Source: Thalassospira lucentensis MCCC 1A00383 = DSM 14000
GTDB lineage: Bacteria; Pseudomonadota; Alphaproteobacteria; Rhodospirillales; Thalassospiraceae
Direction: 5' to 3'
Length of the DNA stretch: 64,000 nt
Assembly: GCF_000421265.1 (NCBI RefSeq)
Contig: NZ_ATWN01000003.1
Location: 186,001 to 250,000 of the forward strand
The notes under the pieces are model-generated. The model made no database searches, was not told the origin of the DNA, and was given only the letters and a program-made list of their open reading frames with translations. The position numbers and the translations under genes were made by a program. Positions 1 to 64,000 of this stretch are shown here, piece after piece. The stretch's first letter is position 1, and every line of letters starts with the position of its first letter.

Positions 1-19
1 CACTATAACTGGCAACATT

Positions 20-1690
20 TCAGGAGGTAAACCAGGAAACCAACTTCTTAATGGGATCCTGATCTTTCTCTTCAGTTTCCTGTTCGCGGGTGGTTGTTTC
101 AATTTGCTGACGAATTTCATCATCGTCTGGCATCTTGATATCGCCCGTAAACCACTGTGACGTCACGTTCTGAATCTCGGCTGCGAGCGTTTTGATATCC
201 TTGCCGGAAACTTTATCTGGCAACGGGTCCCCCCCCAAAGAAAGATAAAGCCGCCCAACCGAATTGCGCATTTGGGCAAAGGCCAGATCCCGGCGCAGCT
301 CCGAAAGCAGATACTGCAGGTCCGCACGAATGGCTTCGCGCTGGCCGGCACTGCCCGTGCTGACATTGGCATCGATTTGACCTTTGATACCTTCTTCTAC
401 GTTATAGAGCTCGGATACCGTTTGAAACTCGTCAATTGATTGGGTGTAACCGGCAAGCGCAATGTGCACCTGGCTCATCACCGCCATGCTCATCGCGTAA
501 CGGCGATAGTCGACGACATCAAGGCGTCCCTCTGCCTGCTCGATACGTTTTGGCCCTGTAAAGACCTCGAAGAGGTTCTTGTTGATCGAAGCCCCCCAGG
601 AGAACCAGGTCTGTTCCCACGCGTAGGAGTTACTGTCGTAGTTCCAGGCTGTATCAAGTTCCAGTCCGGGCAGCATTTCAAGATATGCACGACGGACATC
701 CTTGTGGCTGATGCGCTGCTGATAGGCTTCTTCATGCAGTTCCGGACGGTGCAAAAGAGCGATACGTTCCAGCTTGTCGACGTCACCGATCCTGATGTCG
801 GGCACCTGAAAATCAACAGGCCCCGGATCCAGAGTGTATTTGGTACCCGGTTCCAAATTCATCAGGGTCGCAAGCTGGGTCTTTGCAGCATTCAGTTCCC
901 GACGCAAGACCTTAAGCTGACGTAACGTATCAAGCAGTTCTTTTTGATACCGTAGCGCACTTAGCGGCGCTTCACTTCCCGATGCCTGCGCTTCGCGTAC
1001 ATCTTCAAGGGCCTTTTCTACCGTAGCCGATAGCGGTGCAATCCTTTCCAGCAAACGTTCCGCTGAAACAGCATTCCAGAAAGCGGCACGCACATCCTGG
1101 GTGATATTATGAACGACTTTGCGGCGGCGCTCTTCGGCGATTAATACGCGGTCGGCGACTTGCTGCGCACGAACATAGCTCAAGCCGAAGTCCAGAATGT
1201 TCCATGTAACGCCAATACTGGCGGTATTTATATCCCGGTCGCTAGACGTCGAATTTTCAAGTGATTGGGATCCGGTCGTCAGCGACTTGCTGCTCGAACC
1301 ATTGAAATTGTCGCGCCCATCATACCCTGCCTCGGCAGACAACGTTGGCAAAAGATCAAGATTGGCCACAGTCAGGTTGTTGCTGGCAAGCGCACTTTCC
1401 ATCAGCTTGAGACGCTGATCAAGATTGTATTTAAGGGCGCGGGCCGTTGCCTCATACACAGTAATTGGCGCCGTCACCTTTTCCTGATCAGCAAACAACG
1501 CCTTGCGATCGGTCTCAACACGATTGAGGTGATCTGCCATTGTCATTGTTTCCGGAACAACCGCACAGGCCCCAAGCAACAACATACTGCTGGCTGCCAT
1601 CATTCTTGGCAGCGCCGAACTGCCAGTTTCACGACGTTTAACTGTATCCAAAGACAAAAAAGTCTCCCCCGTATTTGTCTTTTTAATCAT
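20..1690 (-). CDS. TolC-family outer-membrane efflux lipoprotein
   Basis: A 556-residue TolC-type outer-membrane factor, expected to form the trimeric exit duct of a type I secretion or efflux system. An N-terminal hydrophobic stretch ends in a lipobox (LLLGAC, Cys about 42), so it is probably a lipoprotein. It is followed by two alpha-helical/beta-barrel halves, with the first-half signature GVTWNILDFGLSY near residue 160. The C-terminus is acidic. The ATG lies 3 bp after the stop of the giant DUF4347 gene, so the two are probably cotranscribed and translationally coupled. That makes the giant protein the likely cargo. The ABC transporter and HlyD-type adaptor are not in the window and, if linked, would lie beyond the left edge. 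An internal start at residue 30 (MMAASS) would give a more typical lipoprotein signal. Confidence 0.9.
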   Translation of the reverse strand: MIKKTNTGETFLSLDTVKRRETGSSALPRMMAASSMLLLGACAVVPETMTMADHLNRVETDRKALFADQEKVTAPITVYEATARALKYNLDQRLKLMESALASNNLTVANLDLLPTLSAEAGYDGRDNFNGSSSKSLTTGSQSLENSTSSDRDINTASIGVTWNILDFGLSYVRAQQVADRVLIAEERRRKVVHNITQDVRAAFWNAVSAERLLERIAPLSATVEKALEDVREAQASGSEAPLSALRYQKELLDTLRQLKVLRRELNAAKTQLATLMNLEPGTKYTLDPGPVDFQVPDIRIGDVDKLERIALLHRPELHEEAYQQRISHKDVRRAYLEMLPGLELDTAWNYDSNSYAWEQTWFSWGASINKNLFEVFTGPKRIEQAEGRLDVVDYRRYAMSMAVMSQVHIALAGYTQSIDEFQTVSELYNVEEGIKGQIDANVSTGSAGQREAIRADLQYLLSELRRDLAFAQMRNSVGRLYLSLGGDPLPDKVSGKDIKTLAAEIQNVTSQWFTGDIKMPDDDEIRQQIETTTREQETEEKDQDPIKKLVSWFTS

Positions 1691-1693
1691 CTC

Positions 1694-4600
1694 TTATGCT
1701 TCGTCCAATAATGCGTCCAAAAGAGCTGTTTCCCGCATGCCGACAGAAGATGCCAACTCAGCAGAGAAGCCACTGGCTCTTGGTGAATAATCGTTAAAGG
1801 TCAAGAGATCACCGTCTTCGGAAGGTTGCCCGTCGTTTCCGCCCAGGAACGAATTGGCAAGGCCACTCAGTCCACCACCGGCATCACCAAGAAGGCCCGA
1901 AAGACCACCGGAACTTCCACCATCAGCAATACTGCCAAGGCTCCCCGATGACCCGCCAGCAAAGCCACCCGAACCAGTTGAGCCCCCCACACTACCACCA
2001 CCAGTTGCCCCACCGGCACCATAGAACTGGTTCAACTGGGCATCATTGCCCGTGACCACATTGCGCACGATGGTCATCGAATCAATACCGGCACTCGGAT
2101 CACCAAGATCACCAGCAGACCCTGTGTCCGAACCGAACAGAACCGAAGCGGTTGTCGAACCGTCCACCCCGCCGACATTCGTCAGTCCAGGAGGGGGTGC
2201 CGTCACGTCAACGACAACAACAGGTGCAGGCGTATTGTTGCTTGATGACGCAGGCGCATTGCCTTGCCCCTGACCGCCATTCTGACTTACATTTGTACTG
2301 GTACCGCTGCTACCTGTATCTGTCGCACTATATCCCGAAACGGTAACCCCGCCAGTATCTGTGATGTTTGTCGATGCTGGCGCACCTGCCAGCCAGTTAT
2401 CCGCCGCAGAAACACCATAAACGGCCCCGGTTGCTTCATTTGCAGAGAGAATGGCCTCAACAGCGGCCGCATCGGTGGCATTCAGTGTCACGGAAAACTG
2501 GGTCGCGGAGGTTACGTCAACATCTGCCGTCGTTGTCAGCGTATAGCTCGCCGCGTTCGGGCCCGTTAGCGACAGCACCGAAACATCGATGTCGTTATTC
2601 GCACCATTTGCAGCGACAAAATTGGTCCCGGTCACTGTCAATGTATTCGTCGAGGAATCATAGGTCGCAGACGTAATTGTCGGGGCTGCATAATTGGACA
2701 GGGTTACGCCACTGGTCGCATCCGAGACATCAACAGACGCGGCACTTCCCGTAACCCAGTTATCCGCTGCAGCAAGGTTATACGTCGTACTGTCATCTGA
2801 CGCCGTGCCATCCTTGTTCAGAAGTGCTTCGACAAACAATTGATCCGTCGCACTCAGCGTTAAGGTCGCAGCGGTTGCCGAGGTGATATCAACATCTGCC
2901 GTATCGGTCAGCGTATAGGTTGCACCACCTTCACCGGTCAGGGTCAGAAGCGACGCATCAATATCGTTCGCACTCCCCGAGGCCGCAATGAAATTGGTAC
3001 CGGTCAGAACAAGCTGCCCGGTGCTTGCGTCATAGGTTACGCCTGTAACCGCCGGGGCTGCAAAGTTCGAAACCGTGATGGCGTTGCCCGTCAAGTCCGC
3101 AACATTCACCGCAGCATCCGCCCCCTTGGCCCAGTCTTCCGCCGCAGCAAGATTATAGGTCGCCCCACTTGCCGCAGTGGTCCCATTGGCCTGAGTCAAG
3201 GCTTCCACACCTGCGGCATCCGTGCTCGAAAGTGTTACGGCAAAACTGGTCGCACTGTTGATTTCAACATCACTGCTATCAGTTAGTGTATAGGTTTCCC
3301 CGCCTTCACCTGTGATGGTCAGGGTCGAAACATCAATGTCGTTGTTTGCACCCGATGATTTCAGGAACCCGGTGCCCGTCACTGTCAAAACGTTGGTGGA
3401 AACATCATAGGTCGCAGAGGTAACAGTCGGCACTGCCACATTCGAGACCGTAATGGCATTGCCAGTTGTATCGCTGGTGTCACCATCCGTAACATTCGTA
3501 TCCCAGTTGTCTGCAGCTGCAAGGTTAAAGGTGGTTCCACCTGTTGAACCGGTGCCGTTCTTGTTAAGGATTTGATTAAGTGCCGCCTTGTCGGTTGCAC
3601 TCAACGTGATCGTAAACTGCGAAACGGAATCCCGTTCAACATCCGACGTATCGGTTAGCGTATAGGTTTCACCACCCTCGCCCGTGATGGTCAAGGTTGA
3701 CGCATCAATATCCGCCCCGCCGCCATTGGCCTGAATGTTCGTTCCCGTCACCACCAACTGACCTGTTGATGCGTCATAAGTCGCCGAGGTGATCTTGGGA
3801 TTGATTGTAACCGTCACACCGTTGCCGGTTGTATCGGCAATATCGGTTGCAGGGTCTGCTGCCGCCATCCAGTTATCGGCAACCGCGATGTTATATGTCG
3901 TACCACCGGTTGATGAGCTACCGATTTGATCAAGCAACGCATCAACCGCTGTCTTGTCGGCACCTGAAAGCGTCAGCGAAAACGCGGTCGCACTGGTGAT
4001 TTCAACATCGGTCGCAGACGTAATCGTATGTGTACCGCCCTCGCCCGTCAGCGTGATCGTCGAGACGTCAACATCGTTCGCAGCACCGGATGCCTTGGTG
4101 AAGTTCGCACCGGTAACCGAAAGGATACCGGTATCAGAATCATACGTTGCCGAGGTGACTGTCGGGGCTGCAACATTGGAAACAGTAACACCTGTCGTCG
4201 CATCCGCAACGTCATCCCCCGCAGGCGCACCTGCCATCCAATTGTCCGCCGCAGAAATGTTATAAGTGGTTCCGCCCCCGGCGCTCGTGCCGTCCTTGTT
4301 CAGAAGCCCTTCGACATTTAACTGGTCCGTGGCGCTGAGCGTAATTGTCGCACTGGTCGCCGATGTGATTTCAACATCTGCGCTGTCTGTCAGGGTATAG
4401 GTCGCGCCACCCTGCCCCGTGATTGTCAGCAAACTTGCATCAATGTCGTTTGTCGCGCCTGATTGGCCAACAAAGTTTGTCCCCGTAAGCACAAGCTGTC
4501 CGTTCGCCGCATCATATGTCGCCGACGCAATTGCCGGTGATGCGTAATTTGAAACCGTAATCGCGTTGGTCCCATCCGCGATGTCGGTTGAGGCCGCCGC

Positions 4601-7600
4601 ACCCGCAAGCCAGTTATCCGCAACCGCCAGATTGAAAGTGGTCCCTGAAGTGGCAGAAGTCGTCCCGTCCTTGTTCAACAGGCTTTCAACACCGGCAATA
4701 TCGTCACCAGACAATGTGACCGAGAATGTCGTGCCATCCGTAATCTCGACATCGGTAGCTGACGTGAGCTGATAGGTTGCCCCGCCTTCACCGGTAAATG
4801 TCAGGGTCGACACATCAACATCATTGTTCCCACCATTGCTGGAAACAAAATTGCTCCCCGTTACCGTCAACACATTGGTGCTGTAATCGTATGTTGCCGA
4901 AGTCACAGTCGGAGCAGAGACATTCGAAACGGTAATCCCGGCCGTCGCATCCGCAATATCGTTCCCCGCAGGAGCCCCCGTCATCCAGTTATCGGCACCC
5001 GCCAGATTATAGGTCGTGCTGCCATCCGAAGACGTGCCGTCCTTGTTCAACAGGCCACGTACAGCCAACTGATCGGCAGCACTCAATACCACGGTCGCGC
5101 TGGTGGCCGAGGTTACATCCACATCACTGCTGTCACTGAGTGTATATGTTGCCCCACCCTCACCGGTCAGGGTCAAAAGGCTTGCATCGATGTCGTCGTT
5201 CGCCCCCGAACTGCCAACAAAGTTGGTTCCGGTCAGGACAAGCTGCCCGTTTGCCCAGTCATACGTCGCTGATGTAATTGCCGGTGCTGCATAGTTCGAT
5301 ACCGTGATGCCGTTGCCAGCTGTATCGGAAATGTCGATTGCTGCCGGGCTTTGGGTCATCCAGTTATCGGCAACGCCAATATTGAAGGTCGTGCCTGACG
5401 TGGCCGACGTCGTTCCATCCTTGTTCAAAAGACTTTCGACATTGACCAGATCCGCACCGCTCAGGGTAAGCTCAAACTGGGTAGGAGATGTGACGTCCAC
5501 ATCAGTCGCACTTGTCAGTGTATAGGACGTTCCGCCCTCTCCGGTAATCGTAATCGACGATACGTCAACGTCATTGGCCGCGCCGGAATTGGACACAAAG
5601 TTTGTCCCGGTGACCGTCAGGACATTATTGTTATAGTCATAACTCGCCGACGTCACCGTCGGACCAGCATAATTCGAGACCGTAACTGCGGTTGTCGCAT
5701 CCGCAACGTCATTGCCCGCTGGCGCGCCTGCCATCCAATTATCAGCCGCAGCAATATTGAAGGTCGTACCCGCCGTTGCAGATGTCGTACCATCCTTGTT
5801 CAACAGCCCTTCAACCGCAACAATGTCTGTATTGCTAAGCGTAATTATCGCACTGGTCGCCGAAGACACATCCACATCCGATGTATCCGTCAATGTATAG
5901 GTCTCGCCTCCTTCACCGGTGATGGTTAGCAGGCTGGCATCTATGTCGTTGTTCGTCCCGGATGCAGAAACAAAATTGGTTCCGGTCAGGACAAGCGTAT
6001 TGGTAGTGGCGTTATAGGTCGCCGACGTGATCGCAGGCACAGCATAATTCGAAACCGTAATGCCATTCCCGGTGGTATCGGCGATGTTGTTGGCGGCGGT
6101 CGCCCCCGCCATCCAGTTGTCGGCCCCGGCGATGTTGTAGGTGGTCCCTGCCGTCGCCGAAGAAGTGCCGTCCTTGTTCAACAGGCTTTCGACGCCGACG
6201 ATGTCCGTGCCCGTGAGCGTGACGGTGAAAGTGGTGCCGTTGGTGATTTCCACGTCGCTGGCGCTGGACAGGGTGTAGGTCGCGCCGCCTTCACCGGTCA
6301 GGGTCAGCGAAGATACGTCGACGTCGTTGGTTGCGCCGCTTTTGTGCACGAAGTTTGCGCCGGTGACGGTCAACACATTGGTGTTGTAATCGTAAGTCGC
6401 AGACGTGATGGTCGGATCGGCCACGTTGCTGACCGTGACGGTGTCGGCGCCGCTGTCGGTTCCCGAGGCGTTGTCGACGATGAAGCCCGCCGCCCCGTTC
6501 ACGTTATATGCAGTTCCGCCAGTCGATGAAGTGCCGTCGGTATTGAAAATTTGATTAACCGCCGCCCTGTCGGTGGCGCTTAAGGTCAAGGTGAACGTCG
6601 ATCCGGCGATGTCGACATCTGCGGTGTCGGTCAAGGTGTAGGTCTCGCCGCCTTCGCCGGTGATGGTGATCTTGCTGGCGTCGACGTCGTTGTTCGCGCC
6701 GCCGGTGGCGGTGAAACTGGTGCCGGTGACCGCCAACTCGCCAGTGCTGGCGTCGTAGGTCGACGACGAAATACCAAACGGTTCTGCCGAATTTGCGACC
6801 GTGAAGCTGTCGAAGGTGTTTGCGTCAACGCTGTTGCCGGTGCCGCCCGTGGGGGTCATGAGAACGGTGAAGCCGGTGATGCCGGTAAAGGCCGAATAGT
6901 CGCCCGCAGAGTAGGCCGTGCTTCCGTTTGATGTGGTGAACGACGTCGAGACGTTCCCACCGGCCTTGATGCCAGTAATGGTGAAATCAAAGTCGCCACT
7001 TCCATTGTATTTTTTAAACGTCAAGCCCGTCAGGTCGAAGCTCCCCAGCGTGGAGCCGTCGGCGCTGACGGTGAACTGAACGCTTGCGGTCGACGGGGTG
7101 ATCCCATAATAGAGGCCTGCCGCGTCGTCCGTATAAAGCGTTGCGGCACCGGTATCGGTGGTCATGGTGAAACCGTTAATGAAACTGCCGGGCACGGTGG
7201 TATTGGTGACGTCCTGAACGCCGTCGGGCAGCGCCAGAATCGTGTCGAAGTCCGCAAGGGCCAAGTCGGTGAAGGGCAGGTCGGTTTCGATCACGCCGCT
7301 GCTGGCTTCCAGATCCCAATCGCCGCCCTGGCCTTGATCGCCAGTCGGGTCGGTGGATGCGGCGACGTCCGCGCCGGTGCGCTGGGCGATGTCGTCGATG
7401 AAATCCTGGCCGATGCCGCTGCCGACTTCGCAGCCATACAACAGCAAATCGCCGTCAGCCGTGAGCGCCTGGCCCAGGGCGCTCAATGCCCCTGCGTGCG
7501 CATCCAGGTTGGCGCTGGTGACCAGGGACGACCCCAACTGAAATTCGCCCTCGCGACCGTGGGATATCACATGTATGGCGTCGTATTGTTTACCGGCGTA

Positions 7601-7984
7601 TTCGCCGCCCGCGGCCAAGGCTTGCAAACCTTCCTGATCCGCACCGATGCGCAACACATCTATGTTGGCGGCGAGGTCACCGATCAAGGCTTCATAGTTG
7701 TCCACGGAAGTGTCGACCACCACCAATTCATGGCGTTCGGGCGTGCTTGGCGCATCGTTCGCGGGAGTGTCGGCCAAACTGTTCGCGGCGGCTTGTTGCG
7801 CCGCTTCCGCGCCGGTGGCCACGCCGGCGGCGTCGAACATAAAGCGCTGTTCCAAGGCCATGGCCATGGGCGCGATCACCGGGGCGGGAAAACGATCAAT
7901 GGCACCGGGAACGCCAGTCCTTGTACGAGACGCCGTGGCGACCGAACGCTGCTTGCGCGCATCGCGCTTGGCAAAAATACCCAT
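1694..7984 (-). CDS. Giant DUF4347 repeat-containing surface/secreted protein
   Basis: A 2096-residue protein. It has a basic N-terminus, then the LEQRFMFDAAG motif near residue 45 (a variant of the LEPRxMFDAA signature of large exported proteins). A DUF4347 domain spans about residues 65-250 (VISHGREGEF, LLLYGCEVGSG). About 150 residues of beta-rich sequence follow, then 12 tandem repeats of about 125 residues with the pattern SATYD..TNVLTVTGTNF..NDIDVS.LTLTGEGG.TYTLT. The C-terminus is Gly/Ser-rich. There is no Sec signal, consistent with type I secretion through the adjacent TolC protein (inference). Repeats alternate between two subtypes. DNA encoding the first two repeats and the N-terminus is richer in GC than DNA for later repeats, suggesting a chimeric gene. 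The ATG is preceded by AGGACGAT. Adhesin or matrix role is plausible but unproven. Confidence 0.85.
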   Translation of the reverse strand: MGIFAKRDARKQRSVATASRTRTGVPGAIDRFPAPVIAPMAMALEQRFMFDAAGVATGAEAAQQAAANSLADTPANDAPSTPERHELVVVDTSVDNYEALIGDLAANIDVLRIGADQEGLQALAAGGEYAGKQYDAIHVISHGREGEFQLGSSLVTSANLDAHAGALSALGQALTADGDLLLYGCEVGSGIGQDFIDDIAQRTGADVAASTDPTGDQGQGGDWDLEASSGVIETDLPFTDLALADFDTILALPDGVQDVTNTTVPGSFINGFTMTTDTGAATLYTDDAAGLYYGITPSTASVQFTVSADGSTLGSFDLTGLTFKKYNGSGDFDFTITGIKAGGNVSTSFTTSNGSTAYSAGDYSAFTGITGFTVLMTPTGGTGNSVDANTFDSFTVANSAEPFGISSSTYDASTGELAVTGTSFTATGGANNDVDASKITITGEGGETYTLTDTADVDIAGSTFTLTLSATDRAAVNQIFNTDGTSSTGGTAYNVNGAAGFIVDNASGTDSGADTVTVSNVADPTITSATYDYNTNVLTVTGANFVHKSGATNDVDVSSLTLTGEGGATYTLSSASDVEITNGTTFTVTLTGTDIVGVESLLNKDGTSSATAGTTYNIAGADNWMAGATAANNIADTTGNGITVSNYAVPAITSATYNATTNTLVLTGTNFVSASGTNNDIDASLLTITGEGGETYTLTDTSDVDVSSATSAIITLSNTDIVAVEGLLNKDGTTSATAGTTFNIAAADNWMAGAPAGNDVADATTAVTVSNYAGPTVTSASYDYNNNVLTVTGTNFVSNSGAANDVDVSSITITGEGGTSYTLTSATDVDVTSPTQFELTLSGADLVNVESLLNKDGTTSATSGTTFNIGVADNWMTQSPAAIDISDTAGNGITVSNYAAPAITSATYDWANGQLVLTGTNFVGSSGANDDIDASLLTLTGEGGATYTLSDSSDVDVTSATSATVVLSAADQLAVRGLLNKDGTSSDGSTTYNLAGADNWMTGAPAGNDIADATAGITVSNVSAPTVTSATYDYSTNVLTVTGSNFVSSNGGNNDVDVSTLTFTGEGGATYQLTSATDVEITDGTTFSVTLSGDDIAGVESLLNKDGTTSATSGTTFNLAVADNWLAGAAASTDIADGTNAITVSNYASPAIASATYDAANGQLVLTGTNFVGQSGATNDIDASLLTITGQGGATYTLTDSADVEITSATSATITLSATDQLNVEGLLNKDGTSAGGGTTYNISAADNWMAGAPAGDDVADATTGVTVSNVAAPTVTSATYDSDTGILSVTGANFTKASGAANDVDVSTITLTGEGGTHTITSATDVEITSATAFSLTLSGADKTAVDALLDQIGSSSTGGTTYNIAVADNWMAAADPATDIADTTGNGVTVTINPKITSATYDASTGQLVVTGTNIQANGGGADIDASTLTITGEGGETYTLTDTSDVERDSVSQFTITLSATDKAALNQILNKNGTGSTGGTTFNLAAADNWDTNVTDGDTSDTTGNAITVSNVAVPTVTSATYDVSTNVLTVTGTGFLKSSGANNDIDVSTLTITGEGGETYTLTDSSDVEINSATSFAVTLSSTDAAGVEALTQANGTTAASGATYNLAAAEDWAKGADAAVNVADLTGNAITVSNFAAPAVTGVTYDASTGQLVLTGTNFIAASGSANDIDASLLTLTGEGGATYTLTDTADVDITSATAATLTLSATDQLFVEALLNKDGTASDDSTTYNLAAADNWVTGSAASVDVSDATSGVTLSNYAAPTITSATYDSSTNTLTVTGTNFVAANGANNDIDVSVLSLTGPNAASYTLTTTADVDVTSATQFSVTLNATDAAAVEAILSANEATGAVYGVSAADNWLAGAPASTNITDTGGVTVSGYSATDTGSSGTSTNVSQNGGQGQGNAPASSSNNTPAPVVVVDVTAPPPGLTNVGGVDGSTTASVLFGSDTGSAGDLGDPSAGIDSMTIVRNVVTGNDAQLNQFYGAGGATGGGSVGGSTGSGGFAGGSSGSLGSIADGGSSGGLSGLLGDAGGGLSGLANSFLGGNDGQPSEDGDLLTFNDYSPRASGFSAELASSVGMRETALLDALLDEA
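1960..6775 (-). repeat. Twelve tandem ~375-bp coding repeats
   Basis: The giant gene contains 12 in-frame repeats of roughly 120-127 codons. Each begins P(A/T)(I/V)TSATYD and ends near (I/V)TVSN(Y/V/F)A. From repeat 2 onward they alternate between a form with TNVLTVTG..NDVDVS and a form with GQLVLTG..NDIDASLL. The apparent duplication unit is therefore two repeats, about 750 bp. Boundaries are approximate and were set by reading the translation. Confidence 0.8.
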
Positions 7985-8003
7985 GCTTAATCGTCCTTAC
8001 CTG

Positions 8004-8032
8004 TACCTTGCGCGCGCTATACCTTGCGCGCG
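8004..8032. repeat. Short tandem repeat upstream of the giant gene
   Basis: The 13-mer TACCTTGCGCGCG occurs twice, 16 bp apart, about 20-48 bp upstream of the start codon of the DUF4347 gene. It falls in the expected 5' leader or promoter. It could be a regulator half-site pair or simply a recent duplication; nothing in the sequence decides between these. Confidence 0.5.
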
Positions 8033-8065
8033 TATTTGTCTCGTTCCCGTACCCCGCTTCGTCTT

Positions 8066-8089
8066 CGTGTGGACACGCATTTCCACACG
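8066..8089. promoter_or_regulatory. Inverted repeat in the giant-gene leader region
   Basis: A perfect 8-bp inverted repeat, CGTGTGGA with TCCACACG, is separated by 8 bp. It lies about 80-105 bp upstream of the DUF4347 gene start, where a promoter or operator would be expected. The rest of 7985-8551 is non-coding in appearance, AT-rich in its second half, and shows no other clear feature. Confidence 0.4.
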
Positions 8090-8551
8090 TTCCGAGAGCA
8101 GGATTTAGACCCCAAAGTTGTCTAGTTCCTCAGTCTCCGTCGGCAAGCCAAACTCCACCTGCGCCCCAGCTTGGGACAGACAGACGATGAAAATGCAAGC
8201 CCGCCGCGCGGCCCCCGAGCGTGAGGCCATAAGCAGTCATGAAACCATCCAAACGTATAAAGTCGCGTGTAAAAATCCATGCGCACCTATATCATTACCT
8301 GTATGAGAGTGATACGTCAAATTTCTACATCCTACAACGCCTGTGTGTTAAAATAGCCGCAAATACTTGATCGTAAGGTTTTTTTATTTTTTTGCGGCAG
8401 TGTTTTCAAGAAAAAATACGCCATGCGTGTGTTTGAGGAAGCCATTGACAGGCGGTGGCCTCAACTTAAAACAGGCCATTAATCGTAATGGGTTCGATCA
8501 GATTCTAACGCAATGTGGGTGGAATTACGAATAGGGAAAGGAAATGCCGTC

Positions 8552-9010
8552 ATGTCCAACGATCAGCCTCTTGTCTTGCAAACGGTTGAGTGCCCCAGCG
8601 CGTTGTCACAATACATCGGCGACGACGCGCGAGACGCGGAGGATGCGGGGGAAAACCCTGCGGCGCGCGCGGACGACACGACGCAGGCGCCAAGCCGCAT
8701 GCGTCGTGACCAACTGTTGATGGACCACTTCACCAGCTTGATGAGCCATGAAATCACACTGGCGGGGGCCAATGGCCAAGCGCCGTTTTTATTGGTCGAA
8801 GGCTCAGAAAAGCCGAAATTCAGATACCCCGGTCAGGCGCGCATGCCGTTCAATCTGGTGTTTCGCAGCCTCAACGGAGTCACCCTGGGCGGGTCGCATT
8901 ATGACGTGTTGCACCCGCAATTGGGGACGATTCCATACGTTATGCTGACCCGCACCTTGGTCTATCCGGATCAAGAACCGGGAATTTATTACGAGGCAAT
9001 TTTCAATTGA
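8552..9010 (+). CDS. DUF6916-family protein
   Basis: 152 residues. The first 60 are acidic and disordered-looking. The C-terminal 90 match DUF6916 as I know it: HFTSLMSHEITL, then MPFNLVFRS, SHYDVLHPQLG, and a terminal YEAIFN. Function of the family is unknown. It commonly lies beside phage-tail-collar (Mdp-type) genes, and one follows here at 9306. The ATG at 8552 was chosen over an upstream in-frame codon at 8513 because a purine-rich ribosome site (GAAAGGAAA) sits just upstream and the family starts near here. GC-rich codon use resembles the neighbouring collar, oxygenase and GNAT genes and differs from the window at large. Confidence 0.75.
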   Translation: MSNDQPLVLQTVECPSALSQYIGDDARDAEDAGENPAARADDTTQAPSRMRRDQLLMDHFTSLMSHEITLAGANGQAPFLLVEGSEKPKFRYPGQARMPFNLVFRSLNGVTLGGSHYDVLHPQLGTIPYVMLTRTLVYPDQEPGIYYEAIFN

Positions 9011-9305
9011 TGCGTGTATTTTTCGGACGGTATTTTACAATTCAATGAATGTTATAAAAAACTAGATATCGGATAGGTTGTAGCGTAACGTTAATTCAAT
9101 GGCATTCTACCCTCTAAACGATCAATCATTATAAAAAAGACGAGGAGATAACGAGAGCGTAGATGCGGTTTGCTGTAGGGGTGTGGAACAAGGGACGCCG
9201 TCTTATGTTCGGTTACGCAACGGGCTTTATTCCTACAGCATTTCATTATGCATGACGTCGTCCATCGGCTGATTTGGCAATTTCTATGATAGGGAGAAAA
9301 TCACA

Positions 9306-9920
9306 ATGGAAACATTTCTGGGGTTTATCGGTGCGTTCGGTTTTTCGTTTCCGCCGCGAGGGTGGTCTTGGTGCGCGGGCCAGTTGGTGGCCATAAGCGA
9401 CAATCAGGCCTTGTTTTCGTTGCTGAGCGACCATTACGGCGGTGATGCACGTTCGAGCTTTGGGCTGCCCGATCTTCGTGGGCGCGCGCCGATCGGCCAA
9501 GGCGAAGGGCCGGGGCAGCCGATTTATGCGCTCGGCGAACGTGCCGGGGCCACGACCCGGGTCTTGAGCGTTAATCAAATGCCGGCGCATACCCACGATG
9601 CCGTCGCCGCCGGCGGCCAAGTCAGTATCTCCGCCGATTTGTTCGTTTCGACCGAGGATGGTCAGACCGTTGTAGCCGATCCGGGCGATTACATCGGCGC
9701 CAGCATCAAGAGCCGTAGCGACAAAAACCTTACCTTTGTTCCGGCGGCCAGCAAGGGCGTTGTGGTGCCGATCGGCGGCCTTGAGGTGGATGCAGTGGGT
9801 GGCAAGCCGACGGTCATCAACGCCGAGACAGGTGGCGACCAACAGTTTTCCGTCTTGCAACCGATCATCGCGCTGAATTTCTCGATCGCCATGCAGGGCG
9901 TGTATCCGTCGCGCAACTAA
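9306..9920 (+). CDS. Phage tail collar domain protein (Mdp-type)
   Basis: 204 residues with an N-terminal collar domain: GFIGAFGFSFPPRGWSWCAG, then Q..FSLLSDHYGGD, then FGLPDLRGRAPIG. This is the signature of microcystin-dependent-protein-like collar proteins. The motif VNQMPAHTHD follows near residue 97, as usual. The C-terminal half is beta-rich and ends in the conserved LQPIIALNFSIAMQGVYPSR. No other phage structural genes are nearby, so this is a chromosomal collar protein and not a prophage remnant. RBS AGGGAGA precedes the ATG. The role of such proteins outside phages is not established; the DUF6916 neighbour is typical. About 295 bp upstream (9011-9305) hold no gene I can identify. Confidence 0.85.
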   Translation: METFLGFIGAFGFSFPPRGWSWCAGQLVAISDNQALFSLLSDHYGGDARSSFGLPDLRGRAPIGQGEGPGQPIYALGERAGATTRVLSVNQMPAHTHDAVAAGGQVSISADLFVSTEDGQTVVADPGDYIGASIKSRSDKNLTFVPAASKGVVVPIGGLEVDAVGGKPTVINAETGGDQQFSVLQPIIALNFSIAMQGVYPSRN

Positions 9921-10043
9921 ACGGCGAGGGCGCGGTGGTTTCGTATACGGTTCAACCTGTGAACGACCATTCGCTCCCCACCGCGGCACTCCATGTAACA
10001 CGTCACCTATCAAGATAATTAAGAGAAACACAGGCGGGCGGAT

Positions 10044-10811
10044 ATGCAAGACATCAACGCAAATGTGACCGGCCAGCGGCTGCTTGAACGGACTATCTTT
10101 GCCCACGCGCGCGCCGAAGATGTGCGCACCGAGCCGTTTCCCCACCTGGTGGTGGAGAATGCCCTGGATGCGGATCTGTTCGCCAAATTGTTGTCCACGC
10201 GGCCGCCTTATTGCGGTGACGCCGATGCGGACAACCTGCGCGCCCCGACGCCGGCGTGGGTGTTCATCAAAACCGAGCTGTTTGATCCCATATGGACCGA
10301 TTTCGTGACCGCCCACACGCGTCCGGACATCACCCATGCGGTGCGCGCGTTGTTCAAGGGGCACTTGGCGGAAACACAACCCGACCTGCCCGACGACTGC
10401 CGTTTTGGCGTCGACGGGCAGGCGGATTGGCGCGCAGCCGATGTGCTGTGCGATGCGCGCCTTGAGATTATTTCACCCGCGCTCACGGCAGGATCGCACC
10501 GCAAGGCGCACCTGGATACGCCCAACCGGTTGTTTACGGCGTTGTTGTATTTGCGCACGCCCGATGACACGTCCGTTGGCGGCGGGCTGAACTTGTTTCG
10601 CTGGAAAAGCGGGCCGAAAGGCCGTCTGGATGCGTTTGAATTGGATGAAAACGACATCGAATGCGTGACGACGGTGCCTTACCGGGAGAACACCTTGGTG
10701 GTGTTTCCCAATTCGGTGAATGCGCTACATGGATGCGAGGTGCGCCAACCGACCGACCATGACCGAGCGTACGTCTTCATCACGGCGGAAATGCAACACG
10801 ATCTATTTTAA
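10044..10811 (+). CDS. 2OG-Fe(II) oxygenase-like protein
   Basis: 255 residues. The C-terminal half looks like a double-stranded beta-helix 2-oxoglutarate/Fe(II) dioxygenase of the prolyl-4-hydroxylase type. HLD at residues 156-158 would be the proximal iron ligands, H229 (NALHGCE) the distal ligand, and R241 (DRAYVFI) the 2OG carboxylate ligand. This family hydroxylates protein or small-molecule substrates; the substrate here is unknown. Its position in the DUF6916/collar cluster suggests it modifies a cluster product, possibly the repeat protein, but that is inference. Composition is GC-rich like its neighbours. The start ATG follows GGCGGGCGG at a usable distance. Confidence 0.65.
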   Translation: MQDINANVTGQRLLERTIFAHARAEDVRTEPFPHLVVENALDADLFAKLLSTRPPYCGDADADNLRAPTPAWVFIKTELFDPIWTDFVTAHTRPDITHAVRALFKGHLAETQPDLPDDCRFGVDGQADWRAADVLCDARLEIISPALTAGSHRKAHLDTPNRLFTALLYLRTPDDTSVGGGLNLFRWKSGPKGRLDAFELDENDIECVTTVPYRENTLVVFPNSVNALHGCEVRQPTDHDRAYVFITAEMQHDLF

Positions 10812-10833
10812 CGAACTAGCCGAGGTCCTGAGT

Positions 10834-11385
10834 CTAGGACGGCGTGAAGATGCGCGATGCGCCCATGGCTTCGGCGCTGGGATTCCACACCATACGGTCG
10901 GCGGCGGGATTGGTTTCGTCGACGACGAAGCCCTTCAGCGTCAACCAGTGTTTCAATTTCGGACGGTTGCTCAAAACCGTGATCGCCAACTGCACGCGTT
11001 GCTGCGCCGCCGCTTGCTGCATGGTGCCGATGACGATGGGACCGTAGCCCAGGTCTTGGGCGCTGGGGATGAACTGCAAATCGACGATGCGCACCTCCGT
11101 GCCGCCACTTTCGACCAACAGACGGCCGACATTGACGCCGATTTTTTCGATGATGAAATGCGCGGCATTGCCAAAGGCGGCACCATAACCGGTTTGCATG
11201 GCGGTTTCTTGCATGTCGACGATAGATTCAAGGTAGTCTTTTGCGCCGTCTGCGGCGCGGATATCGTCGCGATTATCCTTGATCAACTTGCTGACGAACG
11301 CCTTATCGGCAACGCTATCGCGATGCGGTCGGATCGACAGTCCACCAGGCAAATCTCGACGCCCAGACATCTGACGTTTAGCCAT
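10834..11385 (-). CDS. GNAT-fold acetyltransferase-like protein
   Basis: 183 residues. The central part follows the GNAT pattern: EVRIVDLQFIPSAQDLGYG, where a GNAT would carry the acetyl-CoA loop Q/RxxGxG/A, then a helix, then VLSNRPKLKHWLTLKGFVV, equivalent to the N-P-A-L-x-x-Y-x-x-L-G-F motif. The CoA loop (AQDLGYG) is only partly conserved, so activity is uncertain. Genes of this kind commonly accompany collar/DUF6916 loci. It is convergent with the oxygenase gene, 22 bp apart. AGGGGGT lies upstream of the ATG. Function and substrate are unknown. Confidence 0.55.
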   Translation of the reverse strand: MAKRQMSGRRDLPGGLSIRPHRDSVADKAFVSKLIKDNRDDIRAADGAKDYLESIVDMQETAMQTGYGAAFGNAAHFIIEKIGVNVGRLLVESGGTEVRIVDLQFIPSAQDLGYGPIVIGTMQQAAAQQRVQLAITVLSNRPKLKHWLTLKGFVVDETNPAADRMVWNPSAEAMGASRIFTPS

Positions 11386-12040
11386 AGCCTACCCCCTGAA
11401 ATCGAATGACTTCCAGCACCTTTCACGTATAGGACAGAGACACACGGAATGCTAGAAGTAACTGAAAATCTCGGCGAAGAGTACTGTGTGACCGAACCTG
11501 AGCGATTGACGGAAAGATGACATTCTTCGAACACACGAACTGTGGTGCTCCCTCTGCCCCGACACCAAATGAACGCCGGCTCATGATGAAGTTTGCATTT
11601 CGGGTTGGCTGCCCGGTGGTAGAGCCTGTGCCGCGACGGCGAGAGCCGCGAGAGCTGCGACAACCGCAGCGATCTGGAGCGGGACGGCGTACCGGACGTC
11701 TGGAGACGTCGGGTTATCCTCAATCGCGCAGTCGGCATAATGGGCAAGGGTGCCGATATCGGAACTCTCACCGACCTGACCTATTGGTTGGGAACCGGCT
11801 CTGATGGGATTGATGCGCCTGATTTCCAGAAGTCACCAGCAGAACGTCACGTGCTGCTCAGGCTGCCGTATCCCCTTACGCCTGAGTTGAACCGGCCACT
11901 CTGTCACGGACAGTTCGTGATGTGGCGTGCCCCGAGACAATGGTTGAGGAAGGCAACAAAAAGCTGATCGCAAGCTCTCGTCATCGACCGATACCTACAA
12001 CGTGGTGAAGGCTGAAATTCTCGTACTGCGACAATAAAAG
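11386..12040. other. Region without a convincing intact gene
   Basis: Short open frames on both strands (for example 11517-11804 and 11740-11967 on the plus strand) overlap each other. They lack good ribosome sites and have no domain I recognise. The GC-rich first half resembles the preceding accessory block. The simplest reading is decayed accessory or mobile DNA at the edge of the tRNA-Leu-derived repeat. Confidence 0.4.
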
Positions 12041-12117
12041 CGCTGAAAGCAAGGAGAAAAGCGATGGTGCCCCGGGGAGAATCGAACTCCCACTCACTAA
12101 GTGAGACAGATTTTGAG
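12041..12117. repeat. Direct repeat, left copy (putative att site)
   Basis: This 77-bp stretch matches 28922-28999 imperfectly: one substitution and a one-base deletion in the first 55 bp, then differences confined to the tRNA variable arm. The shared part covers the tRNA-Leu 3' half from the anticodon loop to the CCA end plus 24 bp of 3' flank. Such an extent is typical of attachment sites for tRNA-targeting integrases. Confidence 0.75.
12065..12117 (-). pseudogene. Truncated tRNA-Leu 3' fragment
   Basis: On the minus strand this reads as the 3' half of a leucine tRNA: anticodon loop CTCAAAA, a variable-arm stem-loop (CTCAC..GTGAG), the T arm GGGAGTTCGATTCTCCC, and an acceptor strand ending CACCA. 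The acceptor strand has one G fewer than the intact tRNA at 28946-29031. The 5' half (acceptor, D arm, 5' anticodon stem) is missing and replaced by AT-rich DNA, so it cannot fold as a tRNA. Confidence 0.8.
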
Positions 12118-12471
12118 GCTATATCAAATACAATAAAATCAACGGGATTTCCGGGGTATATCTTCAATTTTCATGTCAACATGTCAGTGTTTTGGACAGA
12201 TTTCCGGAATGAAAGATTGATTATAACGAACGTATTCAAGACAGTAAAATTGCAACGTTCGAACATACAAGCTGAATTTCATTTGATGGGTCCATTCAAC
12301 TTCCACGCACATCGCCACTTGATAGGCTGAGACTTTAGCTTACTACAATAAACAAACTTCAAACGAACGAGAGCAAAGTGCCATCCGCTAAAAACTTGCA
12401 CTCAGAACCATACGTCCAGAACAGAGTCGCGGTGTAATTTTCGAACATCAACGATTCTTAGCATCACCAGA
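12118..12471. other. AT-rich intergenic stretch inside the island edge
   Basis: About 350 bp of AT-rich sequence lie between the tRNA fragment and the end of the deoR gene. I see no gene, no integrase remnant and no clear terminator here. Confidence 0.5.
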
Positions 12472-13233
12472 TTATTCCGCAATCACAAGTTCCGTTTCAA
12501 CGGATTCAATCTGTGCACGTGCTGACGCAGATGGCTGAGCATCAGTGATCACCGCCGAGAACTCAGAAAACGGGGCGAGAACGTGAAGTGCTGTATGATC
12601 GAACCGCAAATGATTGATCAATAAAACCGAACGTGTCGCGGCATCCATCATCCGTCGTTTGGTACGGGTGATGTCATCATCCATGTGATAGACATGGCCA
12701 TCGCCTGCGGCCGGTGTGGAGATAAAGGCAATATCCGCACGCAAGGCAGCAAGGGTCTCCTCCGTCACCCGGCCAACCCAGGCATTATATTTCGCTGAAT
12801 AACGACCACCAAGGGCAAGCACGGTGATCCCAGGTTCCGATTTGAGCTGCTCCATGACGGCATCATTGTTTGTCACCACCGTAAGCGGACGTTTTTCAGG
12901 TAACAGGCTCCCCAGAACCGCCGCAGTAGAACCGTCATTGACCATAACCGTCATGCCCTGCTCCACCCATTCAAGGGCGGCGCGCGCCATACGTTCCTTG
13001 AGATCGTGTCCTTGAAGGTTGCGAAAACGGAAGTCACTTTCAAACTGTGACCCCGGCTCGATCGTTGCTCCACCACGCGTCCGGCGGAGCAACCCTTCGC
13101 CTTCAAGATCATCGAAATCACGGTGAATGGTCATTTTCGACACGCCGAAAGTCTCGGCAAGTTCATCAAGCTGCACGGCACCATCGCGCACCAATGCATC
13201 AAGGATCTGTTGCCTACGGTCATCTCGTTTCAT
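12472..13233 (-). CDS. DeoR/GlpR-family transcriptional regulator of the erythritol locus
   Basis: 253 residues. An N-terminal helix-turn-helix (RRQQILDALVRDGAVQLDEL, then FGVSKMTIHRDFDDLEGEG) is the DeoR signature, with a C-terminal sugar-phosphate-sensing domain of the DeoRC type (VNDGSTAAVLGS, TVVTNN, LGGRYSAKYNAWVG). Last gene of the minus-strand eryABCD operon. In Brucella a DeoR regulator likewise follows eryD, so this is probably the counterpart and may control the tpiA/rpiB branch (inference). The ATG at 13233 (MKRDDRR) has AAGGG upstream; an in-frame TTG at 13260 overlaps the eryD stop and would add nine residues. Confidence 0.9.
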   Translation of the reverse strand: MKRDDRRQQILDALVRDGAVQLDELAETFGVSKMTIHRDFDDLEGEGLLRRTRGGATIEPGSQFESDFRFRNLQGHDLKERMARAALEWVEQGMTVMVNDGSTAAVLGSLLPEKRPLTVVTNNDAVMEQLKSEPGITVLALGGRYSAKYNAWVGRVTEETLAALRADIAFISTPAAGDGHVYHMDDDITRTKRRMMDAATRSVLLINHLRFDHTALHVLAPFSEFSAVITDAQPSASARAQIESVETELVIAE

Positions 13234-13256
13234 GGGGTGCCCTTTTGCGCGGTATA

Positions 13257-14192
13257 TCAATCTAGCAGAGCGCGCGCGGTCCGTTCGTCCGTAATAAGGC
13301 CAGCCACCCTACCCGATCGCAGCACCGCCCGGATCGCATCAATCTTATCCGGTCCGCCCGCAACGGCGACAATATCCTCTTTACGCTCAGGATCATAGCC
13401 CACTGCCAGCGTTCGCGCCGAGAGCGTCGTTTTGACAACAGCCCCATCAGCATGGAAGAAATCCCCAAGCATTTCTCCCTGTGCGCCGGCCGCCGCGATT
13501 TCCTCAATTTCGGCGGGTTCGATCATGCCCGATGATACAAGCTGTGCATCGGCCGTGGTGGTGCCAATCCCGACGATTTTTAAGGTTGCCTCCTGCGCCA
13601 TGCGGAAGACCTCATCCACGCCGCGCTGGGACAGCAGCACTTCACGGTCTTCAACCGTGTTGGCGAAAAACGGGACTGGCATCACATAAGCGCGCGCGCC
13701 GGTCTTTTCGGCAAGCCGATGCATAACATCATGCGGGTTGGCCGAAAAATTGCGGGTCAGGCCACCAAGCAAGGAGACGAAATGAAGGCCCTTGGCATCA
13801 ATCCGGGGAAGCTGGCGTGTGACTTCGGCCAATGTTCGACCATGTCCCAATCCAATAATCGAATGTTCGCCCGCCTCGAACTGGCGTTTAAGATATGCTG
13901 CACCTGCCAGTGCCAGTGCCCGCACGGGCAGTCCTTCTTCGCCGATATCTGGTGCCACCTCGCAGAGCTTAAGGCCGTAAGCCTCAAACAGCCGCGTCTC
14001 AAGTTGAACACACTCGACGATGTCCCCTTCAATCGAGACCTTCACACGCCCGTCAGCGACGGCTTTGGCGATAAGCCGGTGCGCCTTAACCGATGGCAAA
14101 CCAAGCCTTTTTGCAACCTTGGCCTGAGTCAGGCCACCAACATAGTGCATCCAGGCAGCCCGAATGGCGAGCGTTTCGTCAGTTTCGTTCAT
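13257..14192 (-). CDS. eryD: EryD, SorC-family regulator of erythritol catabolism
   Basis: 311 residues of the SorC/DeoR-like class. The N-terminal HTH is AAWMHYVGGLTQAKVAKRLGLP; the C-terminal sugar-binding domain contains GLGHGRTLAEV, LLGGLTRN and VGIGTTTADAQLVSSG. In Brucella and rhizobia EryD represses the ery operon and responds to the pathway. Position directly downstream of eryC and upstream of deoR matches that order. A good ribosome site (GAAGGATG) precedes the ATG. There is a 95-bp gap to eryC, where an extra promoter could lie. Confidence 0.9.
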   Translation of the reverse strand: MNETDETLAIRAAWMHYVGGLTQAKVAKRLGLPSVKAHRLIAKAVADGRVKVSIEGDIVECVQLETRLFEAYGLKLCEVAPDIGEEGLPVRALALAGAAYLKRQFEAGEHSIIGLGHGRTLAEVTRQLPRIDAKGLHFVSLLGGLTRNFSANPHDVMHRLAEKTGARAYVMPVPFFANTVEDREVLLSQRGVDEVFRMAQEATLKIVGIGTTTADAQLVSSGMIEPAEIEEIAAAGAQGEMLGDFFHADGAVVKTTLSARTLAVGYDPERKEDIVAVAGGPDKIDAIRAVLRSGRVAGLITDERTARALLD

Positions 14193-14287
14193 AACATCCT
14201 TCAGCCCGGATGGGCCTCAACGTAAAGAGTTGTTTCCTTATAAGACCAGCGCGAAATTGAGGGAAGCACTACCGGAACCATATACGT

Positions 14288-15220
14288 TCAAAGTTTAAGC
14301 GACGACGCACCGGTATCGATATACGGCGCCCAGAAAGCAACGCTTTCGGCGATGTTCGGGATGACTTCCCGGTCATTGGGTTCACGTTCCTTAAAGGACA
14401 GCTCAAGACAAATCTCGTTATTTACGGCCCCGCCTTGCGCGAAAGCCGATAACAATGGTTCGGGCTGGATGCGGCCACGGGCATTGAACTCGGCGGTAAA
14501 CGGGCGATGACCTCCTTTGTCCATCAAACTTTGTTTGATGTGAATGATCGGAGAGATTTTTGGGACGGCACGCGCCCAAGCATAAGGATCGAAATCATTC
14601 GGGTCATCCGATGTCACGTCGCCATGATCAATATCGGCCATCATCCACATCGGAATGGCCATGTTCTCAGCCGTCAGCCGGTCTTGAAGCGAAATGCATT
14701 CGGCAATGGTCTCCCCAAATTCGCGGGCGATGCTCATCGGTTCCCAGAAAACATAGTCCAGACCGGCGGCTTTTCCGTGCTCGGCAACTTCGGCCCAACA
14801 ATCAATGGCGACTTTAATCATGTCCTCACGCGACGCGGGGTCATCCTGCTCCCGGTAGGTCAGGATGGCAAATTGCGTCCCCACAGAGGTCCCACCGAGA
14901 TCCGCAATGATGTCAGCAAACGACTTAAACCAATCAACATAATAGCGTCGAACGTCAACATCGGGATGACCAAAGTGGTTCAAGCGCCCATAAGGGCCCG
15001 TCATGCCCGACGTCACGCACACACCGGTGCGCCTCATTGCCGCCCCCATTTGCCGCGTAAGCCGTCGAATCACAGGTGCAGGCCAAGACGGATTGATGAA
15101 TTCATGCGTAAGTTGAAGATCACGAATGCGCAGATCACGAGCCACGCAGTCAATCAGGTCATCGGGATCCGCAAAACGGTTCACCAGCGGATTGGTGTTA
15201 AGAGAAAGGCTCAGGGTCAT
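14288..15220 (-). CDS. eryC: EryC, tetrulose-phosphate isomerase/epimerase of erythritol catabolism
   Basis: 310 residues of the xylose-isomerase-like TIM-barrel superfamily, with strong overall resemblance to EryC (LQLTHEFINPSWPAPVIRRL, DYVFWEPMSIARE, MADIDHGD, HIKQSLMDKGGHRPFT). In Brucella EryC interconverts phosphorylated tetruloses, producing L-erythrulose-1-phosphate on the way to D-erythrose-4-phosphate. The ATG overlaps the eryB stop by one base (TGATG), indicating translational coupling. An upstream in-frame codon at 15253 lies inside eryB and was rejected. Conserved His, Glu and Asp residues in the barrel are consistent with a metal-dependent isomerase. Confidence 0.92.
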   Translation of the reverse strand: MTLSLSLNTNPLVNRFADPDDLIDCVARDLRIRDLQLTHEFINPSWPAPVIRRLTRQMGAAMRRTGVCVTSGMTGPYGRLNHFGHPDVDVRRYYVDWFKSFADIIADLGGTSVGTQFAILTYREQDDPASREDMIKVAIDCWAEVAEHGKAAGLDYVFWEPMSIAREFGETIAECISLQDRLTAENMAIPMWMMADIDHGDVTSDDPNDFDPYAWARAVPKISPIIHIKQSLMDKGGHRPFTAEFNARGRIQPEPLLSAFAQGGAVNNEICLELSFKEREPNDREVIPNIAESVAFWAPYIDTGASSLKL

Positions 15221-16728
15221 CAGGAAACTACCGCGTATGTTGTGTCGAACCATTCAGTGAATGTTGAAATTTCGACCTCGGTCATATCGAGCCGGTGTTT
15301 GGTGCGACGCCAGATAATATCCTCGGCCGTCATCGCCCATTCGTTTTCTACCAGCCAGTTGACCTCTGCCTCATAAAAATGCGCGCCGAAAAAACGTCCC
15401 AACCCGTCAAATCCTGTCGCATTCCCCACAATCCGACGGGTCAATGTCCCATAACGCCGCCCGTAATAGTCGCGTAACGGTCGTGGCATCCACGGGAATT
15501 CAGACTTTAGCGCCTCACCGAATGCAGAATAATCGGCATCGGGCATATCCCCGCCGGGGAGTGCGGCACATTCTGTCCAGTCATCGCCCATATCCGGAAA
15601 GATGTGACGGATTTCGCGCATACCGCGTTCTGCGAGTTCTCTGAATGTTGTAATCTTGCCCCCAAAAATGTTCAGAAGCGGTGCTCCCCCACCCTCGTCG
15701 AGGTCAAACACATAATCCCGGGTAACCGCCGATGGGTTGCCATTACCGTCATCAAACAAGGGCCGAACACCCGAGAATGTCTCGAGAATATCCTCACGCC
15801 GGAGTTTTTCCTTGAAGTAACGGTTCACGCAATCAAGCAGATAGGAAATCTCGTAATCATCAATCGCCACGTCTTCTGCCTTGCCGTCATAGGCAATATC
15901 TGTTGTCCCGATCAGCGCCTTGTCACCTTCATAGGCATTAATAAAGATCACGCGCTTATCGTCATTCTGAACAAGATAGCTGTGCGGCCCATCCCAGAAC
16001 TTTGGCACGATGATGTGACTACCTTTGACAAGTCGCACATTGCGCGTCGAATTGGCACCAGCAACCCGGGTCAGGACATCGGTCACCCACGGGCCTGCCG
16101 CATTCACCAGACATTTCGCAACAAATTTGCGCGTTTCGCCGGTAAGCCTGTTCTGTGTGCTGACATGCCATTTGCCATTTTCGCGACGCGCACTTACTGC
16201 TGGCGTACGCGTCATCACAATCGCACCGCGTTGCGCGGCATCCAGCGCATTTAACGCCACCAGACGCGCATCATCTACCCAGCAGTCCGAATACTCGAAC
16301 CCTCTTTTATACGTATCAAGTAACGGTGCACCCTCGGGATCCCTGTGCAGGTCAAGTGTGCGTGTCCCCGGCAGCTTTTTTCGTCCCCCTAAATGGTCAT
16401 AGAGAAACAACCCCAAACGCACGAGCCAGGCAGGACGGTCCTGAGGCGAATGCGGCAAGACAAAGCGCAAAGGCCAGATAATATGCGGGGCGGCGTTCAT
16501 CAGAACTTCACGCTCAATCAGGGCTTCCCGCACCAGACGGAATTCGTAATATTCCAGATAGCGCAGTCCCCCATGCACCAACTTTCCCGAACGTGATGAC
16601 GTCCCTTCGGCCAGGTCATCCTTTTCGCACAGGGCGACCTTCAGACCGCGACCAGCGGCATCACGCGCAAAGCCTGCGCCATTGATACCGCCACCAATGA
16701 TAAACAGATCGAGTTCCCGGATGCTCAT
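15220..16728 (-). CDS. eryB: EryB, erythritol-phosphate dehydrogenase (GlpD family)
   Basis: 502 residues of the FAD-dependent glycerol-3-phosphate dehydrogenase family. The N-terminal FAD-binding motif is FIIGGGINGAGFARDAAGRG; next come the GlpD signature GTSSRSGKLVHGGLRYLE and a C-terminal DAO_C-like domain. In ery loci the enzyme oxidises erythritol phosphate to the keto-tetrose phosphate and passes electrons to the quinone pool at the inner face of the membrane. A perfect AGGAGG lies at the end of eryA, and the ATG follows the eryA stop by one base. The neighbours distinguish it from housekeeping GlpD. Confidence 0.93.
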   Translation of the reverse strand: MSIRELDLFIIGGGINGAGFARDAAGRGLKVALCEKDDLAEGTSSRSGKLVHGGLRYLEYYEFRLVREALIEREVLMNAAPHIIWPLRFVLPHSPQDRPAWLVRLGLFLYDHLGGRKKLPGTRTLDLHRDPEGAPLLDTYKRGFEYSDCWVDDARLVALNALDAAQRGAIVMTRTPAVSARRENGKWHVSTQNRLTGETRKFVAKCLVNAAGPWVTDVLTRVAGANSTRNVRLVKGSHIIVPKFWDGPHSYLVQNDDKRVIFINAYEGDKALIGTTDIAYDGKAEDVAIDDYEISYLLDCVNRYFKEKLRREDILETFSGVRPLFDDGNGNPSAVTRDYVFDLDEGGGAPLLNIFGGKITTFRELAERGMREIRHIFPDMGDDWTECAALPGGDMPDADYSAFGEALKSEFPWMPRPLRDYYGRRYGTLTRRIVGNATGFDGLGRFFGAHFYEAEVNWLVENEWAMTAEDIIWRRTKHRLDMTEVEISTFTEWFDTTYAVVS

Positions 16729-16729
16729 G

Positions 16730-18331
16730 TCACGATCCTCCTTGCGCGGTTTTTGACGCGTTCGTTTTTGGGTCTATTGGCCGATCACGGTGCACCGCCA
16801 ACCGATCCCAGACCGGTTCAAGTGCCTCGCGGGCTTCGACATAAACGGGATAGAGTTCAGCGTAAGTTGCCTCTAAATCCGGATCGGGTGCCTCGGCTTC
16901 GCCCAGAAGGGGGGACACCCATTCGGCAACACAGCTTTCCATGTCGGAATAAGCACCGATAGCGACAGCAGCCATCATTGCGCATCCGGCTGCACCGGCT
17001 TCTTCGCGGCCCGAAACCCGCACAGGAGCACCTACCGCGGCAGCAAGAATGGCGCGCAATGAATTTGATCGCGCAGCGCCGCCGGTCAGGCGCAGTTCTC
17101 TGGGCAATTCATCCATTGCGCCATAACAATCACGTGCCGCCATGCCAAGGCTTTCAACTACGGCCCGGATCAGATCAGGAAAACTGTGTCCAGATGAAAG
17201 ACCGATAAATCCGGCACGCGCACTGGCATTGACCATCGGTCCGCGCTCGCCCGCTTCGGACACATAGGGATGATACAGAATTTGTCCGGGCTCGGACCGC
17301 GCCAACCAATCATCAATACGGGCAACCAGATCGGCATAATCGTGGAGATGTCCTGTTTCGCTCATCAGGTCGGCCGCCATGCGAAGCGCCCAATCGATAT
17401 TAAGCGTAGCGGCCATATTTGTTTGAACCTGTGTCACCATATGTGCGGCAGGCAGGCAAATGACATAGCCGGAATTGCCCCCAAGGCGTACATCCGTATC
17501 CCTGACCGCGCGCATATGCACACCGGTCGATCCGATCGTCGAACATGCGGCCCCCGGCGTCCCGGTATAGACACCAGCACCAAGTGCGGTCATGACCATA
17601 TCGACATAGCCAAGACTGACGGGAGTTCCGGCCAAAAGACCGGTCTTTGCCGCGGCCGCATCACCAAGTGGATGGGTTTGCTGACTGCCATCAAGAATAT
17701 CGGGCAACAGGTGGCTTCGGCTGCGCAGTTCAAGGGCGTCGATCACAAGATCGGAATAACTACGCGTGCGGAAGTCCCCGAACGTAAAACTGGCTTCTGA
17801 GGGGTCGGTTGCCTGCATCCCGGTCAGATTAAGGTAAAGCCAATCCTTGCAATGCATGGCGGTTTCGGTCCGATCAAGAAGTGCCGGGAAATGGCGATGC
17901 ATATGCGCCATCTGTGCACCCTGCTGACAGGTATTTAGCGCTGTGCCGGTAACCTGAAACCGTTCTGAATTAACCTCTTTGGCCGCAAGGTCACGCGTGG
18001 TTTCTGCCGCCCGTGCATCCAGCCACAGCCATGCGTCACTGACCGGGCGATTATCTTTACCGACAAGCCAGGTGCCATCGCCCTGACCTGTGACAGCAAG
18101 GGCTGCGGTGCGGCTGGCGAGGTCCTTGATTTTATCACCGAGGCAACGCAACGCGCTGGCGCAGTCTTCCCATGTCCGGTTCATGTCCTGCGTCGCAGCA
18201 CCGCTTGGGCCGCTCGCATACTGATTGGGAACGGCAGCATCTCCGAGCTGACGTCCGGAAAGACTAAAAGCGACGGCCTTGATGACGGACGTACCCGCAT
18301 CGATCCCAATAATGATGTCGCGCTCAGCCAT
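16730..18331 (-). CDS. eryA: EryA, erythritol kinase (FGGY family)
   Basis: 533 residues of the FGGY carbohydrate kinase family. The N-terminal phosphate motif is IIIGIDAGTSVIKAVAFSL; then VTGQGDGTWLV, WLWLDARA, and CKDWLYLNLTG.QATDPSEASFTFG, all strongly like EryA of Brucella and rhizobia; the C-terminal ATP site includes LRLTGGAARSNSLRAILA. It phosphorylates erythritol in the first committed step. First gene of the eryABCD-deoR operon and divergent from the ABC transporter operon. The start ATG has AAGGTG upstream. Some related kinases accept other four- or five-carbon polyols, so the substrate is likely but not certain. Confidence 0.93.
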   Translation of the reverse strand: MAERDIIIGIDAGTSVIKAVAFSLSGRQLGDAAVPNQYASGPSGAATQDMNRTWEDCASALRCLGDKIKDLASRTAALAVTGQGDGTWLVGKDNRPVSDAWLWLDARAAETTRDLAAKEVNSERFQVTGTALNTCQQGAQMAHMHRHFPALLDRTETAMHCKDWLYLNLTGMQATDPSEASFTFGDFRTRSYSDLVIDALELRSRSHLLPDILDGSQQTHPLGDAAAAKTGLLAGTPVSLGYVDMVMTALGAGVYTGTPGAACSTIGSTGVHMRAVRDTDVRLGGNSGYVICLPAAHMVTQVQTNMAATLNIDWALRMAADLMSETGHLHDYADLVARIDDWLARSEPGQILYHPYVSEAGERGPMVNASARAGFIGLSSGHSFPDLIRAVVESLGMAARDCYGAMDELPRELRLTGGAARSNSLRAILAAAVGAPVRVSGREEAGAAGCAMMAAVAIGAYSDMESCVAEWVSPLLGEAEAPDPDLEATYAELYPVYVEAREALEPVWDRLAVHRDRPIDPKTNASKTAQGGS

Positions 18332-18838
18332 GCTGCACCTTTTGTTGGCGCAGATAGCAAGTCACGCAGCATGTGTGTGCCATGCGACGTCCTCCCTGTT
18401 TTTTCTTTATCTGGCCTCCGACTTTTCGGTCACTGCGGCCTTTGCAAGAGAAGAATCTTCCCGAGCTGTTTTTTCAGCATAACCCGACATTGGTCGATGT
18501 CGAGTGTAATTTTTTACTTTTTTTGTAATTTTTTTCAGTTATGGTAATAAACACAAACCGGATACCGGGGCCAGCCAATCGCAGAAAATGGCGGTTTCAA
18601 CCAAAAACGGGATTCGGGATGGGACAAGCGAAACGTGCAAAATCATGCTTCGTTTTGTGCATCGGGAGGAAAATGGCCTGCACCAAGACAGGCCGAGCTG
18701 GTTCTGATCAGCGACGCGTTTCGCGCCACATTGCTGGCGGCAAAAAGTTCAGATTCGCGACAATGTTCAGAGTTAACCAGCCCCTCCCCAAAGAGATTAA
18801 CAGGGCCCAGCGTGGCTAGACGGGAGGATAAAGAGACA
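18332..18838. promoter_or_regulatory. Divergent control region eryA / sugar ABC transporter
   Basis: 507 bp separate the two divergent operons with no convincing gene. Near 18485-18502 is an inverted repeat, CGACAT with ATGTCG, separated by 6 bp. Just beyond, TGTAATTTTTT recurs at 18505 and 18524, 19 bp apart. These are candidate operators for EryD (SorC type) and the DeoR protein. The second half, 18540-18820, holds no recognisable site except the transporter ribosome site GGGAGG at 18822. Confidence 0.5.
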
Positions 18839-19489
18839 ATGAGTGCCACCGATATATCCACCAGATCCCTCAAACCGCGTCTTGGTCGGCGTGGCATGCT
18901 CATCGGAGCAACCGTCCTTGGTGTCCTGACTGCCATCGCCCTTGATACCACGGTTGTCACAATCGGATCCGAGCAGGACATGCGTGTTGCCGGATTTTCT
19001 GCCGATACGTATGGCGCGGCACAATTCCCGCGCATCCGCGATGACGTGATCAGCCGCGCTGTTGACGCAAAAACACTGGCAAATGCGCTGGCAAAGGATA
19101 AAAAGGCCGCAGCCGAACAATACGGCACCGGTGGCGCAATGCCGGTGCTACCAGTGGAACTGACCGGTACGGTTGGCGAAGGAAAAGGCGGCATTTACGA
19201 CGTCACCGTTGATGGACTTGAAGATATCCGCATCCGGGTTCAAACGGGTCCTGCAATCAATGGTACGGATCTTCGTGACGCGCCGGGCGATATCGCATTT
19301 GGCGAATTCAAAAACCAGATCGAGTATCAGGATGCCGGTGCTGGCATCAATCGGGCCATGAAGTCCGAAATTCTTCAAGACCTGGATAGAGAGTCGCTTC
19401 CCGGAAAGACAATTTCCATTACCGGCGTTTTCAAATTGATCAATCCGAAAATGTGGCTGATCACCCCGGTCGAGGTGCAGGTCCAATGA
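18839..19489 (+). CDS. DUF2291 protein, accessory to sugar ABC transporter
   Basis: 216 residues with one N-terminal membrane segment (about 20-37: GMLIGATVLGVLTAIALDTT), then a periplasmic domain. The pattern AAQFPRIRDDVISRAVDA, then VELTGTVGEGKGGIYDVTVDGL, IRVQTGPAINGTDLRDA and GEFKNQIEYQDAG matches DUF2291, which usually sits at the head of ribose-type ABC operons. Biochemical role is unknown; an assembly or substrate-capture partner is plausible. GGGAGG precedes the ATG. The stop overlaps the ATPase start (ATGA), so the pair is coupled. Confidence 0.88.
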   Translation: MSATDISTRSLKPRLGRRGMLIGATVLGVLTAIALDTTVVTIGSEQDMRVAGFSADTYGAAQFPRIRDDVISRAVDAKTLANALAKDKKAAAEQYGTGGAMPVLPVELTGTVGEGKGGIYDVTVDGLEDIRIRVQTGPAINGTDLRDAPGDIAFGEFKNQIEYQDAGAGINRAMKSEILQDLDRESLPGKTISITGVFKLINPKMWLITPVEVQVQ

Positions 19490-21033
19490 CAGCACTTCAG
19501 ACCATCACACCAGAAACATTCACCGCCGACGAAGTTGTGATGTCGGCCCGCGATGTCGCCAAATTTTACGGCCCGCTTCAGGCATTGAAGGGCGTGAATT
19601 TCGACATCCACCGCGGACAGGTCACGACCCTTTTTGGCGAGAACGGTGCCGGCAAGTCAACATTGATGAAAATCCTGTCGGGCATTATTGCACCGACATC
19701 CGGAGATATCCTGCTTGATGATGAACCCGTGCGTTTTCACGGCGCCAATCATGCTCTGGCGCATGGCATCTCGATCATTCATCAGGAACTGGCATTGGCC
19801 GGAAACCTGAATGTCCGTGACAACATTTTCATGGGGCGCGAAATCCGCACAGCAACCGGTGTCAATTTCGCCGAGGAAGAACGCATAACACGCTCCCTCA
19901 TGGAAGAGCTGGAAGAAGATATTGATCCGCTCACCCCGGTCGAGGAATTGCGCTTAGGGCAGCAGCAAATTGTCGAGATCGCCCGCGCATTACAGGCCAA
20001 GAGCCGCATCCTGATCATGGATGAACCAACCTCCGCCCTGTCCTCGTCCGAGGTCGAAGTCCTTTTCAAGGTCATTAACGACCTGACCGCCAAAGGGGTC
20101 AGCATCGTTTATATCTCCCATCACCTTGAAGAGGCATTGGAGATCACGGACCACGCTGTTGTCCTGCGTGATGGCGAAATGACGGCATGGGCCCCCCGTG
20201 CGGAAATCGACATCGAATGGATCGTGCGCAACATGGTAGGTGAAAACTTCAACCTTGGCGCGCGCCCCAACAGCAAAATGGGCGCACCGGCCCTTACGAT
20301 CGAAAACCTGTGCGTACCCGATGCGTCGGGCAACGGGCTGGTGGTTGATCACATTAACCTTAGCGTCCGGTCCGGAGAGATTGTTTGCATCTATGGGTTG
20401 ATGGGAGCAGGACGGACAGAAATGATGGAATGTGCAGCAGGACGCCTGAAGGCGCAAAGCGGCACTGTAAAACTGCATACGCAGGATGTTTCCAACCTTT
20501 CCATTTCCGAGCGCATCAATGCCGGTCTGGTTCTTGTACCCGAAGACCGTCAACGCGACGGTCTCGTCCAGACAATGACGGTTGGACAAAACCTTTCACT
20601 TTCATCAATTGCGGCCTTTACCCGTGGCCTGTTCACCAGCCGCAAGGTCGAAAGCAAGGTGATCGAAGACTCAATTCGCGAAGTCACGGTCAAAACCGAA
20701 AGCGGTGCCACCATGATTGGCGCGCTTTCGGGGGGGAACCAGCAAAAGGTCGTGATCGGAAAAATGCTCGCCACCCAGCCGGAAGTCATCCTGCTGGATG
20801 AACCTTCACGCGGGATCGACATCGGCGCAAAAGCCGAGGTTTTCAAACTGCTGGCAAGCACCGCTGAAAAACGCGGGCTCGCGGTTCTTTATTCGACTTC
20901 GGAAGTCGGAGAGTGCCTGAGCATCGCGCACCGAATCATCGTCATGAACAGAGGCCGAATTGCGGCCGAATTCGACCATACAGCAACCAAAGAACAGATC
21001 ATGGCCGCCTCTGGCGAAGCCGTGCACCACTAG
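19486..21033 (+). CDS. Sugar ABC transporter, double ATPase subunit (RbsA type)
   Basis: 515 residues with two ABC domains, as in RbsA/XylG. The first has Walker A GENGAGKS near residue 55, signature LRLGQQQIVEIARAL and Walker B ILIMDEPTSAL. The second has the degenerate Walker A GLMGAGRTE, signature LSGGNQQKVVIGKML and Walker B VILLDEPSRGIDIG. The asymmetric second P-loop is normal for this family. It powers import of the polyol at the inner membrane. The chosen ATG overlaps the DUF2291 stop (ATGA); an upstream in-frame codon at 19453 was rejected. By context it corresponds to the ATPase of the eryEFG transporter of rhizobia. Confidence 0.93.
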   Translation: MTALQTITPETFTADEVVMSARDVAKFYGPLQALKGVNFDIHRGQVTTLFGENGAGKSTLMKILSGIIAPTSGDILLDDEPVRFHGANHALAHGISIIHQELALAGNLNVRDNIFMGREIRTATGVNFAEEERITRSLMEELEEDIDPLTPVEELRLGQQQIVEIARALQAKSRILIMDEPTSALSSSEVEVLFKVINDLTAKGVSIVYISHHLEEALEITDHAVVLRDGEMTAWAPRAEIDIEWIVRNMVGENFNLGARPNSKMGAPALTIENLCVPDASGNGLVVDHINLSVRSGEIVCIYGLMGAGRTEMMECAAGRLKAQSGTVKLHTQDVSNLSISERINAGLVLVPEDRQRDGLVQTMTVGQNLSLSSIAAFTRGLFTSRKVESKVIEDSIREVTVKTESGATMIGALSGGNQQKVVIGKMLATQPEVILLDEPSRGIDIGAKAEVFKLLASTAEKRGLAVLYSTSEVGECLSIAHRIIVMNRGRIAAEFDHTATKEQIMAASGEAVHH

Positions 21034-21044
21034 GGAGGCCAGAC

Positions 21045-22079
21045 ATGGCACAAACCACGACTTCTACGCCTGCTGCAGGTGGCATAGACCTCAATATCGG
21101 CAAGATCCTGCTGGAAGGTCGTGCATTCTTTGCGTTGGTGGCGATTGTTATCACCTTCTCGTTCCTGTCACCTGTCTATTTCAGCGGCAGCAACTTCCTG
21201 ACCATGTCATCTCATGTGGCGATCTTTGGCCTTCTGGCCATCGGCATGTTGCTCGTGATCCTGAATGGCGGCATTGATCTTTCGGTTGGTTCGACACTTG
21301 GTCTGTCCGGAGTGGTCGCAGGTTACCTTATGCAAGGTGTCGAAATTCCATCCTCCGGCGTCATTCTGTACCCGCCGGTTTGGGCCGTTGTCGTCCTGAC
21401 CATCGCACTTGGCGCTTTTGTCGGGGCGGTCAACGGGGTGCTCATCGCCTTTTTCAGGGTTCCGGCCTTCGTCGCAACGCTTGGGATGCTCTATGTCGCA
21501 CGCGGTGTTGCGCTGTTGATGACCAATGGTCTCACATACAACAATCTGGGCGGCACCGAAGCACTGGGCAATACCGGCTTTGACTGGCTTGGTTTCAACC
21601 GTATCGCGGGCGTTCCCATCGGCGTGATCGTTCTGGCAGTGGTTGCCCTGATCATTGGTCTTGTCCTGATGCGAACAGCGTTTGGTCGTTGGCTCTATGC
21701 GTCGGGCGGGAACGAACGGGCGGCCGAACTGTCGGGCGTACCTACCCGTGGCGTGAAAGTTTCGGTCTATGTGCTGTCGGGTGTTTGTGCCGCCATTGCC
21801 GGGCTTGTGCTTTCCTCACAGCTGACATCCGCAGGTCCGACCGCCGGCACCACTTACGAACTCACGGCCATCGCAGCAGTAGTAATCGGCGGGGCGGCAC
21901 TTACCGGGGGGCGTGGCAACGTACGCGGCACGATGCTCGGCGCCTTTGTAATCGGCTTTCTGAGCGATGGCCTCGTCATTATCGGCGTTTCTGCTTACTG
22001 GCAAACCGTCTTTACCGGTGCGGTGATCGTGCTCGCCGTGCTGCTTAACAGCCTTCAATACGGCCGTTCCGGCCGATAA
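21045..22079 (+). CDS. Sugar ABC transporter permease (RbsC type)
   Basis: 344 residues, very hydrophobic, with 8-10 membrane segments of the BPD_transp_2 family. The family signature LLVILNGGIDLSVGSTLGLS lies near residue 70, and ELTAIAAVVIGGAALTGGRG near 275 is the coupling region that meets the ATPase. It forms the translocation channel for the periplasmic binding protein cargo. GGGAGG directly precedes the ATG, which follows the ATPase stop by 11 bp. By context it is the erythritol permease (EryF-like). Confidence 0.93.
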   Translation: MAQTTTSTPAAGGIDLNIGKILLEGRAFFALVAIVITFSFLSPVYFSGSNFLTMSSHVAIFGLLAIGMLLVILNGGIDLSVGSTLGLSGVVAGYLMQGVEIPSSGVILYPPVWAVVVLTIALGAFVGAVNGVLIAFFRVPAFVATLGMLYVARGVALLMTNGLTYNNLGGTEALGNTGFDWLGFNRIAGVPIGVIVLAVVALIIGLVLMRTAFGRWLYASGGNERAAELSGVPTRGVKVSVYVLSGVCAAIAGLVLSSQLTSAGPTAGTTYELTAIAAVVIGGAALTGGRGNVRGTMLGAFVIGFLSDGLVIIGVSAYWQTVFTGAVIVLAVLLNSLQYGRSGR

Positions 22080-22169
22080 CGAATTCGGGTGCGAGACAGG
22101 GTGGTCTTGCGCCCGAATAACCGCCGGACACGTCCGGTAATATCAAAACCCAACGGGAGGACACCCAAA

Positions 22170-23120
22170 ATGAACGTTATAAAGCGTACACTTTTCGCAA
22201 CGATTGCTGCCCTGCCTTTGATGTCGACTGCGGCGATGGCAGACGGCCTGATTTCGATCATCGTGAATGATCCTTCAAATCCCTATTGGTTTACTGAAGG
22301 GGAAGTTGCCAAAGCCACGGCAGAAGAGCTTGGCTATGACGCCAATGTCGGGGCACACAAGGGTGATACCAACACCGAAAGCAACCTCGTTGACACCGCG
22401 ATCACCAATCAGGCCAAGGCGATTATTCTCGATCCGGCCAATGCCGACGGTTCGATCGGTGCCGTGAAAAAAGCGTTTGCCGCTGGCATCCCCGTATTCA
22501 TCGTGAATGCTGAAATCAATCAGACAGGCCTTGCCAAAGCACAGTTGGTATCAAACAACGCACAAGGTGCTGCCCTTGGTGCCATGGCCTGGGTCGATGC
22601 GATGGGCGATAGTGGCTCCTATGTTGAACTGTTTGGCGCACCGTCGGACAACAATGCCCAGACGCGCTCGAACGGGTTTGAAACGGTGCTGACCCAATAC
22701 CCCGATCTTGAGAAAAAAGCACAGGAAGTGGCAAACTGGGATCGTACCCAGGGCTATTCAAAAATGCAGTCGATGCTACAGGCCAACCCGGATATCTCGG
22801 GCGTGATCTCGGGCAATGACGAAATGGCTCTTGGTGCGATTGCCGCCCTGAAAGAAGCTGGTAAACTTGAAGGCAAAATCATTGGCGGCTTTGATGGTTC
22901 ACCTGATGCTGTTGAAGCCGTCAAGGCAGGTGAATTGACCTACACCGTCCTGCAACCGGTTGCGATCTTTGCAGAAGAAGCCGTTCGTCAGGCCGATCAC
23001 TTCATCACCACCGGGGAATTGAAGGTTGTCGAAGAAAAGCAGCTCTTTGATTGCATTCTGGTCGATGCCAGCATTCTTGATGTTTATTCCTTCTCTGGAC
23101 CGTTCCAGCTTGATCGGTAA
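22170..23120 (+). CDS. Sugar ABC transporter periplasmic binding protein
   Basis: 316 residues, Peripla_BP_4/RbsB type. A Sec signal peptide (MNVIKRTLFATIAALPLMSTAAMA) ends in AMA before DGLISIIVNDPSNPYW. Typical features are QAKAIILDPANADGSIGAVKKA, PVFIVNAEI and ISGNDEMALGAIAALKEAG. It binds the imported polyol in the periplasm, by context erythritol (EryG-like). The ATG at 22170 has GGGAGG 10 bp upstream; earlier in-frame codons lie in the intergenic stretch. A rho-independent terminator follows 72 bp downstream. Confidence 0.93.
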   Translation: MNVIKRTLFATIAALPLMSTAAMADGLISIIVNDPSNPYWFTEGEVAKATAEELGYDANVGAHKGDTNTESNLVDTAITNQAKAIILDPANADGSIGAVKKAFAAGIPVFIVNAEINQTGLAKAQLVSNNAQGAALGAMAWVDAMGDSGSYVELFGAPSDNNAQTRSNGFETVLTQYPDLEKKAQEVANWDRTQGYSKMQSMLQANPDISGVISGNDEMALGAIAALKEAGKLEGKIIGGFDGSPDAVEAVKAGELTYTVLQPVAIFAEEAVRQADHFITTGELKVVEEKQLFDCILVDASILDVYSFSGPFQLDR

Positions 23121-23192
23121 TCAAACCACCTGATTTAGGTCCAAGCATAGACAATGAGGAGGGATGCATCACATGCTCCCTTCCTATCTGAA

Positions 23193-23228
23193 GAAAACCC
23201 CGTTCAAATTGAGCGGGGTTTTCTTTTT
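23193..23228 (+). terminator. Rho-independent terminator of the transporter operon
   Basis: GAAAACCCCG pairs with CGGGGTTTTC across a 10-base loop and is followed by a T-run. It ends the plus-strand ABC transporter operon. Confidence 0.9.
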
Positions 23229-23299
23229 GTAGTGATCGTTACAAATTACTAAATACCGGAGTAGTGTGGTCGTTATCTTTTGGTGAATATCCTGCGCAA

Positions 23300-23332
23300 A
23301 ATAAAAGTCCCCGCACCTGACGGGGACTTTTA
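23300..23332 (-). terminator. Rho-independent terminator of the tpiA-rpiB-fbp-fba operon
   Basis: AAAAGTCCCCG pairs with CGGGGACTTTT around a short loop. On the minus strand it is followed by TTTTATTTT. It lies about 50 bp past the fba stop and can act in both directions. Confidence 0.85.
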
Positions 23333-23383
23333 ATGAGGAACCAGCGAAGGAAGCTCTTTACCGCTTCTTGTATATGTCGCCCG

Positions 23384-24415
23384 TCAGCTTACTGCCATTG
23401 CCTCAAGCGACAACGGTTTAATACGGTCGGCGTGACCGGCGGTCCCAAAGGCTTCGAACCGTGATTTGCACAGCTCGGTCATCAGGGCGGTGCCTTCCTT
23501 AAGGTACTTCCGTGGATCAAACTCCCCCGGATTTTCCGAAAGAACACGCCGCACGCCCGCCGTCATGGCCATGCGGTTGTCTGTATCAATATTCACCTTA
23601 CGTACCCCGGAACGAATACCGCGCTGGATCTCGTCGACCGGCACACCCCAAGTGGGTCGCATGTCGCCCCCAAAATTGTTAATCACCTGACGCAAGTCGT
23701 CAGGCACCGATGAAGAGCCATGCATGACCAGATGCGTGTCTGGTAAGCGGCGGTTGATTTCTTCAATGACAGTCATTGCCAAGATATCGCCATCGGGCTG
23801 ACGGCTGAACTTATAGGCACCGTGACTTGTCCCCATCGCGACGGCCAAGGCATCAACACCCGTCTCGCGCACGAACCGTTCGGCTTCTTCGGGGTCGGTC
23901 AACAATTGCTCGCCTGACAGCTTCTCGGTGGCACCATGACCGTCTTCCTGATCCCCCATACCGGTCTCAAGCGATCCGAGAACTCCCAACTCGCCCTCAA
24001 CCGAAACACCGCAGGCATGCGCCATTTCCACAACGCGTGCGGTGATGTCACGATTGTATGCGTAATCGGCCGGGGTTTTGCCATCACTTTCAAGCGAACC
24101 ATCCATCATCACGGATGTAAAACCGTGCTGGATCGCAGTAGCGCAAGTCGCCAGATTGTTCCCGTGATCAAGATGCATGCAAACCGGAATTTCCGGAAAG
24201 GTTTCGACAAGCCCGTCAATCAACCTTGCCAGCAGTTTATCGCCCGCATAGGCACGCGCCCCGCGTGAGGCCGCAAGGATCACCGGCGCATTTGCTTCGC
24301 GCGCCGCTGTCATGATTGCTAGCCCCATTTCCATGTTCGAGATGTTAAATGCCGGTACGGCATAACCGTGTTCTGCGGCATGGTCGAGCAATTGGCGAAG
24401 CGTAATGCGTGCCAT
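23384..24415 (-). CDS. fba: Class II fructose-bisphosphate aldolase
   Basis: 343 residues of the zinc-dependent class II family, Calvin-cycle (CbbA-like) subtype. Zinc and catalytic motifs are present: CMHLDHGN near residue 80, [19 protein letters not shown] and VMHGSSSVP, then NIDTDNR. It condenses dihydroxyacetone phosphate with glyceraldehyde-3-phosphate, and many members accept erythrose-4-phosphate to give sedoheptulose-1,7-bisphosphate. Last gene of the minus-strand operon, 3 bp after fbp, with GGAGGAGAA at the end of fbp. Its presence beside erythritol genes suggests a role in erythrose-4-phosphate assimilation. Confidence 0.93.
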
Positions 24416-24418
24416 AAG

Positions 24419-25396
24419 TCAATTCTCCTCCGAGAGATATCTTGCGATGATGTCGACCTCTTCGCGTGCGCCAAACACAAGCGGTACATTTTGATGCGGT
24501 GTTGCGGGCATCAGGTCGAGAATACGGTTGGTCCCATCGGTGGCGCGACCGCCGGTTGCCTCGATCAGACAGGCAATTGGAACGGCTTCATAGGCAAGCC
24601 TCAATCTTCCCTCACGGTAACCGTCACGCCGATCTGCCGGATACATAAACGCCCCGCCCTTTAACAGAATACGGTGCAATTCCCCGACAGCTGCGGCCAG
24701 CCATCTCATATTAAAATTGCGTCCACGCGGACCATCCGCACCGGCGCGCAAATCGGACGCCCACGCCTGCAGGCCCGGCGACCAATGTCGTTCGTTCGAG
24801 GCGTTATAGGCAATTGTTCCCGCCTCGCTCTTTAGCTGAATATCGACTGCAGTCATTTTGAAATCACGCCCATCATATGTGGCGATATGGACGCCCTGCC
24901 CGGCGGTAAACCCAAAATCCAGCGAATGGCCAAACGATGCATATCCGGCAGCAACCGCTTCGGAACCCTTACGGCAAAAGTTCGCAGGTCCCGTTGGGTA
25001 AATGACAAACAACATGCCAAGCGGCGCACCAATACCAATTGATCCAGAGCCATCTATCGGATCAATTGCAATATCGTAATTGCCATTGGCATCAAGGACT
25101 TCAACTGCTTGGGCTTCTTCGGACAAAAGGTGACGAACACCACACCCCCTCAAAGCAGCAATAATGTGATCATGTGCACCGACATCCAGCGCCTTTTGCG
25201 CATCGCCACTTTCATTGTGGCCACATGGTGCAGCAGGATCACCAGGCAATTTCCCGGCGGCAAGGCGCGCGGCAATGGCCGGCAAAGCATTGGCGATTGC
25301 ATCCAACAAACTGCCCAATTCGCCCGTCGGTAGACAGGCTTTTAGCATTGCGGCATCGGCGGCACGGTCATTTGGCAAAATCAGCATGTTCAACAT
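24419..25396 (-). CDS. fbp: Class I fructose-1,6-bisphosphatase (possible SBPase)
   Basis: 325 residues of the class I FBPase family. The metal site IDPIDGSGSIGIGAPLG is near residue 120; the substrate-binding RGRNFNMRWLAAAVGELHRILLKGG and GGRATDGTNRILDL are conserved. It hydrolyses the C1 phosphate of fructose-1,6-bisphosphate, and Calvin-cycle-type relatives also act on sedoheptulose-1,7-bisphosphate. Lies between rpiB (54-bp gap) and fba (3-bp gap). The start at 25396 has only a weak ribosome site; a second ATG three codons later is possible. Confidence 0.92.
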   Translation of the reverse strand: MLNMLILPNDRAADAAMLKACLPTGELGSLLDAIANALPAIAARLAAGKLPGDPAAPCGHNESGDAQKALDVGAHDHIIAALRGCGVRHLLSEEAQAVEVLDANGNYDIAIDPIDGSGSIGIGAPLGMLFVIYPTGPANFCRKGSEAVAAGYASFGHSLDFGFTAGQGVHIATYDGRDFKMTAVDIQLKSEAGTIAYNASNERHWSPGLQAWASDLRAGADGPRGRNFNMRWLAAAVGELHRILLKGGAFMYPADRRDGYREGRLRLAYEAVPIACLIEATGGRATDGTNRILDLMPATPHQNVPLVFGAREEVDIIARYLSEEN

Positions 25397-25450
25397 CCGT
25401 CGTCAAAGGTGGGTCAGACACCATTGGTGCCGAACCTGCGATCCGTTGAC

Positions 25451-25912
25451 TTACGCTGTATGGTATTTTGCATCAACAGCGTCGATGGCCTGAACGTTGG
25501 TTGCCGACTTTCCTTGTGGATCAAACACCGCTGACAGAAACGCATCGGCGATATCCTTGGCAAGTTCCACACCGACAACACGTGCACCCATTGTAATGAT
25601 ATGGGCATTGTTCGATGTTGCGGCCTTGCCCGCAGAATAGGTGTCATGCGCCTGCGCTGCGCGAATGCCTGGAACCTTGTTTGCAGCAAGGCAAACCCCG
25701 ATACCAGTACCACAGCAAAGAATGGCACGATCATAGACCCCCGCCTTTACCGCCGAAGCCACCCGGTCCGAGAGATTGGCATAGTAATCGTCCGGCCCGG
25801 CTTCGGTCCGCGAGGCTTCGGTCACATCGTAATCCGGGTTGTTGCTTAGATACTCAGCCAATGCCTTGGCCAGTCCCTCGCCAGCACTGTCGCCAGCCAC
25901 TGCGATTTTCAT
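25451..25912 (-). CDS. rpiB: RpiB-type isomerase (erythrose-4-phosphate isomerase, EryI-like)
   Basis: 153 residues of the LacAB/RpiB family with the active-site motif [16 protein letters not shown] near residue 65. RpiB interconverts ribose-5-phosphate and ribulose-5-phosphate. The paralogue in Brucella ery loci (RpiB/EryI) instead converts D-erythrulose-4-phosphate to D-erythrose-4-phosphate, and that is the likely role here. The ATG overlaps the tpiA stop (ATGA) and has a strong GGAGGAAA, showing tight coupling with the preceding isomerase. Confidence 0.9.
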
Positions 25913-26694
25913 ATCGTTTCCTCCATATTGACCTGCGCGTTCAGCGCAGTGTCACAACGCTTAAGAATGTCCAAATACCCGTCCACGTCCCACGCTGAGC
26001 GCCCGATAAACAGGCCATCAATATGCGGACACGTGATCAGCTCGGCACAATTCCCGGGATTGACTGATCCGCCATAAAGACACGGCACGCGGCGGCCCAG
26101 CACGTCTTCGGCAACTTTGATAATTTCTGCCTGACGTGCATCGGCATAATCCGATGTCGCAGGAATACCGTTCTCACCGATGGCCCATACCGGCTCGTAA
26201 GCAAGCCAGATTTCAGCCGCTTTCTGGCAATCCGTCAGCTTGGAAAGCGCACCGCGCACTTGTTTGGCGAGAACCTCGGAAGCCCGGCCCTTTTCGCGAT
26301 CTTCAAGCGTCTCACCGATACAAATCAGCGGAATCAGACCGTGCTGAACCGCAGCTTCCGTTTTCAGCCCCACCGTCTCATCCGTTTCGTTGAAATGCGC
26401 GCGACGCTCCGAATGCCCCAATTCAACAAGATCGAGGCCACATTCAACCAGCATTGGCGCGGAAATCTCACCGGTCCAGGCACCCTGAACGGCCCAATGC
26501 ATGTTCTGTGCCCCCACCAGCACGGATGTCTTCGCCAACATGTCCTTGACTTGCCGGGTCGCGGTGAAAGGCGGAATAACAAATGTCTGAATAGAAGGTG
26601 AAAGATCGGCTGACGCCAGCCCCTTTGCCCAGCTCAGCGCTTCGGGCAACGTCTTGTTCATTTTCCAGCTGGTGCCGATCCAAACCTTGGGCAT
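25909..26694 (-). CDS. tpiA: Triosephosphate isomerase paralogue (TpiA2/EryH-like)
   Basis: 261 residues, TIM fold. The catalytic set is recognisable: WKMNKT (Lys near 13), [11 protein letters not shown] (His near 100), [12 protein letters not shown] (Glu near 170) and YGGSVNPGN. In Brucella the second TIM (TpiA2/EryH) interconverts L-erythrulose-1-phosphate and D-erythrulose-4-phosphate. Grouping with rpiB inside the ery locus points to that function and not to the housekeeping enzyme. First gene of the operon; GGAGGAAA lies before the ATG. Confidence 0.9.
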
Positions 26695-26829
26695 GGCAAA
26701 TATTTCCTCCGTCTTGGTTCGGAAGAAATAACATTTATCTCACATTATTCAACATTATTTTTGTTATTTTGTTATTTTTAATTGTTCACAAGAGGCGCTA
26801 CTGCTAGCTTTCAGACAGAGGAGGACCCT
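26695..26829. promoter_or_regulatory. Divergent promoter region tpiA operon / tkt
   Basis: A very AT-rich 135-bp spacer. TGTTATTTT occurs twice in close succession (26762 and 26770) and AATAACA occurs in the opposite sense near 26727. The motif resembles TGTAATTTTTT in the eryA/transporter spacer, so both control regions may be bound by the same regulator, the DeoR protein being the best candidate. Confidence 0.45.
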
Positions 26830-28836
26830 ATGAACAATCAATCACAAATCGCGGCCGCAGCCGCCAAAGACCCTGAAAACTTCGCACTGGCCAACTGTCT
26901 GCGCGCCCTTGCCATTGATGCTGTGAACACGGCCAATTCCGGGCATCCGGGCGCCCCAATGGGCATGGCGGATGCGGCGACAATGCTCTTTCGCAAACAC
27001 CTGAAATTTGATGCGTCAGCACCCGACTGGCCGGATCGTGACCGGTTCATCCTGTCGAATGGCCATGCATCAATGCTGCTTTATGGGCTGCTGCATCTGA
27101 CGGGCTATGCCGACATGACTCTTGATCAGATACGCAATTTCCGTCAGTGGGGCTCCATCACAGCCGGCCATCCCGAATGGGGTCATGCAAAAGGGGTTGA
27201 AACCACGACCGGCCCCCTCGGACAGGGTCTTGCAACCGCCGTTGGCATGGCGCTGGCTGAACGTGCACTCGCCGCAGAATTTCCAGATCTTGTCGATCAC
27301 CGTACCTGGGTGATGCACGGCGACGGGTGCCTTCAGGAAGGCATCGGTCAGGAAGCAATTTCACTCGCGGGGCATCTTGGCCTTGGCAAGCTCAATCTGC
27401 TTTATGATGACAATGACATCACCATCGACGGCCCAACATCAATCTCATTTTCAGAAGATATCCCGGCTCGCTTAAAAGCATGCGGCTGGCACGTCATCAC
27501 GTGTGACGGACATGATGCAAAAGCCTTGGACGCAGCAATGACAGCAGCCAAAGCCGAAACCAAGCGCCCATCCCTCATTGCCATGAAAACGACAATCGGT
27601 TTTGGCTCTCCCAACCGTGCAGGCACCGCCAAGGCACATGGTGCCCCGCTTGGCGAAGAAGAAGGCGCACTTGCCAAGGCAAACTTGGGATGGGATTCCA
27701 CGCCCTTTGAAATCCCGACCCAGCTTGCCGCCAACTGGCATGCCATCGGCACACGCGGCACCGATGCCCGGATAGCCTGGGAAGCCAAACTGGCCGCGTC
27801 GGAGCATTCAGAAAGCTTTACCGCCCGCGTCGCAGGACATCTTCCAGAAACATACGAACGTGCAGTGGCAATGGCACGTGCCTGCCTTTTTGAAAAACCA
27901 CAGACGGTTGCAACCCGGAAAGCCTCACAAATCGCCCTTGAACACCTTACTGAAGCCATCCCCGCAATGATCGGTGGCAGTGCGGACCTCACCGGCTCAA
28001 ACCTGACCCGCGTCCCGGCTGTTGACGGCCAATTCACGGCCGAAAATCCCGGAAGGTATATTGGTTATGGGGTGCGTGAATTTGGCATGGCCGCCGCGAT
28101 GAACGGACTGGCATTGCATGGCGGGCTCAAGCCATATGGTGGTACCTTTCTAGTGTTTTCTGATTATGCCCGCAACGCCATCCGCCTTGCCTCCTTGATG
28201 GGACTTGGCGTGACATATGTCATGACACACGATTCCATCGGTCTTGGAGAGGACGGACCGACACACCAACCTGTTGAACATCTCGCATCTTTGCGCGCCA
28301 TTCCCAACCTCAACGTTTTCCGTCCGGCGGATGCGATCGAAACACTCGAAGCCTGGGACATTGCGGTAAGGTCAGAGGGCACGCCATCTCTGCTGGCACT
28401 CTCCCGTCAGGACGTACCGCAACTGCGCCAAGCCGGATCTGAAAACCTCACCCGGTGCGGTGCCTATATTATCCGCGAGTTTGGCAAGGAACGTGACATA
28501 ACACTTCTCGCCACCGGTACGGAGGTCTCACTGGCGGTTGAGGCCGCAGAGATTCTTCAAGCAGAAGGATACGCATCGGCGGTCGTCTCAATGCCGTGCT
28601 GGGAACTTTTCGACGCACAGCCCGAAACCTATCGCGAAGAAGTACTGGGCTCAGCACCACGCATCGCGGTTGAAGCTGCCTCAGCCTTTGGTTGGACACG
28701 CTATGTCGATCGCGAAGCAGATGTCATTGGCATGCCCGGTTTCGGTGCATCGGCCCCGGCTGAACGCCTTTACGCCGAGTTCGGCATCACCACCGAGGCA
28801 ATCGTCGCAAGAGCGAAAACAGTAATCGCAAAATAA
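26830..28836 (+). CDS. tkt: Transketolase
   Basis: 668 residues with the full transketolase architecture. The N-terminal thiamine-diphosphate domain has ANSGHPGAPMGMADAA, SNGHASMLLYGLLHLTGY, GPLGQGLATAVGMA and HGDGCLQEGIGQEA. The pyrimidine domain has YGVREFGMAAAMNG and DSIGLGEDGPTHQPVEHL; a C-terminal domain follows. It moves two-carbon units between sugar phosphates, linking erythrose-4-phosphate with xylulose-5-phosphate, fructose-6-phosphate and triose phosphate. The ATG at 26830 has AGAGGAGG. Divergent from the tpiA operon and last gene before the tRNA, so it belongs to the ery island and is probably additional to a housekeeping copy. Confidence 0.94.
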   Translation: MNNQSQIAAAAAKDPENFALANCLRALAIDAVNTANSGHPGAPMGMADAATMLFRKHLKFDASAPDWPDRDRFILSNGHASMLLYGLLHLTGYADMTLDQIRNFRQWGSITAGHPEWGHAKGVETTTGPLGQGLATAVGMALAERALAAEFPDLVDHRTWVMHGDGCLQEGIGQEAISLAGHLGLGKLNLLYDDNDITIDGPTSISFSEDIPARLKACGWHVITCDGHDAKALDAAMTAAKAETKRPSLIAMKTTIGFGSPNRAGTAKAHGAPLGEEEGALAKANLGWDSTPFEIPTQLAANWHAIGTRGTDARIAWEAKLAASEHSESFTARVAGHLPETYERAVAMARACLFEKPQTVATRKASQIALEHLTEAIPAMIGGSADLTGSNLTRVPAVDGQFTAENPGRYIGYGVREFGMAAAMNGLALHGGLKPYGGTFLVFSDYARNAIRLASLMGLGVTYVMTHDSIGLGEDGPTHQPVEHLASLRAIPNLNVFRPADAIETLEAWDIAVRSEGTPSLLALSRQDVPQLRQAGSENLTRCGAYIIREFGKERDITLLATGTEVSLAVEAAEILQAEGYASAVVSMPCWELFDAQPETYREEVLGSAPRIAVEAASAFGWTRYVDREADVIGMPGFGASAPAERLYAEFGITTEAIVARAKTVIAK

Positions 28837-28921
28837 CAACCTGCGGGTCCGGGACACTAACTCGGACCCACATTAAACCCCGTATAGGCGGAATGAGATT
28901 TTTTTGGCGCGATTATTAAAT

Positions 28922-28999
28922 CGCTGAAAGCAAGGAGAGAAGCGATGGTGCCCCCGGGGAGAATCGAACTCCCACTCTCAAAGAGAAACAGATTTTGAG
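28922..28999. repeat. Direct repeat, right copy (putative att site)
   Basis: 78 bp matching 12041-12117: 24 bp of 3' flank (CGCTGAAAGCAAGGAGA...) followed by the tRNA-Leu 3' half up to the anticodon loop. This copy is part of the intact tRNA gene. Confidence 0.75.
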
Positions 29000-29031
29000 T
29001 CTGCCGCGTCTACCAATTCCGCCACAGGGGC
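28946..29031 (-). tRNA. tRNA-Leu (anticodon CAA)
   Basis: The minus strand folds as a class II tRNA with encoded CCA. The acceptor stem GCCCCTG pairs with CGGGGGC; the D loop carries AATTGGTAGA; the anticodon arm is GCAGA-CTCAAAA-TCTGT, giving anticodon CAA (reads UUG). The long variable arm is CTCTTTGAGAG and the T arm GGGAGTTCGATTCTCCC. It marks the right edge of the putative erythritol island, with its 3' end facing the island. Confidence 0.95.
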
Positions 29032-29267
29032 AGGCTATATGGGTGCGTGCTGCACCCCCATCGACGGGCGGGATAATAGCTGTAATTTTCGTGGGGTCAA
29101 TGGGGGTTTATGCAAAAATGCAAGGATCCGGCCCACAATGAACTGCAGCGTTGCGATTAGGGGCAAAATACGCTTTGATCGGCGCGTCTTTTGCGGGTAC
29201 GAACCCGGCACATATCGAATTTCGATCAACTCATAAAACAACACTTAGATTAGAAGGCGCACCCGCC

Positions 29268-29855
29268 GTGCTTCGCAGCCTGTATGACTGGACCATGAAT
29301 CTTGCCGCCCACCGCCACGCGGGGTTGGCATTGTTTTTCATTGCTGCGATTGAAAGCTCGGTCTTTCCGATTCCACCCGATATTCTTTTGATCCCAATGA
29401 TCATTGCCGCACCGACCAAGGCATGGCGCTATGCGCTGATCTGTCTTGTCGGGTCGGTTCTTGGCGGGATGGTTGGCTATGGCATAGGCTACTTCCTGTT
29501 TGAAGCCGTAGGCCAACCCGTTCTTCAGCTTTATGGTTATGCCGCAAAGTTTGATCAATTCCGCGACTATTATAATGAATGGGGTGCCTGGGCGGTATTT
29601 ATCGCCGGTGTGACACCGTTCCCCTATAAAGTCATCACGATCCTGTCGGGGGTTACGGCCCTTGATCCTGTTGTCTTTACCGTTGCCTCGATCTTTGCGC
29701 GTGGATTGCGGTTCTTTGTCATTGCCGCCCTGATTTGGAAGTTCGGTCCGGCCATTCGCGATTTTATCGAACGGCGATTGGGCCTCCTTTTCACCATATT
29801 TGTTGTGGTTCTTATTGGTGGCTTTGCCGCGATCAAACTTGTGCCGCATGGTTAA
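29268..29855 (+). CDS. YqaA/DedA-like (VTT domain) inner-membrane protein
   Basis: 195 residues with about five hydrophobic segments and the VTT/SNARE-associated signature: ESSVFPIPPDILLIPM, GSVLGGMVGYGIGY, GVTPFPYKVITILSGV. The family includes YqaA and DedA, linked to membrane homeostasis and lipid-carrier flipping. The GTG at 29268 (MLRSLYDW) was chosen because AGAAGG lies upstream and the family begins here; the open frame extends upstream without conserved sequence. Followed after 48 bp by dsbB, probably in one transcript. Confidence 0.85.
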   Translation: MLRSLYDWTMNLAAHRHAGLALFFIAAIESSVFPIPPDILLIPMIIAAPTKAWRYALICLVGSVLGGMVGYGIGYFLFEAVGQPVLQLYGYAAKFDQFRDYYNEWGAWAVFIAGVTPFPYKVITILSGVTALDPVVFTVASIFARGLRFFVIAALIWKFGPAIRDFIERRLGLLFTIFVVVLIGGFAAIKLVPHG

Positions 29856-29903
29856 GGCCGTCCCCGCCCAAAACAGCATCCACGCAATACGGACATCTTG
29901 ATA

Positions 29904-30407
29904 ATGAAACAGCACCGTACCCGCACAATTTCAGCCTTTCCACTGATCGCACTTTTTCTGGTATCGGTTGGCAGCCTTGGCTTTGCCTTTTATGCGCAAT
30001 ATGTCCAGAAGCTTCTGCCGTGCGTTTTATGCCTGTATCAGCGCATGCCATTTTATGGTGTCGCGGGACTTTCGGTTATTGCGTTATTGCTGCTGCGCTT
30101 TCCGGCTGCCGCGCGGTTTATTGTTTATCTGTGTGGCATTACGTTTGCAGTCGGCACCGCAATTGCGTTTTATCACGTCGGCGTACAAGAACTTTGGTGG
30201 CAGGGACCAGCAATGTGCGGCGGCGTTGAAAGTGGTGCCAGCTCAGTTGCCGACCTTAAGGCGCAACTCATGGCGCAGCCGATTATCCGCTGTGACAAGA
30301 TCGACTGGAAACTGTTTGGTATCACCATGCCAACGGTCAATTTGTTCTTTTCTGCGGCATTGACGGTCTTTTGCCTGATCTCACCATCACGCTGGATGAA
30401 GAAATAA
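29904..30407 (+). CDS. dsbB: DsbB-family disulfide bond formation protein
   Basis: 167 residues with four membrane helices. It has both DsbB cysteine pairs: CVLC after the first helix (near residue 37) and Cys in AMCGG plus IIRCD in the second periplasmic loop. It re-oxidises DsbA-type thiol oxidases and passes electrons to quinone. The ATG at 29904 is preferred to a TTG two codons earlier. A strong terminator follows. Confidence 0.92.
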   Translation: MKQHRTRTISAFPLIALFLVSVGSLGFAFYAQYVQKLLPCVLCLYQRMPFYGVAGLSVIALLLLRFPAAARFIVYLCGITFAVGTAIAFYHVGVQELWWQGPAMCGGVESGASSVADLKAQLMAQPIIRCDKIDWKLFGITMPTVNLFFSAALTVFCLISPSRWMKK

Positions 30408-30454
30408 ACCATACAAAATCACACCTTTGATGTGATAGCGGTTTACGCACAGTC

Positions 30455-30486
30455 AAAACCCGCCTGACACCTCAGGCGGGTTTTTT
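30455..30486 (+). terminator. Rho-independent terminator after dsbB
   Basis: AAAACCCGCCTGA pairs with TCAGGCGGGTTTT, followed by a T-run; about 50 bp after the dsbB stop. Confidence 0.92.
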
Positions 30487-30545
30487 CACAACACCACACA
30501 CCTAAAAAGCGAACAATACCGCGCAAAATGAACAAATACTCGATT

Positions 30546-30564
30546 GATAATGCGAATTGTTATT
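30546..30564. promoter_or_regulatory. Fur-box-like site
   Basis: GATAATGCGAATTGTTATT resembles the Fur consensus GATAATGATAATCATTATC at 14 of 19 positions by my alignment. It lies about 100 bp upstream of the AraC gene and fits iron control of the siderophore-uptake pair. Confidence 0.5.
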
Positions 30565-30661
30565 GTTTGCGGGATATTCCCGGTTATATTCAGTCAGCGA
30601 TTCTTGGCGATTCCGCACGAGATTTTTTTTACACCACACGGACCAGCTTGAATTGACCGAC

Positions 30662-31549
30662 ATGACATTCCATCCACACATGACCAGCCAGATCGAAGGT
30701 ATTTCCCTTCGTGATGATCTGCGTTTCCGTCGCTGGAATGCAGCCATTACCGATCTATGGCATGTCGAATGTGAACAGGAAGCTGGCGGGACATACGTTT
30801 CGCAAGCCCCGCGTCTGGTTGCCTTTCTTGACTGTGTTGGCGACGCCCGCGTTCAGGTCAAGACTGCGGGTAATGAACTTCGTCAGGATCAGCATGGTCA
30901 GGGATGCCTGTCCTATATTCCGGCGGGCATGGAAGTTTCTTCTGAAATTCTCGGCAAATGCCGGCTACGTCATCTTGATCTCCATCTTGATATCGACGCG
31001 ATTGAAACCAGTCTTGGCACAACGGTTGATCGTACCGCACTGGAAACCCCGCGCATCGGGTTTTGCGACCCGCGCATCAATGCATTGGTCCGGCTGATTG
31101 CCGATGATCTTGAAAACGGCATGTCCGGGCCGCAGATTTACGGCGACGGGCTTGTAACCGCCCTGACCGCTGCCTTGCTTGAACCGCGCAAGCCCGAGAC
31201 CTTACCGCGCAAACGCGGCAAACTTGCCCCGCATCACTTGCGCAAATCGGTTGCCTATATTGAACAAAATTGCGGTCGCACCATCCGTCTGGATGAACTT
31301 GCCCAGTTGACCGGGCTTTCCCAGTCCTATTTTTGCTCGGCATTTCGCGCCTCAACCGGCATGCCACCACAGCAATGGCAGATGAAGGCACGGGTCGAAC
31401 GTGCCATGGACCTTCTAAGCCAGAGCAGCACATCGCTTGCCAATGTTGCCGCCAGCGTCGGCTTTGCTGACCAAGCCCACCTCACCCGTGTTTTCCGCCG
31501 GGTCGTCGGAACCACCCCCGGTGCATGGCGCAAAGAAACCGCCGCCTGA
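30662..31549 (+). CDS. AraC-family regulator of siderophore uptake
   Basis: 295 residues. The N-terminal 175 form a ligand-binding region without an identified domain. The C-terminal AraC/XylS double HTH includes RTIRLDELAQLTGLSQSYFCSAFRASTGMPPQQW and SLANVAASVGFADQAHLTRVFRRVVGTTPGAWR. It sits upstream of and in line with a TonB-dependent siderophore receptor, a common pairing in which the regulator senses the ferri-siderophore and activates the receptor gene. The ATG at 30662 (MTFHPHMTSQ) was chosen; the frame upstream covers the Fur-like site and has no conserved sequence. A second ATG six codons later is possible. Confidence 0.88.
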   Translation: MTFHPHMTSQIEGISLRDDLRFRRWNAAITDLWHVECEQEAGGTYVSQAPRLVAFLDCVGDARVQVKTAGNELRQDQHGQGCLSYIPAGMEVSSEILGKCRLRHLDLHLDIDAIETSLGTTVDRTALETPRIGFCDPRINALVRLIADDLENGMSGPQIYGDGLVTALTAALLEPRKPETLPRKRGKLAPHHLRKSVAYIEQNCGRTIRLDELAQLTGLSQSYFCSAFRASTGMPPQQWQMKARVERAMDLLSQSSTSLANVAASVGFADQAHLTRVFRRVVGTTPGAWRKETAA

Positions 31550-31565
31550 AATTAAACCAAAATTC

Positions 31566-31593
31566 GTTCAATACACCCAAATCCAGTTCAATA
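31566..31593. promoter_or_regulatory. Direct repeat, candidate AraC operator
   Basis: GTTCAATA occurs at 31566 and 31586, 20 bp apart (about two helical turns), between the AraC gene and the receptor gene. Direct half-sites with this spacing are typical of AraC-type activators. Confidence 0.4.
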
Positions 31594-31698
31594 TTCACAA
31601 CCCTCTGACGTGATATCGAAAGGCCATCATGGAAGATGGCCCGCAGGTTCCCGCCAAGCTGGTCGTCGTAAAAGACAACCGACACAGGGAATTGCCAA

Positions 31699-33873
31699 AT
31701 GCGTTTTACACGACAGAAACTGTCGACGACTCTTTTGCTTGGTACAGCAGTCGCACTGGTGTTTGCTGCTCCCGATTTTGCGCGGGCGCAATCAAGTGAT
31801 GAAGCTTCACAACAGGACGTCACCCTTGATGCTCTGGTCATTGAAACTGAAAGCTACAACGCCAAAGCGCCCGTAGAAGGTTACGTTGCCAAACAGTCAA
31901 GCACCGGCTCAAAAACCTACACACCCATAGAAGAAATTCCGCAGTCAGTATCCGTAATTGGCCGTGAGGAAATGGAGAACCGCGGTGTGGATAAGGTTGA
32001 CGAGGCGCTACGCTACACAGCGGGCGTTTTCAGTCAGCCATATGGCTCTGATACAGACACCAACTGGATCTACATTCGCGGCTTCGATGCAACACAAACA
32101 GGCACCTACCTCGACGGGTTGCAAAATTACGCTTATGGCTTTGGCGCATTCATGATCGAGGATTACAACCTTGAGCGTATTGAGGTTTTGCGTGGTGCAG
32201 CTTCTGTCCTCTATGGGGGAACAAACCCCGGTGGGATGGTTAATTATGTCAGCAAGCGCCCGACCGATGAGCCGTTACATAGACTTGAACTATCGGTAAC
32301 CGACACTGGAAAGTTAGGCACTGGTGTCGATATCAGTGAACGGCTCAGCAACGACGCCGCCTATCGGGTAACAGGTCAGTTTACCAATGGCGAAGAACAA
32401 GTTGACGAGAATGAGGGATTTCAGGGCTCAATCGCGCCGACTTTCCTCTGGACCCCAAATGACGATACCAGCCTAACCCTGCTCAGCAGTTTCACCTTTG
32501 TCGATGGCCAGCATAATGGTGGCCTTGGCTTCCTGCCCTACAATGGCACTGTGGTGGATGCGCCCTACGGCAAAATTGACCCTGACATCAACTTTACAGA
32601 ACCAAACCTCGATAAAGATATGCGTCGTCAGGCCATGGTGGGCTACGAACTTGAACACGACATCAATGATGATCTCACCTTCCGCCAGAACGCACGTGTA
32701 GGCCACATCGACATTCACGAAATCTATTACTATCCCAGCGGATACGCCGTTGGCGGCTCTGCCCCAAGCGGTAGCAACTACGATCTTGATCGCTGGGGCT
32801 TTGAACACCGAACCGAAATGACCACGATCGGTCTGGACAACCAACTCGAACAGAAGTTTTCCACCGCCAACCTGGATCACACCCTATTGGGTGGCATCGA
32901 TATGAAACGGTTCGACATGAGCCGAAAAGAATCATCTGGCGCCGGTACCGATATTGATCCGCTCAATCCGGTTCATGGCACCTCGCAGGTTGCACGTAGC
33001 GCCTATCTGGATCAGGACATTGTCATGAACCAAATAGGGCTTTATGCACAAGACCAGATAAGATTTGGCGATGGATGGATTACAACACTGAACGGGCGCT
33101 ATGACTACATTTCTACCGATGCTGACGACCCCATTTCGACTTACAACAACTACAGTGAGTCCGAGGGAGAGTGGAGCGGTCGGGCTGGCATTGCTTATAT
33201 CTTCAACTCGGGCCTGACCCCATATGTCAGCGCAGCAACCTTCTTCAACCCGGTTCTGGGATCAAGTGCCAATGGTGTGTATCGCCCCGAAACAGGCGAA
33301 CAATATGAGGCTGGCTTGAAGTATGTTCCGCAGAACTTTGATGGCCTGTTCACCGTTGCGGCATTCGATCTAACACGACAAAACGTAATCACAGGTACGT
33401 TCCAGAATGAACGCCAACTGGGCGAAGTACATTCACAGGGGATTGAGCTTGAGGCCAAAGCCAATCTAACCAAAGAACTCCGCCTGACTGCAAGTGCAAC
33501 TGCGTACGACCTCGAAATCACCGAAGAAGAAGATCGGAGCCTTATCGGCAAACAGCCAGTGACTGTTCCAACAGAAATGGCAAGCCTGAGCCTCGACTAT
33601 ACCTTTAGCAAAGGTACCCTTGAGGGACTTCGCCTGATTGGTGGCGCTCGTTATCAAGGAGCATCCTATGCTGACGAGAGCAACGAGAACGAAGTACCCT
33701 CAGCCACGGTGTTTGATGCCGGGATCGGTTATGGTCTTGAGGACCAATGGGACCTCAGCTTGAACGTCTCCAACCTTCTCGACAAAGAATATGTCGCAGG
33801 CTGCAGTTCGATAACCGCTTGTGGATATGCTGAAGGACGTAGTGCTCTTCTGAAGTTGACTGTGAACTGGTAA
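31699..33873 (+). CDS. TonB-dependent siderophore receptor
   Basis: 724 residues. A signal peptide ends near FARAQ (about residue 31). A TonB-box-like stretch and plug domain follow (TPIEEIPQSVSVIGREEMENRG, YIRGFDATQTGTYLDG, ERIEVLRGAASVLYGGTNPGGMVNYVSKRP), then a 22-strand beta-barrel ending in LLKLTVNW, with the expected C-terminal aromatic residue. It belongs to the ferric-siderophore receptor group (FhuA/FpvA-like, TIGR01783 type). No N-terminal secretin/STN signalling domain is visible, so regulation would come from the AraC protein upstream rather than a sigma/anti-sigma pair. The siderophore is unknown. Confidence 0.93.
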   Translation: MRFTRQKLSTTLLLGTAVALVFAAPDFARAQSSDEASQQDVTLDALVIETESYNAKAPVEGYVAKQSSTGSKTYTPIEEIPQSVSVIGREEMENRGVDKVDEALRYTAGVFSQPYGSDTDTNWIYIRGFDATQTGTYLDGLQNYAYGFGAFMIEDYNLERIEVLRGAASVLYGGTNPGGMVNYVSKRPTDEPLHRLELSVTDTGKLGTGVDISERLSNDAAYRVTGQFTNGEEQVDENEGFQGSIAPTFLWTPNDDTSLTLLSSFTFVDGQHNGGLGFLPYNGTVVDAPYGKIDPDINFTEPNLDKDMRRQAMVGYELEHDINDDLTFRQNARVGHIDIHEIYYYPSGYAVGGSAPSGSNYDLDRWGFEHRTEMTTIGLDNQLEQKFSTANLDHTLLGGIDMKRFDMSRKESSGAGTDIDPLNPVHGTSQVARSAYLDQDIVMNQIGLYAQDQIRFGDGWITTLNGRYDYISTDADDPISTYNNYSESEGEWSGRAGIAYIFNSGLTPYVSAATFFNPVLGSSANGVYRPETGEQYEAGLKYVPQNFDGLFTVAAFDLTRQNVITGTFQNERQLGEVHSQGIELEAKANLTKELRLTASATAYDLEITEEEDRSLIGKQPVTVPTEMASLSLDYTFSKGTLEGLRLIGGARYQGASYADESNENEVPSATVFDAGIGYGLEDQWDLSLNVSNLLDKEYVAGCSSITACGYAEGRSALLKLTVNW

Positions 33874-33903
33874 TCGCAGCATAGATCACAGCTACGACCA
33901 TTT

Positions 33904-33938
33904 AAAAAGCCGACGGAGCATATTCCGTCGGCTTTTTT
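33904..33938 (+). terminator. Rho-independent terminator after the siderophore receptor
   Basis: AAAAAGCCGACGGA pairs with TCCGTCGGCTTTTT, with a T-run; it also lies just past the HNH gene stop on the other strand, so it may serve both. Confidence 0.92.
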
Positions 33939-33960
33939 GTTTCACGCGACACCACACAGC

Positions 33961-34527
33961 TTAGAAATCGTAGTCCAGCTCGGTATCCCAGTATAAAAAA
34001 TCCCGCCAACTTTCATGAAGATAGTTTGGCGGGAAACGGCGTCCTGTATGCTGGAGTTCGTGCATCGTGGGCTGTCCCGGCGTCCTGCGAAGCCGAAGTC
34101 CCGCCTCGCGCACCGATCGACTGCCCTTAAACAGGTTACATGTCGAACAGGCCGTGACGATGTTTTCCCAGTTGGTACGTCCCCCACGTGACCGCGGAAT
34201 GACATGATCAAATGTCAGCTCATTGGTCGGCAGACGATCGTTGCAGTACTGACAGGAAAACTGATCACGTAAGAACACGTTAAACCGTGTGAAGGCAGGG
34301 CTACTTTTAAGCGGAACATATTCCTTGAGCGAGATAACGCTGGGAAGCTTCATTGTGAAGGATGGCGAATGAACTTCGCGATCATATTCCGAGAGAACAT
34401 TAACGCGATCAAGAAAGACCGCCTTGAGCGTATCCTGCCAGGACCATAGAGACAGCGGGAAGTAACTCAACGGCCGGAAATCGGCGTTGAGCACAAGTGC
34501 AGGACACACATTGGGCGATAAATGCAT
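33961..34527 (-). CDS. HNH endonuclease family protein
   Basis: 188 residues. The HNH core is FSCQYCNDRLPTNELTFDHVIPRSRGGRTNWENIVTACSTCNLFKGSR, with two CxxC zinc pairs, the DH dyad and the conserved Asn. Housekeeping HNH proteins of this type (starting with PALVLNADFRPLSYFPLSLWSW) are widespread in alphaproteobacteria; their role is not well defined, and there is no sign of a restriction, toxin or intron context here. About 376 bp upstream (34528-34903) hold only the L28 terminator. Confidence 0.88.
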   Translation of the reverse strand: MHLSPNVCPALVLNADFRPLSYFPLSLWSWQDTLKAVFLDRVNVLSEYDREVHSPSFTMKLPSVISLKEYVPLKSSPAFTRFNVFLRDQFSCQYCNDRLPTNELTFDHVIPRSRGGRTNWENIVTACSTCNLFKGSRSVREAGLRLRRTPGQPTMHELQHTGRRFPPNYLHESWRDFLYWDTELDYDF

Positions 34528-34840
34528 ACCATTCGCTCCACCGTGTTTACCGAGTCGCTTCCTTGTATTTAGCAGGTTCGGGAATCTTGGAAGATGAAGA
34601 TATCGTGACGTTCCACAACCTAACGCGACGCGGCCACATAAACCACTGATAGAGCAAAGTATAAACCAATTTTACAAAAGCGCAAAGACCGTGTTCCGCC
34701 GAGTCGCATTTACGTGTTCGCACACCGGTTCAAGCCAAGAAAAGCCAGGCGACAGCACGGATATCGCAGCCACAAAAAAGCCGCCCATCCATGATGGTGC
34801 GGCAATTCATGCAGCTTAAAACCAAGCCAAATATATTCAG

Positions 34841-34874
34841 AAAAAACGAAGGGCCCGCCAGAAGCGAGCCCTCG
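34841..34874 (-). terminator. Terminator of rpmB
   Basis: Read on the minus strand, GAGGGCTCGC pairs with GGCGGGCCCTTC and is followed by TTTTTT; about 30 bp after the rpmB stop. Confidence 0.75.
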
Positions 34875-34903
34875 TAAAATCTGTGCGTAAAGCAGAAGCC
34901 TGA

Positions 34904-35197
34904 TTAGGCAGCTTTTGCTTCAACAGCTTTGGCAACCTGGCGTTTGATTTTCACCAAATCAGCCGGAAGCTTTGCATTTGCAGTGCTGAGCAAAAACGCA
35001 TCCAGACCACCACGTTTTTCGATGGTGCGGACAGCATTGGTGGTCAGACGCATACGCACCGAACGACCGAGCGACTCGCTAAGCAGCGAAGTCGGCTGCA
35101 GGTTCGGGAGGAAACGACGTTTGGTACGATTGTGGGCGTGGCTCACATTCATGCCGACCAAAACGCCTTTGCCGGATACCGGGCAGCGACGTGCCAT
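34904..35197 (-). CDS. rpmB: 50S ribosomal protein L28
   Basis: 97 residues, the alphaproteobacterial length. The L28 signature MARRCPVSGKGVLVGMNVSHAHNRTKRRFLPNL is at the N-terminus, with LRLTTNAVRTIEKRGGLDAFLL in the middle. The ATG at 35197 has AGGAG seven bases upstream; the frame continues to 35248 without conserved sequence. Monocistronic with its own terminator. The 436 bp upstream to 35633 contain no clear gene. Confidence 0.96.
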   Translation of the reverse strand: MARRCPVSGKGVLVGMNVSHAHNRTKRRFLPNLQPTSLLSESLGRSVRMRLTTNAVRTIEKRGGLDAFLLSTANAKLPADLVKIKRQVAKAVEAKAA

Positions 35198-35633
35198 GAC
35201 CTGATCTCCTGGTCTATAAATTCGCAAAAGGACGCTTGGCCTGAACACGCAGGCCCGCGCTTGGAGCCGGGTTATTACCGCCTCTGACCAATGCCGTCAA
35301 GCCTTCATCAACGCAATAACGCGACAAAAACGCCTATCTGGTGTGTTTTGCCACCAATTTTGGGTATGGGCCGTATTTTCCCCAACTCAACCGCAAGGAA
35401 TCAGCCTCTTTTCAAACCAGCGCGACAATATCACAGCCATGTTTTTAGGGGAAATCGACCAAATTCAACGCCCGCATATGCCGATTCTCCCGCCAGAGAG
35501 CATATATATAAAGTCAGACATCGCAGTTCGCCGGGCCCGACTGGAAATTGACACGGATCAAAGTAACGACGCGTATGTGCTGATAGCTTTATCCTCACAG
35601 AATTCAGGATTATCTTTCAAAGCAAGGTGCGAA

Positions 35634-35822
35634 ATGAAAACAGATAGCAATGTGTCCCTTCCCCTTTTGGGAATTCTGCTGGTCGCGGTTATCGGGCTGG
35701 TCTTGTATCTGGTTGGCTTTGTTCTGGCCCATTTCGGCATACCGATCGCATCGGCCTGGATTTATGTCGCACTGGCACTCGTGCCCGTTGCCTTCGTCGT
35801 CCTGTTTGACTTCAGCCGCTAG
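35634..35822 (+). CDS. Small two-helix membrane protein, hypothetical
   Basis: 62 residues: a short polar N-terminus (MKTDSNVS), two hydrophobic helices (PLLGILLVAVIGLVLYLVGF and IYVALALVPVAFVVLFDF), and FSR at the end. AAGG precedes the ATG and a strong terminator follows, supporting a real gene. The open frame extends upstream to 35343 but that part looks non-coding. No family recognised. Confidence 0.6.
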   Translation: MKTDSNVSLPLLGILLVAVIGLVLYLVGFVLAHFGIPIASAWIYVALALVPVAFVVLFDFSR

Positions 35823-35852
35823 TACCGCGCACCTGGTTGCACGATAAGAAAC

Positions 35853-35886
35853 AAACGGCCTGCCATGATTCATGGCAGGCCGTTTT
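35853..35886. terminator. Bidirectional terminator
   Basis: AAACGGCCTGCCATGA pairs with TCATGGCAGGCCGTTTT. It separates the small membrane protein from the convergent GGDEF/EAL gene. Confidence 0.85.
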
Positions 35887-35916
35887 GCGTTCTACAGACG
35901 TCTTAGGGTCAGGACC

Positions 35917-37983
35917 CTAGACTGATGACTTTTTAGCTTGCCAGTGCGGATCTAAACAAGGGCCCTTGGCCGGGCGAGCAAAGAAGTATCCCTGATAGGC
36001 ATCGACCCCCATGCCTGCCAGTTCTGCGCGCTGCTGATCGGTTTCGACACCCTCGGCAATGACGTTAAGACCAAAGCGATGCGCGATCAAAATCGCACCT
36101 TCAATCACAACACGGGCATTTTCATCCATTTTAAGGACAAACGACTTATCGATCTTGACCGCATCCACCCGGATTTGATGCAACCGTGACAAGGATGAAT
36201 ACCCCGTTCCAAAATCGTCAATGTGAACTTCAATGCCCATGTCATGAAGAACCGACAAAACATCGGCAATCAGTATGATTTGGCGTTGGTCGAAAATGGA
36301 TTCCGTGACTTCAAGAATCAGACGGTTTGCCGGGACTCCTGTTTCACGCAGGATACCCTCGACCATCCGGGCAAAGTTTGGCACAACGATCTGGCGTATG
36401 GAAACATTGACTGCCACCTTGGTTGTCGGTGAAATATCCTGCCAGCTGTTGAGCGTCGCGCAGGCTTCACGCAACACCCATTCACCGATCTCGACGATCT
36501 GAGCCGATTCTTCGGCGATTGGAATGAATTCATCCGGCGTGATGGCTCCAAGCTCGGCACTGCTCCAACGAAGCAGAACCTCATACGAGGTGATGGCGCC
36601 GTCCTTCGCCCTGACTACGGGTTGATATGCAAGATAGAACTCATTTCCCTGCACAGCCCGGCGGAGCGCCTGATTGATGTTCAAGCGCCGTTCCTGTTCG
36701 ACCAGAAGCGTGCTGTCATAGTTATGTACGTTGCCGCGGCCTTCGCGTTTGACCTCGGCAGCAGCCAGATCAGCCCAGTGGATCAGTTCGGAAATGCCCG
36801 GATTATGGCCGGTGGCAAAGGCGACCCCCGTGCTGAAACCAACATGCAGGGTATGGCCGGAAATATTGATCGGTTGATTGACCGAGTCACGGGTCTTTTT
36901 GATGGTTGCCATAACCAGCGAGTGAAGATCATCAATCGGGGCCGCCAGCACCATCAGGAATTCATCCCCGCCCCAACGGCCAACCGCATGTTGTGGCCCA
37001 CCAAACTGACGCAACCGCGCACCAACGACCCGAAGCACTTCATCGCCGATTGCGTGGCTTAGCCCGTCATTGATTTGTTTGAAGTGATCAAGGTCAATAA
37101 ACAGAACGGCAAAATCAAGATCCCCGCCCCGGCCACAGACCTCGTCAAACCATTCGACAATTCCGTCACGATTCAAAAGCCCCGTTAACGTGTCATGCAC
37201 CACCAGATTGCGGAGTTCTTCCGTACGCTGTGCCACACGGGCTTCAAGCTTGGCATTCCAGTCCTCGGTAACGCGGTTCTTGTGCCGTAAATCTTCGACC
37301 AGCCCCTCGTTGCGGTGATGGAGGATCAGGGACCGAAACAGAACCACGTGGTTGTTGCGATGGGTAAACAGCATGACGAACAGGAAGATAATCGCCAAAA
37401 TTGCTAAAATGTAATTGGGTCCTGACATTCCAAGCAAAAGAATGGATGGGGGCAATAACAAGATGACCAGATATACCCGTCCGACAATGAAAATCGGCGC
37501 AAGTATGCCGGTGGCACCACCCGCAAGACCGGAAAAAATAATCAGAGTCAAAAACTGACTTTCGCTACGTACATTGGGGATTTGCAGCCCCCCAATCACC
37601 GCCCACAGCACAACAGCAACCAGCACACCGGCGACATATTGTTGATACCAGTGTTTATAATCCCGATCATCAAGTTCAGGCGTTTTCTGACGTAGCTTAT
37701 AGTACCGGAAACCCGACCATAAACGCACAATACACACGGCCAGAACGGCGGCGAACCAAAGCAAGGTGTTAAGGACAACTTCGCCCTGCACCCAGAACAT
37801 CACCAAGAGCCCTGCCCCTGCGGCAAGGTTGACCAGAATGTTCGCCCAGCTATTGCGATATGCAAGATCAAGCTGATCCCGGCGCACCTTGCCGATCAGA
37901 TCTTTATCTGCTTCGTGACCGACATCCGGATCGACAAAGCGCTTTGCGAACCTTTTGACCAAACTGGTGGCTTTTTGATCCAT
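35917..37983 (-). CDS. Membrane GGDEF/EAL cyclic-di-GMP protein
   Basis: 688 residues. Five to seven membrane segments occupy about residues 45-210 (for example FLTLIIFSGLAGGATGILAPIFIVG), then a coiled linker. A GGDEF domain follows (about 260-425) with intact RWGGDEFLMVL, and an EAL domain (about 435-680). The EAL motif reads YEVLLRW (EVL), but DDFGTGYSSL, ESIFD and the downstream KIDKSF residues are present. It may therefore make and/or degrade c-di-GMP; EVL variants are often still phosphodiesterases. The ATG at 37983 (MDQKATS) was preferred to an upstream codon because GAGGCG lies before it. Confidence 0.88.
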   Translation of the reverse strand: MDQKATSLVKRFAKRFVDPDVGHEADKDLIGKVRRDQLDLAYRNSWANILVNLAAGAGLLVMFWVQGEVVLNTLLWFAAVLAVCIVRLWSGFRYYKLRQKTPELDDRDYKHWYQQYVAGVLVAVVLWAVIGGLQIPNVRSESQFLTLIIFSGLAGGATGILAPIFIVGRVYLVILLLPPSILLLGMSGPNYILAILAIIFLFVMLFTHRNNHVVLFRSLILHHRNEGLVEDLRHKNRVTEDWNAKLEARVAQRTEELRNLVVHDTLTGLLNRDGIVEWFDEVCGRGGDLDFAVLFIDLDHFKQINDGLSHAIGDEVLRVVGARLRQFGGPQHAVGRWGGDEFLMVLAAPIDDLHSLVMATIKKTRDSVNQPINISGHTLHVGFSTGVAFATGHNPGISELIHWADLAAAEVKREGRGNVHNYDSTLLVEQERRLNINQALRRAVQGNEFYLAYQPVVRAKDGAITSYEVLLRWSSAELGAITPDEFIPIAEESAQIVEIGEWVLREACATLNSWQDISPTTKVAVNVSIRQIVVPNFARMVEGILRETGVPANRLILEVTESIFDQRQIILIADVLSVLHDMGIEVHIDDFGTGYSSLSRLHQIRVDAVKIDKSFVLKMDENARVVIEGAILIAHRFGLNVIAEGVETDQQRAELAGMGVDAYQGYFFARPAKGPCLDPHWQAKKSSV

Positions 37984-38142
37984 CAGTACTTTTCGCCTCT
38001 GCTTCATCGTACGTATCTATGATCCTATACATAGGTACTAAATCAAGCCAGAGCGAATATACAAACAACGCACCCGTAAAAAGAGCGGAAATAGAGACTT
38101 CCCAGCAAAAGTCACAAGGTTTTGATTTCATTCACGAAGAAT

Positions 38143-38178
38143 CCCCGAACAGCCCCGCTGTAGCGCAACTGTTCGGGG
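38143..38178 (-). terminator. Hairpin downstream of the SDR gene
   Basis: CCCCGAACAG and CTGTTCGGGG form a 10-bp stem with a 16-base loop, 28 bp past the SDR stop. The T-run is weak (ATTCTT on the minus strand), so it may be a partial terminator. Confidence 0.5.
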
Positions 38179-38206
38179 GTAATTAGGGTCTGAACCCAAT
38201 CAATAA

Positions 38207-38806
38207 TCAGAAGATTTCAAACACCTGGCCGGTCTGAAGACCTTCGACAGACTTGGCATATCCCATTGCCGCACGCGCCGCAGGCACCGGATCATGACCG
38301 CGAAAATAGGGTGCGTAGCCTTCCATAGCCTCAAGGATCACACCCGGGCTTACGGCGTTGATACGCTGGCCCGGCTTCATTTCAATTGCCGCAGCTTTGA
38401 CAAAGGACTCGATTGCACCATTAACCATTGATGCCGAACTGCCATAGCGGATCGGATCGCGGGACAAAATACCGGTGGTCAGGGTGAAAGACGCATTGTC
38501 TGCAACATAATCCCGGCCAATCAGCACAAGATTGACCTGCCCGAACAATTTGTCATCAATCCCGATACGGTATTTTTCCTCGTCCATGTCGGCAAAGTCT
38601 CCGAAATGGACTTTGCCGGTTGTTGACACCACTGCATCAACCGCACCGACTTTTTCAAACATCGCACGAATCGATGCCGGGTCTTTGAGGTCAACTGTCA
38701 CATCGCCGCTGTTGCGCGATGCACGAATAATGTCATGGCGTGCGGACAGTTTGGCATCAACGCCTTTGCCGATGATCCCCGATGCCCCGATCAATAGTAC
38801 CTTCAT
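38207..38806 (-). CDS. Short-chain dehydrogenase/reductase
   Basis: 199 residues, short for the family. The cofactor motif LLIGASGIIGKGV at the N-terminus is a Rossmann glycine motif (GxxGxxG form), followed by HDIIRASRNSGDVTVDL, typical of NADP-dependent atypical SDRs; VDAVVSTTGKVHFGD marks the catalytic region. The usual YxxxK is not clear (YGSSASMVNGAIESF lies in its place, with a Tyr but no Lys four residues later). Divergent from a LysR regulator that probably controls it. Tandem ATGs at 38809 and 38806 follow GGAG. Confidence 0.85.
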   Translation of the reverse strand: MKVLLIGASGIIGKGVDAKLSARHDIIRASRNSGDVTVDLKDPASIRAMFEKVGAVDAVVSTTGKVHFGDFADMDEEKYRIGIDDKLFGQVNLVLIGRDYVADNASFTLTTGILSRDPIRYGSSASMVNGAIESFVKAAAIEMKPGQRINAVSPGVILEAMEGYAPYFRGHDPVPAARAAMGYAKSVEGLQTGQVFEIF

Positions 38807-38890
38807 CATCTGTCTCCATATGTGGATTTTCCAATGAATGAAGGATTTCACAAAACAGTTCGGTCGATAATCTGGCAATTTTCAAACATG

Positions 38891-38910
38891 TTGTTTAATA
38901 TATTAAACAA
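38891..38910. promoter_or_regulatory. Perfect 20-bp palindrome at the LysR start
   Basis: TTGTTTAATATATTAAACAA is a perfect palindrome in the SDR/LysR divergent spacer, and its last base is the first base of the LysR start codon. It is the obvious candidate operator for autoregulation and SDR control. Confidence 0.65.
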
Positions 38911-39836
38911 TGAAAGATTATCTTAGCGAAATGCGCAGCTTTTCTGCGGTGATTGAACAGGGCAGCTTTACCGATGCCGCCCTTGCAACCGGCGTGTCCA
39001 AAGGGCTGATCAGCCAGCATGTCAAACGGCTTGAGGGTGTGCTGGGTGCACAATTGCTGTTTCGCTCCACCCGGAAACTCGAACTAACCGAAATCGGTGG
39101 GACTTTTCTGGCTTATTGCCAGAATATTACCCAAAGTGCCGATGCCGCGTTTGAAGCCGTCGAAGCACTGCGCGGTGAACCAGTTGGCAGCGTGCGCATC
39201 ACGGTGCCGGTATCGTTTGGCGAGATGTTCTTGCAGGACATTATTGTCGAATTTCAAAAGGTCCATCCACGCATCCAGATCGAAATGGAACTGGAAAACA
39301 CGTTCCGCGACTTGCAGGCGTCACATATTGATATCGCCATTCGCGCCGGACTGACCGACGATCCCGATCAGGTTGCCATCCCGCTTGGTCAACTATACGA
39401 ACTGGTGTGTGCCAGCCCGGCATACTGGCAGCAACACACCAAACCGCAAACGCCGGATGATCTTTCGGATCATAATTGTCTGGTCAATTTTCAATATTAC
39501 AAGGACCGGAAATGGGTGTTCTTTTCACAAAGCGGTCCGCAGTCGATCACCGCACAGGGTAACTTGCGGTTAAACCACTACCCGCTTATCCGAAATGCCA
39601 CCGTGCAGGGGCTGGGTGTTGCCCGCCTGCCGCGTTATGTCGCGATGCCCGAAATCCTTGCCGGGCGGCTTGAAACCGCCCTAGAGGGGTATCGTTCCCC
39701 CTTGCGGCCGATCTACCTTGTGTATGCTTATCAGGGCAACCTTCCGGTCAAGAACAGGCTGATGATTGATTTCATTCGAAACTGGTTTACCGACCGCCCT
39801 GACCTTCTGGAAACCAATGGACCAAACAGCGTCTAA
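38910..39836 (+). CDS. LysR-family transcriptional regulator
   Basis: 308 residues. The N-terminal winged HTH reads MRSFSAVIEQGSFTDAALATGVSKGLISQHVKRLEGVLGAQLLFRSTRKLELTEIG, followed by a LysR substrate-binding domain (SVRITVPVSFGEMFLQDIIVEFQKVHPRIQIEME). The sequence style resembles the CrgA/DsdC-like group that often represses a divergent dehydrogenase gene. Its ATG overlaps a perfect palindrome and has no usual ribosome site, so translation may be weak or leaderless. Confidence 0.92.
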   Translation: MKDYLSEMRSFSAVIEQGSFTDAALATGVSKGLISQHVKRLEGVLGAQLLFRSTRKLELTEIGGTFLAYCQNITQSADAAFEAVEALRGEPVGSVRITVPVSFGEMFLQDIIVEFQKVHPRIQIEMELENTFRDLQASHIDIAIRAGLTDDPDQVAIPLGQLYELVCASPAYWQQHTKPQTPDDLSDHNCLVNFQYYKDRKWVFFSQSGPQSITAQGNLRLNHYPLIRNATVQGLGVARLPRYVAMPEILAGRLETALEGYRSPLRPIYLVYAYQGNLPVKNRLMIDFIRNWFTDRPDLLETNGPNSV

Positions 39837-39847
39837 AAGCCGTTTTC

Positions 39848-40687
39848 TTAAACCTGATCGGTCATCGCGATAACATCTGACGGCTCAAGCCCTTCTTCAC
39901 GCATGGATCGCAAGGTTTTGGATTTATCTCGTTTGGCAAATCGCTTGCCATCCGGCCCAGTCAGCAGGCCATGGTGGTGATATTCCGGCACGTCATAGCC
40001 CAAAACTTCTTGCAGCAACCGATGCAGGTGGCTGGCAAAGAACAGGTCCTCACCACGGGTAACAAGGCTGATGCCCTGCAAATGGTCATCATGGGTCACC
40101 GACAAATGATAGCTGGTCGGAGTCTCTTTGCGGGCAAGGACAACATCGCCGAAAATTTCCGGTGTAGCAATCTGACGCCCCGCCGCACGGTCAAACCAGA
40201 ACAGTTCCCGAGCAACCCGGCTAACTGCTGCCGTCATATCCAAACGCAGGGCATAACTTTCACCTGCGGCGATACGGTCACGACGTTCCTTGGCAGAACA
40301 GGCACGGCAGATCCCCGGATAGAGCGCTCCATCCGGTCCATGCGGTGCATTGCCAATCTGGACGACTTCCGCCTGAATGTCTTTACGCGTGCAGAAACAC
40401 GGATACAGCAACCCCATATCCGTCAGGCGATCAAGAACGTTCTGATAATCCGAAAAATGATCTGATTGCACACGAACGGGTTCTTCCCATTCAAGCCCCA
40501 GCCACGCGAGGTCCTGATAAATCGCATCAAGATATTCCGCACGGCAACGGGTTTGATCGATGTCTTCAATCCGCAACAGGAACCGGCCATGTGGCCCGGA
40601 CTGTTTGAATGAAAACAGTGCCGATGCCGCATGACCAAGGTGTAAATAGCCAGTTGGGCTTGGCGCAAATCGGGTAATTGCTGTCAT
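39848..40687 (-). CDS. gluQ: Glutamyl-Q tRNA(Asp) synthetase
   Basis: 279 residues, a truncated glutamyl-tRNA synthetase lacking the anticodon-binding domain, as in GluQ-RS/YadB. It has FAPSPTGYLHLGHAASA with the HIGH-like HLGH, a zinc site (CFCTRKD and CRAC), and KRDKSKTL as the KMSKS equivalent. It adds glutamate to queuosine in tRNA(Asp). ATG at 40687 (MTAITRF); the frame begins seven codons earlier with TTG. Followed on the same strand by nothing; cobT lies 26 bp upstream and probably shares the transcript. Confidence 0.93.
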   Translation of the reverse strand: MTAITRFAPSPTGYLHLGHAASALFSFKQSGPHGRFLLRIEDIDQTRCRAEYLDAIYQDLAWLGLEWEEPVRVQSDHFSDYQNVLDRLTDMGLLYPCFCTRKDIQAEVVQIGNAPHGPDGALYPGICRACSAKERRDRIAAGESYALRLDMTAAVSRVARELFWFDRAAGRQIATPEIFGDVVLARKETPTSYHLSVTHDDHLQGISLVTRGEDLFFASHLHRLLQEVLGYDVPEYHHHGLLTGPDGKRFAKRDKSKTLRSMREEGLEPSDVIAMTDQV

Positions 40688-40713
40688 AGCGTCAGCACCG
40701 TCCCCCAAGAAAT

Positions 40714-42690
40714 TTACCAGCGGTCGCGATCACCTGCGGCACGATCACGCGCCTGCCCGGTATCAGGTGGAACGTGGCGGATTGGGCGTTTGGGCTGACG
40801 GGCACCTTTTTCATCGAACAGGTCGGAAAGTTCACGCAGCATCGCGCCACCCAGTTCCTCGGGATCGTTGATGGTCACGGCACGCTGGTAATAGCGTGTC
40901 ACATCATGACCAATCCCGATTGCCATCAGTTCGACCGGTGACTTGGTTTCAATCCAGTCGATGACTTCACGTAAATGCCGTTCAAGGTAATTACCCGAAT
41001 TGACCGAAAGCGTTGAATCATCGACCGGGGCACCATCGGAAATCACCATCATGATCCGACGCTGCTCGGAACGACCCAAAAGACGTTCGTGCGCCCACAG
41101 AAGCGCCTCACCATCGATGTTTTCCTTAAGCAACCCTTCGCGCAGCATCAAGCCAAGGTTCTTGCGCGCACGACGCCACGGCGTATCGGCCGCCTTATAG
41201 ATGATATGACGCAGATCATTGAGACGCCCCGGTTTTGGCGGTTTATCCTGTTCGACCCAGCGTTCACGCGACTGCCCGCCTTTCCACTGACGGGTGGTGA
41301 AACCTAGAATTTCGACCTTCACCCCGCAGCGTTCCAGCGTACGGGCAAGAATATCAGCCGACAGGGCCGCAATCGTAATCGGACGACCGCGCATGGAGCC
41401 GGAATTATCAATCAGAAGGGTGACAACCGTATCGCGGAAATCAGTATCCTGTTCCTGTTTGAACGACAGGGACGTGGATGGAGTCGAGACAATCCGGGCC
41501 AGCTTGGCGGCATCGAGAATGCCTTCTTCAAGGTCGAAGTCCCAACCACGGTTTTGCTGCGCCATCAGGCGGCGCTGCAACCGGTTGGCCAAACGTGACA
41601 CCACGTTTTGCAAATTCGCCAGCTGCTTATCAAGCATGGCCCGCAGACGGGAAAGTTCCAGCCCTTCGCACAGCTCATCAGCCGTGACGATTTCATCGAA
41701 CTCACGCGTGAACGGCTCATACCCACGTTCAAGCGGCTCATTGCGACCATCAAACTCAGGTTGTTCACCCGGTCCGGCAGGCTGTTCTTCCTGCGACATG
41801 GCTTCAAGCTGCTGATCGTCGATATCGCCTTCACCGGCTTCGGCGTCTTCGGTGCCGGCATCCTGCTGATCGTCACTGCCATCGGGTTCAGAATCGTCGT
41901 TCTGCCCCTGCTGGCCGCCCTGACTTTCCAGATCCTCCTGATCAGGATCGTTTTCGCCACCTTGTTCCTCGTCATCCTCGCTATCCTGATCGGGTGGAGA
42001 ATCGTCGCCAAGGTCATCTTCAAGCGACAAATGATCGAGCAAACGGCGCATGCTGCGCGCAAAAGCGTCCTGATCATCAAGAACATCGCGCAGATCGCCA
42101 AGGTCGGCCCCGGCCTTGTCTTCGATATGCGACCGCCACAGATCAATCAGTGGCTGTGCTGATTCAGGGGCTTTTTCGCCCGTGAAGACTTCACGGGCGA
42201 GCATACCGATGGCATCGGCAAACGGTGCGTCTTCGCGTGCGGTCAGCCGGTGATATCCTTTGGCGTGACAATCCTGTTCGAAATGTTCGCGCAGGTTTTT
42301 ACGCACACCGGGAAAATACCGCGATCCCACCGCTTCGCAGCGCGCAGTTTCAAGTGCGTCATAAACAGCCTGTGCTTCGGCGGTTTCGGGCATACGCCGG
42401 GCGTGCAATGCCGCATCATGATGGCGCATTTTAAGCGCCCAACCATCTGCAACACCGCGCAAATCAGCAACTTCGCCCTTTGGCAGGGCTTGCTTGGGCA
42501 TCGGCAGACGGACATGTTCACCATATCCGCCGGGTCGACCACCTTTGACAAAGCCTACTTCCAGATCATTACGCCCGGCAAGCGCGCGAAACGTCGCCGC
42601 CGTGCCGCGCAAAAACCCGGAAAGAGCCTCATCATTTTTCATTGTCTCACCCGCCTTGGGAACCAACTCGCCGATCTGCTTTAATGCCAT
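40714..42690 (-). CDS. cobT: Cobaltochelatase subunit CobT
   Basis: 658 residues. It has an N-terminal helical region, a long acidic Asp/Glu/Gln-rich central linker (about 225-310), and a C-terminal VWA/integrin-I-like domain with the MIDAS motif [13 protein letters not shown] (about residue 430). With CobN and CobS it inserts cobalt into hydrogenobyrinic acid diamide in aerobic cobalamin synthesis. cobS lies 11 bp upstream on the same strand, the usual alphaproteobacterial order; cobN is not in the window. Confidence 0.95.
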
Positions 42691-42701
42691 GGGACCGCTG
42701 C

Positions 42702-43772
42702 TTAACGAACCATCACATTAATGGCTTCTTCAGGCAGTTCTTCGCCAAAGCACCGTTGATAGTATTCAGCCAGAATCGGTCGTTCGACTTCATCGCAACG
42801 GTTCAGGAACGTTACGCGGAAGGCATAAGACATATCACCAAAAATCTTGGTGTTCTCCGCCAGGGTGATCACGGTACGTGGGCTCATCACGGTTGAAATA
42901 TCCCCGGCAACAAACCCGTGCCGCGTCAGGTTGGCAAGCGCAACCATGGCTTCGATTTTCGAACGGCCTTCAGGTGTATCAAAATCAGGCACCTTGGCGG
43001 CGATGATGTTGGTTTCATCTTCGACCGACAGATAGTTCAGGGTCGCAACAACCGACCAACGGTCCATCTGCGCCTGGTTGATCTGCTGGGTACCGTGGTA
43101 AAGGCCAGTGGTATCGCCAAGGCCAACCGTGTTCGAGGTTGCGAACAGGCGGAAGTGTGAATGCGGATGAATGACCTTGTTCTGATCAAGCAGGGTCAAT
43201 TTACCGTCAACTTCCAAAACACGCTGGATGACAAACATCACATCCGGGCGACCGGCATCATATTCGTCAAATACCATCGCGACCGGGCGTTTGAGCGCCC
43301 ACGGCAAAATACCTTCGCGGAATTCGGTAACCTGTTTGCCATCCCGCAGAACAATCGCATCCTTACCGATCAGGTCAATACGGCTGATATGGCTATCAAG
43401 GTTCACGCGTACACACGGCCAGTTCAAGCGTGCCGCCACCTGTTCGATATGGGTCGATTTACCCGTGCCGTGATACCCTTGGATCATCACACGGCGATTG
43501 TGGGCAAAGCCCGCCAAAATCGCCAATGTGGTATCGCGGTCAAACCGATAGGTCGGATCAATCGCTGGCACATGTTCGCTGCCCTGACTAAAGGCAGGAA
43601 CGTCCATATCGGCATCAATCCCGAACGTATCACGGACGGAAATGGTGGTATCAGGCGTGTCCAGCGGATGTTCGGCTGCTGCACCTGTCGCTTCGTAACC
43701 TTGGCTCATAAGTACTCGCGCATTATCTTGGACCGACGCTGGTGGCGCGGTCGTTTCATTAAACTTGCTCAT
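42702..43772 (-). CDS. cobS: Cobaltochelatase subunit CobS (AAA+)
   Basis: 356 residues. AAA+ ATPase with Walker [10 protein letters not shown] (about 99-107), Walker [12 protein letters not shown], and sensor region [12 protein letters not shown]. The N-terminal CobS motif [19 protein letters not shown] is present. It drives the CobNST cobalt chelatase by ATP hydrolysis with CobT. Start ATG at 43772. Located between the J-domain gene and cobT, all on the minus strand. Confidence 0.96.
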
Positions 43773-43901
43773 TAATAGCGGCTAAGTCGCATCACACAAA
43801 GGGAAGATGCGCAAAAAATCTCTATTACCGCAAAAGGATTAATCGATAAGCCATCCTACGGGCCGGTTCGACAATCGGATTTAACAAAAATCCACTCAGG
43901 A

Positions 43902-44552
43902 TCAAAGTGAAACACGCGATTCAAGATCGCGGATATAGCTCATCAAGGACGAATAAGCCGCACTGATCATTTTAAACCGCTCTTCTGCCACTTTATCCCC
44001 GCCATTTGCGTCCGGGTGATACTTCTTTGACAGGGCCTTATACTTGGTTTTCAACTCGTCTCGGGTGAACGGCCAGCCAAGATCAAGCGTCGCCATCGCC
44101 TGTTGTTGCTCGGACGGCATGCCAAGCGCCCCTGCACGGCGCTGAGCTTCTTCGCTTTTGCGTTTTTGCTCTGCGCGCGCCCGGTCATCGGCACCGGGGC
44201 CATGATGGGTTTGATCGCCGTCTTCATTGAAAAAGCCGAACCCGTCCCGGAATTTGAAATTAAACGGCTTTTTGGACCCGCGAATGTGACCGAACTGCCA
44301 AGTGGGGCGCTGCCAGTGCGTATCACGGCGCATGTCACTTTCAATATCTTCGGCCTTCATGCCGGCATAGTAATTCCAGGATTTGTTGTATTCGCGCACA
44401 TGCTCGAGGCAGAACTGATAATACTCACTCAGCTTGCGATCTTTGGGCGCACGAAATTCCCCATGACCGTCACAGTCTGGCCAATCGCATTCGGGCAAGA
44501 CCGGTTCGTCATGGTAAAGTGTTCTGCGCTTGTTGCGGTGTCCTCGGTTCAT
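43902..44552 (-). CDS. J-domain (DnaJ-like) protein
   Basis: 216 residues. The J domain is at the C-terminus (about 155-216): ATLDLGWPFTRDELKTKYKALSKKYHPDANGGD, with the HPD motif that stimulates DnaK. The N-terminus carries conserved CDWPDCDGHGEFRAPKDR and YYQFCLEHVREYNKSWNYYAGM, with Cys residues that may bind metal. This DnaJ form next to cobS/cobT and bolA is a regular alphaproteobacterial arrangement. It lies 129 bp upstream of cobS on the same strand and is divergent from bolA. Confidence 0.92.
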   Translation of the reverse strand: MNRGHRNKRRTLYHDEPVLPECDWPDCDGHGEFRAPKDRKLSEYYQFCLEHVREYNKSWNYYAGMKAEDIESDMRRDTHWQRPTWQFGHIRGSKKPFNFKFRDGFGFFNEDGDQTHHGPGADDRARAEQKRKSEEAQRRAGALGMPSEQQQAMATLDLGWPFTRDELKTKYKALSKKYHPDANGGDKVAEERFKMISAAYSSLMSYIRDLESRVSL

Positions 44553-44712
44553 GTGCGTCTATATGTTCTGGATATCGCTGCTCGCAATATCATACGGTTC
44601 GATTAAATGCGATAAAAGGCTTGAAAAACTGCCGTCGCATGACAAAACGTCACCCTACGTTTCGTTTTTTGCAGTGATCTGCAAACATCCAATGGAAATA
44701 GAGGCTCTTATC

Positions 44713-45009
44713 ATGCAGATCGCCAATCAGATCCGTGACATCCTGACCAAAGAATTTACCCCGGCCAAACTCGAAATCATCGACGATTCGTCGAAACATG
44801 CCGGTCATTCGGGTGCAGACCCGCGTGGCGAGTCCCATTTTTCAGTTCTGGTTGTCTCTGACAAATTTGACGGGGAAAACCGCGTCAGCCGTCAGCGACT
44901 TGTTTATAGCGCCCTTGATCAGCTTCTCAAGGACCGGGTCCATGCGCTCGCCCTGAAAACCATGACCCCGGCAGAGTACGAAGCAGTAGCGGCACAAAGA
45001 AATCCATAA
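44713..45009 (+). CDS. bolA: BolA-family protein
   Basis: 98 residues with the BolA core: LTKEFTPAKLEIIDDSSKHAGHSGADPRGESHFSVLVVSD, then RVSRQRLVYSALDQLLKDRVHALALKTMTP. The conserved His residues are those that coordinate an Fe-S cluster with a monothiol glutaredoxin. The ATG at 44713 (MQIANQ) has GAGG eight bases upstream; an ATG seven codons earlier is less well placed. Role is in iron homeostasis and envelope or stress response. Confidence 0.92.
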   Translation: MQIANQIRDILTKEFTPAKLEIIDDSSKHAGHSGADPRGESHFSVLVVSDKFDGENRVSRQRLVYSALDQLLKDRVHALALKTMTPAEYEAVAAQRNP

Positions 45010-45076
45010 GGCGATTTCCACATTGTGAAATCAACCTAGACGATCCTTCCCTTTAAGCGCATTGCTTTAAGAACAA

Positions 45077-45105
45077 GCCACGCCTGCAACCATTGCAGGC
45101 GTGGC
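45077..45105. other. Perfect 13-bp hairpin between bolA and the sugar dehydrogenase
   Basis: GCCACGCCTGCAA and TTGCAGGCGTGGC pair perfectly around a 3-base loop, 47 bp upstream of the dehydrogenase start. There is no T-run on the plus strand, so it is not a standard bolA terminator. It may be a 5' leader structure or an RNA-stabilising element. Confidence 0.55.
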
Positions 45106-45151
45106 ACAGATACCGGTCAATGGTATCTGGTTTAAACGGGAGGACTATGTA

Positions 45152-46405
45152 ATGAACAAGCGCCTCATCGGGGCGACCATTGCCCTTGTCTTATCCGGTA
45201 CCGCACATGCGCAAGCACCTGCGCCGGACAATCTCGAAAAGCTCTCAAACTTCCAATCAACCGGAACGACAGAATTCACCGTCATTGAACAGGGTGGCGA
45301 CTATGCCGCCGGGATCAAAAAGACCCTTGAAGGCATCACATTGCCGCCCGGGTTCAAGATTGGTCTCTATGCCATTGTTCCCGACGCCCGCCATATTGCC
45401 GTTGGCCCACAAGGGGTTGTTGTCTTTGTTGGCACCCGCAAAGACAAGGTCTGGTCGGTTACCGACCGCAACAAGGACCGCGTCGCCGACGAGGTGAAAG
45501 ATTTTGCTCCATCACTTCGTTTTGCCATCCCGAACGGTCCATGTTTCTCGCCCGACGGCATGCTGTATATCGCCGAGCAGAACCGCGTCCTGACCTTCCC
45601 GGCAGCCGAATTTTTCTATGAAAGCCCGGACGTCGCGGCATTCAATGTCATCAAGCAAGGCGATCTGGTTCCGCCAGCAGAAGAAAGCTATAACCACACC
45701 GCACGTGTTTGCAAACTCGGTCCGGACGGGAAACTTTATATCTCGCTCGGCCAGCCGTTTAACGTGTCCCCGCCTGACAAACTTGATCTGTATCGCGATC
45801 ACGGGATCGGCGGCATCATCCGTATCAATACCGATGGTACCGACCGCGAGGTTTATACCTATGGGGTGCGTAATTCGGTTGGTCATGACTTCCATCCGGA
45901 AACCGGCGAATTGTGGTGGACCGACAATCAGGTCGATGGCATGGGCGATGAAATTCCGCCCGGCGAAATCAACCATCAAACCGCAGCAGGCCAGCATTTT
46001 GGCCATCCATGGTATGGCGGCGGTGATGTCCGCACCAATGAATATGCCGGACAGGACGTCCCCTATGACGTCGTAATGCCAGCGGTCGAAACCGTTGCCC
46101 ATGCCGCCGACCTTGGCATGAGCTTCTATACGGGCAAGATGTTTCCCGCCAAATACAAGAACGCCATATTCTCGGCCCAGCACGGGTCATGGAACCGCAC
46201 GACACCGGTCGGTGCGCGTGTGATGGTGACCTTTATTGATGCCGAAGGAAACGCCAGCATCGAACCCTTCGCCGAAGGCTGGATTGACGAGAATGACGAA
46301 TATCTCGGCCGTCCGGTAGATGTCGCCCAACTGCGCGATGGTTCGATCATTGTTTCAGATGATCTTGCCGGTGCACTGTATCGCATCTGGTATGAGGGCA
46401 ATTGA
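45152..46405 (+). CDS. PQQ-dependent sugar (sorbosone-type) dehydrogenase
   Basis: 417 residues. A Sec signal peptide ends in AHAQA. The rest is a six-bladed beta-propeller of the soluble glucose/sorbosone dehydrogenase family (LPPGFKIGLYA, FSPDGMLYIAEQNRVL, RVCKLGPDGKLYISLGQ, GGIIRINTDGT, TYGVRNSVGHDFHPETGELWWTDN, HGSWNRTTPVGARV). It would oxidise a sugar or aldose in the periplasm with PQQ. The gene overlaps the cytochrome c gene by one base, so that cytochrome is the probable electron acceptor. The ATG at 45152 has GGGAGGA. Substrate unknown; no PQQ synthesis genes are in the window. Confidence 0.85.
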   Translation: MNKRLIGATIALVLSGTAHAQAPAPDNLEKLSNFQSTGTTEFTVIEQGGDYAAGIKKTLEGITLPPGFKIGLYAIVPDARHIAVGPQGVVVFVGTRKDKVWSVTDRNKDRVADEVKDFAPSLRFAIPNGPCFSPDGMLYIAEQNRVLTFPAAEFFYESPDVAAFNVIKQGDLVPPAEESYNHTARVCKLGPDGKLYISLGQPFNVSPPDKLDLYRDHGIGGIIRINTDGTDREVYTYGVRNSVGHDFHPETGELWWTDNQVDGMGDEIPPGEINHQTAAGQHFGHPWYGGGDVRTNEYAGQDVPYDVVMPAVETVAHAADLGMSFYTGKMFPAKYKNAIFSAQHGSWNRTTPVGARVMVTFIDAEGNASIEPFAEGWIDENDEYLGRPVDVAQLRDGSIIVSDDLAGALYRIWYEGN

Positions 46406-47031
46406 TGCGTATTCTAATGATCGTGCTCCTCGGCGGGCTTTTGCCCGCCGGGGTTCTGATCGCCCAAAACTCCGACGTCCCCGCCTCTGACGCCACCGCC
46501 AACCAAATCACCGGCGACTTGAAAGATGGCCGCAAGGTTGCGGGCATGTGCCGAACCTGTCACGGGCTGGATGGCAAGGCCCGCATTCCGATTGCACCAC
46601 ATATTGGCGGGGAAACCGTTGACTATCTGATGGCGCAATTGCACGCGTTCAAAAGCGGCGAACGCGAACATGAAATGATGACTGTGGTTGCGCGCGGATT
46701 ATCCGACGACCAAATCAGGGATGTCGCAACATGGTTCAATCATTTTGACGTTGTGACCACATTACCTGCAGACAAGACAGAAGACGACGCACCGGGGCTA
46801 TGTGTTGGCTGTCATGGCGCAAACGGTATTTCGGATTTGCCCGACGCCCCCAATTTGGCCGGGGAAACCAACATTTACATCGAAACCCAGATCAAGGCAT
46901 TCCGGACAGGTAAGCGCACCCATGACGTCATGACCCCGATTGCCAAAGATATGACAGACGCTGAAATGCAGCAGGCATCGGACTGGTATAGCCAGATCGA
47001 TATCAAGATCAGTGATCCATCGGGAAAATAA
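46405..47031 (+). CDS. Periplasmic dihaem cytochrome c
   Basis: 208 residues with a signal peptide (MRILMIVLLGGLLPAGVLIAQ) and two CxxCH haem sites, CRTCH (about residue 50) and CVGCH (about 135), each followed by a cytochrome c fold, giving the c4/c553-like tandem class. The start overlaps the dehydrogenase stop (TGATG), so the two are translationally coupled. Likely job: to pass electrons from the PQQ sugar dehydrogenase to a terminal oxidase. Convergent with the next gene. Confidence 0.9.
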   Translation: MRILMIVLLGGLLPAGVLIAQNSDVPASDATANQITGDLKDGRKVAGMCRTCHGLDGKARIPIAPHIGGETVDYLMAQLHAFKSGEREHEMMTVVARGLSDDQIRDVATWFNHFDVVTTLPADKTEDDAPGLCVGCHGANGISDLPDAPNLAGETNIYIETQIKAFRTGKRTHDVMTPIAKDMTDAEMQQASDWYSQIDIKISDPSGK

Positions 47032-47060
47032 ATCACCAATCAAAGGGCAGATTGGAAAGC

Positions 47061-48404
47061 TTAGCTTTCGGGGCGCAATGCTGCTGACACATCCAAACCA
47101 ACGGTAAGTGCCGCCATGACGTTGCCGGTATCCGGATCAATTAAAGGAACGGTAATCTGCGACAGGAACGAACGGGTTGAGCCATCAAAAAGGATGTCGT
47201 CAATCTGCGCATGGCCGCGGTTGAGGTTGTCGGTCATTTGGAATTTCGTCTCGTCTGACTGATCAAAGTCCGACGTCACCCGGTTCATGCCGATCACTTC
47301 GCCACGAAGATTGAAAACAAAGGCTTCCGCAACGTGACCACCCGATGCCTGTTGGAATTCCCGCAAATATTGCGACAGGTCGTTTTCCAAGATGTCGGAC
47401 GCCGCAAGACTGATGTCACCGTTGCGGACTTTGGCGATCCATTCAACATCAAGCAGTTTACGGGTTTCTGTGTCGTAGGTTGCACTATCCAGTTCGGTGC
47501 GAATTTTTGTGATCAGCTCCGATGCGCCCGCCAGTTTTTCTATTGATGGCAATTGATCACGTTCAATCGCCGCCCTTTCCCATGGCTCCAGATTCATCGG
47601 AACGGTTTCACAAAATTCCAGATTGTCGTTTAAATCATTCAACATCTTGGGGAATTTTTGCAGATACACTTTTGAAAAATAGACCACCAACGGTGCATAG
47701 CGTTCAAAGCGCAGTTCAAAATTCTCCGACCCTAAGCCAAGCTCATTACGGGCAGCTTCGAAACTTTGTTTATCAACCAGCGCATATTCCACATGACCTG
47801 CCATAACTTGCGAAACCAATGATGAGAACGATGGCGCACGGTTAATGTCAGCGTAACCTTCTTCCAGAAGCCATTCGGCTTCATTCGACCCAAGAATGGC
47901 ACCAACGGCAGACATGTTAACGGGTTTAGTCTGCAAGCCAGAACGGGGATCGTTTTCACTGAACCGCTTGGAAATCCAGACCCATTTTTCCAGTGCCAGC
48001 GGATAAGATGGCACAGCGTATTCGTCCATGAACGGGCTAAGGCGAGCAAGGAAAAAGCCATCGGCCCTGCCATTTCGGACCATTTCGCGATTTCGCTGGC
48101 GCGGGGCAACCGCAAGCCCGTATCCAATACCAATCCGGTCAAAGGCACAATTAAGCACGGCAATGGAATAACCGCTTAGCATACCGTCCTGTAATTCCTG
48201 ATACGGCGGTTGAAGGTTGGTTTGCAGGATCAAAAACGTATCCATACCGTCGCCAGTCGTCTGGCCGACTTCTACGACAGGAAAGGCAAGTTCTTGTGCC
48301 GATGCGAGCGGGGCATTACCAACACCGGTCACCCCGCAGCCCAACAACACCGTCAGCATCCCGCGGACGAACACATCGCGCAAACCTGTATCGTTAGGCA
48401 ACAT
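47061..48404 (-). CDS. Periplasmic substrate-binding protein fused to a Cache-like domain
   Basis: 447 residues. A signal peptide (MLTVLLGCGVTGVGNAPLASAQ) precedes an SBP_bac_3-like domain (about 45-270: QTNLQPPYQELQDGMLSGYSIAVLNCAFDRIG, then RADGFFLARLSPF). A C-terminal region (about 320-445: ISLAASDILENDLSQYLREFQQASGGHVAEAFVFNLRGEVIGMNRVTSDFDQSDE) resembles a PAS-fold extracellular Cache/PDC sensor. There is no membrane segment after the signal peptide, so it is not an ordinary receptor kinase or chemoreceptor; it may hand its signal to another protein. The ATG at 48404 was chosen; the frame runs upstream without conserved sequence. Ligand unknown. Confidence 0.6.
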   Translation of the reverse strand: MLPNDTGLRDVFVRGMLTVLLGCGVTGVGNAPLASAQELAFPVVEVGQTTGDGMDTFLILQTNLQPPYQELQDGMLSGYSIAVLNCAFDRIGIGYGLAVAPRQRNREMVRNGRADGFFLARLSPFMDEYAVPSYPLALEKWVWISKRFSENDPRSGLQTKPVNMSAVGAILGSNEAEWLLEEGYADINRAPSFSSLVSQVMAGHVEYALVDKQSFEAARNELGLGSENFELRFERYAPLVVYFSKVYLQKFPKMLNDLNDNLEFCETVPMNLEPWERAAIERDQLPSIEKLAGASELITKIRTELDSATYDTETRKLLDVEWIAKVRNGDISLAASDILENDLSQYLREFQQASGGHVAEAFVFNLRGEVIGMNRVTSDFDQSDETKFQMTDNLNRGHAQIDDILFDGSTRSFLSQITVPLIDPDTGNVMAALTVGLDVSAALRPES

Positions 48405-48518
48405 GGGTTCTTTTCTGCATCGCGAAGACATCATCGGTCGCCTGACAAACGCTGTGGTTGTGACCTTAATGATATTGGAAATCTGCAAGGTACTTGCAAG
48501 ACAATGCCGGTTTTGTTT

Positions 48519-49160
48519 TCAGAGCTCCCGCAGGCTGTCGTCATCTTCGTCAATCGGTTCATCACCAGTATAGAAACTTGGTGCAATGCGCTTGACCGCA
48601 GCACCATCACTGCGCCAGCCATGACAGGTATTGATCAGCGGCATTTTTCGTTTCTTTGGCGTGGCATCACTGGCGGGATCGGGACCTTCACCCGCCGCCA
48701 GTTCCGCTAGGCGTTTTTCTTCGGCCTCACGCGAAAGGATCGGAAAGATTGTCTGAAAGGCCGTGGTCGCCACGGGCCCCATCAATTCGGTCAGATGCGT
48801 GCATCCGTGAATGCCGCCAACCCGGTCTCTGATCTGCTTTCTAAGACCCGGACCAAGTTTCAGCCCAACCAGGTTTTCATATGCCGGTGCAATCGCATCA
48901 CATGCATTGAACGGCGCATAATCAGTGACGGCTTCGACCGTACGAATCACAAGATCATCGCCAACTGTCACCCGCAGCCACATTTCATGAACCGGCACAC
49001 CGGGCGGGATTTCGCCGCGGTCGTTGTTGGCAAATCCGTATGTTTTGGTATCGGTGATATGACCTTCGATATCCCACAAACCATCTGTGCGGCGAAAACC
49101 CTGACAGGTCACAGTACGGGTGTGAATATGTTCGCGGGCGGCGGGGCTGGATAATGGCAT
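48519..49160 (-). CDS. DUF2889-family protein
   Basis: 213 residues matching DUF2889: REHIHTRTVTCQGFRRTDGLWDIEGHITDTKTYGF, MWLRVTVGDDLVIRTVEAVTDYAPFNACDAIAPAYENLVGLKLGPG, GGIHGCTHLTELMGPVATTAFQT, with the conserved His/Cys of GCTHL. The function of the family is unknown, though such genes often sit among acyl-CoA or aromatic catabolism genes. AGGAGAGA precedes the ATG, and a LiuR-like palindrome lies 14 bp upstream of the start, hinting at control by a MerR-type regulator of branched-chain or fatty acid catabolism. Confidence 0.85.
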   Translation of the reverse strand: MPLSSPAAREHIHTRTVTCQGFRRTDGLWDIEGHITDTKTYGFANNDRGEIPPGVPVHEMWLRVTVGDDLVIRTVEAVTDYAPFNACDAIAPAYENLVGLKLGPGLRKQIRDRVGGIHGCTHLTELMGPVATTAFQTIFPILSREAEEKRLAELAAGEGPDPASDATPKKRKMPLINTCHGWRSDGAAVKRIAPSFYTGDEPIDEDDDSLREL

Positions 49161-49173
49161 GGGGCTATCTCTC

Positions 49174-49191
49174 CTTTACGTAAACGTAAAG
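49174..49191. promoter_or_regulatory. LiuR-like palindrome upstream of the DUF2889 gene
   Basis: CTTTACGTAAACGTAAAG is an inverted repeat of CTTTACG/CGTAAAG with a 4-bp centre. It resembles the TTTACGTWAACGTAAA operator described for MerR-family LiuR-type regulators of branched-chain amino acid catabolism. Confidence 0.55.
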
Positions 49192-49324
49192 TCCTTCACC
49201 CATGTGATGTCAAGTAGCAAAGTCCTGATTTGCCAAATCATTCCACACGATGACGGGAACCACGCCCACGTCATCGCGAAAGAATGAAGATAAAAAATTA
49301 AGCTAAATAAGCGTGTTAAGGCGC

Positions 49325-49774
49325 CTATGCCACGCCGTAATCCGACCCGAAGATGAACTTTTCGCGTTCGCGAACGTCTTCTTCAAGTTGGGCTTTAACC
49401 ACGTTAAACAGATCACGGATCGAAACCATGCCAATCACCACATCCCCGTCGACAACCGGCAGATGGCGATAACGACGTGCACTCATAAGTGCCAGCGCAT
49501 TCATTGCGGTATCGTTTGGTCCCAGCGTATCGGGATTTGCTGTCATGACTTTTGAAAGTGGTGTGGTGGCTGGATCTTCACCCTTTGCGACCACACGGTT
49601 CACAAGGTCGCGTTCGGTGAAAATACCGGCGAGCTTTGCCGCGTTATCGACAATGACAACCGCGCCGATTTTTCGTTCCGACATCATGTTGACGGCATCC
49701 ATCACGGAATCGGCTGGGTTAAGGGTCGCGATGGATTGTTCCTTGACCACGCCTGGTACGATTTTCGTATCCAT
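49325..49774 (-). CDS. CBS-domain protein
   Basis: 149 residues comprising a CBS pair: TLNPADSVMDAVNMMSERKIGAVVIVDNAAKLAGIFTERDLVNRV and VMTANPDTLGPNDTAMNALALMSARRYRHLPVVDGDVVIGMVSIRDL. CBS pairs bind adenosyl ligands. Stand-alone proteins of this size are common in alphaproteobacteria but without a defined role. ATG at 49774 with AGAGAGAAG upstream; the longer frame starts ten codons earlier. Downstream of, and on the same strand as, the CNNM-type gene. Confidence 0.9.
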   Translation of the reverse strand: MDTKIVPGVVKEQSIATLNPADSVMDAVNMMSERKIGAVVIVDNAAKLAGIFTERDLVNRVVAKGEDPATTPLSKVMTANPDTLGPNDTAMNALALMSARRYRHLPVVDGDVVIGMVSIRDLFNVVKAQLEEDVREREKFIFGSDYGVA

Positions 49775-49994
49775 GCTTCTCTCTCTGCAGATTGATGTTG
49801 CCACATGTCCAAACCCGATCAGATCATCTGGTGCTGCGCGATGAAACGCAGTGGACCTTATTTTAAAATGGTCCTGCGATCTTTTGGGTCAAGAGCTCAA
49901 ACCTGATTTTAACCCATAAGTCGAAAAACTTAAAACTGTTTACGTCAAAACGGGAAATCAAAGCACGGCAACACCACCGGCAAAGAACGACCGC

Positions 49995-51269
49995 CTATTC
50001 GCGGTCGTCGGTGGTAAGGTCTGTCACTTCACGCATGCGGATGCGGGTGACCTGATTGCGAATTCGGCGCAGAACTTCGAATTCAAATCCGTGGAAACGG
50101 AACTGCTGACCGACATCGGGAATGCGTCGGGTCTCATACAGTAACAATCCTGCGACCGTTGCGGCCTCTTCGTCGGGCAGACGCCATGCGAAACGACGGT
50201 TCAGGTCCCGGATGGTCACATCACCGCGCACAATGACCGATCCGTCGGTTTGCGGCTGTACACCAATCACTTCGACATCGGTTTCATCGGCGATATCACC
50301 CACGATTTCCTCAAGGATGTCTTCGAGTGAAACCACACCTTCAAACGCACCGTATTCATCAACAACAATTGCGAAATGCTCGTGGCGCTCCTTGAACGCC
50401 TTAAGCTGATCGGCAAGGGTCGTTGAATCGGGGATGAACCATGCCTCAGAACTCAGTTCACGGACTTCTTTTGCCGTCGCCGGTTTGGCGCCGCGCACGA
50501 CCGCCTTTAACACTTCGCGGGCATGCAGAACGCCAACGATGTTATCGGGGTCTTCCTCATAAATCGGAATACGGGTGTGCGGACTGGCCAGAACTGTATC
50601 AAGGATTTCGTCCATCGGACGGGTGATGTCGATCATCTGCACCTTGCGGCGATGCACCATGATTTCCCAGACGCCAACGTCTTCAAGATCAAGCACGCCA
50701 TGCAACATCGTGCGTTCAGCATGATGGTCACCGACAACAACGTCATCGGCATGCAGTTCAATCGCACCGCGCAATTCACGTTCGCTGTCCATGCCCGGGC
50801 CTTCGCCGCTGCCAAACAGGCGCAGGGTTGCCTGAACAATCACCTGAATGCTTTGGGTGATGGGTGCAAAAACAACCACCAGAATACTCATCGGGCGGGC
50901 CACACGCAGCGCCATGGTATCGGCATGCTGAAGCGCATAGGTTTTTGGCAGAATTTCCGAAAACACCAGAACAAGTGCGGTCATGGCGATGGTGGCGTAA
51001 ACGACACCGTTCTCACCAAACAGCTCAATCATCACCGAAGTCGCAAGGGCAGAGGCCAGAATATTGACCATATTATTGCCCAGCAAAATCGCCCCTAGCA
51101 AACGCTCCTGATACTGGCGCAACCGGTTAACCGTCGCGGCTCTAAGATCGCCATCCTGTTCCTTGTGATGCATGACCGGACGCGACGCTGCCGTAAGCGC
51201 GGTTTCCGAGCCAGAGAAAAATGCCGACAACATCAGCAGGAAAAAAATCACGACAATCGTGATTGTCAT
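49995..51269 (-). CDS. CNNM/CorC-type transporter protein with CBS domains
   Basis: 424 residues. The CNNM (DUF21) membrane domain covers about 1-180 (MTITIVVIFFLLMLSAFFSGSETALTAASR, then GNNMVNILASALATSVMIELFGENGVVYATIAMTALVLVFSEILPKTYAL). A CBS pair covers about 200-325 (VHRRKVQMIDI, HFAIVVDEYGAFEGVVSLEDILEEIVGDI). A C-terminal CorC_HlyC domain follows (GSVIVRGDVTIRDLNRRFAWRLP, AGLLLYETRRIPDVGQQF). The family is linked to magnesium/cobalt efflux and is often annotated HlyC/CorC. It lies downstream of aroB on the same strand, a typical alphaproteobacterial order (aroK-aroB-CNNM). Confidence 0.92.
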   Translation of the reverse strand: MTITIVVIFFLLMLSAFFSGSETALTAASRPVMHHKEQDGDLRAATVNRLRQYQERLLGAILLGNNMVNILASALATSVMIELFGENGVVYATIAMTALVLVFSEILPKTYALQHADTMALRVARPMSILVVVFAPITQSIQVIVQATLRLFGSGEGPGMDSERELRGAIELHADDVVVGDHHAERTMLHGVLDLEDVGVWEIMVHRRKVQMIDITRPMDEILDTVLASPHTRIPIYEEDPDNIVGVLHAREVLKAVVRGAKPATAKEVRELSSEAWFIPDSTTLADQLKAFKERHEHFAIVVDEYGAFEGVVSLEDILEEIVGDIADETDVEVIGVQPQTDGSVIVRGDVTIRDLNRRFAWRLPDEEAATVAGLLLYETRRIPDVGQQFRFHGFEFEVLRRIRNQVTRIRMREVTDLTTDDRE

Positions 51270-51419
51270 TCAGGGCCGTCTCCAAAGAGTGATCGCAACC
51301 GGACAACTTTGTCCGTAAATCACTTGTAAGGTCAATTGTCGCTACGTCAACGACTTCACAAGTCTGGTCGTTAAAACGACCAGACAGAAACAATCAGATT
51401 AATATGGATCGTACGACGC

Positions 51420-52535
51420 TTAGCCGCGGCATGACCGGGTAATGGCCGCGCGCATTTTGTCCACATCCATCGCCTTGGATGTAAACGCCTTGCCAATACC
51501 ACGTGTCATGACAAACGTGATCTCGCCGTCGCGGACCTTTTTGTCACGCGACATATGACTGATGACCTTGTCGATATCCCAGTGCATGCCCGAAACTTCC
51601 GATGCGCATACCGGCAAACCGACCGATTTCAAATGTGCGACAATGCGGTCTTTTTCACCTGCGGGTGCCATACCCATGGCACCACACACGTCATGGGCAA
51701 TCACCATGCCCATGGCAACCGCTTCACCGTGCAGAAGTTTCTGCCCATAACCCGTTTCGGCTTCAAATGCATGACCGAATGTATGACCAAGGTTAAGCAA
51801 TGCGCGTTTGCCGCCTTCGCGTTCATCTTCGGACACGATGCGGGCCTTTGCCGCACAGCTTTTAATCACAGCCTGACGGCGCTCAGGCCCATCGGTATCG
51901 ATGACCGCCTGCCCGTTTTCTTCAAGCCACGCAAAGAAGTCCGGATCATCAATCAGGCCGTATTTGGCAACCTCGGCATAGCCAGCGCGCATTTCACGTG
52001 GCGACAATGTGTCGAGAACGGCGGTATCGGCCAGAACAAGACGCGGTTGATGGAACGCACCGACAAGGTTCTTACCCGATTTGGAATTAATACCGGTTTT
52101 CCCGCCGACAGAACTATCGACTTGTGACAAAAGCGTCGTTGGGATTTGCACGAAATCAAGCCCGCGCAGCAATGAAGCCGCCACATATCCGGCCAGATCG
52201 CCAACAACCCCACCGCCCAATGCGATGATCACGGTCGACCGTTCAATTCCCATCGCCAGTATCTGTTCGACGACATCTGCGAACGTGGCAAAACTTTTAG
52301 ATTTTTCACCCGACGGTACGACAACTTCACGGTGCGCGATGCTTGCACCATCAAGGGACGCCAGAACCGTGGGCAGATGTTTGTCGGCAACGACCGCATC
52401 GCTGATGACGACAACCCCGGCTTTACGCACGAAAGGTGCTATGTATTTGGCGGTATCGGCCAAAAGGTTGCTGCCCACAAGAATGTCGTAGCTGCGCGCG
52501 CCAAGTTCAACGCGAAGAGTGTCGTGATTGCTCAC
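51420..52535 (-). CDS. aroB: 3-dehydroquinate synthase
   Basis: 371 residues. The NAD- and zinc-dependent AroB fold has GEKSKSFATFADVVEQIL, VIIALGGGVVGDLAGYVAASLLRGLDFVQIPTTLLSQVDSSVGGKTGIN, and GKNLVGAFHQPRLVLAD, with the zinc ligands in LNLGHTFGHAFE and the GEAVAMGM motif. It makes 3-dehydroquinate from DAHP in aromatic amino acid synthesis. The start is GTG at 52535, four bases after the aroK stop, so the pair is an operon. Confidence 0.96.
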   Translation of the reverse strand: MSNHDTLRVELGARSYDILVGSNLLADTAKYIAPFVRKAGVVVISDAVVADKHLPTVLASLDGASIAHREVVVPSGEKSKSFATFADVVEQILAMGIERSTVIIALGGGVVGDLAGYVAASLLRGLDFVQIPTTLLSQVDSSVGGKTGINSKSGKNLVGAFHQPRLVLADTAVLDTLSPREMRAGYAEVAKYGLIDDPDFFAWLEENGQAVIDTDGPERRQAVIKSCAAKARIVSEDEREGGKRALLNLGHTFGHAFEAETGYGQKLLHGEAVAMGMVIAHDVCGAMGMAPAGEKDRIVAHLKSVGLPVCASEVSGMHWDIDKVISHMSRDKKVRDGEITFVMTRGIGKAFTSKAMDVDKMRAAITRSCRG

Positions 52536-52539
52536 TGTG

Positions 52540-53151
52540 TTAGATTCCTGTTCTGATCAAATTGCCGTCATCGTCAAAGGACTTGGCCATCAGTTCAAGA
52601 ACTGCGTCACAGGTTTCTTCTTTGGACGATTCATCACAATCAAAGATGATGTCGGCCCCGGCATAAATCGGGTAACGGGTCTCAATGAAATCTGCGAGAA
52701 TCTTGCGCGGGTTGCCCCGGTTCAACAACGGACGATGAGTCCGTCCACTTGTCCGTTGCAACAGCAATTCAAGATCGGCACGCAGCCACACTGATACAGA
52801 TTTTTCGAGAATGAGTTTTCGAGTGCGTTCACGAATAAAGGCCCCGCCGCCAGTGGCCAGCACGAGTTGCTCACCTTCGAGCAAGCGGGCAATCACACGC
52901 TCTTCGCCGTCGCGAAATGCTTCTTCGCCATACAGCTTGAAGATATCAGCAATCGAGCAGCCAGCGGCTTCTTCTATTTCGCGGTCGGCATCGACAAAAT
53001 CCTGATTCAGTTCCTTGGCGACCATACGGCCAATACAGCTTTTTCCTGCACCCATGAGGCCAATGAAAACCAAAGGGTAACCCTTAAGGCCCCGGCGGAT
53101 TTTGGCAATCACATCTTCGTGCAAACCCGACTCGGCAATGTTGCTCTCCAT
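52540..53151 (-). CDS. aroK: Shikimate kinase
   Basis: 203 residues. Walker A is FIGLMGAGKSCIG (about 29-41), the shikimate-binding DADREIE motif follows, then FRDGEERVI, and VLATGGGAFIRERTR. It phosphorylates shikimate ahead of the AroB neighbour. The ATG at 53151 (MESNIAES) was chosen; an in-frame TTG at 53190 would add 13 residues, and the ribosome site does not settle it. The 422 bp upstream to the small gene at 53574 form a divergent spacer with an out-of-frame shadow open frame. Confidence 0.95.
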   Translation of the reverse strand: MESNIAESGLHEDVIAKIRRGLKGYPLVFIGLMGAGKSCIGRMVAKELNQDFVDADREIEEAAGCSIADIFKLYGEEAFRDGEERVIARLLEGEQLVLATGGGAFIRERTRKLILEKSVSVWLRADLELLLQRTSGRTHRPLLNRGNPRKILADFIETRYPIYAGADIIFDCDESSKEETCDAVLELMAKSFDDDGNLIRTGI

Positions 53152-53573
53152 GTTCGGTTTGCAGTCCTGTAGTTCATCTGGTTTCAACAAAATTTACCTA
53201 ATTCTTTAGGCCAGCTTAGCCTCGAACGCAAGCGAACCGCACGCTCTTTACGACAATTTACCGCGTAAAATTGTTCTCGCACGTTATATGCAGCGATTAT
53301 GAATGCGGATCAGACAATTGTTCTTTGCGACTTTGCTGTTAACGCTCTGTGAGGAACCGACACCTATACTGCCTTGAAGTTGCCGAAATAGAATGTCATC
53401 CAGCCCGTTGAACATAAACCTGTATCACGGCACGGATGAGGCAAAGCCAAACAGTCCAAAGCGGGATTTTGCCCGATTGGGTATATCGCTGTTTGCGTAT
53501 CTTGCATCTTTCTGCTTCGTCAGCATACTGGTAGACGCGTCATTCGCACAAACGCATCGAAGTCTGGATAAAA

Positions 53574-53711
53574 ATGAAGATCTTATCGCGTATTATTCTG
53601 TTGCTGGTCCTTGCTGTAATCGTCGGCGGCGCCGTTTTCCTGGTCACCTGGGATATTCCGGCCCCAACCAGCCAAATCGAAGAAACCATCCCGAATTCGA
53701 GGTTCAATTAA
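53574..53711 (+). CDS. Small single-helix membrane protein
   Basis: 45 residues: MKILSRIILLLVLAVIVGGAV then FLVTWDIPAPTSQIEETIPNSRFN. One N-terminal membrane helix is followed by a short periplasmic tail with the PAPTSQIEETIP stretch that I associate with small proteins placed just before the secreted repeat protein in Rhodospirillales. The next ATG follows the stop by one base, so the two genes are translationally coupled. An overlapping frame begins at 53393 but its C-terminus looks like an out-of-frame reading of this gene. Confidence 0.7.
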   Translation: MKILSRIILLLVLAVIVGGAVFLVTWDIPAPTSQIEETIPNSRFN

Positions 53712-53712
53712 G

Positions 53713-55701
53713 ATGACATTGCGTTCCCGCCTGTTACTGCAGACCTGTTTGCTGGCAATGATGACGGGAACCGGACTTGCGCCGGGAACCGCCAATGCCC
53801 AGAATTCAGCGCCTGTGCCCTTGTTTTTAAAACAGGAAGCACAGCAAGATGCAGTAACTCAACCCGGGAACGACATGCCTGCCAACAATGGCACAACCGG
53901 GTCAAACCCCGGTGGATTTGGGTCGGGTTCAACGTCTGTTAACAGTTTCCCGTCTGATCCAAATGCAGTTCAGTCCGTAACCCTTCAGGCTATTGATGCC
54001 GAAGCAGTCGGCACCCTTGATCCGTCGCAGGGTGGTCTTGGTGTTGATATGTGGAACGGCACGACACGTAAATCAGCTGCCAAGCTGGTTTCGGAACTTC
54101 CCGCCACCCCGGCCACACATACCGCACGTGATTTGCAACAACGGCTGTTACTGTCGGTGGCCGCCCTGCCGCAAGACACGCCCAAGGTCAGCCTGCTTGA
54201 GGCTCGCGTTGCCAAACTGATCAACATGGGTGCGCTTGACGGCGCAATTGATTTGGTCCGCGCAACCCCGCAAGGATCGCGTGGGGCCATGCTGGCACAG
54301 GCCGAAGTTAACGCGCTTCTGATTGCCGGACGCATCGATGATGCCTGTGCCACGATTGAAAGCTACAGCGCCAGTTACGATGAAATGTTCTGGCTAAAAG
54401 CAGCAGCCATGTGCGCGCTTCATGCCAATGATCCGACATCTGCGGCATTTTCGGTCGACCTTGTCCGTGAAATGGACGGCGAAAGCGACGCAACATTCTT
54501 TGGTCTGGTCGCGGCCATTCGCGGTGGAACGGCGGTTGATGCCGATCTTCTGACTGATTTACGCCCGATTGATATCGCGCTTTTATCTATCGCCAAACAA
54601 TCCATCCCGGAAAGTCAGCTTGAAACCGGAAATGCGGTGTCCATCATTGGCCTCACCAACGCGGTTGCAACCCCGACCGATGTGCGCCTTGAAGCCGCCC
54701 GCAAGGCCGAAAATCTTGGCCTGATTAGTGCCCAACAGCTTGGCGATATTTATAGCGCGGTTAATTTCGATCCGGCCGATCTTGAAAATGCCCTAGATGA
54801 TGCCGCCGAAGGCGTTCAGGCCCGTCAGTACGCCAAACTTTATCAGGCTGCCGCAAAAAGCGATGTGCCTGCCGTACGTGCAGAAATACTCGCAGCCCTT
54901 TTTGAAACCGCCCAGATCGAAGGCGATTTCCTTCAGGCTGCGCGGCTTTGTGCGCCACTGGTGGAAGAAATTCCGATAAATGGTGATTTCTCTTGGTTTG
55001 CAATCACGGCCCTTAAGACATCGATCGCGGTTAACAGCATCGAACGTGCGGCAAGCTGGCTTCAGGTTGCCAAGTCTTCGGCAAATCCCGGCAATGATAT
55101 TTCGTCGCGCTTGAGCCTGCTTTACCCTGTTCTCGCGATATCGGGTCTCGAAGACACCGGCGCGCCAAAACCAAACGATGATGCCGTTCAAGTCAATCAG
55201 GACGTCATGAATGGCGCGACCACCAATCAACCACGTTTTGGTCTGGGTGGTGCAGTAACACCGGCGCCGACACAACCATCGCAAACGGTCGATCTACAGG
55301 CCTTAACCGATCATCGGTCCCGCATGACCGAATGGCAGGAAATACAAGCAGCCAGTTCCGATCAGGCAGCAGCGCGACGTAATGCGGAACTGGTTTTCAA
55401 CCTGTATGACGGATTTGGCATCGAGGTTCCCGAAGGGGCGTGGAACAGCTTGCTGATTGCACCTTATGCCGAAGAACGCACAACCATCAGCAGTGTAGTC
55501 AATCATTACCTGCGCGTTGGCGCAACCGGCAATCAAAAGGCAAAAACCGTCGCAATGGCCATTCAGGCACAACAGATTTCAACCATGCCAAATGCCGATC
55601 CAAAGGCACTTGCCGATACGGTTGCCGCCCTGACGATGGTTGGCCTTCAAGCAGATGCACAGCACTTGGCCGTTGAGCTTCTTCTGGCCTCTGATCGGTA
55701 A
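53713..55701 (+). CDS. Secreted alpha-helical repeat protein of unknown function
   Basis: 662 residues. A Sec signal peptide (MTLRSRLLLQTCLLAMMTGTGLAPGTANA) is followed by a Ser/Thr/Gly/Pro-rich segment (about 30-80), then a long Ala/Leu-rich helical region resembling TPR or HEAT-like repeats (AKLINMGALDGAIDLVRATPQG, FFGLVAAIRGGTAVDADLL, TAQIEGDFLQAARLCAPLVEE), and a C-terminal helical part. No catalytic motif is recognisable. Its place between aroK and xerD is conserved in Rhodospirillales as I recall. It may act as a periplasmic scaffold with the 45-residue membrane protein upstream, but that is inference. Confidence 0.7.
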   Translation: MTLRSRLLLQTCLLAMMTGTGLAPGTANAQNSAPVPLFLKQEAQQDAVTQPGNDMPANNGTTGSNPGGFGSGSTSVNSFPSDPNAVQSVTLQAIDAEAVGTLDPSQGGLGVDMWNGTTRKSAAKLVSELPATPATHTARDLQQRLLLSVAALPQDTPKVSLLEARVAKLINMGALDGAIDLVRATPQGSRGAMLAQAEVNALLIAGRIDDACATIESYSASYDEMFWLKAAAMCALHANDPTSAAFSVDLVREMDGESDATFFGLVAAIRGGTAVDADLLTDLRPIDIALLSIAKQSIPESQLETGNAVSIIGLTNAVATPTDVRLEAARKAENLGLISAQQLGDIYSAVNFDPADLENALDDAAEGVQARQYAKLYQAAAKSDVPAVRAEILAALFETAQIEGDFLQAARLCAPLVEEIPINGDFSWFAITALKTSIAVNSIERAASWLQVAKSSANPGNDISSRLSLLYPVLAISGLEDTGAPKPNDDAVQVNQDVMNGATTNQPRFGLGGAVTPAPTQPSQTVDLQALTDHRSRMTEWQEIQAASSDQAAARRNAELVFNLYDGFGIEVPEGAWNSLLIAPYAEERTTISSVVNHYLRVGATGNQKAKTVAMAIQAQQISTMPNADPKALADTVAALTMVGLQADAQHLAVELLLASDR

Positions 55702-55712
55702 CGGCACGTGCA

Positions 55713-56666
55713 ATGACAAAGGCACCTGCAAGCGCGTTGATTTCGGCCTTTCTTGAAATGATGGCGGCTGAACGCGGGGCCAGTCCACATACGCTTGATG
55801 CCTATCGCCGCGATCTTGACGATTATGTTGGATCGTTAAAGGCAGGAAAATCTGATCCTGTGTCGGCGGGTGATGGTGATATGCGGCGCTATATGGCCGA
55901 ACTCGGTGCGGCCGGGCTTGCGCCACGCACACAGGCACGGCGACTTTCAGCCGTCCGGCAATTTCACAAGTTCCTGTATTCCGACGGATATCGCAACGAA
56001 GACCCATCGGCCAATATCGACAGTCCCCGGCAAGGCCAGACCTTGCCAAAGTTCCTGACGATCGATGAAATTGATCGCCTGATTACGGCAGCATCCAACC
56101 ATTCCGGCATTAAAGGCAAACGTCTTTTGGCGATGGTCGAATTGATGTACGCCACAGGCATGCGGGTTTCCGAACTGGTTGAACTGCCCTATGCGGCGGC
56201 GGCACGCGATCCCCAAATGCTGATTGTCAGGGGCAAAGGCGACAAGGAACGTCTGGTGCCCTTATCCGATCCGGCCCGTGATGCCCTGCGTGACTACATT
56301 TCGGTGCGCGATGCTTTTATTCCATCAGACAAATCCGACGGCCATGCAAACCGCGCCGGGCAATCCTCATACCTTTTCCCGTCACGTGGAAAAACCGGGC
56401 ATCTGACCCGGCAAATGTTCCTGAACATGATCAAGGATCTGGCGGTTGATGCAGGTGTGGCACCGTCACGGGTATCCCCGCACGTTTTGCGTCATTCCTT
56501 TGCCAGCCACCTTTTGGCCAACGGGGCGGATTTGCGCAGTTTACAAAAAATGCTCGGCCACTCGGATATTTCAACCACGCAAATTTATACTCATGTTCTC
56601 GAGTCACGGTTGCGCGGGCTGGTGCAGGAACATCATCCACTGGCACATATGACCAAAACCGAGTAA
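55713..56666 (+). CDS. xerD: Tyrosine recombinase XerD
   Basis: 317 residues. The N-terminal SAM-like domain (LISAFLEMMAAERGASPHTLDAYRRDLDDYV) precedes the catalytic domain with the RHRY set: Arg in YATGMRVSELVELP, HVLRHSFASHLL (His/Arg), and His plus the nucleophile Tyr in LGHSDISTTQIYTH. It resolves chromosome dimers at dif with XerC. The ATG at 55713 lies 11 bp after the preceding gene. It belongs to the conserved chromosomal neighbourhood, so it is not an island integrase. Confidence 0.93.
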   Translation: MTKAPASALISAFLEMMAAERGASPHTLDAYRRDLDDYVGSLKAGKSDPVSAGDGDMRRYMAELGAAGLAPRTQARRLSAVRQFHKFLYSDGYRNEDPSANIDSPRQGQTLPKFLTIDEIDRLITAASNHSGIKGKRLLAMVELMYATGMRVSELVELPYAAAARDPQMLIVRGKGDKERLVPLSDPARDALRDYISVRDAFIPSDKSDGHANRAGQSSYLFPSRGKTGHLTRQMFLNMIKDLAVDAGVAPSRVSPHVLRHSFASHLLANGADLRSLQKMLGHSDISTTQIYTHVLESRLRGLVQEHHPLAHMTKTE

Positions 56667-56858
56667 CGCACGCAGCCCCGCAAGATTTGTCTACTCCGTT
56701 CGTATAGGTAAACGACGGTCATTTTACGAAGAAATGCACGTTTTCTGCGGTTGTCATATATCAGTAACCGTACTGTCATCAAGTTGTTGCCAAACCTGAG
56801 CTAGAGCAAATCAAACAAAAACTGTCTTTATCCTATTCAGTAGGGAACGAAAAACATT

Positions 56859-58724
56859 TTGGCAAATCGGGGAACTGCATTGGCTCATAATGCAGACAAC
56901 GCAGTGACAACCAACAGACCCACCGCCCAGCCTGCCGTGCTTCGAAACTGGCAACAGGTTGTCGACAAAGTCGACTTTGCCTTCCAGCCGATTGTCAGCC
57001 CGCACACTGGGCATGTTTTTGGTTATGAAGCGTTGCTACGGCGTTGGGATAGTGCCGGGTTCGCATCCATTCAGGCCCTGTTTGATACGGCTTGGGAAAC
57101 CGGAAATCTGCACAGCGTTGATATGATGCTGCGTGAAAAGGCGATTAAAAAGTTTGCCCGCCTCCCCGGTGCCACGCGCCTGAAACTGTTTTATAATTTT
57201 GATAACCGCGTCATTAAGACCGAAGATTATCAACCTGGGCAAACTGCAAAATTGCTATCGGATGCCGGGCTTGAGCGCGACACGATCTTTCTGGAAATTT
57301 CTGAACGTCACGACATCAGCAACGCCCAATATCTTCAGGACATTTTGGTCCGCTATCGCAGTCAGGGCTTTAAAATTGCCATTGACGATTACGGCAGCGG
57401 CTTTGCCCAATTGCGCGCGATCTATGAATGCGAGCCTGATATCATCAAGATTGACCGGTTCTTCATCGACGGCATCGACCGCGATCGTCGCAAGGAACTG
57501 TTTGTCACGCAAATCAACGCATTTGCCCATATGATTGCCGCACAAGTCGTCGCCGAAGGTGTCGAAACACGCGAAGAATTCCTCTGCTGTCGCCGACTTG
57601 GCTGTGACCTTGTGCAGGGCTTTTTCCTTGCCCACCCGTCAATAGAATTGCCTGAACAAACAGACACCATCAAGATTGCGGCCGACCTTGCCGCCGACAA
57701 CCGCCGACAAACCGAACGTGACGACGATGTTGTACGGTCTTACCTTCTCGATACACCCGCCCTACCAAGCGACATTAACCCGGTTGATATCCTGACCTAT
57801 TTTCAACACAACCCGGATATTTCGCTGGTGCCGGTGGTTAATCAGAATGGTGAACCGCTTGGCGTGGTGCGAGATTCTGAATTCAAATCTTTCATCTACA
57901 CCCCGTTTGGGCGCGAGTTGCTGCAAAATCCGGCCAACCGTACCAATATCAAACGGTTTTTGCGCCGCTGTCCGGTTGCCGATATCCGAACCAGCCTATC
58001 GGAACTGCTTGAGACCTTTGTTAACACCAAGGCAATTGACGGCGTCATCCTGACTGAGAATGGCCGATACCTTGGCGTGCTTGACCAAAGTGCGCTTTTG
58101 CATGCGGTGAATGAACGCAACACGCTAAATGCACGTGATGAAAATCCCCTCACGCGTCTTCCGGGTAATAGTGCGATTTACCGTTATGCGGCAAATGCAC
58201 TGTCGAACACGCGCAAGCGCCGCTTTGCTGTCTATTTTGATTTTGACAATTTTAAACCGTTCAATGACCGCTATGGGTTCCGTCAGGGTGACCGGGCGAT
58301 CCTGTTATTCAAGGATATCCTTGGCAAGGTGCTAAGCCAGAATGACTGGTTTGTCGGTCATATTGGCGGCGATGATTTCTTTGCCTATGTTCAATCGATT
58401 GATTTCGAAGAAGCCGTCGCCGCAGTTAAACGCGTTCAATCCATGTTCGATGAGCAGATCAAAAGCTTCTATGACGCCGAAACACGCGAAGCTGGATATC
58501 TGACCGGTAAGGGACGTGACGGTATTGAAGCGCGGTTTGACCTAATGAGTGTCAGCGCGGCGATGGTGCGCATTCCCCCGGAACGCAGCGACATTACCCT
58601 TGATCATATTTCAATCGCGGCCGCCAAGCTGAAGGCGACGGCAAAAAGCAGCCCCACGCGGTTCGCCAGTGCCTGTTATGAAATACCCGGTACGAGCGAT
58701 GAAATTACGCATATCCCCGCCTAA
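56859..58724 (+). CDS. EAL-CBS-GGDEF protein, probable c-di-GMP phosphodiesterase
   Basis: 621 residues. Domain order is EAL (about 40-270: FAFQPIVSPHTGHVFGYEALLRRW, FLEISERHDI, IDDYGSGFAQLRAI, DIIKIDRFFI, VAEGVET), CBS-like pair (about 300-430), then GGDEF (about 440-600). The EAL motif is intact, whereas the GGDEF site reads GGDDF, suggesting a degenerate cyclase that may bind GTP or be inactive. No membrane segment is predicted. The start is taken at TTG 56859 because no ATG occurs in the conserved N-terminal region; TTG 56880 is an alternative. The order EAL first with C-terminal GGDEF is less common than GGDEF-EAL. Confidence 0.82.
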   Translation: MANRGTALAHNADNAVTTNRPTAQPAVLRNWQQVVDKVDFAFQPIVSPHTGHVFGYEALLRRWDSAGFASIQALFDTAWETGNLHSVDMMLREKAIKKFARLPGATRLKLFYNFDNRVIKTEDYQPGQTAKLLSDAGLERDTIFLEISERHDISNAQYLQDILVRYRSQGFKIAIDDYGSGFAQLRAIYECEPDIIKIDRFFIDGIDRDRRKELFVTQINAFAHMIAAQVVAEGVETREEFLCCRRLGCDLVQGFFLAHPSIELPEQTDTIKIAADLAADNRRQTERDDDVVRSYLLDTPALPSDINPVDILTYFQHNPDISLVPVVNQNGEPLGVVRDSEFKSFIYTPFGRELLQNPANRTNIKRFLRRCPVADIRTSLSELLETFVNTKAIDGVILTENGRYLGVLDQSALLHAVNERNTLNARDENPLTRLPGNSAIYRYAANALSNTRKRRFAVYFDFDNFKPFNDRYGFRQGDRAILLFKDILGKVLSQNDWFVGHIGGDDFFAYVQSIDFEEAVAAVKRVQSMFDEQIKSFYDAETREAGYLTGKGRDGIEARFDLMSVSAAMVRIPPERSDITLDHISIAAAKLKATAKSSPTRFASACYEIPGTSDEITHIPA

Positions 58725-58886
58725 AGCAGTTCGGGTTTATCGATCTTTGGTCAGTTTTCATTGAATATCGCGCGAAATGGAAGACGCCATACGGCTTTGA
58801 AAACAGCAAAATAATGCTTTTATTTATCTACGCTGCGTTTAATATCCCATCAAAATAACACCATTTTAAACGAGCATTTCACGTCG

Positions 58887-59237
58887 ATGGTCAGCGTTTC
58901 TTCTTCATCCGACCTGCAACAAGTCATTCCGGTTCGTCCAACGCGGCCAATCGCACCGCGTCAGCAACCCCAGCAGGATCAGCAACAGCAAGACCAGATT
59001 GTCGATAAGAACAATCAGGCTGCCGTTACATCGGACGAAGAAATTGAACGCGCAGTGCGCGCCTTTGAACAGGACCGCAATCAAAAGCAACAATTTGTCC
59101 GCAATGACGCACGTGACATCGTTCTTGAAAACGATATCGAACAATTTGGCGCCACCGGATATGAGCCGTCTGGCACAGCGAATGCTGGTGCAAGCCCATC
59201 CAGTGGCCGTGGTCAGTATATCGATATCTACGCCTGA
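58887..59237 (+). CDS. Hypothetical Gln-rich protein
   Basis: 116 residues, low complexity: PRQQPQQDQQQQDQIVDKNNQ near residue 25, a charged helical stretch (SDEEIERAVRAFEQDRNQKQQFVRND), then a Gly/Ser tail ending in RGQYIDIYA. No family recognised. Codon use and frame integrity support a real gene; the C-terminal YIDIYA is reminiscent of short conserved tails of alphaproteobacterial hypotheticals. The spacer before it (58725-58886) shows nothing clear. Confidence 0.45.
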   Translation: MVSVSSSSDLQQVIPVRPTRPIAPRQQPQQDQQQQDQIVDKNNQAAVTSDEEIERAVRAFEQDRNQKQQFVRNDARDIVLENDIEQFGATGYEPSGTANAGASPSSGRGQYIDIYA

Positions 59238-59284
59238 TTTTCAGGCATCTCCACACGGCTGCGCTGTGCTGAATACCGCAAAGA

Positions 59285-59935
59285 TCAGTCGGTCAGACCA
59301 ACCGCTTTTTGCCAGTCATTCCAATCCCAGATCAAATCAGCCAACCGGTCATAGCCGGTCTTATCGGGATGATAGCCATCGCCACGGCGCAATGCGCGCT
59401 GCCAGGTTTCATCGGTTAGCGTCGTGCCAAGCAGATCAAGATAGGGCACATCAAACCCACGCGCCGTTTCCAGATAAATCTGGTTAAGCCCTTCAAGCCG
59501 TTCGTTGATTTCCTGACTTGATTTACCGCCATCAATCACCGCCTGCGGCCCGATCCACAGTGTCGGTGCCAGTTTAGCAGCTTCGCCAATGATCTCGGCA
59601 GCATTGCCCGCCGATTTGGCCGGTGATACCCGCATAGTGGTTTCCTCCCCCCGGTCTTCGGCATGATTGGCATCATTAACGCCAAAACTGAACAACAAGA
59701 CCGACGGAAATTCGGCCACCATGCGCAGTTCGGCTTCAAACTTCCAACGTGCTTTCAGGCCCTCGGTCGTTTCAGCGCGAATGCCAAGATTATAAATGGT
59801 GGTTTCGTGCTTTGCCTCCCCCAGCAACCGGCGGCCCAATCGCATCGGCCAACCGCCTTTTTCCCCATCACGCACACCATTGACCAAACTGTCGCCAAAA
59901 CAGCAAATGCGATGTCCAGTAGTAGCTTTTCTCAT
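59285..59935 (-). CDS. SGNH/GDSL hydrolase
   Basis: 216 residues with the GDSL block I motif ICCFGDSLVNG at the N-terminus (Ser near 15), block III FGVNDANHAE, and a C-terminal GDGYHPDKTGYDRLAD containing the Asp/His pair of the SGNH fold. It is an esterase or lipase of unknown substrate. It overlaps the CCA-transferase stop by one base (TAATG), so it is coupled to it. Confidence 0.85.
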   Translation of the reverse strand: MRKATTGHRICCFGDSLVNGVRDGEKGGWPMRLGRRLLGEAKHETTIYNLGIRAETTEGLKARWKFEAELRMVAEFPSVLLFSFGVNDANHAEDRGEETTMRVSPAKSAGNAAEIIGEAAKLAPTLWIGPQAVIDGGKSSQEINERLEGLNQIYLETARGFDVPYLDLLGTTLTDETWQRALRRGDGYHPDKTGYDRLADLIWDWNDWQKAVGLTD

Positions 59936-61248
59936 TATGCTTCCTGTTCGTCCGTCATCGGGTGACTGGCAAGGTATTTGATCAGTTCTGCGCTGTCGGG
60001 TTCACAGCCACGATCCAACCAATATTCTTCGGCCTGCTTTAACAGCATGCCGATTTTTGGACCAGCCGGGGCAAGCTTGGCGGCCAGAATATCGCGACCT
60101 TGGATTGGCAGGTGTATTGGCTGCCAATCAGCGGCGGTTGCAACAAGGTTTTGCCAGCCTTTGTTTTCGTCTTGGGTACACCGCGGCGGGACAGAAGCCC
60201 GCATGCTCCATGCCAAAAGAACCGCATCCCGAAAACGATCAGCCCCAATCCGATACAAATCACGTCGAACGGTATCGGCATCAAGGTCGGATTCAATCAG
60301 CGCCGCATCAGAAATCATCGCACTGAACCGATCTGTTTCGGTGTTTGACAAGCGCAAGGACCGGGCGAATTCTTCGGCGATGTTAGCGCTAACATCGTTG
60401 TCATCTGTGGGCTTAAACAGTGCTGCCAAACGTCGAAGGGGATCGGGTTGAATCGCCGGGTCGGCCAATGCGGTACTATCAAGCCATTGCATGATGCGCA
60501 GGTTTGCTGTCTGGGTCAGTTGCGGCAAGATCACGGGTAAAATATCAAACCCAATCATGTCGCCAATCGTGCCCGCCGGGCTTTTGGCCAGCAGCAACTT
60601 TAACATTTCATCGCGGATGCGCTCAGGGGAAATATCAAGTAATCCACGCGCCCCCTTGCGGCAGGCTTCGGCACCAACCGGGTCAATCGGGGGGCGGCCA
60701 AACCACGCCTGAAACCGGAAAAACCGCAAAATGCGCAAAAAATCTTCGGCGATGCGATTTTCCGCTGTGCCAATGAACCTGACACGCCCATCGCCCAGAT
60801 CAGTTTGACCATCAAACGGGTCATAAAGGGTGCCGTCCAGATCGCAATAAATCGCGTTGAATGTAAAGTCCCGCCGTTTGGCGTCTTCAAACCAGTTGTC
60901 GGTAAAGGCAACTTCGGCATGACGACCATCGCTTAAGACATCAACCCGCAACGTGGTAATCTCATACGCACCGGCATCGGTGATTGCAGTCACTGTGCCA
61001 TGCTTAATTCCGGTCGGGATCACACGGATGCCCACCTTTTCAAGTGCGGACGTGGTTTCATCCGGGCCAAGGTCACAGGCAATATCAACATCATGCAGAT
61101 CACGTCTGAGCAACGCATCGCGTACGACACCCCCAACAAAACGGGCACGCCCGCCATGCTGTTCGATGGCATCAAACACGCGTGCCGTATCTTCCGCGAC
61201 CATAATGCCATAGGGCCGCAATCTGCCTGTTGGTTCCATTCCTGTCAT
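59935..61248 (-). CDS. cca: CCA tRNA nucleotidyltransferase
   Basis: 437 residues. The class II nucleotidyltransferase head domain has the motif FVGGVVRDALLRRDLHDVDIACDLGPDET and DxD carboxylates, then the DGRHAEVAFTDNWFEDAKRRDFTFNAIYCDLDG motif and KIAEDFLRILRFFRF-like (ENRIAEDFLRILRFFRFQAWFG). It adds or repairs the 3' CCA end of tRNAs. The class is the alphaproteobacterial one without an HD domain. Two candidate ATGs (61248, 61239) precede METPTGR-like sequence; 61248 is used. Confidence 0.93.
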   Translation of the reverse strand: MTGMEPTGRLRPYGIMVAEDTARVFDAIEQHGGRARFVGGVVRDALLRRDLHDVDIACDLGPDETTSALEKVGIRVIPTGIKHGTVTAITDAGAYEITTLRVDVLSDGRHAEVAFTDNWFEDAKRRDFTFNAIYCDLDGTLYDPFDGQTDLGDGRVRFIGTAENRIAEDFLRILRFFRFQAWFGRPPIDPVGAEACRKGARGLLDISPERIRDEMLKLLLAKSPAGTIGDMIGFDILPVILPQLTQTANLRIMQWLDSTALADPAIQPDPLRRLAALFKPTDDNDVSANIAEEFARSLRLSNTETDRFSAMISDAALIESDLDADTVRRDLYRIGADRFRDAVLLAWSMRASVPPRCTQDENKGWQNLVATAADWQPIHLPIQGRDILAAKLAPAGPKIGMLLKQAEEYWLDRGCEPDSAELIKYLASHPMTDEQEA

Positions 61249-61311
61249 CGCACAGTCTTGATGTCCGTCAGTTGTCTAGGGGCAGGACCTAAGTTCAAAG
61301 GTCGTGGGGTG

Positions 61312-61602
61312 TTATTCCTTGGGTTCGAAATAACCCGGTTCAACAACACCGCCGTCGCCCAAAGAAGGCGCGTGATAAACCGAATCAGGCGGCGCACCAG
61401 TCCCAAGTGCCGTGTAAATAAGGATTGCTGCGGTTAACGCAACACCCGCACCAAACAGCAACAGCCACGGACCTTTGCTCCAGGGTGGCACGATATCGTG
61501 GCCTTCGCGGATGGCTTTGGCACGTGCGAATTTCAACCAGATGCCATAGATGACAAACGGCAGTATCAGGGGCAGGCCAATCTGAATGATTTGTCTTAGC
61601 AT
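61312..61602 (-). CDS. DUF6111-family small membrane protein
   Basis: 96 residues with two membrane helices (LRQIIQIGLPLILPFVIYGIWL and GPWLLLFGAGVALTAAILIYTA) and the conserved PPDSVYHAPSLGDGGVVEPGYFEP tail. This matches the DUF6111 family found in alphaproteobacteria next to the CCA transferase and NUDIX genes. Function unknown. Confidence 0.85.
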   Translation of the reverse strand: MLRQIIQIGLPLILPFVIYGIWLKFARAKAIREGHDIVPPWSKGPWLLLFGAGVALTAAILIYTALGTGAPPDSVYHAPSLGDGGVVEPGYFEPKE

Positions 61603-61625
61603 TACGCTTTTTCCCTGAACGTCAT

Positions 61626-62270
61626 TTATGTGTGCATCTCGGTGCGCGATGCCCGCAGGACTTCGCTGAAATTAACCAGCATCCCGGCGGTCGCCCCCCA
61701 GATGTAATATTCCCGGTACGGGATGGCAAAATATCGCCGTCGTGCGCCTTCAAAGGTTACGGTTTGCAGTTTCTGGTTGCCCGGATTGAGGATGAATTCC
61801 AACGGGACTTCAAATACTTCGGCCACCTCGTGATCATCTGGTACCAGATCAAACGGCGGTGTCACAAGCCCGATCACCGGGGTCACCTGATAGCCCGTCA
61901 CGGTATAATAATCATCAATACGACCAATCAGTTCAATATGGCCCCGGTTCAGGCCAATTTCCTCCTCGGTTTCGCGCAAGGCCGTTTCTTCGATGGTGGC
62001 ATCGAATTCTTCCTGCCGGCCGCCGGGAAAGCTGATTTGTCCGGCGTGATCACTTAAATGATCCGTCCGACGGGTTAAAATGACATGTAATCCATTGGTC
62101 CGTTTGACAAGTGGAACCAGAACCGCCGCAGGACGGGCAATCAAATCCCCGTCAGCAAAGGCGCGCGCGCGCGATTTTGATCCGGGATAATCGACAGCGT
62201 GATCACCACGGCGCTGCACGGCATCACCGCGCGGAGCATTCAGTGCGGCAATGATTTCAGCTGGCGTCAT
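61626..62270 (-). CDS. NUDIX hydrolase, CoA pyrophosphatase type
   Basis: 214 residues. The UPF0035 CoA-diphosphatase motif VILTRRTDHLSDHAGQISFPGG precedes the Nudix box, which reads GGRQEEFDATIEETALRETEEEIGL with conserved REtEEEiG. It would cleave CoA or oxidised CoA to acyl-phosphopantetheine and 3',5'-ADP. The ATG overlaps the DUF1285 stop by one base. Confidence 0.9.
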   Translation of the reverse strand: MTPAEIIAALNAPRGDAVQRRGDHAVDYPGSKSRARAFADGDLIARPAAVLVPLVKRTNGLHVILTRRTDHLSDHAGQISFPGGRQEEFDATIEETALRETEEEIGLNRGHIELIGRIDDYYTVTGYQVTPVIGLVTPPFDLVPDDHEVAEVFEVPLEFILNPGNQKLQTVTFEGARRRYFAIPYREYYIWGATAGMLVNFSEVLRASRTEMHT

Positions 62271-62848
62271 TAAACGGTCTCCATACGGCCAATCTCAAAA
62301 AACTGTCCGTGACTATATACACCTATACTGGTCATCCCGGTCTCAGGTTCAATGATTTCCTCAGCCAATTCGACAAGTTGATAAAATACCGCCCGGTTCA
62401 GGCGCGCCTCCAGCCCGCGTTCAAGCGCGATATAAGGCGATGGTTCATCGGTTTCAGGATCATGCTCAACCCGCAATGCATGGTCCCCGTCCAGCTCGAC
62501 CCATTGATCAATATTGGTGCGGAATCGAAGGATCTGATCATGGCCCGTGCCCTTGTTTTCCATCTCAACGGCAATGAATGCAACGTCTTCAACGTCAATA
62601 CGCGCCATTTCAGCAGGGGTTACAAGCCAATGACCGCCTTCTTCATCACGTTGCAGGACAGAAGAAAAAAGTTTCACTAACTCAATTCGGCCAATGGGCC
62701 CACCTTGATAGAACCATGTGCCATCCCGACCTATAGACATAGGGATATCACCGCAAATCTGCGGATGCCGTCCGGTGTCGGGCTTTTGCCCGCGCAGGCG
62801 CGACCAAAGTTTTTCGGCGAGATCGGTGGTTTTTTCGTTATTGCTCAT
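62270..62848 (-). CDS. DUF1285-family protein
   Basis: 192 residues matching DUF1285: ICGDIPMSIGRDGTWFYQGGPIGRIELVKLFSSVLQRDEEGGHWLVTPAE, RIDVEDVAFIAVEM, PSPYIALERGLEARLNRAVFYQLVELAE, GVYSHGQFFEIGRM. The family has a conserved alphaproteobacterial position before the NUDIX and CCA genes; biochemical function unknown. First gene of the DUF1285-NUDIX-DUF6111-cca-GDSL string on the minus strand and divergent from the MoxR gene. Confidence 0.88.
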   Translation of the reverse strand: MSNNEKTTDLAEKLWSRLRGQKPDTGRHPQICGDIPMSIGRDGTWFYQGGPIGRIELVKLFSSVLQRDEEGGHWLVTPAEMARIDVEDVAFIAVEMENKGTGHDQILRFRTNIDQWVELDGDHALRVEHDPETDEPSPYIALERGLEARLNRAVFYQLVELAEEIIEPETGMTSIGVYSHGQFFEIGRMETV

Positions 62849-62963
62849 GCTGTACAGTTAACTCCGGAACCAAATGTTTTCCCGTAGTGATTATGTGAAT
62901 TCTTTTGCGTTCCCTAATCTGGTCAGCGATTGCACTGCAACAGAGGAAGCAAAGTCTCCCGCC

Positions 62964-64000
62964 ATGACAAACGCGCCACGTTTCCCCGAAGAGATGGGGT
63001 TTTCCCAAGATAGCAGTCTTGAACGCGACGCCGCGCGTTTGGACGAATGTGTCGGTCGCCTGGCCGAAGCCCGCAAAATGGTTTCATCCATTATATTTGG
63101 GCAGAATGAGGCTGTAGAGCAAACACTTATCGGTATTTTATCTGGCGGCCATGTCTTGATGGTTGGTGCGCCGGGGCTTGGGAAATCGTTACTCGCCCAT
63201 ACATTGGGCAAAGTACTGGGCCTTTTGGACAAGCGCATTCAGTTCACCCCTGACCTGATGCCTGCAGATATCCTTGGGTCCGAAGTCCTTGAAGAAGGCA
63301 CGGATGGCAAACGCGCCTTTCGCTTTATCAAGGGGCCTGTGTTCTGCCAGCTTCTTCTGGCCGATGAAATAAACCGTGCCAGCCCACGAACCCAGTCGGC
63401 CCTGCTTCAAGCCATGCAGGAACACGAAGTATCGGTAGCGGGCTATAGTCACAAACTTCCTGAACCGTTCCATGTTCTGGCAACCCAAAACCCGCTCGAG
63501 CAGGAAGGCACATATCCATTACCCGAAGCACAGCTTGACCGGTTCTTGCTTGAAGTGCGTCTGGCCTATCCCAATGCGGACGAAGAACGTAAAATCGTCA
63601 CGGAAACCACCGGGCGCTATCCCACCCGGCCAAGGCAGGTTCTTCAGGCCGATGATCTGGCCGAGGCACAGGATTTTGTCCGCCGCCTGCCGATGCCCGA
63701 CCGCGTGCTTGATATCATCATTGCATTGTGCCGCGAATGCCGCCCGGAAAGTACATCAATGGTCGATATCCGCGACAATGTTGCATGGGGTCCGGGAACA
63801 CGTGCCGCCCAATCACTGTCACTAGCCTGCCGGGCACGGGCGATGCTGCATGGCCGGTTTGCGCCATCGATTGAAGATGTCTCTGAACTGGCTGTTCCCA
63901 TTCTACGCCACCGGTTTGGCCTGACCTATGGTGCGCGTGCCGAAGGATATACTGCAAAAAGCCTGATCACAGATGCCCTCGCCCACCTTCAGGAGAGCTA
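62964..64000 (+). CDS. MoxR-family AAA ATPase (partial, runs off the right edge)
   Basis: At least 345 residues, without a stop before the window ends. Typical MoxR: IFGQNEAVEQTLIGILSGGHVLMVGAPGLGKSLLA with Walker A near 68-75, then FTPDLMPADILGSEVL, Walker B LLLADEINRASPRTQSALLQAMQE, and sensor FHVLATQNPLEQEGTYPLPEAQLDRFLL. MoxR ATPases act with VWA/DUF58 proteins in assembly or stress roles; DUF58 and membrane VWA genes are usually next, outside this window. The ATG at 62964 follows GAGGAAG. Confidence 0.9.
   Translation, partial: MTNAPRFPEEMGFSQDSSLERDAARLDECVGRLAEARKMVSSIIFGQNEAVEQTLIGILSGGHVLMVGAPGLGKSLLAHTLGKVLGLLDKRIQFTPDLMPADILGSEVLEEGTDGKRAFRFIKGPVFCQLLLADEINRASPRTQSALLQAMQEHEVSVAGYSHKLPEPFHVLATQNPLEQEGTYPLPEAQLDRFLLEVRLAYPNADEERKIVTETTGRYPTRPRQVLQADDLAEAQDFVRRLPMPDRVLDIIIALCRECRPESTSMVDIRDNVAWGPGTRAAQSLSLACRARAMLHGRFAPSIEDVSELAVPILRHRFGLTYGARAEGYTAKSLITDALAHLQES

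What the first reader, a model, noticed from the sequence alone, without database searches (positions are those of the whole stretch)
23384..28836. Erythritol pathway packaged with aldolase, FBPase and transketolase: possible transaldolase-free (SBP) route
Known Brucella/rhizobial ery loci end at tpiA2 and rpiB, which yield erythrose-4-phosphate. Here rpiB is followed in one operon by class I FBPase and CbbA-like class II aldolase, with transketolase divergent. Aldolase could join erythrose-4-phosphate to DHAP giving sedoheptulose bisphosphate, FBPase/SBPase would release sedoheptulose-7-phosphate, and transketolase would make pentose phosphates, mimicking the Calvin cycle.
Basis: inference. 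Interest (0 to 1): 0.65.

Follow-up and report, generated by a model that had tools for sequence, protein, structure and literature searches.

The report
Erythritol locus with built-in transaldolase bypass
A marine bacterium carries its genes for eating the sugar alcohol erythritol together with an extra aldolase, phosphatase and transketolase that most likely turn the four-carbon product into seven-, five- and six-carbon sugars without transaldolase, a route already shown in Brucella but here packaged as one gene cassette that in some related bacteria is replaced, in the same position, by a transaldolase gene.

Summary
In a Thalassospira genome, eryH (tpiA2), eryI (rpiB), class I fbp and class IIB fba form one tight operon (4-bp overlap, then 54 and 3 bp). 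A transketolase gene is divergent, and the rest of the erythritol locus lies next door. These are extra copies: the genome also has another Fba (class IIA), GlpX, another Tkt and a TalC-type transaldolase. In the genus, fbp and eryC occur in the same 4 of 29 genomes. The proposed sedoheptulose-bisphosphate (SBP) route is very likely but not new chemistry. Brucella has erythritol-induced fbp-fba in its erythritol cluster (2012); in 2024 its Fbp was shown to hydrolyse SBP, and Fba or Tal to be needed for growth on erythritol. 'Transaldolase-free' is wrong for the genome: 19 of 19 genomes with this Fbp lineage have Tal. In 20 erythritol loci scanned, 13 hold fbp-fba, 4 hold tal, 3 neither fbp nor tal, none both; one slot behind tkt holds fbp-fba in one genus and tal in two others. 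Related modules occur in rhizobial plasmid operons without RuBisCO. Verdict: new variant of a known kind. No enzyme activity was tested.

The parts
12472..13260 (-). eryR, DeoR-family regulator (ORF start uncertain)
   Evidence: NCBIfam DeoR-type hits below cut-offs; position and homology in related ery loci
13257..14192 (-). eryD, SorC/DeoR-type sugar-binding regulator
   Evidence: NF053881/NF011947 hits below cut-off; 68% identical to the gene annotated EryD in Marinovum
14288..15253 (-). eryC, TIM-barrel tetrulose-phosphate isomerase/racemase (ORF start uncertain)
   Evidence: no NCBIfam hit; 81% identical to the gene annotated EryC in Marinovum
15220..16728 (-). eryB, FAD erythritol-phosphate dehydrogenase (GlpD-like)
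   Evidence: NF009906, 821 bits
16730..18331 (-). eryA, FGGY kinase
   Evidence: PF00370/PF02782
18635..19489 (+). DUF2291 lipoprotein of the transporter operon (ORF start uncertain)
   Evidence: PF10054
19453..21033 (+). eryE, sugar ABC transporter ATPase (ORF start uncertain)
   Evidence: PF00005, two stretches
20913..22079 (+). eryF, ABC permease (ORF start uncertain)
   Evidence: PF02653
22089..23120 (+). eryG, periplasmic binding protein (ORF start uncertain)
   Evidence: PF13407
23384..24415 (-). fba, class IIB (CbbA-like) ketose-bisphosphate aldolase; proposed SBP synthase
   Evidence: TIGR01521 above cut-off; 60% identical to the aldolase of the C. necator cbb operon
24419..25396 (-). 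fbp, class I bisphosphatase of a lineage often tied to erythrose-4-phosphate-forming genes; proposed SBPase/FBPase
   Evidence: PF00316/PF18913; tree; loop DPIDGSGS
25451..25912 (-). eryI (rpiB-like), D-erythrulose-4-P isomerase making erythrose-4-P
   Evidence: NF051858 just above cut-off
25909..26694 (-). eryH (tpiA2)
   Evidence: PF00121, NF000722
26695..26829 (.). divergent promoter region between eryH and tkt; no operator identified
26830..28836 (+). tkt, second transketolase (likely ATG start; ORF opens at TTG 26782)
   Evidence: TIGR00232 above cut-off; 58% identical to the other Tkt of the same genome

Best explanation
This is an erythritol locus with its own disposal module for erythrose-4-phosphate (E4P). 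EryA, B, C, H and I make E4P. Fba joins E4P to dihydroxyacetone phosphate, giving sedoheptulose-1,7-bisphosphate. Fbp removes one phosphate irreversibly, giving sedoheptulose-7-phosphate. Tkt then gives two pentose phosphates, and Tkt with more E4P gives fructose-6-phosphate and glyceraldehyde-3-phosphate. With housekeeping Rpe, Rpi and Tpi the sum is 3 E4P + H2O -> 2 F6P + Pi, with no transaldolase step. The route runs beside the cell's own transaldolase; Fba and Fbp probably also make F6P from triose phosphates. Shown here: the genes, their packing, the extra copies, conserved linkage, and the alternation with tal in the related loci scanned. Inferred: substrates, flux, co-transcription and induction by erythritol.
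For: (1) Extra copies: class IIA Fba, GlpX, a second Tkt and Tal are elsewhere in the genome. (2) In the genus, Fbp and EryC occur in the same 4 of 29 genomes, with the cassette syntenic in the other three. (3) Linkage to the E4P-forming isomerases: 18 of 31 rows of the Fbp clade (17 strains) lie in loci with eryH and eryI and 0 of 31 with phosphoribulokinase, against 16 of 30 with phosphoribulokinase outside the clade. (4) Alternation: of 20 ery loci that hold eryABC-type genes and eryH-eryI in the stretch scanned, 13 carry fbp-fba and no tal, 4 carry tal and no fbp or fba, 3 (Rhizobiaceae) carry no fbp or tal. For the 10 of the 13 whose genome was searched, tal is on another contig in 9 and 202 kb away in our own. 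Roseinatronobacter has eryI-eryH-eryR | tkt-fbp-fba | eryD-eryC; Marivivens and Aestuarium have eryI-eryH-eryR | tkt-tal | eryD-FeADH-eryC. (5) The module recurs without eryABC in two rhizobial plasmid operons (tkt-fbp-fba-tpi-rpiB) and an Agrobacterium plasmid (fbp-fba-deoR-tpi-rpiB); the two rpiB proteins tested (S. fredii, Agrobacterium) pass the D-erythrulose-4-P isomerase model. (6) Literature: Brucella Fbp hydrolyses SBP; delta-tal grows on erythritol; delta-fba delta-tal does not (PMC11005471). E. coli given eryABCHI grows nearly three times denser when talA+tktB, talB or tktA is overexpressed, so E4P disposal limits growth (PMC10190533, passages).
Against: No activity, expression or mutant data exist for these proteins. 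The genome has a transaldolase, so the bypass is not obligatory; in Brucella the bypass mutants grew on erythritol through Tal, and delta-tal showed a lag. Fba and Fbp could serve only gluconeogenesis. In 8 of 19 genomes with this Fbp lineage there is no EryC match, and 10 of the 31 clade rows are an fbp without fba beside it. The three Rhizobiaceae ery loci read carry no fbp or tal, so a dedicated module is not needed to use erythritol. tkt was found in 9 of the 13 fbp-fba loci and 2 of the 4 tal loci. The fbp-fba and tal loci were mostly found with those genes as bait. No shared operator was found.
Confidence: 0.72

Rival explanations
1. The fba-fbp pair is only a gluconeogenic booster. Triose phosphates from erythritol are joined to fructose-1,6-bisphosphate and hydrolysed to F6P, and E4P itself enters through Tal and Tkt.
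For: This was the reading of the Brucella transcription data (PMC3522698, passages). Tal is in the genome. The NCBIfam models matched by Fba and Fbp are named for FBP.
Against: GlpX and class IIA Fba should already give that step. fbp-fba and tal alternate in the same slot, which a pure F6P role does not predict. The pair is also linked to E4P-forming isomerases in operons without eryABC. In Brucella the bypass supports growth on erythritol when Tal is missing.
Confidence: 0.2
2. A remnant of a Calvin-cycle (cbb) operon that became attached to the ery locus.
For: CbbA-like aldolase, CbbF-like phosphatase and transketolase are a cbb-type set; in the midpoint-rooted tree the nearest rows outside the clade are PRK-linked.
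Against: No PRK or form I RuBisCO match in the window. 0 of the 16 PRK-linked Fbp fall inside the 31-row clade, support 100/100. All 31 have G where all 30 others have S in the metal loop.
Confidence: 0.05
3. The single housekeeping copies happen to lie beside ery genes.
For: The class I Fbp is the only one of its family in the genome.
Against: Second Fba, GlpX and second Tkt. No match to this Fbp in 25 of 29 genomes of the genus.
Confidence: 0.02

Closest known systems
Brucella erythritol cluster BAB2_0364-0378 and its Fba/Fbp(-Bbp) SBP bypass (PMC3522698, PMC11005471)
   Same: eryABCD, eryR-H-I, transporter, and fbp-fba in one erythritol-induced cluster; E4P + DHAP -> SBP -> S7P as alternative to Tal
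   Different: In Brucella fbp-fba are on the opposite strand from eryR-H-I, and its fba is required for gluconeogenesis; the word transketolase does not occur in the 2012 paper. Here fbp-fba follow eryH-eryI in one operon, a tkt is divergent, and Fba, FBPase and Tkt all have second copies elsewhere.
SBP pathways that replace transaldolase: cellulolytic clostridia (PMC7029132, listing and start of abstract only) and the SBPase variant of the RuMP cycle in Bacillus methanolicus (PMC7092467, listing and start of abstract only)
   Same: SBP as the way round transaldolase
   Different: clostridia rely on 6-phosphofructokinase (title); B. methanolicus on a GlpX-type enzyme (as cited in PMC11005471); neither is described there as tied to erythritol or to a class I Fbp
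Calvin-cycle cbb operons (e.g. C. necator pHG1, P. kondratievae)
   Same: aldolase, class I FBPase and transketolase of the CbbA, CbbF, CbbT kind; SBP chemistry
   Different: no RuBisCO or PRK in the window; separate Fbp clade
Rhizobium/Sinorhizobium/Shinella ery loci (three read)
   Same: eryABCD-R-H-I and EryEFG transporter
   Different: no fbp, tal or tkt in the stretch read; an fba lies about 12.6 kb from eryC in R. johnstonii

Membership tests
Brucella-type erythritol (ery) locus | EryA kinase, EryB dehydrogenase, EryC, EryD together | tested here: met
   (EryC and EryD by homology to genes annotated so in Marinovum)
Brucella-type erythritol (ery) locus | EryH (TpiA2) and EryI (D-erythrulose-4-P isomerase model NF051858) | tested here: met
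   EryI 242.3 bits against 240; EryH PF00121
Brucella-type erythritol (ery) locus | growth on erythritol and conversion to E4P | not testable with these tools
   no strain data
SBP transaldolase bypass | ketose-bisphosphate aldolase, bisphosphatase and transketolase encoded with an E4P source | tested here: met
SBP transaldolase bypass | bisphosphatase keeps the class I metal and catalytic motifs | tested here: met
   GD..KALD, SEE, DP.DGS and the E of LIE align with solved FBPases; residue roles recalled
SBP transaldolase bypass | activity on E4P/DHAP and on SBP | not testable with these tools
   shown for purified Brucella Fbp on SBP (PMC11005471)
SBP transaldolase bypass | genome lacks transaldolase (strict 'transaldolase-free' form) | tested here: not met
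   TAL_FSA match, 219 bits; 19 of 19 genomes. The Brucella form does not need this feature.
Calvin-cycle cbb operon | RuBisCO and phosphoribulokinase in the operon | tested here: not met
   no match in the window; the rest of the genome was not searched for them
Calvin-cycle cbb operon | Fbp groups with PRK-linked CbbF | tested here: not met
   separate 31-row clade, 100/100

The most novel reading that the evidence does not exclude
There is a portable, RuBisCO-free disposal module for erythrose-4-phosphate (eryH, eryI, fbp, fba and often tkt) that travels, often on plasmids, between alphaproteobacterial orders. It plugs into several E4P-producing pathways (erythritol; in bean rhizobia perhaps an apionate- or tetronate-type acid pathway) and is interchangeable in place with a tal or tkt-tal unit. 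Its Fbp lineage, marked by a Ser-to-Gly change in the metal loop, would be an SBPase specialised for this job.
Probability: 0.4. Interest if true: 0.6.

Novelty: new variant of a known kind. Interest (0 to 1): 0.47.

Why it matters
If true, Fba plus Fbp and transaldolase are natural substitutes at one gene position. That is evolutionary evidence that the SBP bypass found in Brucella is a general way of feeding four-carbon sugars into central metabolism, in marine and plant-associated bacteria. It would give a ready cassette for engineering growth on erythritol, where E4P disposal is limiting in E. coli, and a phosphatase lineage to test for SBP preference.

Tried and rejected
Housekeeping-only and Calvin-remnant readings were rejected on gene counts and the Fbp tree. 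Shared-operator search: only A/T-rich matches between the eryA/DUF2291 and eryH/tkt promoters and no inverted repeats. The published EryD operator (29 bases, PMC10190533) has its best match in the window outside the locus (18 of 29). Twelve placements reach 17 of 29; two lie in the A/T-rich eryA/DUF2291 region and one over the eryH start (26681). Inside 26695-26829 the best is 15 of 29, rank 160. I take this as inconclusive. Promoter-like and terminator-like counts were below the shuffle means. A class-wide EryC search over 385 genomes gave one strong match, our own genome, and two weak ones, so no statistics. The Fba and Tkt trees have few cbb rows (3 and 2) and long branches; I draw only the weak statement that the module rows lie apart from them. 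The eryH-eryI tree asks for 4 changes among fbp_fba/tal/neither over 24 rows (shuffled mean 6.7, as low in 1 of 200); well-supported branches force only 2 for fbp_fba and 1 for tal, and 7 of 21 inner forks are open, so the number of swaps is not settled. The genome also has a PFK; its cofactor was not resolved. No structure prediction was made: it would not decide substrate use.

Rows dropped or counted twice: L014=L044, L015=L045 and L016=L086 are the same strains (contig lengths); the 61-row Fbp tree holds L016 and L086 as one identical pair. L018-L043 are the 26 best matches outside the genus, out of 112 matching genomes, with only about 1.5 kb of flank. One search scanned 31 loci: 20 were counted; left out were the split P. 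seriniphilus pair (L084, L108) and nine loci without both eryABC-type genes and eryH-eryI (L059, L082, L088, L092, L095, L096, L097, L104, L107). Plasmid regions opened: 26 from hits, chosen by me, and one by accession; most listed hits were not opened, and L095 and L107 carry no annotation. Genes named priA, xerC, uvrA and gap beside housekeeping copies were read by eye from ORFs. Other papers opened in passages and not used for claims: PMC11508834, PMC3141670, PMC12780249.
Full report
What is there. At 12.5-28.8 kb is a Brucella-type erythritol locus: eryR, eryD, eryC, eryB, eryA (-), then DUF2291 and a sugar ABC transporter (+), then fba, fbp, eryI, eryH (-) and a divergent transketolase. 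The minus-strand block eryH-eryI-fbp-fba is packed with a 4-bp overlap, 54 bp and 3 bp between genes, so one transcript is likely; it was not measured. EryI passes the NCBIfam model for D-erythrulose-4-phosphate isomerase by a small margin (242.3 against 240).

Are these spare copies? Yes. The same genome holds a class IIA Fba, one GlpX, a second full-length transketolase beside a gap-like ORF (two further PF00456 matches are weak), one TalC-type transaldolase gene and a PFK. The class I Fbp is the only PF00316 match. Across 29 genomes of the genus this Fbp is in 4 and EryC is in the same 4, and the cassette is syntenic in the other three. In T. marina it sits on a 908-kb plasmid.

Transaldolase. 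The own Tal and the Tal of the Tropicibacter ery locus match TIGR00875, which NCBI names fructose-6-phosphate aldolase. The Brucella tal deletion removes nucleotides 25-597 of the gene, which suggests a short TalC-size gene too, and in that species Tal or Fba is needed on erythritol. So I read these genes as transaldolases; this is inference. All 19 genomes with this Fbp lineage that I searched have a TAL_FSA gene.

Relatives. A pattern scan of the species-genome collection with the four Thalassospira Fbp (two short peptides, so only near relatives) found 17 loci. In 8 of 17 Fbp lies in an ery locus (L044-L047, L049, L051, L053, L055); in 9 of 17 it does not (L048, L050, L052, L054, L056-L060), and one of those 9 has fba behind it (L059). 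EryC is in 11 of 19 genomes tested. Plasmid records add Paracoccus sp. TOH, Roseibium algicola and Roseinatronobacter ery loci with the module. P. seriniphilus has an eryR-H-I-fbp-fba block about 165 kb from its eryABCD on the same plasmid. P. yeei and P. aminovorans have a bare fbp-fba pair.

Alternation with transaldolase. I scanned 31 loci with one protein set. Twenty hold eryABC-type genes and eryH-eryI in the stretch. Of these, 13 have fbp-fba and no tal (window, L044-L047, L049, L051, L053, L055, L080, L081, L086, L091); 4 have tal and no fbp or fba (Tropicibacter L099, Aestuarium L102, Marivivens L103, Marinovum L105); 3 Rhizobiaceae loci have no fbp or tal (L085, L094, L109; L085 has an fba about 12.6 kb from eryC). 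None has both. Stretches are limited (about 10 kb each side for many), but for the 10 of the 13 whose genome was searched, tal is on another contig in 9 and 202 kb away in our own. Tropicibacter also has a lone Fbp of this lineage elsewhere (L050). The sharpest case is one slot: in Roseinatronobacter tkt-fbp-fba, in Aestuarium and Marivivens tkt-tal, each between divergent eryR-H-I and convergent eryD; the last two are near-copies of each other. Bait bias exists, because the two groups were mostly found through Fbp or Tal. As a partial check, the EryC-baited plasmid listings (40 and 60 rows shown of 139 records) include nine non-Rhizobiaceae alphaproteobacterial records. By coordinates, six have Fbp within 10 kb of EryC, two have Tal within 3 kb, and P. 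seriniphilus has its module elsewhere on the plasmid. The three Roseibium/Labrenzia records not opened were not scanned for tal. A 28%-identical Streptosporangium row was left out.

Beyond erythritol. Two plasmids of Phaseolus rhizobia carry tkt-fbp-fba-tpi-rpiB with no RuBisCO or PRK match in the stretch. The rpiB of S. fredii GR64 passes the D-erythrulose-4-P isomerase model at 257 bits. Next to the R. gallicum copy are a kinase of the four-carbon acid sugar family (best model 3-oxo-isoapionate kinase, 282 bits against a cut-off of 700, so not that enzyme by the model) and a BKACE enzyme. An apionate- or tetronate-type source of tetrulose phosphate is a guess. An Agrobacterium plasmid has fbp-fba-deoR-tpi-rpiB, and its rpiB passes the same model.

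Trees. In the 61-row Fbp tree, 31 rows form a clade with support 100/100 that holds all 18 eryH-eryI-linked rows and none of the 16 PRK-linked rows. Thirteen of the 31 rows have no eryH-eryI in the stretch, and 10 of those have no fba either. Two columns are fixed differently between the 31 and the 30 others: G118 for S in the loop DPIDGSGS, and G238 for A. The clade was defined on the same sequences, so this is description, not a test. From recall, that serine lies by the 1-phosphate in known FBPases. Whether the change tunes the enzyme for SBP is unknown.

What is already known. Brucella: fbp, fba, eryI, eryH, eryR and eryABCD are all raised by erythritol (PMC3522698, passages). Brucella Fbp hydrolyses both FBP and SBP, delta-tal grows on erythritol, and delta-fba delta-tal does not (PMC11005471: abstract, sections 21 and 22, passages). 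Geddes et al. 2013 describe an aldolase gene in Mesorhizobium and Brucella ery loci; the word transketolase does not occur in their text (PMC3599248, passages). My paper searches (openly licensed PMC papers only; listings and the passages named here) showed no report of the tkt-containing module or of the tal/fbp-fba alternation. That is weak evidence of absence.

Mechanism and balance (established reactions; their use here is inferred). E4P + DHAP -> SBP (Fba); SBP -> S7P + Pi (Fbp); S7P + GAP -> R5P + X5P (Tkt); 2 X5P + 2 E4P -> 2 F6P + 2 GAP (Tkt), with Rpi, Rpe and Tpi. Sum: 3 E4P + H2O -> 2 F6P + Pi. In E. coli with eryABCHI, overexpressing talA+tktB, talB or tktA raised final density nearly threefold (PMC10190533, passages), which fits E4P disposal as the bottleneck that such modules relieve.

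Verdict. Observation confirmed. The operon form with its own transketolase and the positional exchange with tal make it a new variant of a known kind, and directly testable.

Noticed in passing
L099:10804-11241, L105:11817-12254; also beside the module in L046, L047, L051 and beside fbp in L048, L058, L060: A lumazine synthase gene (RibH2 type; the L099 copy passes NF009084) lies inside or beside several roseobacter ery loci. Its substrate is, from recall, also a four-carbon phosphate; a link to tetrulose phosphates is unexplained.
   Followed up: partly
L104:7002-11896 (S. meliloti Rm41 pRM41A): tpi-tkt-tal genes with a sugar ABC transporter, followed by ribB; tal is 82% identical to the tal of ery loci.
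   Followed up: no
L053, L055, L099, L102, L103 between eryC and eryD: An iron-containing alcohol dehydrogenase gene sits between eryC and eryD in several Rhodobacterales loci but not in the window.
   Followed up: no
L052, L054, L056, L057, L058, L060 (genomes without an EryC match); L083, L093 (EryC not tested): Copies of this Fbp lineage on Salipiger/Alloyangia/Mesobacterium replicons with no fba or ery genes beside them; function unclear.
   Followed up: partly
G019:C110:3983-4942 and G303:C23:288542-289471: EryC matches flagged with one stop each inside the match; pseudogene, assembly error or a match running past the end was not checked.
   Followed up: no
window 29151-33873: Downstream of tkt: a VTT-domain membrane protein, an AraC-type regulator and a TonB-dependent siderophore receptor.
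   Followed up: no
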